From NCBI GenBank assembly GCA_013375375.1, contig JABXJX010000007.1, positions 1-46,735 on the forward strand: a stretch of 46,735 nt of DNA. Reading direction: 5' to 3'. The position numbers and the translations under genes were made by a program. Of this stretch, positions 1 through 46,735 are shown piece after piece; positions within the stretch are counted from its first letter, which is position 1; every line of letters starts with the position of its first letter. The stretch comes from Desulfobacterales bacterium (GTDB taxonomy: Bacteria > Desulfobacterota > Desulfobacteria > Desulfobacterales > C00003060). A model generated the notes under the pieces. It saw only the letters and a program-made list of their open reading frames with translations, had not been told where the DNA came from and did not search any database.

Positions 1-368
1 TCGTCGATAAGCTGCCGGTTGTTTTTCACAGCATTGCCGGTAACCAAGACAACATTACACCCACAACGGATCAAGTGTCTGCCCAGCGGCTTGTGATAAT
101 TGCCGGTAGGCTCCAGGCCGAAAACGATTTTGCTAAGGCCATTTCGAGCTTTGACAGCTTCAACCTGAGTCAGCAATTTGGAAAAACCATCTATAGTGTT
201 TTCAAAAATCAGTCTTCTGAGAACCGATTTGCCGGTGGGCGTGCCCATAAAGGCATGATGCTTGTCCTTGGCAACGTCTATGCCTACAATCAAATACTCA
301 TGAGAACCTCGGATTTCGCTGATAATTTGACAAAACTGCTCCCGTCTGATACTGTCTTCAACGTTCAT
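1..368 (-). CDS. IS110-family transposase, N-terminal part (truncated by window edge)
   Basis: Minus-strand translation from ATG at 368: MNVEDSIRREQFCQIISEIRGSHEYLIVGIDVAKDKHHAFMGTPTGKS...IVFGLEPTGNYHKPLGRHLIRCGCNVVLVTGNAVKNNRQLIDD; the 'GIDVAKDKH' and 'EPTGNYH' motifs are typical of the IS110 DEDD catalytic domain. Absent from the ORF track because it has no stop inside the window. Confidence 0.9.
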   Translation of the reverse strand, partial: MNVEDSIRREQFCQIISEIRGSHEYLIVGIDVAKDKHHAFMGTPTGKSVLRRLIFENTIDGFSKLLTQVEAVKARNGLSKIVFGLEPTGNYHKPLGRHLIRCGCNVVLVTGNAVKNNRQLID

Positions 369-560
369 GGCAACCTCCTTTTGGCATGTCTAAGGGTTTG
401 TAATTGGGGTAACCCTATGCTATCTGGAGGTTGTTTTTTTACAAGGCGATAATATTTTTTCTTTTGACTACCCTTGGGGGTGTATACTGTAGTTGTTTTA
501 CTATATAACGTTCATAAATATATAAATAACTTTATATTCGAATTGGATAGTTATTTATGT
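1..560 (-). mobile_element. Partial IS110-family insertion sequence; transposase-upstream noncoding end to the right of 368 (outer boundary not determined)
   Basis: Transposase start at 368 followed by about 200 bp of noncoding DNA with local inverted repeats (ggcaacctcc near 369 versus ggaggttgtt near 424). Confidence 0.5.
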
Positions 561-580
561 ACGTCCCTGTTGTCCCGCTA

Positions 581-594
581 CATCAAAGTTAGGA
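581..594 (+). other. attI-like or attC R' core junction (catcaaaGTTAGGA) preceding the first cassette
   Basis: GTTAGGA at 588-594 fits the integron core GTTRRRY apart from the last base; 'atcaaagttagg' resembles the 'aacaaagttagg' end of class 1 attI; it lies 12 nt upstream of the first cassette ATG. Confidence 0.45.
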
Positions 595-600
595 AGCAAA

Positions 601-1065
601 ATGGAAACAAGAGAATTCAAGAAAAGGATTGCGGCGATATACGATATAGCTAACGAACTTGGTCGAGAGTTCAATATCACTAAATGTACGCCAGATGGAC
701 ACCTGCTTGGTGCTATTGGGCAGATCGCAGCCAAAATCGCCTTTGGGCTTAAATTTGGTTCTGACATGGAGGAACATAACTGTACTTGGTCTGGCGGTAA
801 AAGGAATCTGGATATCCAGGTGAGGTGCACTGGGAGAGGTTCGGTAGCGATACGAAAAGAACCGAAATATCTCATTGCGTTGGAAATTTCAGAAACTGGT
901 AAGATTTATCTTCTCTACAATGGGCCAGGGGAATACGTCTGGGAAAGAATTAAGCATCAAAGGCAAGACCAAAAGTATGCCTCAAAGAATCAACTAAAGG
1001 ATGCTCAAACGGAAGTTAGCCCTAAATCGCAGATCCCAATCAAGCAAAACTTGTTTGATTCCTAA
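601..1065 (+). CDS. Cassette 1: DUF6998-like (possibly PD-(D/E)XK-like fold) protein
   Basis: 154 aa; 'TPDGHLLGAIGQIAAKIAFGLKF...NLDIQVRCTGRGSVAIR...YLIALEI' resembles the DUF6998 pattern. The stop codon lies in the R'' box of the following attC. Confidence 0.6.
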   Translation: METREFKKRIAAIYDIANELGREFNITKCTPDGHLLGAIGQIAAKIAFGLKFGSDMEEHNCTWSGGKRNLDIQVRCTGRGSVAIRKEPKYLIALEISETGKIYLLYNGPGEYVWERIKHQRQDQKYASKNQLKDAQTEVSPKSQIPIKQNLFDS

Positions 1066-1132
1066 CATCTCGCTGGAGAGGGATGCGCATTTCGCTAGCG
1101 CTTTATGCGCACCCCTCAGCTCAGCGTTAGCA
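1061..1132 (+). other. attC: attC site 1 (integron cassette recombination site)
   Basis: CCTAACatctcGCTGgAGaGGGaTGCGCAT...ATGCGCAcCCCTCAGCtcaGCGTTAGCA: terminal CTAAC/GTTAG plus a long imperfect stem with unpaired extrahelical bases, as in attC bottom-strand folds. Confidence 0.85.
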
Positions 1133-1186
1133 TCTTACTGCTCCATATATAAGGGGTGTATTTAAATAGCATTTTGGAATTGTATT

Positions 1187-2407
1187 ATGGAAAGCCAACC
1201 AACTTGGGTAAAGGTTGCTCAAAATGGAGCTATAGGAGAGGCAAGAACCAGATCTTTTTTGCTGGATCGTTTCTGGATATTAGAAAGGTCTATTGATATT
1301 CATGGTGCTGACTTTATAATCCAAAGGAGACTTACGAACAGGAATATATTGGACAGAAATGCACCCAAATTGGGAGTTGTTCAGGCTAAATTTATTAGTA
1401 CAAGTAGCACCTCACATTACATACACTGCGAATATGTCGTTGATAAACAAGGTCTCCCTAGAGATGAATTTTTTTTGATTATTCATACAGGAAACGAAGA
1501 AAACCCGTTAATGTATTTTTTAACAGCTAAGGAAATTGACGAGCATTTTAAAAAGGTCATACATAACCGAGATGAAAAATTCCATATTTCTGGGAGAATA
1601 ATAAAGGATGATAGGTTTAAGGTGACATCACGGAGGGAAATTCTCGATAAAATTGAGACACAACTTATAAAAGCTGATTTTGCAAAAAACAGAGAATATC
1701 TCAGCTGGACATTAGCCTCATCTGAAATATCACTTGATGACATACTTCCAGAATTTAACATGCCAATTGATAATTACTGGGGTGACATCCCGGAAGCATT
1801 TTATGAAACTAAGAAAAATGCAGCTAAAGCATTAATAGAAGTAGAAAATGTGTGCTTTATCTTAAAAAGTATTGCTTCGGAAACTGATCCAATTAAAGCT
1901 GCTGAATATCTTGATGATTTTCGTTATTACTGTAGAGGAGGTTTGAATTGGTATATTTCACTACCAGATAATATTTACAATGAAGAATTTATTGATGTTA
2001 TTCAAAGGCACAAAGAGATAGTTCAGAAACTGAAAGATCACAATTTGCTTGATGAGTATCTCATATCGCAGAAACAAATTGAACATGATTTCATAGAGTT
2101 TCTATGCGATGAACTGCCATTTGATAGTAAATTGACTCACAAGGCTACCATTGTATTTGATAATGTATCTTTAAAGATTGAATCTATTAATAATAACCTA
2201 ATCGAAACGCCATCTAACAACAAAGAATATTCGGATAGAGTTCGGGTTCATCGAAATAAACTCGAATATTATTGGAAGCCACTCGGCATAACATACGGAA
2301 CTAAAAGATTTGATGAAGATTCAGAAGGAATAAAGAATAATTGTAAATATGTGAGTTCTGAATGTATGAGATACATCGTAAATAAATCTTTAGGTACAGA
2401 TTATTAA
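1187..2407 (+). CDS. Cassette 2: restriction-endonuclease-fold (DUF4365-like) protein
   Basis: 406 aa; N-terminal 'GEARTRSFLL...SIDIHGADFIIQ...LGVVQAKF' gives an E...D...QxK arrangement typical of PD-(D/E)XK nuclease-like domains; C-terminal part unassigned. Confidence 0.6.
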   Translation: MESQPTWVKVAQNGAIGEARTRSFLLDRFWILERSIDIHGADFIIQRRLTNRNILDRNAPKLGVVQAKFISTSSTSHYIHCEYVVDKQGLPRDEFFLIIHTGNEENPLMYFLTAKEIDEHFKKVIHNRDEKFHISGRIIKDDRFKVTSRREILDKIETQLIKADFAKNREYLSWTLASSEISLDDILPEFNMPIDNYWGDIPEAFYETKKNAAKALIEVENVCFILKSIASETDPIKAAEYLDDFRYYCRGGLNWYISLPDNIYNEEFIDVIQRHKEIVQKLKDHNLLDEYLISQKQIEHDFIEFLCDELPFDSKLTHKATIVFDNVSLKIESINNNLIETPSNNKEYSDRVRVHRNKLEYYWKPLGITYGTKRFDEDSEGIKNNCKYVSSECMRYIVNKSLGTDY

Positions 2408-2441
2408 ATGGTGAATGCAAATGTAATGTAATAAGAAATAT

Positions 2442-2503
2442 GCTAACAAAAGCTTTGAGAGGGACGCGCAAAAAGCACGCGCCTCTCAAGCTTGCCGTTA
2501 GGC
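2442..2503 (+). other. attC: attC site 2
   Basis: GCTAACaaAAGCTTtGAGAGGgaCGCGC...GCGCGCCTCTCAAGCTTgccGTTAGGC: AAGCTT/GAGAGG arms pair almost perfectly with one extrahelical T; R' GTTAGGC is the exact GTTRRRY consensus. Confidence 0.92.
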
Positions 2504-2526
2504 AACCAAAATAAGAGACTAAGAGA

Positions 2527-3135
2527 ATGAAAATGACGAGCAATTTGTTTTTAGAATTAATGACCCTACTTATACAAGTTGTGGTTCTCTTCACCCTTAT
2601 TGTTACAGCATATTACGTTATAAAGTATTGGGAAGAAACCCAGGCTATGAAAAAGGAGATGATAATCCAAAATAAACTCAGCTCTCTTACGTTAAAATCA
2701 GCTCTCTTGCCTGTTCTTGATGTTCAATTTGAAAGGGTAAAAGCTGAACCGGAAATGGCTCAATTTGAAACACAGTTTGCCTATGATATTTTTATTGAAA
2801 ACAAAGGGAATGGTCCTGCTTTTAATGTTTTTGTACAGAGATTGATAGTACCTGGTGAAAACAAACAAAAACAGGCAGTCAGACAAACATCCCGGGGCAA
2901 GCTAAGCCAGTTTACGAAACCAATACATATGATTGGTCGCGGGGAGAAGGTAAAGATACACAGGGAACAGTCTGACTCTTACGAATACGTTAGAATCATA
3001 GTTTCTTACAGGGACCACTTTAGAGATTTGCATAAGAGTACTTTTGAGGGGGATCGAGACGGGCTTAAATTGAAAGAGTATCCTGTTTTAGAAGATTATC
3101 AAAAGATAGTAAATAAAATCACAGATGCCCCTTAA
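2527..3135 (+). CDS. Cassette 3: hypothetical protein with one N-terminal transmembrane segment
   Basis: 202 aa; 'LFLELMTLLIQVVVLFTLIVTAYYVI' TM helix followed by a soluble domain; placed between two attC-type boundaries. Confidence 0.7.
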   Translation: MKMTSNLFLELMTLLIQVVVLFTLIVTAYYVIKYWEETQAMKKEMIIQNKLSSLTLKSALLPVLDVQFERVKAEPEMAQFETQFAYDIFIENKGNGPAFNVFVQRLIVPGENKQKQAVRQTSRGKLSQFTKPIHMIGRGEKVKIHREQSDSYEYVRIIVSYRDHFRDLHKSTFEGDRDGLKLKEYPVLEDYQKIVNKITDAP

Positions 3136-3181
3136 TACTGTTTCTTTAGTATTGATTTAAGTCGACTCGCAGTTCGATTTT

Positions 3182-3509
3182 GCCTAACAACGGGGTGAAG
3201 ATTGACCGGGAAGGAGCAAAAATAGGGGATGGGACGGGAAGGGGGACGTTCGTTCCGAGCGTTCTTGACGGGAAAGTGGAAGAGGGCGTTCGTGCAGAGC
3301 GTGCGCAGGGCGTGCTGATTAGGACCAGGTCGCTTGTGTGTTGCAGGAAATATTTCATGGTGCTAAGAGTCTGAGACAGACGCTATGGCCAAAAAGGATT
3401 TTAGGCACGTTCGGAACGAACGTCCCCTATGAGACGGCGTTATGGTAACTGATCGAAATATTAGAATGGATTTCGGAGAATCAAGCATAAGCAAATATCA
3501 AAGGTTAGG
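3182..3509 (+). other. attC: Disrupted/composite attC site 3 (R'' GCCTAAC at 3182, R' GTTAGGC at 3503) with repeat element inserted between
   Basis: GCCTAAC and GTTAGGC are perfect complements, at the expected positions after the cassette 3 stop and before the cassette 4 start, but are separated by a repeat with terminal inverted repeats; the internal L boxes do not pair convincingly by eye. Confidence 0.5.
3242..3427. mobile_element. MITE-like element, copy 1, with 17-bp perfect terminal inverted repeats
   Basis: GGGGACGTTCGTTCCGA (3242-3258) and TCGGAACGAACGTCCCC (3411-3427) are exact reverse complements; the internal ~100 bp recurs near 5040 and 8490. Confidence 0.75.
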
Positions 3510-3528
3510 CTGATTCTGAGGCAAGCCC

Positions 3529-4269
3529 ATGTCCAAAATATACCAACAGCTTACTGACTACATAAATTGGTGTTTTACTATCACGGTTGCACTAGCTCTG
3601 TTCCTATTATCTCGCCAAGAGCTAACAAAACTGTACAAAACCGACTCAATGGCTGCACTAGTAAGTGCTATCCTTCTAATCGTCACTGTTGGCAGATTCT
3701 TTCTTTATCTTCATGCGGTAAGAAAGGAGATAGATTTATTTGACGTATCCTTCAAAACGGAGCGGGTGAATCGCCTTCACGGCCCAGTTCTACCAATAGG
3801 AATAGCATTGTCTTTGACATTTGCGGTTTTGATTGCCTATTCCACAAACATTCTAATTTATTCAATTGTTGCTCTGCTTTTCTCTGTATTTGACATTTAC
3901 GGACCAGCCACTGTCAATCGTAATCTCGGAATCCAAATATTGGGCAAACAGTTTGGCGATACTAAATCGGAACAAGGAGCAAAGATTCTATTCAATTATT
4001 ACTTTGTTAAGCCTATTTTACTCCGTGTAGCAATATTGCTCGTTATGGGATGCTTTGCGCTTATCCTCGCTACTTGTTGGCATTTCACCCATGATGCTGC
4101 TTACCAATATTCAGCATATTTAACATGGATATTTTCTATTATTGTTGGGGAAATAGCAATCTATCGATGGCGGGCTGAAAGAGATGAGGCTCTGAATTCA
4201 CTTGAAAATAATATTGAGAATAACAAAGGTGAAGGTCAGCCTAACAAGGCAAATGCAGCCGACAGCTGA
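3529..4269 (+). CDS. Cassette 4: multi-pass membrane protein of unknown function
   Basis: 246 aa with about six hydrophobic segments; its last residues (QPNKANAADS) are encoded inside attC site 4. Confidence 0.7.
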   Translation: MSKIYQQLTDYINWCFTITVALALFLLSRQELTKLYKTDSMAALVSAILLIVTVGRFFLYLHAVRKEIDLFDVSFKTERVNRLHGPVLPIGIALSLTFAVLIAYSTNILIYSIVALLFSVFDIYGPATVNRNLGIQILGKQFGDTKSEQGAKILFNYYFVKPILLRVAILLVMGCFALILATCWHFTHDAAYQYSAYLTWIFSIIVGEIAIYRWRAERDEALNSLENNIENNKGEGQPNKANAADS

Positions 4270-4297
4270 TAGCTGCGACTGATTTGCGTCGTTAGAA
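4239..4297 (+). other. attC: attC site 4 (59 bp)
   Basis: GCCTAACaagGCAAATgCAGcCGaCAGCTgatAGCTGCGaCTGATTTGCgtcGTTAGAA: CTAAC/GTTAG, GCAAAT/ATTTGC and CAGCT/AGCTG pair in order with unpaired bases. Confidence 0.92.
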
Positions 4298-4313
4298 GGG
4301 AGAGGGATCTATA

Positions 4314-4964
4314 ATGAAGAAAAAACATTTATTATTAATATCCTCTATGATTTTTGCTCTTTCTTTCGTGGTTGGATGCGGACCTTCATACGAAGAAAAA
4401 CAAGCCAAGAAAGAACAAGAAAGAAAAGAGATTGTCGAAAAACAGCGGCAAAAAGAAAAACAATTATTATCACATATAATTGGCAAGTATGAAATTTCTC
4501 ATTTCCCGCCGGAAGAGTTCAAAGATTATCTTTACACATACGAGCTTCAAAAATATTTTGCTAATCAATCAAATGAGCATATTGCTTTTAAAGGATATTT
4601 AGAAGATTTAGAGCAAACAGATAACAACATTTTTATTGAGTTTTCTTGTGTCATAAGCAATGAATTTTTTATTAACCCCGCCGTAATAGCATTTCGTTTA
4701 CAAATTACGGAAAAACAAGCAAGCAATTTCCTTAATAAAGAAAGATCTGATTCTTTAGATAGACTATTGGGCTTTTTTCGCGACCCAGACTACTTAGTGG
4801 TGGCTAAAGTCAAAAACATTTCCAAGATACGTAAATATGAGATATCTGGCTCTCCTATTGGAGAAGATGAGGTTGAGATAGACATAGAAACACCATCAAA
4901 ATTCATTGCTACAGGTGTCCTCATTGATGCCGTTGAAATACCCAGGCAAAAAAAGGGGACGTAG
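4314..4964 (+). CDS. Cassette 5 (putative): lipoprotein of unknown function
   Basis: 216 aa; signal 'MKKKHLLLISSMIFALSFVVGCGPS' with a lipobox-like VVGC; starts just after the attC 4 R' core; no attC recognised downstream; the stop falls in repeat-like sequence (gggacgtag). Confidence 0.7.
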   Translation: MKKKHLLLISSMIFALSFVVGCGPSYEEKQAKKEQERKEIVEKQRQKEKQLLSHIIGKYEISHFPPEEFKDYLYTYELQKYFANQSNEHIAFKGYLEDLEQTDNNIFIEFSCVISNEFFINPAVIAFRLQITEKQASNFLNKERSDSLDRLLGFFRDPDYLVVAKVKNISKIRKYEISGSPIGEDEVEIDIETPSKFIATGVLIDAVEIPRQKKGT

Positions 4965-4988
4965 TTCGGTTATTGAAGTCAAGAGATA

Positions 4989-5110
4989 GGGGACGTTCGT
5001 TCCGAGCGTTCTTGACAGGAAAGTGGAAGGGGGCCATTTGTGCAGAGCGTGCACAGGGCTTGCTGATTAGGACCAAGTCGCTTGTGTGTTGTAGGAAATG
5101 TTTCATGGTG
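4989..5110. repeat. MITE-like element, copy 2 (right end missing)
   Basis: Starts with the same GGGGACGTTCGTTCCGAGCGTTCTTGAC and shares the core 'gtgcagagcgtgc.cagggc.tgctgattaggacca.gtcgcttgtgtgttg.aggaaat.tttcatggtg'. Confidence 0.75.
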
Positions 5111-5154
5111 TTTCCTTTGGGATCATGCCACAAGTTTCAGGGGAGGCTATCTCT

Positions 5155-5733
5155 TTAGGTCAAATAGCACTCTTTTAACCGGTTAAATTCACTTAATTCT
5201 TCAGACGAGATTTCGGTGGTTGGTGGCGCCTCTTTTTGCTTTACCTCTTTTCGCGGCATATCTTGGGCAAGGTTCTCGGGGGTTACCTGTTGAAAATATA
5301 TTGCTGGTTCATCAAGGTCTTCAACTTGCAAGATGTTGTACTTAACAAGGTGAACTCTTAACTTGTTGGTCAAGTTATCTATCACGTGACAGATTGCGGG
5401 GGAAAAATCGTCAGAGAAAAGATACATGCCAAGTCCACAGTCGTCCTTGAAAAAAAACTCACTGACTGTGATAAATTCCTTAAGCCAAAAATAATATGAA
5501 ATTGACGAGATGAGGAACTTCTCACGGTCCTCTTTATAATTCAGCCTGGCGACGGTCAGATTGGTTTTGGCTTTATTGATAAATGAGAAGTCTGAGGACC
5601 CGAACTTGGGAGAATGGACGTTGTCTATGTGAACAACATCTTCATTGGAATGCATTAAGAAATTCTTGGCTGCATACACCACTTCTCTTCTAGGAATGGC
5701 CATGGTAACAGCCTCGTAAATTGCCTTCACCAT
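5155..5733 (-). CDS. Hypothetical protein
   Basis: 192 aa ORF overlapping the upstream ParA-like gene by a few bases, suggesting an operon. Confidence 0.65.
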   Translation of the reverse strand: MVKAIYEAVTMAIPRREVVYAAKNFLMHSNEDVVHIDNVHSPKFGSSDFSFINKAKTNLTVARLNYKEDREKFLISSISYYFWLKEFITVSEFFFKDDCGLGMYLFSDDFSPAICHVIDNLTNKLRVHLVKYNILQVEDLDEPAIYFQQVTPENLAQDMPRKEVKQKEAPPTTEISSEELSEFNRLKECYLT

Positions 5734-6608
5734 TGCTGCCGCCTTTTCAGGTCAATATGTTTTTTTGAGGTCAGGCTGTCCGCCAGTTTTCTTATTGATT
5801 GAGAAACGGGGGAGTCTTCTGTCTCCGGAAGGGAAGGGGGTTGGGGAAATGTTGACCAGGATAAATCAGTTTCTTTGTAAATGGTCCCCATAAAACGAAC
5901 CTTGCATGAGAGAAACTTGTCCGCCATCGCCGCCATTACGCTAAAAGCCGCTTCACCCTTTTGGGAATGACGTTCTTCCATTACCAAGAGACCGATCTTT
6001 CCACCAGGCATACCTCGTGAGATTTGTTTGACCAACAAATATGAGTTTAATAGCTCTTCTGAATGAACAGTCGTGGAAACTATGAAAAAGGGGTTCACAA
6101 GGGGAAGTGTCTCCCGAGATCCGATAATGTCAGAGGAGACGTTTATGATAAGAAAGTCGGATTTACTACTTAGCCTGTGTAGAATTGCCAAGAAATCGGC
6201 AGAATCAAGGCCTTTCTCCCAAAAAATGGCGTTCACGTTTTCGTAGCCACCAAAGAGAAAAAACGTGTATGGCAGTCTGGTAGTAGTCTCGATTAGCCCA
6301 ACGGAAAAATTTCTTCTTGCCAATTCCAGGGCCAGGTTGCAAGCAAGACAAGACTGCACTGCAATAAGGCTGTTTGAAGAAAGAAGCAAGCATAAATTGC
6401 CTTTGACTGGTGCGGCGAAAACCGCTTCTTCGAGTCCTTCCTTCAACGCGACGTCACCGGGCAGAGGACCAATTTTACCGACATCGGCCCGGACCTCTTT
6501 TCCCGTTGGCTCACTTGCTTGGTCTAAGGGACCCCGGCCGGACAGGAAAAAATGAGATACTTTGTCTAAGCTCCTCCCGTGGGTTCTTTTATGTTCCATT
6601 CCAGACAA
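5727..6608 (-). CDS. Degenerate ParA/MinD-like P-loop protein
   Basis: 293 aa; 'NLCLLLSSNSLIAVQSCLACNLALELARRNFSVGLIETTTRLP...DFLIINVSSDI' follows the ParA/MinD layout but lacks the Walker A GKxxT/S. Confidence 0.55.
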   Translation of the reverse strand: MSGMEHKRTHGRSLDKVSHFFLSGRGPLDQASEPTGKEVRADVGKIGPLPGDVALKEGLEEAVFAAPVKGNLCLLLSSNSLIAVQSCLACNLALELARRNFSVGLIETTTRLPYTFFLFGGYENVNAIFWEKGLDSADFLAILHRLSSKSDFLIINVSSDIIGSRETLPLVNPFFIVSTTVHSEELLNSYLLVKQISRGMPGGKIGLLVMEERHSQKGEAAFSVMAAMADKFLSCKVRFMGTIYKETDLSWSTFPQPPSLPETEDSPVSQSIRKLADSLTSKKHIDLKRRQQW

Positions 6609-6616
6609 ATTAACAT

Positions 6617-7714
6617 TTAGATATTGATAACAGAATTTGTATGTCCTGTAGGATCGTTAACTACTTTATCGTTTTCCGGATCAGTAATCCACCAACCGTC
6701 AATCAGGTATTTATATTGGTAGGCACCCGGCTTGAGCGGGATGATCTTTTGCCACGTTGGCTTGCTCATGGGATCACATAAATCAAGGGCCTCGGGAATC
6801 CAGTTGTTGAAATCGCCGGCAATCTGTACCGCGGCGGTCTCAGGGGCTTCTAATGTGAATACGATTTTCCGTTCAACCGGTTCCGTAGACGACTTATCAT
6901 CTGTAAAGAGAGACTCATGGCCCCGGATTTCAGCATCCATTTCAGCCTCTTCGTCTATGATTTCCTCCGTCAGATTTTGATAATCTCGGAAGGCCGCGCA
7001 CTGCTTGTCGTATTCAGCAATGGGCTTTCCGTGGATGGCAGCTTCTCTCAATCGGGTGCATGTATGGATAACGGTCTTAAAGCACTTTTCAGGAAATTCT
7101 GCCCTCAACGTCTCCATCACCCCTCTACAGAAGTTGGTCCTGAGATCAATGTTTGTGGCCAGAATCTTGATGGAGAGCCGGTGTTCCACCTTCTCTTCGA
7201 TTATCCGGATGGTATCTATCAGCTTCCTTAGCCCGTGGAGAGAAAAGAAACTGGAGTCAACAGGAATAATCACCTCCCTGGACGCCATCAAACCATTAAA
7301 AGTTAAAAGACCTATGCTGGGAGGACTGTCAATGATGAGATAGTCGTAATTGTTTTCAATGTGCTCAAGGTTTTGCACAAGCCTATATTCCCGCCCAGGG
7401 ACACCGGCCATGACCTGCTCAAAGGCGCTCAAGACCACATCACTGAAAACAGCGCTCAGGTTCTCCCTTAAGATTTGGATGGCTTTGCTTATTGGTATTT
7501 TCTCTGATAAGACTTCATAGATGGTTTTTTCTATCTCGTCAGGTTTTACCCCAAGCCCAAGTGCTGAATGCCCCTGGGGGTCCAGGTCGATCAGGAGTAC
7601 CTTCCTGCCTTCTCCTGCTAGACAACCGGCTAAATTTATCGCTGTTGTTGTTTTGCCGCAGCCGCCTTTTTGATTGACAAGCGCAATTTTTCTCATAGCC
7701 CTTCCCTCCCTCAT
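6617..7714 (-). CDS. ParA-family ATPase with C-terminal glycogen-binding (AMPK-CBM/CBM48) domain
   Basis: 365 aa; Walker A 'NQKGGCGKTTTAINLAGCLA', 'VLLIDLDPQGHSALGLG', 'YLIIDSPPSIGLLTFNGL'; C-terminus 'KIVFTLEAPETAAVQIAGDFNNWIPEAL...LKPGAYQYKYLIDGWWITDPENDKVVNDPTGHTNSVINI' is a textbook AMPK-type CBM. Start likely at the internal MRKIALVNQKGG. Confidence 0.9.
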   Translation of the reverse strand: MREGRAMRKIALVNQKGGCGKTTTAINLAGCLAGEGRKVLLIDLDPQGHSALGLGVKPDEIEKTIYEVLSEKIPISKAIQILRENLSAVFSDVVLSAFEQVMAGVPGREYRLVQNLEHIENNYDYLIIDSPPSIGLLTFNGLMASREVIIPVDSSFFSLHGLRKLIDTIRIIEEKVEHRLSIKILATNIDLRTNFCRGVMETLRAEFPEKCFKTVIHTCTRLREAAIHGKPIAEYDKQCAAFRDYQNLTEEIIDEEAEMDAEIRGHESLFTDDKSSTEPVERKIVFTLEAPETAAVQIAGDFNNWIPEALDLCDPMSKPTWQKIIPLKPGAYQYKYLIDGWWITDPENDKVVNDPTGHTNSVINI

Positions 7715-8002
7715 AATGGCAGGGCAGCAGCGAGAAAATCCGTTTCTGCCCTATGGTTATCCCAAACAAAGGTGGTTTCTGGTTGACTCCACACCCGCTC
7801 TTTGTCTTGGGGCTCCAGCCATTGCGCAGTCGAGATCGCTAAGAACGGTTTCCTTTAGCGGCCGGGATTGCTTGAGCTCACAAAGATCACTGAGGGGAAG
7901 AAGTCTCTTGTCCACATGCCTGATCAGCTTCTGTGCCTACGAGGCCTGTGTGAAAGACAACCATTTTTATTAAGCAGTTCGGCTACTCTTATGTCGGATA
8001 AG

Positions 8003-8209
8003 TTAGTTCGCTTTTGCATTACCATTGAGAGAAAGACAGTCGCTTCTCCATAAGCATCCCGTCTCGTTACAGTGGTCCACCCTATCGGTATCGTAGCAGT
8101 CAATATTGTTTTCTTTTCTTTGGATGCTCTGGATTATATTTGTCTTTTTCATCCTATAAGGGTTAATACCCATGCCTTTAGCCATTCTTTGAATCTCCTG
8201 AAATCTCAT
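8003..8209 (-). CDS. Small SAP/Rho N-terminal-like domain protein
   Basis: 68 aa 'MRFQEIQRMAKGMGINPYRMKKTNIIQSIQRKENNIDCYDTDRVDHCNETGCLWRSDCLSL'; helix-turn-helix SAP-like repeat plus Cys pattern. Confidence 0.7.
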   Translation of the reverse strand: MRFQEIQRMAKGMGINPYRMKKTNIIQSIQRKENNIDCYDTDRVDHCNETGCLWRSDCLSLNGNAKAN

Positions 8210-8337
8210 TTTCCCCCTCCTTTATGATGTGTTTTGATTGAACGAAATGGCATTCAGAGATGCTGTGTAAGGTTTCTTCGTGGATGATTGTTGTATATTA
8301 TCTGACAACTATATATTGAACCTTACAGGTATTAAAC

Positions 8338-8351
8338 CACAATATATTGTG
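8338..8351. promoter_or_regulatory. Perfect 14-bp palindrome CACAATATATTGTG (possible operator)
   Basis: Self-complementary sequence in AT-rich DNA upstream of the minus-strand SAP-like gene. Confidence 0.3.
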
Positions 8352-8480
8352 TCTGTCAAGCAAAAAAGAAGCATTAGGAGCAGGTCTCATTATGAGCCAA
8401 CCAGCCTCAATGAGGAAGGCGGGGGGTGCATCTAGATGGGGAAGATAGGGGACATTCCGTAAATAAGTAAGCATTAGGAA

Positions 8481-8593
8481 GGGGGACGGGAAGGGGGCGT
8501 TCGTGCAGAGCGTGCGAAGGGCTTGCTGATTAGGACCAAGTCGCTTGTGTGTTGCAGGAAATGTTTTATGGTGCTAAGAGTGAGACAGACGCT
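8481..8593. repeat. MITE-like element, copy 3 (TIRs not intact)
   Basis: Shares 'gggcgttcgtgcagagcgtgcg.agggc.tgctgattaggacca.gtcgcttgtgtgttgcaggaaat.tt.atggtgctaagagt..gagacagacgct' with copy 1. Confidence 0.75.
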
Positions 8594-8668
8594 TAACCTC
8601 TACAATTGAAGACGGGGTTTCGCCGCCACAGTCCGGCGCAAGTCATTTTCAAGCAAGGAGAAACAGAT

Positions 8669-8773
8669 ATGGGTGATAAGGGGAAAAAAGACAAAGGCAA
8701 AAGGGAACAACAGAAAAAGGCCCAGCTTAATCCAAAGGAAAAACGAAAATTGAAAAAAGAAAAGAAGAAATAA
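8669..8773 (+). CDS. 34-aa lysine-rich small protein
   Basis: MGDKGKKDKGKREQQKKAQLNPKEKRKLKKEKKK*, preceded by an 'aaggag' ribosome-binding site. Confidence 0.65.
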   Translation: MGDKGKKDKGKREQQKKAQLNPKEKRKLKKEKKK

Positions 8774-8802
8774 ATACCCAGTAGGAAGATTGGGGAGGTA
8801 GA

Positions 8803-9876
8803 ATGAAGACGCTTTTCCAGTACTTTGAAGGTATCGCCTGGCCTATTGGCATCTTGGCGGCAGCAGTAATGACAGGCCTTGTAGGATACCTTCTTTTGTT
8901 CAAGACGGCAGAGCATTTGTCTAAAGGGACCAAAACAATTCTGGATGATCTATTAGTGAAGCATTGCCGAGGGCCGGCACGACTAATCATTCCTCTTCTG
9001 GTAATCCATTTCTTCCTGCCATTCACCAGGGTGTCGGAAGGTACTTTGGTTTTTCTGACCCAGGTCTTAAGCTCCCTCCTTATCATCTCAGTGGCATGGT
9101 TAGTAATCAAGCTAACTTCAGTCTTGGAAGATTTTGTTCTAAATCAGTACAGGATTGATGTTAAGGACAACCTCAGAGCTAGAAGAATTCACACCCAGAT
9201 CCAGGTATTAAGAAAGGTTGTAATTGTGGTTGTTGGCGTGTTGGCACTTGCTACCATCTTGATGACCTTCTCAAAAGTTCGCCAACTGGGTATAAGTATT
9301 TTGGCTTCAGCGGGTATCATAGGGATCATAGTCGGTATAGCGGCTCAAAGATCCATTGCCACTTTACTTGCCGGCGTTCAAATAGCCATCACCCAGCCTA
9401 TCCGCATAGATGATGTGGTAATCGTGGAAAACGAATGGGGTCGGGTTGAAGAAATCACACTGACTTATGTTGTGGTCAGAATTTGGGATTTGAGGCGCTT
9501 AATCCTGCCGATAACCTACTTTCTTGAAAAACCATTCCAAAATTGGACGCGAGTTTCGGCCGAGATCTTGGGCACGGTCTTTCTTTATGTAGATTACACC
9601 GTTCCCGTTCAGATGGTAAGAGAAGAACTTCAACGCATCTTGCAGAACTCTAAACTATGGGATGGCCGCGTATGCGTATTGCAGGTGACGAATGCGACGG
9701 AGCGCACTGTAGAGTTGCGCGCGCTCATGAGCGCACCGGATTCTTCGAGCGCCTGGGGGTTGCGCTGTGAGGTTAGGGAAAAGCTTATTGAATTCGTTAA
9801 GAATGATTATCCAGATGGTTTGCCAAAGTTGCGAGCCGAAGTTCAGGAACCATCCAAAAAGGAAATTCTCTCGTAG
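8803..9876 (+). CDS. MscS-family mechanosensitive ion channel
   Basis: 'LGISILASAGIIGIIVGIAAQRSIATLLAGVQIAITQPIRIDDVVIVENEWGRVEEITLTYVVVRIWDLRRLILPITYF' is the MscS core. Confidence 0.93.
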   Translation: MKTLFQYFEGIAWPIGILAAAVMTGLVGYLLLFKTAEHLSKGTKTILDDLLVKHCRGPARLIIPLLVIHFFLPFTRVSEGTLVFLTQVLSSLLIISVAWLVIKLTSVLEDFVLNQYRIDVKDNLRARRIHTQIQVLRKVVIVVVGVLALATILMTFSKVRQLGISILASAGIIGIIVGIAAQRSIATLLAGVQIAITQPIRIDDVVIVENEWGRVEEITLTYVVVRIWDLRRLILPITYFLEKPFQNWTRVSAEILGTVFLYVDYTVPVQMVREELQRILQNSKLWDGRVCVLQVTNATERTVELRALMSAPDSSSAWGLRCEVREKLIEFVKNDYPDGLPKLRAEVQEPSKKEILS

Positions 9877-9958
9877 GGTTCATATATAATTACATCTGTG
9901 GGTAGGACTTAGGGACTTTCTTGACAATCTGAATTTAAGAATAGAGGCTATCGGGTAA

Positions 9959-11605
<1,647 letters not shown>

Positions 11606-11671
11606 TAATAGGGTGAAGGTCATGGGCCGATTGCTTTGCAGTCAGTCTGCCGTCAGCTTAGCTCAGGGGTT

Positions 11672-11859
11672 GAGGCTGTCGAAAAACTCTTAAATGAGCG
11701 ACTTTGATCATTTTTGATATAAAGGTTCTTAGTGAAGCGAAGCGAAAAATTGCAAACTGTTTGAGGGCGTTAGCCCGAGTTTTTGCAATTTAGCGGAGCA
11801 AACTTAGAACCTTCAAAAATGGTCAATTGGAGCGAAGAAAAGAGTTTTTCGACAGTCTC
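11672..11859. repeat. Long hairpin / MITE-like inverted repeat
   Basis: GAGGCTGTCGAAAAACTCTT (11672-11691) versus AAGAGTTTTTCGACAGTCTC (11840-11859), 19/20 complementary, with nested inverted repeats GGTTCTTAGT/ACTTAGAACC, AAATTGCAAA/TTTGCAATTT and GGGCGTTAGCCC. Confidence 0.85.
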
Positions 11860-11904
11860 GTTAGGCAAAATTAAAATATCTTATAAGATTTTAGGAGAAG
11901 ATTT

Positions 11905-12108
11905 ATGGAATGCAACAAAGAGCAAAATCTTGAGTCGTGCAACTGTACTTACGAGCCGTGTCCGCGTAAGGGAATTTGCTGTGAATGCATAAATTATCAT
12001 GTACAAAGCAGGGAGCTTCCAGCTTGTTGTTTTCCCGATAAAGCGGAACGGACTTACGACCGGTCCTTTGAACATTTTGCTCGCCTGGTCAAGAAAAAAA
12101 GCGTATAG
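11905..12108 (+). CDS. DUF6485-like small Cys-rich protein
   Basis: 67 aa '[58 protein letters not shown]'. Confidence 0.8.
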
Positions 12109-12121
12109 AAAAGGGCATCTT

Positions 12122-12208
12122 AATTCCTTGCAGAGCCAAACGCGTCATGCAATTCAAAGCCGTAATCTTTGATCTCGATGGAACACTCCTTGACACCCTC
12201 GAGGATAT
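12122..12208 (+). pseudogene. Duplicated 5' fragment of the downstream HAD phosphatase gene
   Basis: 87 bp matching 14593-14679 with a single visible mismatch (gcaattc versus gcacttc); encodes M-QFKAVIFDLDGTLLDTLEDI then diverges. Confidence 0.85.
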
Positions 12209-12296
12209 AAGAACTTTGGGGACGTCCCCAAGCTGCCAAGCTGCAAGGGTTGCACCTTTGGGCTTTTCGATATGAAATTAGAGGGCAAATTAGAAT

Positions 12297-14297
12297 ATGG
12301 AAATACCGCTGCTAAATGACATTGTCATCATATTTGGGCTGTCCGTTGCCATCCTCTTTATGTGCAATCGACTTCGCGTGCCGACGATTGTGGGATTCCT
12401 CCTTACCGGGATATTGGCCGGGCCTTACGGGCTTGGACTTATAAAGGCAGTTCATGAAGTTGAAATTTTAGCTGAAGTCGGTGTTGTGCTATTACTTTTC
12501 ACTATCGGAATCGAGTTCTCGCTTAAAGGGCTGCTGCGAATCAAAAAGTCAGCCCTGTTGGGGGGCTCGCTTCAGGTGTTGTTAACCTTTTGGGTTACTT
12601 TTGTCATAGCCAGACAACTGGGACAACCCATTGGTGTATCGATCTTCATGGGGTTTCTTATATCCCTTAGCAGCACAGCCATTGTCCTCAAACTACTCCA
12701 GGAAAAAGCCGTCGTTGATAGCCCCCATGGACGCACAATTCTTGGCATCTTGATCTTTCAGGATATTATTATTGTTCCAATGATATTGGTCACGCCTCTA
12801 ATAGCCGGAGCAACAGGGGGTTCGGGCACATCTGTCCTCGTTCTTGTGGCCAAAGGAATCGGAATCATCGGGCTGGTGATCGTTAGCGCTAAATGGATTG
12901 TGCCACAAGTATTGTATCAAATCGCCCGGACGCGAAACAAGGAACTTTTCTTGTTGAGCGTAATTGTAATATGCCTCGCAGTTGCGTGGGCAACTTCCAG
13001 TGCGGGGCTTTCCCTTGCCCTGGGCGCGTTTTTAGCAGGATTGATCATTTCCGAATCTGAATACAGTCATCACGCACTCGGAAACATTTTACCGTTTCGG
13101 GATGTCTTTACAAGCTTCTTTTTTGTTTCCATTGGTATGCTGCTGGATGTGGGTTTCCTTTTCCGACAACCTGGAACCGTTGCGCTGATCACTTTAGGCG
13201 TTTTGGTTTTAAAACCCATCATTGCCGGATTTGCAACGGTTTTATTAGGCTTCCCTTTTCGCACTTCAATTTTGGTCGGCCTTGCACTCGGTCAGGTTGG
13301 TGAATTTTCTTTCATTCTATCCAAGGCCGGTGTTGAACATGGTTTGCTTGCCGGAAATATTTATCAGATGTTTCTGGCTTTCTCCGTGCTTACCATGGCG
13401 ACGACACCGTTCATTATAACCCTGGCGCCACGCATAGCGGATATTATACTGCTGTTGCCGCTGCCGAAAAGGTTAATATCGGGCTTTTATCCTGTTTCGA
13501 AGATAAAGGTTGAAAGCAAAAAAGACCACCTTATTATAATCGGCTTCGGAATCAATGGTAGAAATGTGGCACGAGCCGCCGGGCTATCAGGCATTCCTTA
13601 TGCAGTCATTGAAATGAACCCCGAAACAGTAAGAAAAGAACAGGCACAGGGTGAACCAATTTATTATGGCGATTCAACCCAGGAGGTCGTACTTCTGCAA
13701 GCAAATATCAAAGATGCGAGAATAGTTGCAGTTGCAATTAACGACCCTACAGCAACTCGCAGAATTACCGAAATCGTTCGGAGACTTAATCCGAAAGTTC
13801 ATTTAATCGTTCGAACCCTTTATCTTCAAGAAATGAAACCCCTGTATGAATTAGGCGCCGACGATGTCATTCCGGAAGAATTTGAGACATCAGTGGAGAT
13901 CTTTACTCGGGTTTTGACCAAATATCTTATACCTAAAGATGAAATCGAGAAGCTTATCGCTAAAGTGAGATCAGATGGTTACGAGATGTTTCGAAGCCTT
14001 TCAAAAGAGTCGACATCTTTTTCCGATTTAAATCTTCAGCTTCCCGATGTTGAAATCAGTACGTTTCGGATTGGTGAAAGATCTCCCCTGGTTGGGAAAT
14101 CATTAGCTCGGATTGAATTAAGAAGGCGTTACGGAGTTACGGTATTGGCAATACGTCGGGACTTGGAAATATTATCCAATCCACATGCAGAAACACAACT
14201 TTGTGTTAACGATGTGCTTTTTGTCCTTGGAGCGCCGGATATGACCGCTGAGGTCGCTGGTCTAACCCATAGTCCGGAAGAAGGGGATGCAAGTTAG
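12297..14297 (+). CDS. CPA2-family (KefB-type) monovalent cation:proton antiporter with TrkA-N and TrkA-C domains
   Basis: 666 aa; 'TIVGFLLTGILAGPYGLGLI', 'LLLFTIGIEFSLKGL', 'SSTAIVLKLL', then 'DHLIIIGFGINGRNVARAAG' Rossmann domain. Confidence 0.93.
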   Translation: MEIPLLNDIVIIFGLSVAILFMCNRLRVPTIVGFLLTGILAGPYGLGLIKAVHEVEILAEVGVVLLLFTIGIEFSLKGLLRIKKSALLGGSLQVLLTFWVTFVIARQLGQPIGVSIFMGFLISLSSTAIVLKLLQEKAVVDSPHGRTILGILIFQDIIIVPMILVTPLIAGATGGSGTSVLVLVAKGIGIIGLVIVSAKWIVPQVLYQIARTRNKELFLLSVIVICLAVAWATSSAGLSLALGAFLAGLIISESEYSHHALGNILPFRDVFTSFFFVSIGMLLDVGFLFRQPGTVALITLGVLVLKPIIAGFATVLLGFPFRTSILVGLALGQVGEFSFILSKAGVEHGLLAGNIYQMFLAFSVLTMATTPFIITLAPRIADIILLLPLPKRLISGFYPVSKIKVESKKDHLIIIGFGINGRNVARAAGLSGIPYAVIEMNPETVRKEQAQGEPIYYGDSTQEVVLLQANIKDARIVAVAINDPTATRRITEIVRRLNPKVHLIVRTLYLQEMKPLYELGADDVIPEEFETSVEIFTRVLTKYLIPKDEIEKLIAKVRSDGYEMFRSLSKESTSFSDLNLQLPDVEISTFRIGERSPLVGKSLARIELRRRYGVTVLAIRRDLEILSNPHAETQLCVNDVLFVLGAPDMTAEVAGLTHSPEEGDAS

Positions 14298-14438
14298 TTT
14301 CCATCCAGAAATGGCCCTTTTCCGCAATCTCGGCGTCAATCTGCGGGATTGCTTGTGCGACGTACCAATGTACGCCTCCGCGCAATCCCTTGATTTCCTT
14401 GACCTTGCGAAAAATTGCTCATTTCTGAATTGGAAACT
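14296..14438. repeat. Imperfect long inverted repeat (hairpin element) abutting the antiporter stop codon
   Basis: AGTTTCCATCCAGAAATG... pairs with ...CATTTCTGAATTGGAAACT; nested GGGATTGC...GCAATCCC and CGTAC..GTACG. Confidence 0.75.
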
Positions 14439-14618
14439 GACACTAGTGCCAACCATTTAAGAATTCATTTATGGATGGGCACAAGTTAGTGAACACGATA
14501 TTTCAGGCAGTGATTAGCACAATTTTTCGCCTTAAGCGGACATGTGGTGCACTTTGGAGTAGAATTCACCAGGAGAGCAGGGGGGCGGTCCTCAATTCCT
14601 TGCAGAGCCAAACGCGTC

Positions 14619-15278
14619 ATGCACTTCAAAGCCGTAATCTTTGATCTCGATGGAACACTCCTTGACACCCTCGAGGATATTGCCGACTCAGCGAACAGCG
14701 CCCTGATGAAATATGGATTTCCCGTCCATGAGGTGGACGCGTATCGCTACTTTGTTGGTGAAGGGATGACTACGCTTATCTCTCTCGCTCTGCCTGCTGA
14801 AAAACGAAACAACGATATCATAGCGGATTGCGTCAAGGCATTTCGTGAAAATTACAGCCGCAACTGGAACGTAAACACCAGACCGTACGATGGCGTGCCG
14901 GAGCTTTTGGACGCACTCGCCGCCAGGCACGTTAAGATGGCCATACTCTCGAACAAACCCGACGATTTCACCAAACACTGTACCCGTGAGTTTCTACCGA
15001 ACCGGAACTTTGAAATGATCTTAGGCCGGCGCGACGGTATCCCGAGGAAGCCTGATCCTGTAGGTGCTCTTGAAATAGCCGAGAGCCTGAATATCACACC
15101 ATCACGATTCCTGTACTTAGGAGATTCCGCAGTCGACATGAAAACAGCCGTGCGTGCGGGCATGTTCCCGGTTGGGGCGCTATGGGGTTTTCGGCCGCTG
15201 GATGAGTTGCGGGAACATGGAGCCCGGGCGGTGATCGAGCGGCCAATGGAACTCCTGGGACTCTTGAAGAAATTGTAA
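14619..15278 (+). CDS. HAD-family phosphoglycolate phosphatase-like hydrolase
   Basis: 'MHFKAVIFDLDGTLLDTLEDIADSANSAL...AILSNKPDDFT...GRRDGIPRKPDPVGALEIAESLNITPSRFLYLGDSAVDMKTAVRAGM'. Start taken at the internal Met of ORF 14544-15278. Confidence 0.9.
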   Translation: MHFKAVIFDLDGTLLDTLEDIADSANSALMKYGFPVHEVDAYRYFVGEGMTTLISLALPAEKRNNDIIADCVKAFRENYSRNWNVNTRPYDGVPELLDALAARHVKMAILSNKPDDFTKHCTREFLPNRNFEMILGRRDGIPRKPDPVGALEIAESLNITPSRFLYLGDSAVDMKTAVRAGMFPVGALWGFRPLDELREHGARAVIERPMELLGLLKKL

Positions 15279-15323
15279 AGGGATGTTCCCCAAAGACGCA
15301 AAGACACGAAAGGAGGAAATATC

Positions 15324-15620
15324 ATGCTGAAGAAGACCTATTCAAAAACAGGTCGCTTGTGCCGGGTGACCTTTGACATCCCAGCAGAGGTCAACGCAAA
15401 GACCGCCTCCCTGTGCGGCGAATTCAACGAATGGGATCGCGCCGCCAATCCCATGAAGCGTCGAAAAAACGGCAGGCACAGCACCACGATCTCCCTGAAA
15501 ACGGGCCGGACGTACCGATTCAGGTATTTGCTGGACGGCCAGCGCTGGGAAAACGATTGGGCCGCGGACGGCTATGCACTCAACAGCTTCGGCACCGAGG
15601 ATTCACTGATCAAGGTATAA
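15324..15620 (+). CDS. Stand-alone isoamylase-N/CBM48 glycogen-binding-like protein
   Basis: 98 aa 'VTFDIPAEVNAKTASLCGEFNEWDRAANPMKRRKNGRHSTTISLKTGRTYRFRYLLDGQRWENDWAADGYALNSFGTEDSLIKV'. Confidence 0.88.
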   Translation: MLKKTYSKTGRLCRVTFDIPAEVNAKTASLCGEFNEWDRAANPMKRRKNGRHSTTISLKTGRTYRFRYLLDGQRWENDWAADGYALNSFGTEDSLIKV

Positions 15621-15702
15621 GTTTCGCACAAACGGAAAAGCGCAGCCTCACTTTTCCATAGCTGTTCAAGACATGACCACAAGTCTTTGGAAAGGAGTAG
15701 AA

Positions 15703-15963
15703 ATGAAGTTAAATATAAAGGCATTCGCACTGACATGCGGGTTGGTTTGGGGGTTTGGTCTTTTCTTTCTTACTTGGTGGATAATCGCTTTTGATGGTGC
15801 CACGGGTGAGATAACATTAATCGGACGTCTTTATCGTGGTTATAGCATAAGTCCTGTGGGTAGCATTATAGGATTGATATGGGCGTTTATGGACGCTCTG
15901 GTCGGGGGCGCGATATTCGCGTGGCTCTATAATTTGATCGCTGCCCGCATTACAGCTAAATAA
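15703..15963 (+). CDS. Small two-TM membrane protein (holin-like annotation class)
   Basis: 'MKLNIKAFALTCGLVWGFGLFFLTWWI...SPVGSIIGLIWAFMDALVGGAIFAWLYNLIAAR'; start taken at the internal Met of ORF 15673-15963. Confidence 0.7.
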   Translation: MKLNIKAFALTCGLVWGFGLFFLTWWIIAFDGATGEITLIGRLYRGYSISPVGSIIGLIWAFMDALVGGAIFAWLYNLIAARITAK

Positions 15964-16129
15964 GAACCATAATCGACAAAAGGCTATAATATTAAATAGT
16001 TATTGGTGTTACGGGGCGGGAGCGTCGGTTTTTTATAAAAATAAAAGAATAAGGTGACGAAGGTCATTTTATGTGTTATTTTCCCTCCTCATAAATTTTT
16101 CAAACAAAGGAGCATACAAAGAACCAATT

Positions 16130-17125
16130 ATGATAAAGGGACGCATTGTCGGAACAGGGTCCACAATACCCAAGAGAATTCTGACAAATAAAGAGCTTGA
16201 GAACATAGTAGATACAAGCGACGAATGGATTATGCGCAGGACAGGGATCAAGGAGCGCCGCATCTCTTCGGACGGCCAAAGAGAGGAGACCTCGGATTTG
16301 GCCGCAAGTGCATCCTTAAAGGCCCTTGAGATGGGAGGCATTCCAGCCGAAACACTCGATATGATCGTGGTGGGGACAGTTACACCGGATCGTCAGTTTC
16401 CATCTGCGGCCTGTTTTGTACAAAAGGCGCTAAAGGCGAGCAAGGCTGTTGCCTTTGATGTATCCGCCGGCTGCTCTGGTTTTCTTTATGCCCTGTCTGT
16501 CGCGGGTAACGCCATTTCAACCGGGAGCTGTAAGAACGCCCTGGTTATCGGGGCTGAACGGCTTTCCACCATCACAAACTGGAAAGACCGAAGCACCTGT
16601 GTGTTGCTGGGTGATGGCGCCGGTGCGGTGGTCCTGACACCCACGACAGACCATGACGGCATTCTATCGACCCACCTGGGGTCTGACGGAAGTTACTGGA
16701 AACTCCTCTATGCATCTTCTGAGGAGACCTACGAGATTCCCGAGATCCTGGATATCGCTGAAGGGAAGCCTTTTTATATCAAGATGGAAGGGAACCGGCT
16801 TTTCAAAAAGGCGGTTTCATGTCTGGCGGACATCGCGGTGTCGGCACTTGAACACCACGACCTCTCTGGTTCGGACATAAAATTGATGGTCCCGCACCAG
16901 GCCAACCTCAGGATCATCCAGGCCGTAGCGGAAAAACTCTCCATACCCATGGACAAGGTCTACACTAACATCCATAAATACGGAAACACCTCATCGGCCT
17001 CTATCCCCATTGCCCTTGACGAAGCCAACCGGGAAGGCCTGTTAAAGGCAGGCGATTATGTGCTCCTGGTAACCTTTGGAGCAGGCTTAACCTGGGGGGC
17101 GTCTGTGGTGAAGTGGTATTCTTAA
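16130..17125 (+). CDS. fabH: Beta-ketoacyl-ACP synthase III
   Basis: 'GTGSTIPKRILTNKELENIVDTSDEWIMRRTGIKERRI', 'FDVSAGCSGFLYAL', 'VPHQANLRIIQAVAEKL', 'KYGNTSSASIPIAL'. Confidence 0.95.
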   Translation: MIKGRIVGTGSTIPKRILTNKELENIVDTSDEWIMRRTGIKERRISSDGQREETSDLAASASLKALEMGGIPAETLDMIVVGTVTPDRQFPSAACFVQKALKASKAVAFDVSAGCSGFLYALSVAGNAISTGSCKNALVIGAERLSTITNWKDRSTCVLLGDGAGAVVLTPTTDHDGILSTHLGSDGSYWKLLYASSEETYEIPEILDIAEGKPFYIKMEGNRLFKKAVSCLADIAVSALEHHDLSGSDIKLMVPHQANLRIIQAVAEKLSIPMDKVYTNIHKYGNTSSASIPIALDEANREGLLKAGDYVLLVTFGAGLTWGASVVKWYS

Positions 17126-17200
17126 CCGGTCCTTAGAGCACCATTTTGTTTGGGCAACAGCCCGTTGACACCCAATCCGTTTTTCTGATAGACATTTCTT

Positions 17201-20197
17201 ATGCCTGCCCGCCTTGAAATCACTCTAAAACCTGATCTTTTTGATGCCGAAGGTGCTGCCGTTTGCAAAAAGGCGAACGACTATTTTGGATTCGGTCTTG
17301 AGTCTGTTCGCACGGTCTCCATCCTTACAATCGATATTGACCTTACCGAGGATCAGCTTGAAGCCATCCGAACGGAAATCTTTACCAATCCCGTTACCCA
17401 AATTTCTTCTTACAAACCACTGGCCATCGATTTCGACTGGATTCTGTGGGTGGGCTACAGGCCGGGGGTGCGGGACAATCCCGGAAGCACGGCCGCGGAA
17501 GCAGCGGAAGACCTTCTTCGCATCGGTTTGAAACCGCACGAGGCGATCTACACCTCAAAAAGATATTGTCTGAAGGGCGGCAATCTCTCCTTTGAGCACG
17601 CGGACCGCATTGCCCGGGAGCTGCTTGCCAACGACATCATACAGCAGTGGAAAGTCTTTTCCGGAGAGGATTGGAACCAGGACACGGGTGTCGGGATCAT
17701 CATACCGAAGGTGCGCCTCGATCATAAACCCATTGTCACCGATATCCCTGTTGACAGCGACAAAACCCTCATGCACGTGAGCAAGGAGCGCGGCCTGGCC
17801 CTGAACCCCAATGACATCCCCACGATTCGGTCATACTTTCTCAGAGAGGATGTGCTGGAACAACGCCGCGCGTTCGGTCTTTCAACCCCAACCGATGTCG
17901 AACTGGAATACATCTCCCAGGCAAGGAGCGATCACTGCAACCATAACACCTTTAAGGGCCTGTTTTACTACCGCGATCTTTCCACCGGCGAGACCGAGCT
18001 TGTGGACAACCTCTTTGCGACCTGTATCGAGGAACCCACTATTGCCATTAAAAAGCAAAAGTCCTGGGTGATCTCGGTCCTTTGGGACAATGCCGGCGTG
18101 GGCCGCTTTAACGATGACTACTACTACGTGATCACGGGAGAGACCCATAACTCCCCGTCCAACATGGAGGCCTACGGCGGGGCCATAACCGGGATCGTCG
18201 GGGTCTACCGTGACCCCATGGGGACCGGCAAGGGCTCCAGGCTGATCATGGGGATGTACGGGTACTGTGTTGGGCCCCGTGACTATCATGGGGAGCTCAA
18301 ACCGCATCTTCATCCCAGGCGTCTCTTGGACGGCGTCATCGAAGGCGTGCGAGACGGGGGCAACAAGAGCGGCATCCCAACGCCTTACGGGCAGGTCTTG
18401 TTTCACAAGGGATACCTGGGAAAGTGTCTGGTCTTTGTTACGGCCGTCGGGCTGATGCCCTCGCAGATCAAAGGAGCACCTGCCGAAGAAAAGGCGACCT
18501 CGCCGGGCGATCTGATCATCATGTGCGGGGGCCGTGTGGGGAAGGACGGCATACACGGTGTGACAGCGGCTTCAGAGAGTTTTTCCGTGCATACCCCCGC
18601 GGGCCACGTACAGATTGGGGATCCTTACACGCAAAAGAAGATGCACGATTTTCTCTTGGAGGCGCGTGACCAAGGACTCATCGCCTTTATTACGGACAAT
18701 GGCGGGGGCGGCCTGTCGTCATCGATTGGGGAGTCGTCCCAATTCAGTAATGGATGCGTGGTTGAGCTGGAAAAGGGCCCACTAAAGTACGAGGGGTTGG
18801 ACCAGTGGGAAATCTGGGTCTCGGAATCCCAGGAGCGCATGACGGTCGCAGTTACGCCGGAGCATCAAGAACGATTCATGGCCCTTTCCAAAAAACACGC
18901 GGTGGAATCCACGGTCATCGGCAGCTACACCGACTCCGGCAAGCTCCACATCACCTATGACGGCCGGACGTGCGCATATGTGGACATCGATTTTCTCGCC
19001 TCGCACTTTCCACAGTGGACCTTTGAAGCCGAATGGACACCTCCGGAGATGCGGGGCCTTGTCGAGCCGGAGCTCGCCGCGCCGGACAATGCCCCGGGCC
19101 TGCTTCTCGATCTCCTTGCCGGGCCGAATATTTGTTCAAAAGAGTGGATCATCCGTCAGTACGACCATGAGGTACAGGGGACAAGCGTGATCAAACCCCT
19201 TGTCGGAAAGGATCGAGACGTAATCAGCGACGCGGTCGTCATACGGCCCGTGTTGGATTCTTTCCAGGGGCTGGCAGCGGCCCAGGCCCTGCTGCCGACC
19301 TATTCTGAGATCGACACCTACCACATGGTAGCCTGCGCTATTGATGAGGCGGTCCGGCGCGTGGTGGCCGTTGGGGGAGACCCTGACCACATCGGCGGCG
19401 TGGATAATTTTTGCTGGCCTAACATACAGTATGACCCGGACGATAACCCGGACGGCAAGTACAAGGCCGCGCAACTTGTCCGGGCCAACCGGGCCTTAAG
19501 GGATATTTGCGCAGACTACGGGATTCCGCTCCTTTCAGGAAAGGACAGCATGTACGTGGACGGCTACCTCAAGGACGGAAAAGGCGAAACACATAAGGTC
19601 TCCGCCCTGCCCACACTCCAGTTTTCGTGCACCAGTGTTGTTTCAGATATTACTAAATGTATTACCATGGATTGCAAGTTTGCAGGCGATCTTGTCTATG
19701 TGCTTGGCGAAACCGGCAATGAGCTGGGCGCGTCTGAATACTACGAACACTTCGGTCATGTGGGGCTGAATGTGCCTGAGCTACGGCCCGGGTCCTTGAT
19801 GAAACTGTATCAAGCCTTGAGCCGGGCCATCCAGGAAGAACTGGTTGCATCCTGCCACGGCATCTACCGCGGGGGGCTCGGGGTGCACCTGGCTTTAGTG
19901 GCCATGGGCGGCGGCCTTGGAATGGAGATCGATCTTTCCAGGGTATTGACAACAGGGGCCGAACAAGACCATGTTATCCTTTATTCAGAGACGCCGGGCC
20001 GATTCATTGTAACCATTGATCCCAAGAATCGTTCATCCTTTGAAGAACTGTTTGATACTTTGCCCCATGCCTGTATCGGCAAGGTCTCAAGCAAGACCGA
20101 ACTGGTGATCAACAGCCTAAAAGAAAAACCAATGATCCATGTTCCAATCTCGAAACTGAAGGCGGCCTGGAAACGACCCTTTGGTGAGCTGGTGTGA
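17201..20197 (+). CDS. purL: Phosphoribosylformylglycinamidine synthase, PurS-PurS-PurL fusion without glutaminase domain
   Basis: 998 aa; PurL motifs 'ARSDHCNHNTFKG', 'GETHNSPSNMEAYGGAITGIVGVYRDPMGTG', 'ITDNGGGGLSSSIGE'; two PurS-like N-terminal modules. Confidence 0.92.
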   Translation: MPARLEITLKPDLFDAEGAAVCKKANDYFGFGLESVRTVSILTIDIDLTEDQLEAIRTEIFTNPVTQISSYKPLAIDFDWILWVGYRPGVRDNPGSTAAEAAEDLLRIGLKPHEAIYTSKRYCLKGGNLSFEHADRIARELLANDIIQQWKVFSGEDWNQDTGVGIIIPKVRLDHKPIVTDIPVDSDKTLMHVSKERGLALNPNDIPTIRSYFLREDVLEQRRAFGLSTPTDVELEYISQARSDHCNHNTFKGLFYYRDLSTGETELVDNLFATCIEEPTIAIKKQKSWVISVLWDNAGVGRFNDDYYYVITGETHNSPSNMEAYGGAITGIVGVYRDPMGTGKGSRLIMGMYGYCVGPRDYHGELKPHLHPRRLLDGVIEGVRDGGNKSGIPTPYGQVLFHKGYLGKCLVFVTAVGLMPSQIKGAPAEEKATSPGDLIIMCGGRVGKDGIHGVTAASESFSVHTPAGHVQIGDPYTQKKMHDFLLEARDQGLIAFITDNGGGGLSSSIGESSQFSNGCVVELEKGPLKYEGLDQWEIWVSESQERMTVAVTPEHQERFMALSKKHAVESTVIGSYTDSGKLHITYDGRTCAYVDIDFLASHFPQWTFEAEWTPPEMRGLVEPELAAPDNAPGLLLDLLAGPNICSKEWIIRQYDHEVQGTSVIKPLVGKDRDVISDAVVIRPVLDSFQGLAAAQALLPTYSEIDTYHMVACAIDEAVRRVVAVGGDPDHIGGVDNFCWPNIQYDPDDNPDGKYKAAQLVRANRALRDICADYGIPLLSGKDSMYVDGYLKDGKGETHKVSALPTLQFSCTSVVSDITKCITMDCKFAGDLVYVLGETGNELGASEYYEHFGHVGLNVPELRPGSLMKLYQALSRAIQEELVASCHGIYRGGLGVHLALVAMGGGLGMEIDLSRVLTTGAEQDHVILYSETPGRFIVTIDPKNRSSFEELFDTLPHACIGKVSSKTELVINSLKEKPMIHVPISKLKAAWKRPFGELV

Positions 20198-20228
20198 AAC
20201 CAACAGTTAGTCTCTTAATGATGAAATT

Positions 20229-20300
20229 CGTGTTTTCGTACTTTCGTACTTTCGTGATAAGATTCTTTTGTTTTGGTTCCGGCTTGTCCGGGTTAGGTTG
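20229..20300. repeat. Intergenic repeat 'cgtgttttcgtactttcgtactttcgtgat...ttccggcttgtccgggttaggttgtg'
   Basis: Similar to 24890-25045 (cacgaaagcacgaaag... / 'tttttgttccggcttgtatgtgttaggtagtg'). Confidence 0.6.
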
Positions 20301-21154
20301 TGAACTTCCAAATGACACAAAGTGATACTCACGACAAAAGCGTCAATGTACTGGTCCTTACCGGCTACGGCCTGAACTGCGACCTTGAGACCGCGTATGC
20401 CTTTGAACTGGCCGGGGCGGTCTCGACGCGCGTTCATATTAATGCGCTTATCTCAGGAGAAGCCGTCCTCAAAGACTATGACATCCTTGTGTTTGACGGG
20501 GGTTTTAGCTGGGGAGACGATCATGGGGCGGGCGTGCTTGAAGCGGTTCGCCTCAAGTCAAACATCAACGAGGCGATGTACGAATTCATAGGGGACGGAA
20601 AGCTTATACTCGGGATTTGTAACGGATTTCAGGCCCTGGTAAACCTGGGGCTTCTTCCCGGCTTTGACGGGGATCATAAGGCAAGAAACGTCGCACTCAC
20701 GTTCAATGATTGCGGAAATTTCCGGGATGACTGGGTCTCCCTGCTTGGCAACCCGGACTCTTCGTGTGTCTTTACTAAGGGATTCACCCGGACAGAGTTT
20801 CCCATACGGCACGGTGAAGGGAAATTCTATGCGTCTCCCAAGGTGATTGAGCGTCTTATTGATAACGGGCAGGTTGTTTTCAGGTATGCCGCTCCAAACG
20901 GCGAGCCCGCGCATGGAGAATTCCCGTTCAATCCCAACGGCTCAGCCCATGACATTGCCGGAATATGCGACCCGACCGGCCGCATATTCGGTTTGATGCC
21001 GCACCCCGAGGCCTTTAACCACTGGACCAACCATCCCGATTGGACCCGCGTGAAAGAATCTGTGAAACGGCAGGATAAATCGATCGACTTTGAGCTCACA
21101 GATGGTATACGCCTGCTGAAAAACGGGGTCGATTATATAAAAGCCGCCTTCTAA
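20300..21154 (+). CDS. purQ: Phosphoribosylformylglycinamidine synthase glutaminase subunit PurQ
   Basis: 'VLVLTGYGLNCDLETAYAFELAGA', 'DGGFSWGDDHGAG', 'LILGICNGFQALVNLGLLP', 'GLMPHPEAFNHWTNHPDW'. Confidence 0.93.
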   Translation: MNFQMTQSDTHDKSVNVLVLTGYGLNCDLETAYAFELAGAVSTRVHINALISGEAVLKDYDILVFDGGFSWGDDHGAGVLEAVRLKSNINEAMYEFIGDGKLILGICNGFQALVNLGLLPGFDGDHKARNVALTFNDCGNFRDDWVSLLGNPDSSCVFTKGFTRTEFPIRHGEGKFYASPKVIERLIDNGQVVFRYAAPNGEPAHGEFPFNPNGSAHDIAGICDPTGRIFGLMPHPEAFNHWTNHPDWTRVKESVKRQDKSIDFELTDGIRLLKNGVDYIKAAF

Positions 21155-21246
21155 CAAATCCCTGATTCGACATTGGTTTTGGTTTGGCAAGAAGACAAAC
21201 TGCGGCGCCAATAAAGATCTAAGAAGAGGGTAGATAATAAGTAATC

Positions 21247-21771
21247 CTACCTTCCATGACGCTTAAAAGTATGATTTCTATGTGCAATTTTCTTGGTCTC
21301 CCTTATGTTTTCGGGTGTGCGAGGAGCTTTTTTATCTTTTAAAATAACAAGTTCATCCATACCGCCTTCGGGCATGTGGCAGGACCAGCATTTTTCCGCT
21401 GTATTACTGATGGCTTTATGACACCGCAAGCAAGACTGGTTGCCGTCCGCACATTCAATCCAATTGCCCCCTCTCTCATGATAGCCCAACCGGCTGAAGC
21501 TGCAGTCTTTGCTTTCATACCTTGCCCTCTGCACCTTCCCGGGGATGTGGCAGTCAAGACACTTCAATTTGTTGTGTGGCCCACGGGAAAGTTCTTCATA
21601 GACTATCGGAATGTTATGGCACTTCGCACACTTCTCTGGTGGGGGGAATTTTTTTGGCAGGGGCCCCTTGATCTCTCCCCGTGTGTAACTGGTGGTAAGA
21701 GTAGCGCAAGTAGTACAAAAAGCAAAAACAGCTAAAACAGAGCAAGTCCAAATTAAACGGTTCTTATTCAT
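21247..21771 (-). CDS. Tetraheme c-type cytochrome
   Basis: Four CxxCH motifs (CAKCH, CLDCH, CLRCH, CWSCH) after an N-terminal signal sequence. Confidence 0.88.
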   Translation of the reverse strand: MNKNRLIWTCSVLAVFAFCTTCATLTTSYTRGEIKGPLPKKFPPPEKCAKCHNIPIVYEELSRGPHNKLKCLDCHIPGKVQRARYESKDCSFSRLGYHERGGNWIECADGNQSCLRCHKAISNTAEKCWSCHMPEGGMDELVILKDKKAPRTPENIRETKKIAHRNHTFKRHGR

Positions 21772-21826
21772 GGCTACCTCCTCAAAATTAGGTTAAATCT
21801 CCTGTTTTTTGATGAGACTATCCCGC

Positions 21827-22192
21827 TCAGCCGCCGAATACTTTGTCGGGCTTATAGGGATGCGACCCTTCGACCACATCGACACCGGCCTTGGCTTTAA
21901 CTTTTTGGATAATAGTCTCCTTATAAGGGCAGTTGTCGAGCAGGCAGGTTCCTATATGCACGGCATCAATACTTTCCCCCATGGGCGACATCCAGGTCTT
22001 CAGGTTGACCAACCGAAGCACCGGAGATGTGCCGGGACATCCACCGCAATGTAACAGGGCCCTGAGTTTGACATCTTTATCCTTGTATCTTTCAAACTCT
22101 CCTTCTCTTTTGTCAAAACCCATTAGACAGCGATGGCAGCCAAAGCATGTTTCATCCTTGATGTTCTTGCAACTCAAAACTGCAATGTTCAT
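21827..22192 (-). CDS. CGGC domain-containing protein
   Basis: 121 aa 'MNIAVLSCKNIKDETCFGCHRCLMGF...LLHCGGCPGTSPVLRLVNLKTWM...VHIGTCLLDNCPYKETI'. Confidence 0.88.
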   Translation of the reverse strand: MNIAVLSCKNIKDETCFGCHRCLMGFDKREGEFERYKDKDVKLRALLHCGGCPGTSPVLRLVNLKTWMSPMGESIDAVHIGTCLLDNCPYKETIIQKVKAKAGVDVVEGSHPYKPDKVFGG

Positions 22193-22393
22193 GATTCATG
22201 CCTCCTTCTTTTGATATGAGTTATTTCCAGTCTTGTTAGGCCTTAAGATAATTAAGGCCCGTATACTAAATACTGATAAATGTCAAGAGATTCCCCTGGG
22301 TTGCATGCTCGCGGTTTTTAAATCTTGGATGCTGTTCTTGATCTAAAGGCCGGTATCATCTATATAAAGGCGGTATCGTGGTAATTAAAGATC

Positions 22394-24841
22394 GTGTCTG
22401 TTCAAACGCACTACATAGAAGTAGCAGTCGCGCTTCCTGTTTCCAACACCTTCACCTACGAGGTGCCGGAACCGCTTCGTCCATGGGCAATGGTGGGCAA
22501 GAGGGTGCTGGTACCTTTCAAGAACCTTCAGGTCACCGGATACATCCTCGACCTCGTTCATACCACCGACCAGACAGGTATCAAGAAGATCTTGGATATC
22601 TTGGACGATACGCCCATGTTCCCGCCGTCCATGATTCCGTTTTTCAGTTGGATAGCAGACTATTATCGCTATCCCATTGGGGAAGTTATTAAAGGGGCGC
22701 TCCCCGGCGGCCTGAATATCACCCAGGTTGAAACAGTGAGCATTACAAACAAAGGGAGTTCCATGCTATCAGACCCTTCCCTGAAACCGCTTGATCGCGC
22801 AATGCTGGAAGCCCTTGAAAATCAAGGCCCCTTGCGCGTGCGTACACTTTACAAAGACTTCAAAGAAGAACTTTCTCCAAAGACGCTGCGCGACCTGGAG
22901 CAATCAGGTTGGGTCATACGGGAACGAAAGCTCAAGCCGGGCAGGGTCCGGCCAAAGACGGAAAGATACATAAAGGCCGTGGAGAAAAGGCCGCCTGATG
23001 ATTCCCTGTCACATGCGCGGCGCAATATACTCAAGATCGTCGAAGATCATGGAGAAATCTCCTTAAAGGCCTTAAATGCCGAGGTCCCCTCTGCCGGACG
23101 ACTCGTCAAGAAGATGGCCGAGGACGGGTTCTTGACTCTGGTTGAGAGAAGCGTCTATCGGGATCCCTTTGGCGAGCCGATCGCGCCGGATTCCGGCGGG
23201 CCCGTCCTGACAAACGACCAGGCCTCGGTTGTAGGGAATGTACTCGATGCCCTCGGCAAGGGGTTTCAGACCTATCTCCTTTACGGTATCACCGGTAGCG
23301 GCAAGACAGAGGTATACATGCGGGCCGTGGCAGCCGCCCTTGAAAGAGACCAGGAAGCCTTGATACTTGTGCCTGAGATTGCGCTGATCTCTCAGATGGA
23401 ACGGCTTTTTCGGGCGCGCTTCGGCGAGTGCGTGGCCTTGCTGCACAGCGGCCTCAGTGAAGGTGAACGTTTTGACCAGTGGATGCGAATCGTGCGAAAG
23501 GAGGCCAAGGTCGCAATCGGGGCCCGATCCGCGATCTTTGCCCCATTTGAACACCTGGGTTTGATAGTCGTGGATGAAGAACACGATGATTCGTATAAAC
23601 AGGAAAGCAAGCTGCGGTATCATGCGCGTGATTTGGCAGTAGTCCGGGCCAGGTCCATGGACGCTGTTGCCCTGCTTGGGTCTGCTACCCCGTCGGTGCA
23701 GTCTTATTACAACGTGCGCATTGGAAAATTCCGCGGGCTGAATCTCGCCAAACGAATCGAAAACAGGCTTCTCCCAGAGGTAACTATTATGGATCTGCGG
23801 GAGCCGAGTGGAGGACGCCGCGCAAAACCCTTTATTACAAAAGAGCTTCAAGATGCAATAGCTGAAACACTGCAGCGCAAAGAACAGATCCTCCTTTTTT
23901 TGAACCGTCGCGGTTTTGCCAATTACCCCGCGTGTGTCCTTTGCGGCACGCCCGTGCGCTGCAAGAACTGCGACATCACCATGACGCTCCACCAGGAGGC
24001 CAACGCCTTTAAATGTCACTACTGTGGTTATACACGGGCCCAGGCGACCGGCTGCGACGCGTGCGGCAGTTCCAAGATCAAGATGCTCGGCCTGGGCACG
24101 GAAAGGGTAGAGGCCAAGATCAAGGAGATCTTCCCTGAAGCGAGAGTGGCACGGATGGACCGGGATACTACCGCCCGAAAGGGCGCTGTCGTGAAGATCC
24201 TGAAAGATCTCAGGACGGGTGCCATCGACATCCTTATAGGAACCCAGATGGTGGCCAAGGGGCATGATTATCCCAATATTACACTGGTTGGGATTATCTG
24301 CGCCGACCTTTCACTCAACTTTCCCGACTTCCGGGCCGGGGAGCGGACCTTCCAGCTCCTGGCCCAGGTAGCCGGACGTGCCGGTCGCGGCACGCGCCCT
24401 GGCCGCGTTATCCTGCAGACATTCAACCCCGACCACTTTTGCATCCTCACGGCAAGGGACCAGGACTACCGCGCATTTTACGATCATGAAATCGGTTTTC
24501 GAAAAACATTGAAGTATCCTCCGTTCTCGCGCCTGATACAGATTCTCGTTATTGGAAAGAACAAGGAGCAAGCCGCCAAGTACGCTCAAGGATTGGGAGA
24601 GATATGCCGGGGCCTGCAATCGAAAAATCGAACATACCGGGAAAAAGTGAAACTCCTCGGTCCGGTTGCCGCGCCCCTGGCCAGGCTGCACAAGCAATAC
24701 CGTTGGCAGCTTTTGCTCAAAGGGTTAAAGCCGGGGCCGTTACACAACCTGACGCGGGACCTTCTGGGCAGGGCGGAACGAACGCCTCGAAAGTCCGGGG
24801 TAAAGGTGATTGTTGATGTAGATCCGGTGGATATGCTGTAG
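22394..24841 (+). CDS. priA: Primosomal protein N' (PriA helicase)
   Basis: 815 aa; 'YLLYGITGSGKTEVYMRAV', 'LIVVDEEHDDSYKQE', Zn-binding 'CVLCGTPVRCKNCDITMTLH...CHYCGYTRAQATGCDACGSSKI', 'IGTQMVAKGHDYPNITLVGII'. Confidence 0.97.
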   Translation: MSVQTHYIEVAVALPVSNTFTYEVPEPLRPWAMVGKRVLVPFKNLQVTGYILDLVHTTDQTGIKKILDILDDTPMFPPSMIPFFSWIADYYRYPIGEVIKGALPGGLNITQVETVSITNKGSSMLSDPSLKPLDRAMLEALENQGPLRVRTLYKDFKEELSPKTLRDLEQSGWVIRERKLKPGRVRPKTERYIKAVEKRPPDDSLSHARRNILKIVEDHGEISLKALNAEVPSAGRLVKKMAEDGFLTLVERSVYRDPFGEPIAPDSGGPVLTNDQASVVGNVLDALGKGFQTYLLYGITGSGKTEVYMRAVAAALERDQEALILVPEIALISQMERLFRARFGECVALLHSGLSEGERFDQWMRIVRKEAKVAIGARSAIFAPFEHLGLIVVDEEHDDSYKQESKLRYHARDLAVVRARSMDAVALLGSATPSVQSYYNVRIGKFRGLNLAKRIENRLLPEVTIMDLREPSGGRRAKPFITKELQDAIAETLQRKEQILLFLNRRGFANYPACVLCGTPVRCKNCDITMTLHQEANAFKCHYCGYTRAQATGCDACGSSKIKMLGLGTERVEAKIKEIFPEARVARMDRDTTARKGAVVKILKDLRTGAIDILIGTQMVAKGHDYPNITLVGIICADLSLNFPDFRAGERTFQLLAQVAGRAGRGTRPGRVILQTFNPDHFCILTARDQDYRAFYDHEIGFRKTLKYPPFSRLIQILVIGKNKEQAAKYAQGLGEICRGLQSKNRTYREKVKLLGPVAAPLARLHKQYRWQLLLKGLKPGPLHNLTRDLLGRAERTPRKSGVKVIVDVDPVDML

Positions 24842-24889
24842 GTGCTTAAGAATACAGTTCGTGTTTTTTGTGGCAGAAAATTATTAAAA

Positions 24890-25045
24890 CTATCACGAAA
24901 GCACGAAAGAACGAAAACACGAAAAAATACAGTTTCTCTTTTTATTTTGTTTCGTGCTTTGCGGCTTTTCGCCTTGAAAAGAGGCAAGTTTTTGTGTTTT
25001 CGTGATTATTTTTTTGTTCCGGCTTGTATGTGTTAGGTAGTGTTT
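24890..25045. repeat. Intergenic 'cacgaaag' repeat, inverted, second copy
   Basis: 'atcacgaaagcacgaaagaacgaaaacacgaaa' inverted to 'ttttgtgttttcgtgat', followed by 'ttgttccggcttgtatgtgttaggta'. Confidence 0.6.
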
Positions 25046-25111
25046 ATTCATTCTGACAAAGAAACCAAAGTGAAATGAAGTAACCGATTCCGTGAAAAGG
25101 AGGGATGGATC

Positions 25112-25606
25112 GTGATACTTGCCGTGATGAGTGATACCCACGACCATATCTGGAATGTAAGAAAGGCCTTGCGGCTAATACAAGAACGGGATGTTGAGGC
25201 CATTATTCACTGCGGGGATTTTATTGCGCCGTTCGTATTAAAGGAGCTGGATCAGGCGCAGATCCCCGTCCATGGTGTGTTCGGCAACAATGACGGCGAC
25301 CAGTACCTGTTAACCAAGTTGTCTATGACGGAGCTTTCCAATATTACCTTGTATGGGCTTATGGGGGAACTGGAGCTTGGTGATTTCAAGGTCGCCTTTA
25401 CTCACTATCGGGCCGTGGCCGACGGCTTGGCGGCAACCGGACAATTCGACCTGGTATGCTTCGGTCATTCGCACGAGGCATTCATTGAGAAGGTAGGAAA
25501 GACAGATCTGCTGAACCCTGGAGAGGTTATGGGAAAAGACGGGTCCCCGGGGTTCTACTTAGTCGATACATCAACAAGAAAGTATGAGCTGGTCTCACTG
25601 ATGTAG
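25112..25606 (+). CDS. YfcE-family metallophosphoesterase
   Basis: 'MILAVMSDTHDHIWNVRKAL...IIHCGDFIAPFVLKEL...GVFGNNDGD...FGHSHEAF...LLNPGEVMG'. Confidence 0.93.
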   Translation: MILAVMSDTHDHIWNVRKALRLIQERDVEAIIHCGDFIAPFVLKELDQAQIPVHGVFGNNDGDQYLLTKLSMTELSNITLYGLMGELELGDFKVAFTHYRAVADGLAATGQFDLVCFGHSHEAFIEKVGKTDLLNPGEVMGKDGSPGFYLVDTSTRKYELVSLM

Positions 25607-25697
25607 TGCTTGGAAGACGGTTGCGCGTAACCGATTGAGTAGAAGTACTACGTGCGAAGACTCTCCGCTTAAGGCTCAAGGAATTGGAAACCACTCG

Positions 25698-25946
25698 TTA
25701 ATCTTCGACCTTGATCTTGGTCAGCCTGGACTTTCTTGTCCCAGCGCCCTTCTTTATAGCGTCAATCCGTTCGTCTATGAGGGACTTGATTCCTTCGAGA
25801 AATTCAATCCGAGCATTGTTCATGTGTTCAAAAAAGGCTGACTTTTTCTCAGTTACATCCCTGATGCCTCCAAGAAACAGACACAGAGGACAAACAATGC
25901 CCTCTTCTTTTTCTTTCGTTTTACTCGTTCTCTTTTTACCGGCCAT
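25698..25946 (-). CDS. Small hypothetical protein, in operon with the ArsA-like gene
   Basis: 'MAGKKRTSKTKEKEEGIVCPLCLFLGGIRDVTEKKSAFFEHMNNARIEFLEGIKSLIDERID' with a CPLC motif; overlaps the end of the upstream ATPase gene. Confidence 0.65.
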   Translation of the reverse strand: MAGKKRTSKTKEKEEGIVCPLCLFLGGIRDVTEKKSAFFEHMNNARIEFLEGIKSLIDERIDAIKKGAGTRKSRLTKIKVED

Positions 25947-27129
25947 AATTTCCTCCAAATTTGATTATAACCTTGTCTCTTTCTATCTTCGCACCCGAAG
26001 GTTCTCTGGTGGCTATGTTGCGTGGGAGCAACACGTAGCGCTTAAACCCACCGATGCGAACGATTAACTCCTCGTTCCGTTTACTCAGCTCCACCTCCTT
26101 TTTCGTGAGGAAGGGGATTTTTATATCCAGAAAGTAATCTTCCCGGTCCTTTCTGAATGTATAAGGGGTGTCTGCATAGAGGATTTGCTCCGGATTGAGT
26201 TTGCCGTAGATCTCTTTGGCGAGTTTCGACAGTTCCGCCATACCCACGACCTGATCACTTAGCATGGGGACCTTGAGGATCGGAATGGGACTGAATAGTT
26301 GCTCGGTCTCCTTAATGTAGCGCTCTTGGGTTTCTTTCCATCGGGCAAAATAGTCATCTTCAACCGCCTCTGGTAGCATGCGATTAATGACGACCGCATC
26401 CACACACATCTTGTAGAGGCAAAAATACATGTAGGCCCGCTGTGTTTCTTTCAAGATGATCTTTTCAGGATTCGTGATCAAACGCACAGTGGTGATATTG
26501 GGATCGGACAGGATTCCGTCGATTCCTTCCAGTCGATCAAAGAGTCTCTGGATCGTGGAAAAATACTCGTCTTCCGGGAGGGGGACCTCGTAAAGCTTCT
26601 TGGCGATGGGCCGGGCTATCTTGACGATCCTTCGCTCAACATCAAAGAGTTTTTTCATGTACCATTCCAGGCTCGTGGGGATGCTGATAAACCGGATCGA
26701 CTCTCCAGTGGGCGCACAGTCAAGAAGGATCGCGTCATAGCGCTTCTTGGTCACGTAGCGGTTGATATACAAGAGCGAACACACCTCCTCCATGCCGGGG
26801 AGTATGGCAAGCTCCTCTGCCAGGACCTCATCAATGCCGGAGATGTTCAATAGGCTGCTAATGTACTTGTGGACTTCCCCCCAGTTTTTTGCGATCTCTT
26901 CCTGTACATCCACCTCCTGGATGGAGAGGTTTTTAGCCACCCGGATGGGCTTCCCCTTGTTCTTGTCCATGAGGGCCTTGTCAAGGTCAAAAGAATCGAC
27001 CAGGCTATGGGCTGTATCAAGGGACATGATGAGGGTCTTGAGGCCTTTTTGGGCACAGGCCACCCCGCTTGCCGCCGCAATGGTGGTCTTGCCGACACCA
27101 CCCTTTCCTGCAAAAAGGACAATTCTCAT
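25936..27129 (-). CDS. ArsA/Get3-family ATPase with C-terminal HSP20-like domain
   Basis: 'MRIVLFAGKGGVGKTTIAAASGVACAQKG...LIMSLDTAHSLVDSFD...AILLDCAPTGESIRF'; C-terminal 'DYFLDIKIPFLTKKEVELSKRNEELIVRIGGFKRYVLLP'. Confidence 0.93.
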   Translation of the reverse strand: MRIVLFAGKGGVGKTTIAAASGVACAQKGLKTLIMSLDTAHSLVDSFDLDKALMDKNKGKPIRVAKNLSIQEVDVQEEIAKNWGEVHKYISSLLNISGIDEVLAEELAILPGMEEVCSLLYINRYVTKKRYDAILLDCAPTGESIRFISIPTSLEWYMKKLFDVERRIVKIARPIAKKLYEVPLPEDEYFSTIQRLFDRLEGIDGILSDPNITTVRLITNPEKIILKETQRAYMYFCLYKMCVDAVVINRMLPEAVEDDYFARWKETQERYIKETEQLFSPIPILKVPMLSDQVVGMAELSKLAKEIYGKLNPEQILYADTPYTFRKDREDYFLDIKIPFLTKKEVELSKRNEELIVRIGGFKRYVLLPRNIATREPSGAKIERDKVIIKFGGNYGR

Positions 27130-27498
27130 GGATAATCCTTATTCGACCCCTCAGCCTACTTGTCTGTAAATTCTACATCATTCTCTTCACACCAGTCTAT
27201 AGCAATTTGCTTTATTGGAAAAGATAGGAAAAGATAGGGGAGGTTGGTAGGTTTTAAAGGTTATTAATCCCTGTCTCTTTTATCATAAGCCCTTTCGATC
27301 GCCTTCCGTCCAGAGCGAAAGTTAATGTAACCTGCAATTCCTACCAGCGCCTCCTATTATACTACGAAGGTTCGGCCACACTATGTGACGTATTGTTGGT
27401 CTTCTGCGATTTTGTATTGCTGTTCTAGTTGCTTTCCATCCCAGGTTTTGTAGCCGTATCCCCGATAGATGGGGTCAAACCTTGATTTGTGATCAAGC

Positions 27499-27604
27499 CC
27501 AAACCTTCGGTATGTTAATCACTGATCAAGGTTTGACCCCATTTTCTTGTTCCAAACCTTCGGTATGTTAATCACTGATCAAGGTTTGACCCCATTTTCT
27601 TGTT
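27499..27604. repeat. Perfect 2 x 53-bp tandem repeat
   Basis: ccaaaccttcggtatgttaatcactgatcaaggtttgaccccattttcttgtt at 27499-27551 and 27552-27604; a flanking inverted arm 'ggggtcaaaccttgat' at 27471. Confidence 0.92.
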
Positions 27605-27868
27605 TGTGAATGCGTGAACCCTCTTAGAATACTTGATTTGGGGGGATGTCACAATTTGTGATATCCTCATAATCTCATCGCGGATCAACTCAAACATGAA
27701 ATCTTTGGGGAATCGTTTGATATTTCGACGGACAGCTTGGTTTAACACCCTGGTTTCAACACCGTAAAGATGCGCCAGGTCCCTATCCAGCAAAACCTTA
27801 TGTCCACGAATTAATAAAATCGCCTGTTCGATTCGTTCAACAGGAACAGTTGATTTCCGTTTTCCCAT
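27572..27868 (-). pseudogene. ORF6N-domain protein, probably C-terminally truncated by the repeat
   Basis: '[55 protein letters not shown]' is the ORF6N domain; after 'HAFT' the frame enters the tandem repeat ([10 protein letters not shown]). Confidence 0.75.
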
Positions 27869-27887
27869 AATCCCCTCTTTCATTTTT

Positions 27888-27908
27888 GAAATCACAATTT
27901 GTGATTTC
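27888..27908. promoter_or_regulatory. 21-bp palindrome GAAATCACAATTTGTGATTTC upstream of ORF6N gene (candidate operator)
   Basis: 10-bp perfect arms with 1-nt centre; the inner 13-mer TCACAATTTGTGA recurs at 27649-27661. Confidence 0.45.
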
Positions 27909-27976
27909 AAAGTACAAGTACGTATCGTTATTTTTCTTCAATCCTGTCTAAAACATTTTCTCCGGCCGCCCCAACG

Positions 27977-28015
27977 CAAAAAACCCCGTTCTCATTTTGA
28001 GAAACGGGGTTTTTG
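27977..28015. terminator. Rho-independent bidirectional-type terminator
   Basis: aaaaaaCCCCGTTCTCattttGAGAAACGGGGttttt: strong GC stem flanked by A- and T-runs. Confidence 0.85.
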
Positions 28016-28352
28016 GGGTTAATGGATCATGGCGGAATATTGGAGCCCTATCAGTGGAGCCGTGGCTTTGTCAAGGACTACTGTGTGTAATTATTTACTT
28101 ATTTGGGGAGTGACTCTTGCTGATGACTAACTGTAACAAAAGGTAACGATTCTGATAAAAATGGCCGATAAAAAGTGTATAGATATTACACAGTCAAAAA
28201 AGAATTCATCAAATCCTGTAGATCCTGTCTAACTCAGCCATATGAAGTAAAAAAACATGGCGTCCAGCATGTTATGGTTTGACCATATCGCAATTTATTG
28301 TTAAAATTGTTTTTATTTACGAACCACTTATGTTTGACATGAGCGAGATCCA

Positions 28353-29357
28353 GTGAAACCGTCAAGAATCATATCCTTTGTGGTCCTTATCCTTTTCCTT
28401 GCGGCCGCGTGCGCGGGGTTCTCCTTTTATCGATACGCCACAATACCGGCCAGCGCCTCTGAGACGGGCGTCGTGGTCTGGATAAAACCGGGTCAGAGTT
28501 TCTCTGAAACAATTGCCCAACTTGAAGAAGCCGGTTTAGTGCGGCACCCGAAAAAGTTTCGATGGCTTGCCTGTCTCATGCGGGATGAGAGGCACATACG
28601 GGCCGGAGAATATTTGATTCGGGCATCTATGCCGCCTTTGGCAATCCTGAATACTTTAGTCAGTGGCGAAACACTACTTCATAAAGTAGTCGTCCCCGAG
28701 GGTGCCACGGTCCTTAAGATAGGGAAGATCATTGAAAAAGCCGGGCTCGTGTCTGGAGATGCCTTTTTGCGGGCCGCCGGCGATCCCGTCCTCATAAAAA
28801 CCCTTGGCCTGGAAAGTCACAGCCTTGAAGGATATCTCTTCCCTGAAACGTATCACTTCCCAAGGGGTGTGACGGCTGAAGATGTGATAAAGAAGATGGT
28901 CGCCAATTTTCGTTCGGTCTTCACAGCGGAATCGGCCAGACAGGCCGACGCCATGGGTTTTACCACGCATCAGGTAGTAACGCTTGCCTCTATTGTTGAA
29001 AAGGAGACGGCAAGGCCCGAAGAACGGCCTCTTATAGCGGCCGTGTTTTTGAATCGGCTGAAACATCACATGCGCCTTGAGAGCGACCCTACGGTCATCT
29101 ACGGCATCAAGGACTTTAACGGGAACCTGACTCGCAAGGATCTCAAGACCATGACTCCGTATAATACTTACAAGATCAAGGGCCTGCCTCCGGGCCCCAT
29201 TGCAAATCCCGGACGAGCCTCCATTGAGGCCGTCCTTTATCCGTCCAAAGAACCCTACCTGTACTTTGTGTCAAAGAATGACGGCTCTCACCACTTTTCC
29301 CCCACCCTGCGCGAGCACAACCGGATGGTGCAACGATATCAGCTCCACCGACCGTAG
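28353..29357 (+). CDS. mltG: Endolytic transglycosylase MltG
   Basis: 'LEGYLFPETYHFPRGVTAEDVIKKMV', 'LASIVEKETARPEERPLIAAVFLNRL', 'MRLESDPTVIYGI', 'YNTYKIKGLPPGPIANPGRASIEAVLYP'. Confidence 0.96.
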   Translation: MKPSRIISFVVLILFLAAACAGFSFYRYATIPASASETGVVVWIKPGQSFSETIAQLEEAGLVRHPKKFRWLACLMRDERHIRAGEYLIRASMPPLAILNTLVSGETLLHKVVVPEGATVLKIGKIIEKAGLVSGDAFLRAAGDPVLIKTLGLESHSLEGYLFPETYHFPRGVTAEDVIKKMVANFRSVFTAESARQADAMGFTTHQVVTLASIVEKETARPEERPLIAAVFLNRLKHHMRLESDPTVIYGIKDFNGNLTRKDLKTMTPYNTYKIKGLPPGPIANPGRASIEAVLYPSKEPYLYFVSKNDGSHHFSPTLREHNRMVQRYQLHRP

Positions 29358-29530
29358 CTTTTGTTCGGCTTTTTTATGTTTACACTTCATATAGTGCCCC
29401 TGCAGATGTGTCGCTACTATATATTGGTGGCGCATAGCACCCCACAAAAAACCACAGGGCGTCGCCCGCCTTTTCGATTTTAACCTCCACTAATTATTTA
29501 AAAAATAATAACCTCATTTATATTTTTTTC

Positions 29531-29559
29531 TTGACATTACAGCGTCGAGTCGGTATTAA
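29531..29559 (+). promoter_or_regulatory. Sigma-70-like promoter of the dcw cluster
   Basis: TTGACA (29531-29536), 17-bp spacer, TATTAA (29554-29559). Confidence 0.75.
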
Positions 29560-29566
29560 ATTAAAT

Positions 29567-29585
29567 AGTGGCGCAAAGTGGATGT
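29567..29585 (+). promoter_or_regulatory. Candidate MraZ-binding site (two GTGG boxes with 10-bp period)
   Basis: aGTGGcgcaaaGTGGatg: GTGG at 29568 and 29578, just upstream of mraZ, as known for MraZ autoregulation. Confidence 0.6.
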
Positions 29586-29611
29586 AGTTAGAACCTGTTG
29601 AGGTTAAAATT

Positions 29612-30061
29612 ATGTTTCGGGGCAGCTCATTTCATAACATGGATTCTAAGGGTCGATTGATTATCCCGACCCGTTTTCGGGATGTATTGAAGCAGAGCAG
29701 CGTGGACGGGCTTATGATCTCTAAGATGGATGCCGCCCTCTTCTGCTATACCTTCGAAGAATGGCGAAAGATTGAAGATCGTATCCTCAGCCTTGCCGTG
29801 AAGAGTGAAAATATGCGTCGTTTCCGGCGTATTTTTGTAGGCGGCGCCCATGAATGTCTCCTTGACAAACAGTCACGCATTTTGATCCCGCCGAGCCTTC
29901 GGCAGTATGCGGGTCTGAACAAAGGAATCGTTCTTGTAGGGGTGCTCGATCATTTTGAGATATGGGCCAAGGAAAACTGGACCCGGGAAGACGAGAACCT
30001 GCACAATGATGTTATTAAAAACGAAAAGTTAAGGAACGAGATTGCTGAACTGGGGCTATAA
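29612..30061 (+). CDS. mraZ: Transcriptional regulator MraZ
   Basis: 'MFRGSSFHNMDSKGRLIIPTRFRDVL...CLLDKQSRILIPPSLRQYAGL', with dcw synteny. Confidence 0.96.
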   Translation: MFRGSSFHNMDSKGRLIIPTRFRDVLKQSSVDGLMISKMDAALFCYTFEEWRKIEDRILSLAVKSENMRRFRRIFVGGAHECLLDKQSRILIPPSLRQYAGLNKGIVLVGVLDHFEIWAKENWTREDENLHNDVIKNEKLRNEIAELGL

Positions 30062-30173
30062 CTTCGTTAATCTTAAGATTGCGGGTCATTAACGAAGCTT
30101 GGGAACTAACAGGACCAGGGCTTATTATTATGATGAAAATCTTTTGAATTAACGGGATAAAGGTGAATTGGCC

Positions 30174-31115
30174 ATGCAATACCGCCATGTCCCGGTCATG
30201 GTCAAAGAAGTCATTGAATATCTAAACTGCTTACCCGGCAAGACATATGTGGATGGTACCTTGGGGGGAGGTGGCCATGCCAAGGCTATTTTGGAGGCTA
30301 TTGGTTCAGACGGTTCTCTTATCGGCATCGACAAAGATCCGGATGCGATTGCCCACGCCGGGAAATCCCTCCATTCGTTTAAACCGAACGTTCAAATCTT
30401 TCACGATAACTTTACCAATCTCCCGGAAATTCTTTCCAGGTTACACATCACCGGGGTTGACGGGATTTTGCTGGACCTGGGGCTTTCACTCTACCAACTG
30501 GAAGGAAGCGGTCGGGGTTTCAGCTTCATGCGTGATGAGCCGCTGGATATGCGTATGAATCCTGAGCAGGGGCAAACAGCCGAAGAGCTTGTAAACAGGC
30601 TATCGAAAAAGAGGCTTGCGGAGCTGATATCCCGGTATGGGGAGGAGCCGAGGGCCGCTCGTATTGCAAAATCTATTGTGGATAGCCGTCATCAACAGGC
30701 GATTCAATCAAGCTTACAATTTGCCGAAATCGTCAAGAAGGCGATTCCGGCTAAATATCGCCGGGGGCGAATCCATCCGGCCACACGGACATTTCAAGCT
30801 ATAAGGATTGCGGTGAACCAGGAACTTGAGGCCCTGGAAAAATTCTTTGACGATGCAATCAATCTCCTGAATCCAAGAGGTCGGTTTTGCGTCCTGTCGT
30901 TCCATTCACTGGAAGACCGTATCGTCAAGGAGCGTTTCAAAGTCCTCGCCCGGGGGTGTACCTGCCCGCCGCGTTTTCCGCAATGTGTGTGCGGAAAAGT
31001 CCCCCAGGTCTCTATCTTGACCAAGAAGCCGGTACGGCCCGGTCAAGCAGAGGTACAGGCAAATCCCATGGCTCGAAGCGCAAAGCTCAGGGCGGCGGAA
31101 CGGCTTGGGGATTGA
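30174..31115 (+). CDS. rsmH: 16S rRNA (cytosine(1402)-N(4))-methyltransferase RsmH
   Basis: 'HVPVMVKEVIEYLNCLPGKTYVDGTLGGGGHAKAIL', 'GILLDLGLSLYQL', 'RGFSFMRDEPLDMRMN'. Start taken at the second Met. Confidence 0.96.
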   Translation: MQYRHVPVMVKEVIEYLNCLPGKTYVDGTLGGGGHAKAILEAIGSDGSLIGIDKDPDAIAHAGKSLHSFKPNVQIFHDNFTNLPEILSRLHITGVDGILLDLGLSLYQLEGSGRGFSFMRDEPLDMRMNPEQGQTAEELVNRLSKKRLAELISRYGEEPRAARIAKSIVDSRHQQAIQSSLQFAEIVKKAIPAKYRRGRIHPATRTFQAIRIAVNQELEALEKFFDDAINLLNPRGRFCVLSFHSLEDRIVKERFKVLARGCTCPPRFPQCVCGKVPQVSILTKKPVRPGQAEVQANPMARSAKLRAAERLGD

Positions 31116-31195
31116 TGATTGATGATTGACGATTGAATTGAATATTGAGTCTTTCAATTGACAATCGACAATCGACAATCGACAATCGACAATAG
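31110..31195. repeat. Heptameric repeat cluster 1 (GATTGAT)n ... (ACAATCG)n forming a hairpin
   Basis: gattgatgattgatgattgac ... caattgacaatcgacaatcgacaatcgacaatcgacaatag. Confidence 0.9.
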
Positions 31196-31247
31196 TCATT
31201 AGTCACTGGTCAAAGCATTTCGTAACGGCTGCTTAGAGAGGGGCGCT

Positions 31248-31526
31248 GTGAAAAGAAAGGGGCGACATCACATGATGGCCGTATGGGTCGTACTCATGGT
31301 GGTCTTTATAGCAGAACTCCTGGTCTATACCTGGTGCAGGGTGCAGTACGTGCGAACCGGGTATGAGATTGCCCAGACTACTATAGAGCACCAGCGCTTG
31401 ATGGAACTTCACAGGAAGCTGAAGGTAGAGGATGCCCGTTTGAAATCCCCTGAACGTATCGCCCGCATAGCCCGGCAACGAGGGCTGGTGATGCCTGATT
31501 CAAAACAGGTGGTAGTGATTCCATGA
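31248..31526 (+). CDS. ftsL: Cell division protein FtsL
   Basis: 92 aa, one TM segment, C-terminal 'RLKSPERIARIARQRGLVMP', located between rsmH and ftsI. Confidence 0.88.
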   Translation: MKRKGRHHMMAVWVVLMVVFIAELLVYTWCRVQYVRTGYEIAQTTIEHQRLMELHRKLKVEDARLKSPERIARIARQRGLVMPDSKQVVVIP

Positions 31527-33295
31527 TGACACGAAGCACAAAGAAATCGAATCCGTTAAAGTGGGTCCGGTTTCGGGTCATTCTGGTGGGGACTGTTTTT
31601 GGTCTTTGCTTTGCTTTTTTAGTGGGGCGGGCTTTTCAATTGCAGATCCTTGAAGGCGAGCAGCTTAAGACCAAGGCCGCGGTTCAATACAAGAGGGCCC
31701 TTAACAACAGGCCCGAACGGGGTACCATCTATGACCGAAACCACGCGGAGCTGGCGTCAAGCATCAAGGTAGCTTCAATCTGCGCCTATCCAGAGCAGAT
31801 TTCTTCTCCGAGACAGACCGCCTCGGCCCTTGCCCGTGCCTTAAACCTGGAGCGAGATTCCATCTTAGGGAAACTATCCTCCAGCAAGAACTTTGTCTGG
31901 ATCAAAAGGCACGCGGATCCCACAGAGGTCTCGGCGGTCAGAAAATTAGATGTGGACGGAATCGACTTTGTCACGGAGAGCCGCCGGTTTTATCCCCTGA
32001 AGAACCTGGCTTCACAGGTAATAGGGTTTTGCGGGATGGACGGGATGGGCCTGGAGGGCCTGGAATTCTATTATGACTCATTCTTGAATGGCCGCGAAAA
32101 CAGCCGGACGGTTCTGATAGATGCCCTTGGCCGGGGCTTTACGGCTAAAGGTCCCTTTCATGAAGGCAAACCAGTGTATAACCTGATTTTGACCATTGAA
32201 AAAAACATTCAGTATATTGCCGAGCAGGCCCTCTCTGAAGGCGTAAAAAAGTTTTGGGCCAAGTCGGGCACGGCGCTGGTTATAGTTCCCAGGACAGGAG
32301 AAATCCTGGCCATGGCCCACGTGCCGAGGTTTAACCCGAATGCCTTCAGCCAATACGAACCCTGGTTATGGCGAAATCGTGCGATCACGGACTCCTTTGA
32401 GCCTGGTTCTACCTTCAAGATACTCGTTGCCGCTTCAGCGCTGGAATCAGGAGCCTGCACACCTAATTCAGAGTTTTACTGCGAGAATGGCGCCTATCGA
32501 ATCGGCAGAAATGTGGTGCACGACATTCGTCCTTATGCCACGCTTTCGTTTCAGGATATCCTGAAATACTCCAGCAACATCGGCGCCGCCAAGATGGGAG
32601 AAAAGGTCGGATCGGCTTACCTCTACCACAAACTCAAGGAATTCGGTTTTGGAGACAGGTCCGGTATCGACTGTCCGGGCGAGACCCGTGGCAGCTTACT
32701 CCCTGTTGGACGCTGGTCTGAGATCGATGCCGGGGCAATCTGCTTTGGGCAGAGCGTTTCCGTGTCGGCCTTGCAGATCGCGGCAGCAGTCTCTGCCATA
32801 GCGAATGATGGATTCCTGATGAAGCCGTATTTGGTGCAGGAGATGACGGACGTGCAGGGCCGCGTAGTAAAACGTTTTAAGCCCACTGTTTTACGACAGG
32901 TCGTTTCATCTAAAAACGCCCGGCGCTTGACACGTATGATGGAAAGAATCGTGGAGAAAGGTGGTACCGGTGTCCGGGCAGCCTTGAAGAACTATAAAGT
33001 TGCCGGAAAGACCGGTACGGCCCAGAAGGCCGATCCTGCAGGAGGCGGGTATTCAGATGACAGATACATAACCTCCTTTGTAGGATTTGTACCTGCTGAA
33101 CGCCCGGAGATTCTGGTCCTGGTCGTTATTGATGAGCCTCAGAAGAGTCATTATGGCGGAGTGGTGGCCGCTCCAGTGTTTAAACGTATAGCCCGAGAGA
33201 CTCTTCGGCATTTGAAGGTTCCTCCCGAGGTGGCTGTTGCCCAAATCGCCACAATGCAGATGTCGTCGGAAGCCGTGAGGGGACATCTTTTTTGA
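31523..33295 (+). CDS. ftsI: Peptidoglycan transpeptidase FtsI (PBP3)
   Basis: 'RGTIYDRNHAELASS', 'SFEPGSTFKILVAASALE', 'SSNIGAAKMGEKVG', 'VAGKTGTAQKADP'. Confidence 0.96.
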   Translation: MMTRSTKKSNPLKWVRFRVILVGTVFGLCFAFLVGRAFQLQILEGEQLKTKAAVQYKRALNNRPERGTIYDRNHAELASSIKVASICAYPEQISSPRQTASALARALNLERDSILGKLSSSKNFVWIKRHADPTEVSAVRKLDVDGIDFVTESRRFYPLKNLASQVIGFCGMDGMGLEGLEFYYDSFLNGRENSRTVLIDALGRGFTAKGPFHEGKPVYNLILTIEKNIQYIAEQALSEGVKKFWAKSGTALVIVPRTGEILAMAHVPRFNPNAFSQYEPWLWRNRAITDSFEPGSTFKILVAASALESGACTPNSEFYCENGAYRIGRNVVHDIRPYATLSFQDILKYSSNIGAAKMGEKVGSAYLYHKLKEFGFGDRSGIDCPGETRGSLLPVGRWSEIDAGAICFGQSVSVSALQIAAAVSAIANDGFLMKPYLVQEMTDVQGRVVKRFKPTVLRQVVSSKNARRLTRMMERIVEKGGTGVRAALKNYKVAGKTGTAQKADPAGGGYSDDRYITSFVGFVPAERPEILVLVVIDEPQKSHYGGVVAAPVFKRIARETLRHLKVPPEVAVAQIATMQMSSEAVRGHLF

Positions 33296-34875
33296 GGACA
33301 CGGTATGTTGGAGGTGCCGGCGGAGGGGTGAAGCTAAGTCTACTTCTGGGGGGCGTGAAGGTTAAGCGTTTTGTCGGACTTGAGGATCAGATCATTGATT
33401 CGATCCACTATGATTCGCGTACTGTGACGACTGGAGGACTGTTTGTGGCGATCCATGGACAACACTGCGATGGAAACGACTACATTGAAGATGCGGTTGA
33501 AAAGGGAGCTGTCGCTGTTTTAACGGAAAAGGTGTGGTCCGGGCCGTCATCTGTCAGCGTGGTTCAGGTTGAAGATGCCCGGTTGGCACTGGCTGCTCTT
33601 TCATCGACGTTTTACAGGGATCCGTCCCGGGAGCTTTGTATAATCGGCATTACCGGTACAAACGGTAAAACAACAACGGCATATTTCTTGGAATCTATCT
33701 TGAATGCCGCCGGGCTTAAAGTCGGAGTTATCGGAACCATCAACTACAGATTCGGAGGGAAAAGCTTTACCAGTCCGGTGACGACACCGGAGTCCCTTGA
33801 TCTTATGCAGCTGCTTCGCAATATGTCCGACAGCGGTACAACGCACGTGGTCCTTGAGGTCTCTTCGCACGGCCTTGATCTCCAACGGGTGGCCTTCTGC
33901 GAGTTCGACGTTGGAGTTTTTACCAATCTGTCCAGGGATCACCTCGACTATCACCGGGACATGGAAAGCTATTGGCAGTGCAAAAGGGGGCTTTGCGTGG
34001 AGCGACTCGGGGTCGGATCAAAGCAGGGACGGGCCACCGCTGTTATCAACTGGGATGATCCCAAGGGAAAGGATTTATCCAATGAGGTTGCTGTTCCGTG
34101 CTTGCGAGTCGGGCTTTCAGACGAGTGCGAGATTCAGGCTCGCGATATCAAACTCGCCATAGACGGCACCTCGGGCAGGGTAAAGACCCCTGAGGGCGAT
34201 TTTGATTTTACATCTTCCCTGGTGGGAAACCACAATGTGTACAATATCCTGTCCGCCACGGGTGTGGCAATAGCACTCGGTATACCTGTAGAGAAGATTC
34301 AAAAAGGAGTCAACGATCTTCAGGGGATACCGGGCAGGCTTGAGCGCGTGGACAGTGAAAAGGACTTTTCGATCTTTGTCGACTACGCCCATACGCCGGA
34401 CGCCCTTGAGAACGTGTTGACTCTTCTGAGGGAAGTAACATCCAGCCGCGTGATCACCATATTCGGGTGCGGAGGAGATCGTGATCGAGACAAGCGTCCA
34501 ATGATGGGCGCTGTTGCGGGCAGGCTTAGTGATCTTGTTGTGTTGACTTCCGATAACCCGCGTACCGAGGCGCCAAAGGAGATACTGGCGGGTATTGTTG
34601 AGGGGACCGCTGTTGTGCAAAGTCACCGATATGAACCCCATGAATTGGCAAAGGGGTTTGAGACCAAGGGCTATGTTGTAGAGCCGGATCGGAGAAGGGC
34701 TATTGCATTGGGTCTTGGCGCTGCCAGGTCAGGTGACTCGGTGCTCATTGCCGGCAAGGGACATGAAACCCATCAGATCATAGGCGAGGCCAGCATACCA
34801 TTTGACGACAGGGCGGAGGCGAGAAAGGCACTGGGATTGATGATTGTCGATTGTCGATTGTTGATTGACGATTGA
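33292..34875 (+). CDS. murE: UDP-MurNAc-L-Ala-D-Glu ligase MurE
   Basis: '[21 protein letters not shown]', 'SSHGLDLQRV', 'VDYAHTPDALENVL', 'DNPRTEAPKEILAGI'. Confidence 0.95.
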   Translation: MRTRYVGGAGGGVKLSLLLGGVKVKRFVGLEDQIIDSIHYDSRTVTTGGLFVAIHGQHCDGNDYIEDAVEKGAVAVLTEKVWSGPSSVSVVQVEDARLALAALSSTFYRDPSRELCIIGITGTNGKTTTAYFLESILNAAGLKVGVIGTINYRFGGKSFTSPVTTPESLDLMQLLRNMSDSGTTHVVLEVSSHGLDLQRVAFCEFDVGVFTNLSRDHLDYHRDMESYWQCKRGLCVERLGVGSKQGRATAVINWDDPKGKDLSNEVAVPCLRVGLSDECEIQARDIKLAIDGTSGRVKTPEGDFDFTSSLVGNHNVYNILSATGVAIALGIPVEKIQKGVNDLQGIPGRLERVDSEKDFSIFVDYAHTPDALENVLTLLREVTSSRVITIFGCGGDRDRDKRPMMGAVAGRLSDLVVLTSDNPRTEAPKEILAGIVEGTAVVQSHRYEPHELAKGFETKGYVVEPDRRRAIALGLGAARSGDSVLIAGKGHETHQIIGEASIPFDDRAEARKALGLMIVDCRLLIDD

Positions 34876-35001
34876 TGATTGATGATTGTTGATTGTTGAT
34901 TGTTGATTGTTGATTGTTGATTGTCGATTGATGATTGACGGGCTGTTGGTTAATAACGAATAACAAATAACGAGCAACGAGCAACGAGCAACGAGCAACG
35001 A
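34835..35001. repeat. Heptameric repeat cluster 2: (GATTGTT/C)n then (CGAGCAA)n
   Basis: gattgttgattgttgattgttgattgttgattgtcgattg... and cgagcaacgagcaacgagcaacgagcaacgag. Confidence 0.93.
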
Positions 35002-36408
35002 GTGACTAGTAACTCAAAAACCTGGGGTGTTTCGGATGTCTTGCACGCCACAGGAGGTCGCCTGGTATGCGGAAGTGAGGAGACTCGATTTCAGGCTATT
35101 TCCACTGATTCCCGAACTGCCGAGCATGGCGATCTTTTCATAGCAATCGCGGGAGAGAAGTGCGACGGACACGACTTTTTGCAGGAGGCCTTTGACAGGG
35201 GTGCCCTGGGTGTGCTGGTGGCCGAGGACTATATTAGCAAGAGATCCCAGGCGCCCAAAGGCGAGAAACACTGGATAGCCGTGCCGGACACCCTAAAGGC
35301 GTTGGGCGACCTGGCTGCATTTGGTCGCCGACAGAGCAACGTTTCAGTGGTAGCCGTAACCGGAACAAACGGCAAGACCACGACAAAGGAGATGACAGCT
35401 TCGGTGCTCAGCCAAACCTTTAATGTATTGAAGACGTCGGGCAATTTCAACAACCTGATTGGATTGCCCCTTACACTCTTTGGTTTGAACGATAGCCATG
35501 AATGGGCTGTCCTTGAAGTTGCCATGAATCGTCCGGGTGAAATCCGCCGACTTACTGAAATCGCTAATCCTGACCTGGGTGTGATTACCAACGTAGAGGC
35601 CGGCCACCTGGAGGGTGTAAAAGACATAGACGGGGTTATGGAGGCCAAGGGCGAACTCCTTGAGGGGCTTGGGCAAGACGGCACGGCAGTATTAAATATT
35701 GATGACCAGAGGGTTTGCAGACTGGCGGAGCGGTTTAGCGGACGCGTGGTGAGCTTCGGTATTGAGAGTTCCGCCGAGGTATCCGGAACTCCGGTGTCTC
35801 AAACTCGCTCGGGCGTTTCCTTTGATCTTTCCTGGTATGACGAGTCAATCAGGGTGTCCCTAAAGATTCCCGGCAAGGCTGCCATCTACAACGCCTTGGC
35901 CGCAGCAGCCGTAGGATATCGAGCGGACTTGTCAATAGAGCAGGTAAAAAAAGGCCTGGAAAGCGCTGTTCCGCTCCCCGGGCGCATGGAGATCTCAACA
36001 CTCCCCGGCGGCATTCACCTGATTGATGATACATACAATGCCAATCCCGGCTCTGTGGCAGCGGCTATTGAGACGCTTTGCTCCTTAAAGGGTAGCGGCA
36101 GGGGTATCTTTGTCATAGGAGACATGCTGGAATTAGGACAACACGCCCAAGCCGCACACAAGCATATTGGAATATTGGCAGAGCGGGCAGGCCTGGCAGG
36201 TCTCTATGTTACAGGTGAGTTCGCGGGTGCAGTGACCGAAGGCGCCGTAGGAGCGGGCATGGACCATAGAAAGATCTCTATCGGCACCCGGGAAGAGATT
36301 GTGGAAGTCCTTAAGGAGCGCTTGGGACCCGGAGACTGGGTCCTAATAAAGGGGTCTCGGCTTACGGCCATGGATAAAGTGGTTCAGGGATTGATGATTG
36401 ATGATTGA
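35002..36408 (+). CDS. murF: UDP-MurNAc-tripeptide:D-Ala-D-Ala ligase MurF
   Basis: '[21 protein letters not shown]', '[12 protein letters not shown]', '[19 protein letters not shown]'. Confidence 0.95.
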
Positions 36409-36454
36409 CGGGCTGTTGGTTAATAACAAGTAACGAACAACGAGCAACTAACAA
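36389..36454. repeat. Heptameric repeat cluster 3
   Basis: gattgatgattgatgattgacgggctgttggttaataacaagtaacgaacaacgagcaac; 'gattgacgggctgttggttaataac' is shared with cluster 2. Confidence 0.88.
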
Positions 36455-36455
36455 T

Positions 36456-37535
36456 ATGCTTTATCATTTACTATATCCGCTTCATACGACCTTTTCGGCC
36501 TTTAACGTATTTCGCTACATTACGTTCAGGACCATCTATGCCAGCCTTACAGCACTTTTGATATGTTGGCTGTTGGGACCATGGGTGATACGGAAACTTA
36601 CAAAACAACAGGTACTCCAGCATGTGAGGACGGACGGCCCCCCGACTCACAAAACCAAGACCGGTACGCCTACCATGGGAGGGCTGTTGATCCTCTTTGC
36701 CATTGTGACGGCCACACTTCTTTGGGCCGACCTGACAAATTCATTTGTGTGGTTAGTACTACTTGTGGTGATCAGCTATGGCGCTATTGGTTTTTTAGAT
36801 GACTACCTGAAGCAGGTTAAGAAGGAAAGCAGGGGACTTCCCGGACGAATCAAGATTGTGAGCCAGGTGGTCATAGGGTTGCTCGTGGCCGGGCTACTTT
36901 ATACACGTGTTGATTTCGATACCCATGTGAGTCTCCCCTTTTTTAAGCAGGTAGCCCCTGATCTTGGCTGGGCTTATATCCTTTTTGCTGTTGCGGTCAT
37001 TGTGGGAACTTCTAATGCAGTGAATTTGACGGACGGTCTGGATGGTCTTGCCATCGGACCGGTGACAGTGGCTGCGGCCACCTACGTTGTACTGTCATAC
37101 GTAGCAGGCCATATGAAGATCGCCCAATATCTTCAGATTCATTATGTGGCGGGAAGCGGGGAACTGGCCGTGATTTGCGGCGCTCTAATGGGGGCCGGGA
37201 TGGGATTTCTCTGGTACAATTCCTATCCGGCCCAGATATTCATGGGAGATGTTGGGTCCCTTCCCCTGGGTGGAGCGCTTGGAGCGGTCGCGGTAATTAC
37301 CAAGCATGAGATTCTCCTGGCCCTTGTGGGAGGCATTCTTGTAGTAGAGGCGCTGTCGGTTATTTTTCAGGTGGGATTTTTTAAGGTCACAAATGGGCGT
37401 CGCATTTTCAAGATGGCTCCCATCCATCATCACTTTGAGTTAAAGGGATGGCCCGAGCCCAAGGTGATCGTCAGGTTCTGGATCGTCGCCATTATCTTGA
37501 GCCTGGTAGCGATCAGCACGTTGAAATTGCGGTAG
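36456..37535 (+). CDS. mraY: Phospho-MurNAc-pentapeptide transferase MraY
   Basis: '[15 protein letters not shown]', '[15 protein letters not shown]', '[19 protein letters not shown]', '[15 protein letters not shown]'. Start at the internal Met. Confidence 0.96.
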
Positions 37536-37579
37536 GCCGGATGGACTCGTTATTCGTGAATCGTGAACCGGAATATAAA

Positions 37580-37680
37580 AATGCGATACCTGATACCGGA
37601 TACCCGATAGCCGTCAAGGATTTATTCTTGTATGCAGGCAGGCAAAATGTATCAGGCATCAGGCATGCGCTATCGGGTAT
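37580..37680. repeat. Intergenic 'gata(c)ccggatacccgata' repeats between mraY and murD
   Basis: tgcgatacctgataccggatacccgatagcc ... aggcatcaggcatgcgctatcgggtatcgg; heptad-like and inverted. Confidence 0.7.
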
Positions 37681-37720
37681 CGGCCGGAAACGACTGAGGA
37701 GACAGGTTGAACAGACTAAA

Positions 37721-39115
37721 TTGGAGAACGCATTGTTGAGTTTCGAAAATAAAAAGGTCCTGGTTGTCGGTTTGGCCAAGACCGGACTTGCGGTTGCCCG
37801 GTTCTTGAAAGATCGCGGGGCGCGGGTTACCGCAACCGATCTAAAGAAAAAGGATGAACTTGGCTCCTGTGTCCAGGAGGCCCTTGCCATGGGCGTTTCC
37901 CTGAAGCTTGGGGAACACAAGAGCGAAAGTTTTACGGGCGCGGACTTCATTGTGGTGAGTCCCGGGGTGCCACACAACATAACACCTTTAGGGGCGGCAA
38001 GGAGAGCGGGGATACCGGTAATCGGCGAGGTGGAACTGGCATCCCGCTACATAGATGAACCGATCGTAGCCGTCACCGGGACCAATGGCAAGACTACTAC
38101 TACAAGTCTTATCGGCAAGATGTTGCAGGATTCCGGCCGTAAGGTATTTGTGGGAGGCAACATAGGTGACCCACTGATAGATCACCTTAATTCCGGCGCA
38201 GACGCGGACGTGATCGTAGCAGAGATCAGCAGTTTTCAACTCGATACCATCAAGAGCTTCAGACCCAAGGTAGGGGTTCTTTTAAATATTACAGAAGACC
38301 ATCTCGATCGTTACAACGATTTCAATGACTATGCGCGATCAAAGGGAAGGCTGTTTAAAAATCAAGAGAGCACCGATTTTGCGGTTTTAAACGGGATGGA
38401 CCCTGCGGTTTGCGGACTTGAATCAATTATTGCCGGTCAAAAACTCTATTTTAACATCGATATCTCAGGGACTCACCCCGTGTCTGAGGACCGGCACGGA
38501 GTCGTGATCAGGGGCAAGGAGATGATCTGCAGCCTTCCCGGAAAGGCTCCCGTCATACTGAGCCTGGCTAAGCTCAGGCTCAAGGGAGAACACAATCTGG
38601 AGAATGCCGCTGCCGCGACACTGGCAGCGTTAGCCGCAGGGGCCGACCGGGCAGGTATTCAAACGGCACTCGACACCTATGAGGGTCTGCACCACCGGCT
38701 GGAATTTGTCAGGGATGTCAACGGCATCGAGTACTACAATGACTCCAAGGCTACTAATGTCGATGCCGTCAAGCGTTCCCTGGAGAGTTTTACCTCCCCG
38801 GTAATCTTGATCATGGGTGGGCGGGACAAAGGCGGCAGTTACGCGTTGCTAAAGGAGCTTATAAGGAAACGTGCCAAGGGGCTCATTGCCATTGGAGAGG
38901 CGCGCGAAAAGATCTTAAGCACCCTTGGGGGGCTAACGCATAGTGAAGGGACAAGGACTCTCACAGACGCGGTCCGCCTGGCTCACAAGGGAGCAGCCCC
39001 GGGTGATGTCGTACTCCTGTCACCAGGGTGCTCCAGTTTTGACATGTTTATTGACTATGCCGAACGCGGCGAGGAGTTCTGCAAGGCAGTGAGTGGATTG
39101 ATGATTGATGATTGA
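37721..39115 (+). CDS. murD: UDP-MurNAc-L-Ala:D-Glu ligase MurD
   Basis: 'KKVLVVGLAKTGLAVARFL', '[20 protein letters not shown]', 'NDSKATNVDAVKRSLESF'. Start approximate (TTG 37721 or 37736); the ORF upstream part is repeat-derived. Confidence 0.93.
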   Translation: MENALLSFENKKVLVVGLAKTGLAVARFLKDRGARVTATDLKKKDELGSCVQEALAMGVSLKLGEHKSESFTGADFIVVSPGVPHNITPLGAARRAGIPVIGEVELASRYIDEPIVAVTGTNGKTTTTSLIGKMLQDSGRKVFVGGNIGDPLIDHLNSGADADVIVAEISSFQLDTIKSFRPKVGVLLNITEDHLDRYNDFNDYARSKGRLFKNQESTDFAVLNGMDPAVCGLESIIAGQKLYFNIDISGTHPVSEDRHGVVIRGKEMICSLPGKAPVILSLAKLRLKGEHNLENAAAATLAALAAGADRAGIQTALDTYEGLHHRLEFVRDVNGIEYYNDSKATNVDAVKRSLESFTSPVILIMGGRDKGGSYALLKELIRKRAKGLIAIGEAREKILSTLGGLTHSEGTRTLTDAVRLAHKGAAPGDVVLLSPGCSSFDMFIDYAERGEEFCKAVSGLMIDD

Positions 39116-39179
39116 TGATTGTCTATTGACTAATAACAGACTCAATATTCAATCGTCAATCATCAATCGTGAGCAACCA
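39096..39179. repeat. Heptameric repeat cluster 4, hairpin
   Basis: gattgatgattgatgattgatgattg ... tcaatattcaatcgtcaatcatcaatcg. Confidence 0.9.
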
Positions 39180-40292
39180 ATGACTATCTACAAACGAACA
39201 AAAAAGGGCGGATATGACGGTTTCCTTTTACTGGGGACTGTGCTGCTGTTGGGGATCGGAGTGGTAATGGTCTACAGTGCAAGCTCAGCTGTTGCAATGA
39301 ACCGATTTGGAAGCGATGCCTACTTTTTCAAGAAACACGTGGTATATGTCCTCGCTGCAATCCTCGTGCTAATAGCCTGTCGGCATGTGCCGTACACTTT
39401 CTATGGAAGGATGGCATATCCGGTCCTTATAGTTGCTTTCTTATTGCTCCTTGCCCTGTACTTGCCCGGGGTGGGACATCCGGTTGGGGGTGCCAGGCGA
39501 TGGTTGAGGTTTTGTGGGATTTCCTTTCAACCATCGGAGTTTGCGAGGCTGGCCCTGATCATCTATTTGGCATACTCCATGAGCAAGAAACAGGAGAAGA
39601 TCAAGGAGTTTACCATCGGCTTTCTTCCCCATATTATTGTATTTGGAAGTTTTGGGGCTCTGATCGTTATGCAGCCCGACTTTGGGATGGCGGCGATGCT
39701 TGCATTGGTTGCATGGACGATGCTCTTTGTCGGAGGTGTGCGTCTGACTTACCTTGTCACAGCGTTTGTGGGGGTTCTCCCAATTGCCTACTACCTACTG
39801 ATTAATGTGGGATATCGTCTAAGGCGACTAACAAGCTTCCTCCATCCATGGAAATACGAGAGCGACGCCGGATATCAGATCGTGCATTCACTGATGGCTC
39901 TTGGCTCAGGAGGAGTTATGGGGTCGGGCATTGGAAAAAGTTACCAGAAGCTTTTCTATCTTCCGGAGCCCCATACTGACTTTATCTTTTCGGTGATAGG
40001 AGAAGAATTAGGCCTTGTGGGGGTGTGCTTTGTAATCGGACTTTATGTCATGATCCTCTGGCGGGGGATCGCCGTGGCAATGAAGGCCAAAGATCTTTTC
40101 GCAATCTATTTAGCCATAGGGTTGATTTCCGTTCTTGGTCTGCAGGTGTGCGTCAACGTAGGTGTTGTCATGGGTTTATTGCCTACGAAGGGACTTACTC
40201 TGCCGTTTGTTAGCTATGGAGGCACGTCCCTTGTGATGAATGCAGCTGCAATAGGAATATTGATGAATATATCGGCCCGACAGGCAAGGTGA
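39180..40292 (+). CDS. ftsW: Lipid II polymerase / SEDS protein FtsW
   Basis: 'GIGVVMVYSASSAVAM', 'GARRWLRFCGISFQPSEFARLALIIYLA', 'PEPHTDFIFSVIGEELGLVG'. Start at the internal Met. Confidence 0.95.
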   Translation: MTIYKRTKKGGYDGFLLLGTVLLLGIGVVMVYSASSAVAMNRFGSDAYFFKKHVVYVLAAILVLIACRHVPYTFYGRMAYPVLIVAFLLLLALYLPGVGHPVGGARRWLRFCGISFQPSEFARLALIIYLAYSMSKKQEKIKEFTIGFLPHIIVFGSFGALIVMQPDFGMAAMLALVAWTMLFVGGVRLTYLVTAFVGVLPIAYYLLINVGYRLRRLTSFLHPWKYESDAGYQIVHSLMALGSGGVMGSGIGKSYQKLFYLPEPHTDFIFSVIGEELGLVGVCFVIGLYVMILWRGIAVAMKAKDLFAIYLAIGLISVLGLQVCVNVGVVMGLLPTKGLTLPFVSYGGTSLVMNAAAIGILMNISARQAR

Positions 40293-40294
40293 CC

Positions 40295-41374
40295 ATGAGG
40301 GTCCTCATTGCCGGCGGCGGCACGGGAGGGCATCTTTTCCCCGGGATTGCGATTGCTGAGGCATTCAGGGACAGGGAACCTACAACTGAAGTATTGTTTG
40401 TAGGAACGGGTAATCCCATAGAGATATCTACCATTTCAAAGAAAGGATTTGATCACGTGAAGATTGTAGCAGAAGGTTTTAAGGGAAGGGGCCTCTGGCG
40501 ACAGATCCGATCGTTGTTCAAGCTCCCTGTCGGGTTGTGGCAGGGATTGCGAATTATCCGGCAATTTGATCCTGACATCATCATTGGTGTCGGCGGATAC
40601 GCCTCAGGTCCGGTGGCCTTGGCTGGAAGGCCCACGGGAAAAAAGATAGTTATCCATGAACAGAATATCTTGCCGGGTCTAACTAATCGGATACTCGGGC
40701 GTTTCGCTAACCGGATATTCATCTCTTTCCCGGATAACTTTAGCATATTCAGACCCTCGAGGACTGTGATTACAGGAAACCCGGTGCGCCGTGAACTCCT
40801 TGCACGAAAATCGGACCGTAAGGCAACCGAGCAATTTACGGTCCTGGTACTGGGCGGCAGCCAGGGGGCTCATGCCGTAAACTGCGCGGTGATTGAGGCC
40901 CTTGATCATCTCGAAAACCCTAAGCGGATGACTTTTATCCATCAGACCGGGGCCAAAGATGCAGCGTGGGTTGCGCAGGCCTATAAGAGCCGGGGCATCA
41001 AGGCCAGAGTAGAGGCGTTTTTTGAGGACATGGCCGGACCTTACAGCTCGGCCGACTTGGTTATATGCAGGGCCGGCGCCACGACCGTGTCAGAGTTGAT
41101 GGCACTCGGCAGGCCTGCCATTTTCATCCCGTTCCCTTTTGCGGCGAATAACCATCAGGAACTGAACGCCCGCTATGTGGCCGATGCAGGCGGGGCAGAG
41201 GTTGTCCTGGAAAAGGATTTGAAAGGTGATCTCTTGGCCGGCAAACTCGATCATTATGCGTCGCACCCTGAAACGTTGCGGGATATGGCAAAGCAAATGC
41301 TGGCCATTGCGCGTCCAGATGCCGCAGACGTTATTGTGGATGAATGCCGCAGGTTGCTGGTGATTGGTAATTAG
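40295..41374 (+). CDS. murG: UDP-GlcNAc transferase MurG
   Basis: 'MRVLIAGGGTGGHLFPGIAIAEAF', 'GVGGYASGPVALAG', 'HEQNILPGLTNRIL', 'GGSQGAHAVN'. Confidence 0.96.
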   Translation: MRVLIAGGGTGGHLFPGIAIAEAFRDREPTTEVLFVGTGNPIEISTISKKGFDHVKIVAEGFKGRGLWRQIRSLFKLPVGLWQGLRIIRQFDPDIIIGVGGYASGPVALAGRPTGKKIVIHEQNILPGLTNRILGRFANRIFISFPDNFSIFRPSRTVITGNPVRRELLARKSDRKATEQFTVLVLGGSQGAHAVNCAVIEALDHLENPKRMTFIHQTGAKDAAWVAQAYKSRGIKARVEAFFEDMAGPYSSADLVICRAGATTVSELMALGRPAIFIPFPFAANNHQELNARYVADAGGAEVVLEKDLKGDLLAGKLDHYASHPETLRDMAKQMLAIARPDAADVIVDECRRLLVIGN

Positions 41375-41398
41375 TCATTGGTCATTAGTTATTCGTTG

Positions 41399-41456
41399 GA
41401 TGCCCGATGCCCGATGCCCGATGCCTGATGCCTGATGCCTGATGCCTGATGCCTGA
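41399..41456. repeat. Heptameric repeat cluster 5a: (GATGCCC)3(GATGCCT)5
   Basis: Eight uninterrupted 7-bp units between murG and murC. Confidence 0.95.
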
Positions 41457-41483
41457 TATATCTTAGGCCGGCATCTATGAATG

Positions 41484-41548
41484 GTCAATCAACAATCAAC
41501 AATCAACAATCAACAATCAACAATCGACAATCGACAATCATCAATCGA
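41484..41548. repeat. Heptameric repeat cluster 5b: (AATCAAC)n/(AATCGAC)n
   Basis: gtcaatcaacaatcaacaatcaacaatcaacaatcaacaatcgacaatcgacaatcatcaatcg. Confidence 0.95.
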
Positions 41549-41551
41549 AAG

Positions 41552-42916
41552 ATGTATCAGAAATCATATCACATCCATTTTGTTGGGATCGGCGGAATTG
41601 GGATGAGCGGAATAGCAGAACTTCTCCTGAACCTTGGGTATAAGGTAAGCGGCTCAGACCTGCGGTCGACCGGCATTACCAGGCGATTGGCTCAACTTGG
41701 CGGGACTATATTTCAAGACCACCGCCCGGAACACATTCAAAGGGCGGATGCTGTGGTGATTTCCTCGGCAGTAGGAACGGATAACCCTGAAGTCGTGGCA
41801 GCAAAAGAGGCCGTTGTTCCGGTTATTCCAAGGGCGGAGATGTTGGCCGAACTGATGCGGCTGAAGTACAGTATTGCCGTGGCCGGTGCCCACGGCAAAA
41901 CCACAACGACCTGGATGATTGCATCGGTCCTTGACCATGGGGGGCTCGACCCCACAGTAGTCATCGGCGGCAAACTCGACAGCTTGGGAAGCAATGCCCG
42001 CCTGGGCCAGGGAGAGTTTATAGTGGCTGAAGCAGACGAAAGCGATGGCTCTTTCTTGAAGCTTACACCCACCATTGGCGTGGTAACAAACATTGATGCT
42101 GAACACCTGGATTTTTATGGTGACCTTGAAAAGATCAAGGAGGTATTCCTTGATTTTATCAACAAGGTACCATTCTATGGCATGGCGGTGCTATGTTTGG
42201 AAGACGAGGGGATTCAGGATCTGATTCCGAAAATTGAGAAACGGTTCACCACGTATGGGATGACATCCCAGGCGGATTATCAGGCAAGAGATGTGGCCTT
42301 TGAAGGCCTGACAAGCCGATACCGTATAACTTACCGCGGCAAAGCCATGGGCACCGTGGAACTGAACCTTCCCGGAATTCACAACGTGTATAACTCCATG
42401 GCGAGTATTGTCATTGGTATGGAACTCGGGATCCCCTTTGATAATATCCTTGACGCGCTCAAAGAGATTGAAGGTGTCCAGCGCAGGCTACAGGTAAAAG
42501 GATCCGCGCACGGAGTAACCGTGGTGGACGACTACGGACACCATCCGACTGAGATCAGGCTGACGCTTCAGGCGGTGCGTCAGTGCTGGCCGGATCGCCG
42601 GCTTGTTGTTGTGTTTCAGCCCCATCGTTACTCGCGGACTGCTGCCCTCTTTGACGATTTCACGCGTGCTTTTTACCAGGCGGATAGTCTTGTGGTGCTC
42701 CCAATCTATCCGGCAGGCGAGACCCCGATAGAAAACATAGACGGCCAAAGCCTCTGTGAGGAAATTCATCTGCATGGCCACAAGGATGTCGTGTTTCATG
42801 ATGGGCAGGATGCAGCTGTATCTTACTTGAAGAAAAACTTAATGGAGGGGGATGTATTATTGACCCTGGGGGCGGGGGATGTCTGGAAGGTGGGAGAAAA
42901 ATTTCTTGATGAATGA
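41552..42916 (+). CDS. murC: UDP-MurNAc:L-Ala ligase MurC
   Basis: 'HFVGIGGIGMSGIAELLLNLGYKVSGSDL', 'VAGAHGKTTTTWMIASVL', 'VVDDYGHHPTEIRLTL'. Start at the internal Met. Confidence 0.96.
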   Translation: MYQKSYHIHFVGIGGIGMSGIAELLLNLGYKVSGSDLRSTGITRRLAQLGGTIFQDHRPEHIQRADAVVISSAVGTDNPEVVAAKEAVVPVIPRAEMLAELMRLKYSIAVAGAHGKTTTTWMIASVLDHGGLDPTVVIGGKLDSLGSNARLGQGEFIVAEADESDGSFLKLTPTIGVVTNIDAEHLDFYGDLEKIKEVFLDFINKVPFYGMAVLCLEDEGIQDLIPKIEKRFTTYGMTSQADYQARDVAFEGLTSRYRITYRGKAMGTVELNLPGIHNVYNSMASIVIGMELGIPFDNILDALKEIEGVQRRLQVKGSAHGVTVVDDYGHHPTEIRLTLQAVRQCWPDRRLVVVFQPHRYSRTAALFDDFTRAFYQADSLVVLPIYPAGETPIENIDGQSLCEEIHLHGHKDVVFHDGQDAAVSYLKKNLMEGDVLLTLGAGDVWKVGEKFLDE

Positions 42917-43844
42917 AACAGACAAAAACTGGTTGACAGATCATTTTAGTCAGCACGTCTTGTTTGACGAACCGATGTGGCGCCACACGACTTTCAGAAT
43001 CGGAGGGCCCGTGGATGCCATGATCACCGCAAGGACCGAGCAAGAGATAAGAGATCTGGTCGTGTGGGCCCACACGAAAGGCCACCCAATCATGATCTTC
43101 GGCGCAGGAAGCAATCTTCTGGTCTTGGACGGCGGCGTGCGAGGAATCGTGCTCAAGCTGGCCGATGAGTTCGAGGCCATTCATTTTATGCCAAGGGTTA
43201 ATGGAACCGGGGCCGTGATAACAGCAGGAGCAGGGGTCTTGGTTCGTCAATTAGGCAAATATGCCCTCGATCGGGGGTTGGCCGGGCTTAACTTCACACT
43301 TGGTATTCCCGGAACCGTAGGTGGGGCGCTCAGAATGAATGCAGGGGCCTGGGGTGAATGCGTGGCTGATAGCATCATTTCGATCAGGGTCATTAATAGA
43401 TATGGTGATATTGCGGACATCAGTCGGGACCAACTTAAATTTTCTTACAGGAGACTCGATCTGGAAAAAGATACTATTATCTTGAACGGCCGGATCAAGC
43501 TAAAACGTGCGGATCGTGAGGCCCTTCGACAGGAAGCAATCCGCATGCAAAAGAGACGAAGATTGAACCAGCCGCTCTCCCTTCCCAGCGCGGGATCTGT
43601 ATTTCGAAACCCGCCCGGGCAAAAGGCCGCCGGAGAGCTTATTGACCAGGCAGGATTAAAAGGGCTTCGGGTTGGGGAAGCCGAGGTTTCAACCAAGCAC
43701 GCTAATTTCATTGTGAACAATGGTCAAGCCAAGGCTTCCGACGTGATTGACCTAATAAGACAGATACAGAAGACCGTATTTGAACGGTTCGGCGTTAACT
43801 TGGAACCAGAGGTAACCATAGTTGGCCAGGAAGCGCATTCATAA
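42909..43844 (+). CDS. murB: UDP-N-acetylenolpyruvoylglucosamine reductase MurB
   Basis: 'HTTFRIGGPVDAMI', 'GAGSNLLVLDGGVRGIVLKL', 'GIPGTVGGALRMNAGAWG', 'PSAGSVFRNPPGQKAAGELID'. Confidence 0.95.
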   Translation: MNETDKNWLTDHFSQHVLFDEPMWRHTTFRIGGPVDAMITARTEQEIRDLVVWAHTKGHPIMIFGAGSNLLVLDGGVRGIVLKLADEFEAIHFMPRVNGTGAVITAGAGVLVRQLGKYALDRGLAGLNFTLGIPGTVGGALRMNAGAWGECVADSIISIRVINRYGDIADISRDQLKFSYRRLDLEKDTIILNGRIKLKRADREALRQEAIRMQKRRRLNQPLSLPSAGSVFRNPPGQKAAGELIDQAGLKGLRVGEAEVSTKHANFIVNNGQAKASDVIDLIRQIQKTVFERFGVNLEPEVTIVGQEAHS

Positions 43845-44814
43845 AAACTATTATAAGAACAGCCGTGCACAAAGGAGACAGCATGTCATAAGGCGCTTTT
43901 TCCTGGGCCTCAAGGTCATGTTGCTGGCTGGGGGTGTTTTTGGAACAAGCCTCCTCCTTATATTGGCGTATGATGCCGTGACCCAGAGTTCCTACTTTGA
44001 GGCCCGGACGATTACGGTTCAGGGAAATCAAAGGTTTTCAAAGGAGACGATTCTGAAACAGGCAGGCCTGAAACTCAAGGAAAACATCCTCTCCGTCAAT
44101 CTGAATGCGCTTCGCTACAGGCTTATGGCCCATCCCTGGATTGCCGCCGCCGAGGTCGAACGGGAGCTGCCTGATGCGATTCATATTCGGGTAAAAGAAC
44201 GGGTCCCCATTGCCATTGTCGATCTGAACCAACCCGTCCGCCTTGCGAGTGAAAGCGTTTCGGGCAGGCTTTTTTACCTGGACAAAGATGGCGAGATCTT
44301 CAAACCGGTAGAGTCCTCCGATAAGGTGAGGGCGCCCGTGGTTACCGGTCTTAGTCTATCAGATATTGATTTTAACGATCCGTGGCGTTCAAGGCTGTTT
44401 AGGGCTGTTATGAAGGTACTTTGCTCGAGCCGGGTCGATAAAAACGTGATCCCGCTCCACGCCTTACACCGCATTGACGTTGACAGGGAAATCGGGTTGA
44501 CCCTTTATGCCTTTTTCCCTCCACGCAACCTGTCTGCCACGCCTGCCCTTACCGGCAAGGCAGGAGTGCTGACACATACCGGCCGAAGCATGGTGGAAAT
44601 CAAGGTCGGTTTCGGAGACTACGAGTCAAAATACAGCAGACTTCAAAATATGGTTTCTCATCTAAAAAAGGATAAAGGGTTTTTGAGCCCCCGATCCATC
44701 GATCTGATTGATTCGGATCGAATAGTGGTCAGGCCTTCCATGTCCGGGCAGGCTGAAAGCCGCTCCGTCTCAGGGGGCCGGGACCTCTGGACGAGCAGGC
44801 GAAAGGAGGTGTGA
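43822..44814 (+). CDS. ftsQ: Cell division protein FtsQ/DivIB
   Basis: TM segment then POTRA-like 'FEARTITVQGNQRFSKETILKQAGLKLKENILSVNLNALRYRLMAHPWIAAAEVERELPDAIHIRVKERVPIAIV'. Confidence 0.92.
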   Translation: MARKRIHKNYYKNSRAQRRQHVIRRFFLGLKVMLLAGGVFGTSLLLILAYDAVTQSSYFEARTITVQGNQRFSKETILKQAGLKLKENILSVNLNALRYRLMAHPWIAAAEVERELPDAIHIRVKERVPIAIVDLNQPVRLASESVSGRLFYLDKDGEIFKPVESSDKVRAPVVTGLSLSDIDFNDPWRSRLFRAVMKVLCSSRVDKNVIPLHALHRIDVDREIGLTLYAFFPPRNLSATPALTGKAGVLTHTGRSMVEIKVGFGDYESKYSRLQNMVSHLKKDKGFLSPRSIDLIDSDRIVVRPSMSGQAESRSVSGGRDLWTSRRKEV

Positions 44815-44815
44815 A

Positions 44816-46042
44816 GTGCAGGATAGTGGGGAGTTGATAGTAGGCCTCGATATCGGGACTACCAAAATTTGTGCGGTGCTGGGGGAGATGTCGCGTGACG
44901 GGATCGATATTGTGGGAATTGGAACCCATCCGTCTGTCGGGCTTCGCAAAGGCGTGGTTGTCAATATCGAATCGACCGTGGACTCTATTCAAAAGGCCGT
45001 AGAAGAAGCCGAGTTGATGGCAGGCTGCGAGATCAGATCAGTATATGCCGGAATCGCCGGAGGTCATATAAAAGGTTTCAACAGCCATGGAATCGTTGCC
45101 GTAAAGGGAAGCGAAGTCAGTGAAAAGGACATCGAACGCGTGATTGATGCGGCCAGGGCGGTGGCTATTCCCATGGACCGTGAGGTGATTCATGTGTTGC
45201 CCCAGGAATTTATAGTGGATGAGCAGGATGGAATTCAGGACCCACTTGGTATGTCGGGGGTTCGCTTAGAGGCCAGGGTACATATTGTGACAGGAGCTGT
45301 TACCTCAGCGCAAAATATTATCAAGTGTGCCAACCGTGCCGGGCTTGATGTGTGTGATATTGTACTTCAATCCCTTGCATCGAGTGAAGCGGTGCTAAGT
45401 GAAGAGGAAAAGGCATTGGGTGCCGCCCTGATTGACTTTGGCGGTGGGACTACGGATCTGGCAGTCTTCAAGGGGAATAGCATAAAACATACCTCGGTAC
45501 TGGCCCTTGGGGGAAATAATCTCACCCATGACATCTCTGTGGGTCTGAGGACACCAATGGCCGAGGCGGAAAAGATTAAGATAAAGTATGGCAGCTGTCT
45601 TATCAGTGGGATCGCCAAAGATGAGACCATTGAGGTTGCAGGTGTGGGCGGACGCAAGCCAAGAACCCTGTCGAGGCAGATACTGGGCGAGGTCCTCGAA
45701 CCTAGAGTGGGTGAGATCTTCAACCTGGTCCATCGAGAGGTTTTTCGGGCCAGCATGGAGGATTCAATAACTTCCGGGGTGGTGGTTACCGGGGGATCTT
45801 GCCTGCTCGAAGGCGTTGTGGATATTGCCGAGTCGGCCTTCAATCTTCCGGCGCGGATTGGAAAGCCATCAGGAATTAGAGGGTTGGTCGATGTGGTGAA
45901 CAATCCAATGTATGCCACGGCCGTTGGGTTGGTCCTCTATGGTGCCAGGTCTAAGCCGAAAAAGAAGTTCAGGATTCGAGACAGCAATATCTTTGATCGT
46001 GTCATGGTGCGCATGAAAAAGTGGTTCAAGGATATTATTTAG
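44816..46042 (+). CDS. ftsA: Cell division protein FtsA
   Basis: 'IVGLDIGTTKICAVLGE', 'LIDFGGGTTDLAVFKGNSI', 'GVVVTGGSCLLEGVVDIAE'. Confidence 0.96.
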   Translation: MQDSGELIVGLDIGTTKICAVLGEMSRDGIDIVGIGTHPSVGLRKGVVVNIESTVDSIQKAVEEAELMAGCEIRSVYAGIAGGHIKGFNSHGIVAVKGSEVSEKDIERVIDAARAVAIPMDREVIHVLPQEFIVDEQDGIQDPLGMSGVRLEARVHIVTGAVTSAQNIIKCANRAGLDVCDIVLQSLASSEAVLSEEEKALGAALIDFGGGTTDLAVFKGNSIKHTSVLALGGNNLTHDISVGLRTPMAEAEKIKIKYGSCLISGIAKDETIEVAGVGGRKPRTLSRQILGEVLEPRVGEIFNLVHREVFRASMEDSITSGVVVTGGSCLLEGVVDIAESAFNLPARIGKPSGIRGLVDVVNNPMYATAVGLVLYGARSKPKKKFRIRDSNIFDRVMVRMKKWFKDII

Positions 46043-46084
46043 ATAGATAATTAACCATGAACAAAAAAACAGGAGGTGGGAGCG

Positions 46085-46735
46085 ATGATGTTTAGTTTTG
46101 TGGAGAGCGAAAGCTCAGCCAAGATCAAGGTGATTGGAGCAGGGGGGGCAGGGGGGAATGCCGTCAACAACATGATCGACACAAAGCTTCAGGGGGTCAA
46201 GTTCATTGCGGTAAACACCGACGTCCAGGACCTTGATGCGTCAAAGTCGCCGGTCAAGCTCCAGATAGGGGAAAAACTGACCGAAGGTCTTGGGGCCGGG
46301 GCGAATCCCGAAATAGGGCGACAGGCTGCAATGGAAGACATAGACGCTATCCGAAGCTCAGTGGAAGGCAGCCACATGGTCTTTATTACAGCCGGCTTAG
46401 GCGGAGGAACCGGTACGGGTGCGGCACCTGTCATTGCCGAAGTCTGTAAAGAGGCTGGTGCCCTGACTGTGGCAGTAGTGACCAAGCCGTTCAGCTTTGA
46501 AGGGAAAAAACGGACCAAGCAGGCTGAAGCCGGCTTCGAAGCCCTCAGGGACGTGGTAGACACCTTGATCGCGATTCCTAATGACCGGCTCCATGGACTG
46601 TCATCCAGGAGCGCCACAGTGCTCGATATGTTCAGGAGAGCGGATGAAGTCCTTCTCCACGCTGTGAGAGGAATCACCGACCTGATCATGATGCCCGGGC
46701 TGGTCAACCTTGATTTTGCGGATGTCAGAACCATC
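46085..46735 (+). CDS. ftsZ: Cell division protein FtsZ (3' end beyond window)
   Basis: Plus-strand translation from ATG 46085: MMFSFVESESSAKIKVIGAGGAGGNAVNNMIDTKLQGVKFIAVNTDVQDL...GLGGGTGTGAAPVIAEV; not in the ORF track because it has no stop within the window. Confidence 0.96.
   Translation, partial: MMFSFVESESSAKIKVIGAGGAGGNAVNNMIDTKLQGVKFIAVNTDVQDLDASKSPVKLQIGEKLTEGLGAGANPEIGRQAAMEDIDAIRSSVEGSHMVFITAGLGGGTGTGAAPVIAEVCKEAGALTVAVVTKPFSFEGKKRTKQAEAGFEALRDVVDTLIAIPNDRLHGLSSRSATVLDMFRRADEVLLHAVRGITDLIMMPGLVNLDFADVRTI

Follow-up and report, generated by a model that had tools for sequence, protein, structure and literature searches.

The window analysed here is the whole 46,735-nucleotide stretch of contig JABXJX010000007.1 (assembly GCA_013375375.1, positions 1 to 46,735) from a Desulfobacterales bacterium. 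It carries a gene, parA-CBM, that joins a Soj/ParA-type ATPase to a predicted carbohydrate-binding module, followed on the same strand by two further genes. A first-pass annotation, made from the letters alone, had located the fusion correctly at 6617-7714 and omitted its strand, which is minus. The features discussed below are as follows.

6617..7714, minus strand: parA-CBM gene, 365 aa; the inner ATG at 7696, whose M7 hardly varies among relatives, is a possible start
6929..7696, minus strand: Soj/ParA-type ATPase domain, residues 7-262 (Pfam AAA_31, invariant columns in 77 homologues, Foldseek), with deviant Walker A KGGCGKT, signature lysine K16, D43/D45, Walker B D129 and basic R192/R221/R223
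6620..6853, minus strand: predicted AMPK1_CBM/CBM48-like alpha-glucan-binding domain, residues ~288-365 (Pfam, PDB AMPK-beta matches, AF2 model)
6800..6802, minus strand: W305, equivalent to AMPK-beta1 W100
6689..6691, minus strand: W342, equivalent to AMPK-beta1 W133
5727..6599, minus strand: gene 2, MinD/FlhG-like with Walker A lost, beginning with a ParB-like basic peptide; likely start ATG 6599
6537..6578, minus strand: GRSLDKVSHFFLSG, the partner's conserved N-terminal peptide and a candidate ParA-activating motif (39 bits)
5155..5733, minus strand: gene 3, 192 aa, sharing 7 nt with the end of gene 2; weak fold match
15324..15620, plus strand: stand-alone 98-aa CBM48/AMPK-CBM protein (Pfam), 8 kb from parA-CBM

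A Soj-type ATPase and a predicted glucan-binding module in one protein

The reading frame is a single 365-aa ORF with no internal stops, and the combination of ParA ATPase and glycogen-binding (AMPK-CBM) module first recognized by eye was recovered by Pfam, with AAA_31 matching residues 7-182 (E=5e-54) and AMPK1_CBM (PF16561) matching residues 293-365 (E=1.7e-11, 44.6 bits against a gathering cut-off of 26.8). The best Foldseek matches were Soj/ParA structures (9a6n, E=7e-29, TMt 0.94; 8ray; 6iub), at 38-40% identity. In an alignment of 77 homologues, K16, G17, G18, K21, T22, D43, D45 and D129 were kept in every sequence, as was the basic DNA-binding position R192, with K or R at position 221 in 72 of 77 and at position 223 in 73 of 77. 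Given both the deviant Walker A motif and the Soj fold, ParA-CBM is a Soj-type ParA. Its AlphaFold2 model (mean pLDDT 92) has a linker at residues 272-281, with a flexible joint at 272-277, and a confident beta-rich C-terminal domain. According to Pfam and AlphaFold2, the C-terminus is the CBM, and a MinD-type amphipathic membrane-targeting helix is absent.

The C-terminal 77 residues alone matched crystal structures of the AMPK-beta CBM (1z0m/1z0n, 4y0g, 4yef) with E ~1e-7. F302, G330, Y334 and D345 were invariant across the 77 aligned fusions, and K335, at the position of AMPK-beta1 K126, was K or R in 75. Both W305 and W342 were also present in 77 of 77, a count that is circular because sequences entered this alignment (A1) by a pattern requiring both tryptophans; when rechecked without the pattern, each was found in all 113 locus entries, a few of which are duplicates. 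In AMPK-beta, whose CBM is a regulatory glycogen sensor, mutation of W100, K126 and W133 markedly lowers glycogen binding (PMC2642990). With both glycogen-contact tryptophans retained, glucan binding by this CBM is plausible, and the domain looks able to bind alpha-glucan; the possibility raised at the outset, that it might lack carbohydrate-binding aromatic residues, is contradicted by the invariant W305 and W342. The module could conceivably be an Ig-like interaction domain that binds no sugar, leaving the ParA to position some other cargo, as AMPK1_CBM and E-set folds do occur in non-carbohydrate settings (there is, for example, a weak NCBIfam match to a T9SS plug protein). We consider this improbable: pure scaffold use would permit drift, whereas the sugar-stacking tryptophans are constant over more than 10 phyla, and glycogen genes are found among the neighbours.

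Spread of the fusion and its links to glycogen genes

A scan of genome contigs found the same fusion at 80 or more loci in more than 10 bacterial phyla, most of them matched over near full length, and together they make up a family. Carrier phyla, going by record titles, include Desulfobacterota, Omnitrophota, Planctomycetota, Myxococcota, Eisenbacteria, Rokubacteria, Acidobacteria, Zixibacteria, Latescibacterota, Auribacterota, Nitrospirota and others. Full-length homologues were 60-73% identical in other genomes of the window's genus and ~35-70% identical across many phyla, and when ParA domains were placed on a tree, every fused member joined a single well-supported group (100/99), to which the chromosomal ParAs beside ParB do not belong. 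The fusion is therefore not an accident of assembly, and both misassembly and chance fusion were ruled out. Its distribution is patchy: it was found in ~11 of 247 genomes in the phylum and in 7 of 22 genomes of the window's genus, the window included, several of these genomes being incomplete.

The only unfused members of the fused clade were five paralogues, all from the window's genus, which are best read from the tree as reflecting one loss of the CBM. These paralogues (L112, L113, L114, L115 and L116, from G013, G012, G011, G006 and G021) are 45-48% identical and end in a different, acidic tail; at L116/L009, a small peptide-bearing protein adjoins the CBM-less paralogue. A plain plasmid or chromosome partition ParA whose C-terminal tail is irrelevant would suit the 38-40% identity to Soj/ParA structures. 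We regard that reading as very improbable, given a clade separate from chromosomal ParAs beside ParB, the absence of ParB beside parA-CBM and a CBM maintained from phylum to phylum with a single clear loss.

Several neighbourhoods connect the fusion to glycogen metabolism. At locus L135, whose source genome is listed as 100% complete, a single strand encodes, in order, a GDE_N/GDE_C debranching enzyme, a GT5/GT4-like synthase, a GH57 protein, a Glycogen_syn+Phosphorylase fusion, ParA-CBM, gene 2 and gene 3. A GlgB ~50% identical to that of E. coli adjoins parA-CBM in L034 and L136, and the one beside it in L036 is a shorter GlgB; nine Omnitrophota-type loci have GH57 as the second gene upstream. 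Together, the glycogen-linked neighbourhoods represent ~3 independent lineages, against 0.4 expected under a rough Poisson estimate in which gene density was guessed (P ~0.008). In most loci, the window included, glycogen genes were not among the immediate neighbours of parA-CBM. No other recurrent cargo emerged from a scan of 122 neighbouring proteins, in which no family occurred in more than 4.

At the level of whole genomes, in a sample of 70 Desulfobacterota genomes, 7 of 8 fused genera had a strong GT5 glycogen synthase, compared with 11 of 38 genera lacking the fusion (Fisher p=0.004, with kinship ignored). The window's own genome encodes GT5 and a GlgP phosphorylase, together with two large CBM48 enzymes that match GlgB/GlgX in size. 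Most glycogen-making bacteria lack ParA-CBM; we count this against a role in glycogen positioning, together with its patchy presence in the window's genus and the small number of glycogen-linked lineages. A connection to glycogen, common to the positioning and sensing readings discussed below, nonetheless appears highly probable from the conserved binding residues, the glycogen neighbours in three lineages and the pathway in the host genome, which together lend good support to the link that the first-pass annotation had proposed.

The tight linkage to GlgB, GH57, GT5 and phosphorylase would also suit an enzyme scaffold, in which the CBM and the ATPase would bring glycogen enzymes to the granule surface or let them go, and thereby control synthesis or breakdown, with no movement on the nucleoid. 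This seems unlikely, as it leaves the retained basic DNA-binding positions (R192, K/R221 and K/R223) unexplained.

Two of the glycogen-linked loci have further features of their own. The 1441-aa protein at L135:11064-15389 (minus strand) is a GT3-type glycogen synthase fused to an alpha-glucan phosphorylase. At L036:6016-8494, a desulfobacterial-type parA-CBM precedes a truncated-looking GlgB on a 3.2-Mb chromosome whose label is that of a Methanomassiliicoccales archaeon, a placement that may reflect horizontal transfer or mis-binning.

Downstream partners with a shared basic N-terminal peptide

The main mechanistic clue, absent from the earlier annotation, is the set of downstream partner genes and the N-terminal peptide that they share. 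In the window, the likely ATG of gene 2 lies 17 nt past the parA-CBM stop and GRSLDKVSHFFLSG 39 nt past it. The downstream gene usually starts with the conserved basic peptide (L)GRGLEDISHLFLS, also given as (L)GRGLEDISHLFLSG. With a position matrix trained on adjacent-gene matches, and with non-adjacent sequence of the same loci as background, 37 non-duplicate loci had a peptide scoring 18 bits or higher, in each case on the same strand and directly downstream, whereas the best score elsewhere in parA-CBM loci was 17 bits. A pattern search of the same loci found no such peptide upstream of parA-CBM. A variant, PRDLADVLHYFLPE, occurs in Myxococcota, and many Phycisphaerae loci had none. In the Omnitrophota clade the exact downstream peptide is absent, and a basic KKEIYEHLAKIYLDASSKKK instead heads an upstream membrane protein. 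Both gaps count against the positioning reading given below.

The proteins that carry the peptide are otherwise unrelated: a MinD/FlhG-like protein (gene 2 of the window), the gene-3 domain (L047, L050, L052), a small protein (L043) and an HTH protein (L034, L136). One peptide on unrelated bodies is as expected of a portable ParA-binding motif. By its sequence, the GRGLEDISHLFLS-type peptide is similar to the N-terminal LGRGL motif with which ParB activates ParA, and ParB proteins of the same dataset begin with LGRGLDALIP-type peptides. The central arginine of the ParB motif is required for ParA stimulation and is predicted to lie near a conserved Y-E pocket (PMC12462528); in ParA-CBM the corresponding positions, equated by motif and not by structure, are Y66 (68 of 77) and D/E67 (62 of 77). 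In general, partners of ParA/MinD ATPases exert their effect via an N-terminus that is disordered and positively charged (PMC10241942).

Among solved structures, gene 2 is closest to FlhG (5e-32 to 4rz2), and hhalign also related it to ParA (96%). Gene 3 had no Pfam match and only a weak Foldseek match to NucS/EndoMS (E=1e-3, TM ~0.4); it may be a catalytically dead PD-(D/E)XK (NucS-like) fold. An active nuclease was rejected, as there was no PDB sequence match, the NucS/EndoMS fold match is weak and no E-x-K is conserved.

Two protein clusters flank the fusion in Omnitrophota. Members of cluster c4 (L090:5426-6001 and others) are membrane proteins directly upstream of parA-CBM, with a basic cytoplasmic N-terminus and an outer beta-sandwich domain that looks CBM11-like and has no Pfam match. 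Those of cluster c5 (L091:7421-7861 and others), downstream, combine a lysine-rich tail with an EF-Tu-domain-2-like barrel, again with no Pfam match.

The strongest rival to positioning is glycogen sensing, in which CBM occupancy would alter the ATPase or dimer state and a MinD/FlhG-like or HTH partner would signal to transcription or cell-cycle control. FleN/FlhG, an anti-activator, and AMPK, a glycogen sensor, serve as models for such a role. The proximity of gene 2 to FlhG/FleN and the regulatory nature of the AMPK CBM both favour it, as do the MerR/HTH domain in the peptide-bearing partner of L034/L136, the MerR-like genes just upstream in Myxococcota and L143, and the sigma-factor genes nearby; HTH-bearing partners and neighbouring regulators are also compatible with a regulatory role. 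No target promoter or regulator is conserved across the loci, however, and the DNA-binding and catalytic residues of ParA, with an activator peptide like that of ParB, suit the needs of a positioning system. We hold sensing to be possible but on the doubtful side.

A proposed cycle and its relation to known systems

ParA-CBM is probably a variant of the ParA cargo-positioning family that places, shares out or senses a glycogen store. Our main reading, to which we give roughly even odds (about 0.5), is that parA-CBM and genes 2 and 3 form a glycogen-handling operon around a nucleoid-based, Soj-like ParA whose cargo is glycogen and whose cargo module sits on the ATPase itself. What the sequences show is the domain architecture, conserved residues for catalysis, sugar contact and basic charge, a conserved peptide on the partner and glycogen genes nearby; from these we infer a cycle of nucleoid binding, glycogen binding, ATPase stimulation and positioning. 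ATP-bound ParA-CBM dimers would bind the nucleoid with no sequence specificity and glycogen particles through the C-terminal CBM. The downstream partner would insert its basic N-terminal peptide into the ParA dimer interface, stimulating ATP hydrolysis and releasing ParA-CBM from DNA. Rounds of binding and release could then spread glycogen over the nucleoid and share it between daughters, as opposed to its accumulating at the old pole.

Such a system would share with Soj/ParA of ParABS the ATPase fold, the deviant Walker A and signature lysine, the basic DNA-binding positions and, in sequence, a partner encoded downstream whose N-terminal peptide is basic and LGRGL-like. It differs in its predicted C-terminal glucan-binding domain, its non-ParB partner and its own clade. 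An adjacent ParB with a ParB/CTPase domain was sought at parA-CBM and not found, gene 2 being MinD/FlhG-like and gene 3 having no Pfam match, so ParA-CBM is not a ParABS system. McdA/McdB offers a parallel in the ParA-family positioning of metabolic (carbon) cargo that we propose and in a partner that acts through its basic N-terminus, but there the cargo module is on the partner and here it is on the ATPase; identity to McdA is 22-23%, and no microcompartment genes were seen with parA-CBM. The CBM shares its domain and sugar-stacking tryptophans with the AMPK-beta CBM (PF16561)/CBM48, although here it is fused to a ParA ATPase and not part of a kinase complex or glycosidase. Gene 2 has the fold of FlhG/FleN (MinD-like), and N-terminal helices are known to act on other SIMIBI NTPases, but the window's gene 2 lacks Walker A and a flagellar context. 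BcsQ is likewise a ParA-like ATPase tied to a polysaccharide, in cellulose biosynthesis, but has no carbohydrate-binding domain; ParA-CBM scored 63.5 bits against the BcsQ model (NCBIfam TIGR03371), below the cut-off of 157.85, and no bcs genes were seen with it. On these comparisons, ParA-CBM is neither MinD nor BcsQ.

The initial annotation knew of no described function, and our search of the open-access literature likewise found no description of a ParA-CBM fusion or a ParA-glycogen system. Known cargos of ParA/MinD ATPases include DNA, carboxysomes, chemotaxis arrays, flagella and the divisome, and glycogen is not named there (PMC10241942). Bacterial glycogen gathers at old poles, which has been attributed to diffusion and nucleoid exclusion, and in an E. 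coli csrA mutant polar glycogen displaces the chromosome and ends division (PMC4836754). If the positioning reading is true, active partition would be one way in which some bacteria avoid old-pole accumulation, the inheritance of carbon reserves could be tested directly, and ParA-CBM would be a polymer-binding ATPase whose motor itself bears the cargo module. The broader proposal, that a dedicated machinery in more than 10 phyla positions glycogen and shares it between daughters through a ParA ATPase that binds the polymer directly and an activator family marked by one portable peptide, is a tentative one to which we give slightly less than even odds. Such a peptide would also provide a sequence handle for partners of orphan ParAs.

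Several minor observations concern the surroundings of these genes. PADLOC gave only weak P-loop matches, and a role in anti-phage defence was rejected. Besides the 98-aa protein of the window, small stand-alone CBM48/AMPK-CBM proteins of several lineages lie 1-8 kb from parA-CBM at L033:4273-4560, L046:3357-3836, L048:3562-3909 and L136:7426-7710; as a peripheral and speculative suggestion, these may be accessory glucan-binding proteins. Further along the window, positions 28353-46042 (plus strand) hold an ordinary division and cell-wall cluster, read by eye from the translations as mraZ, mraW, ftsI, mur genes, ftsW, murG, ftsQ and ftsA.
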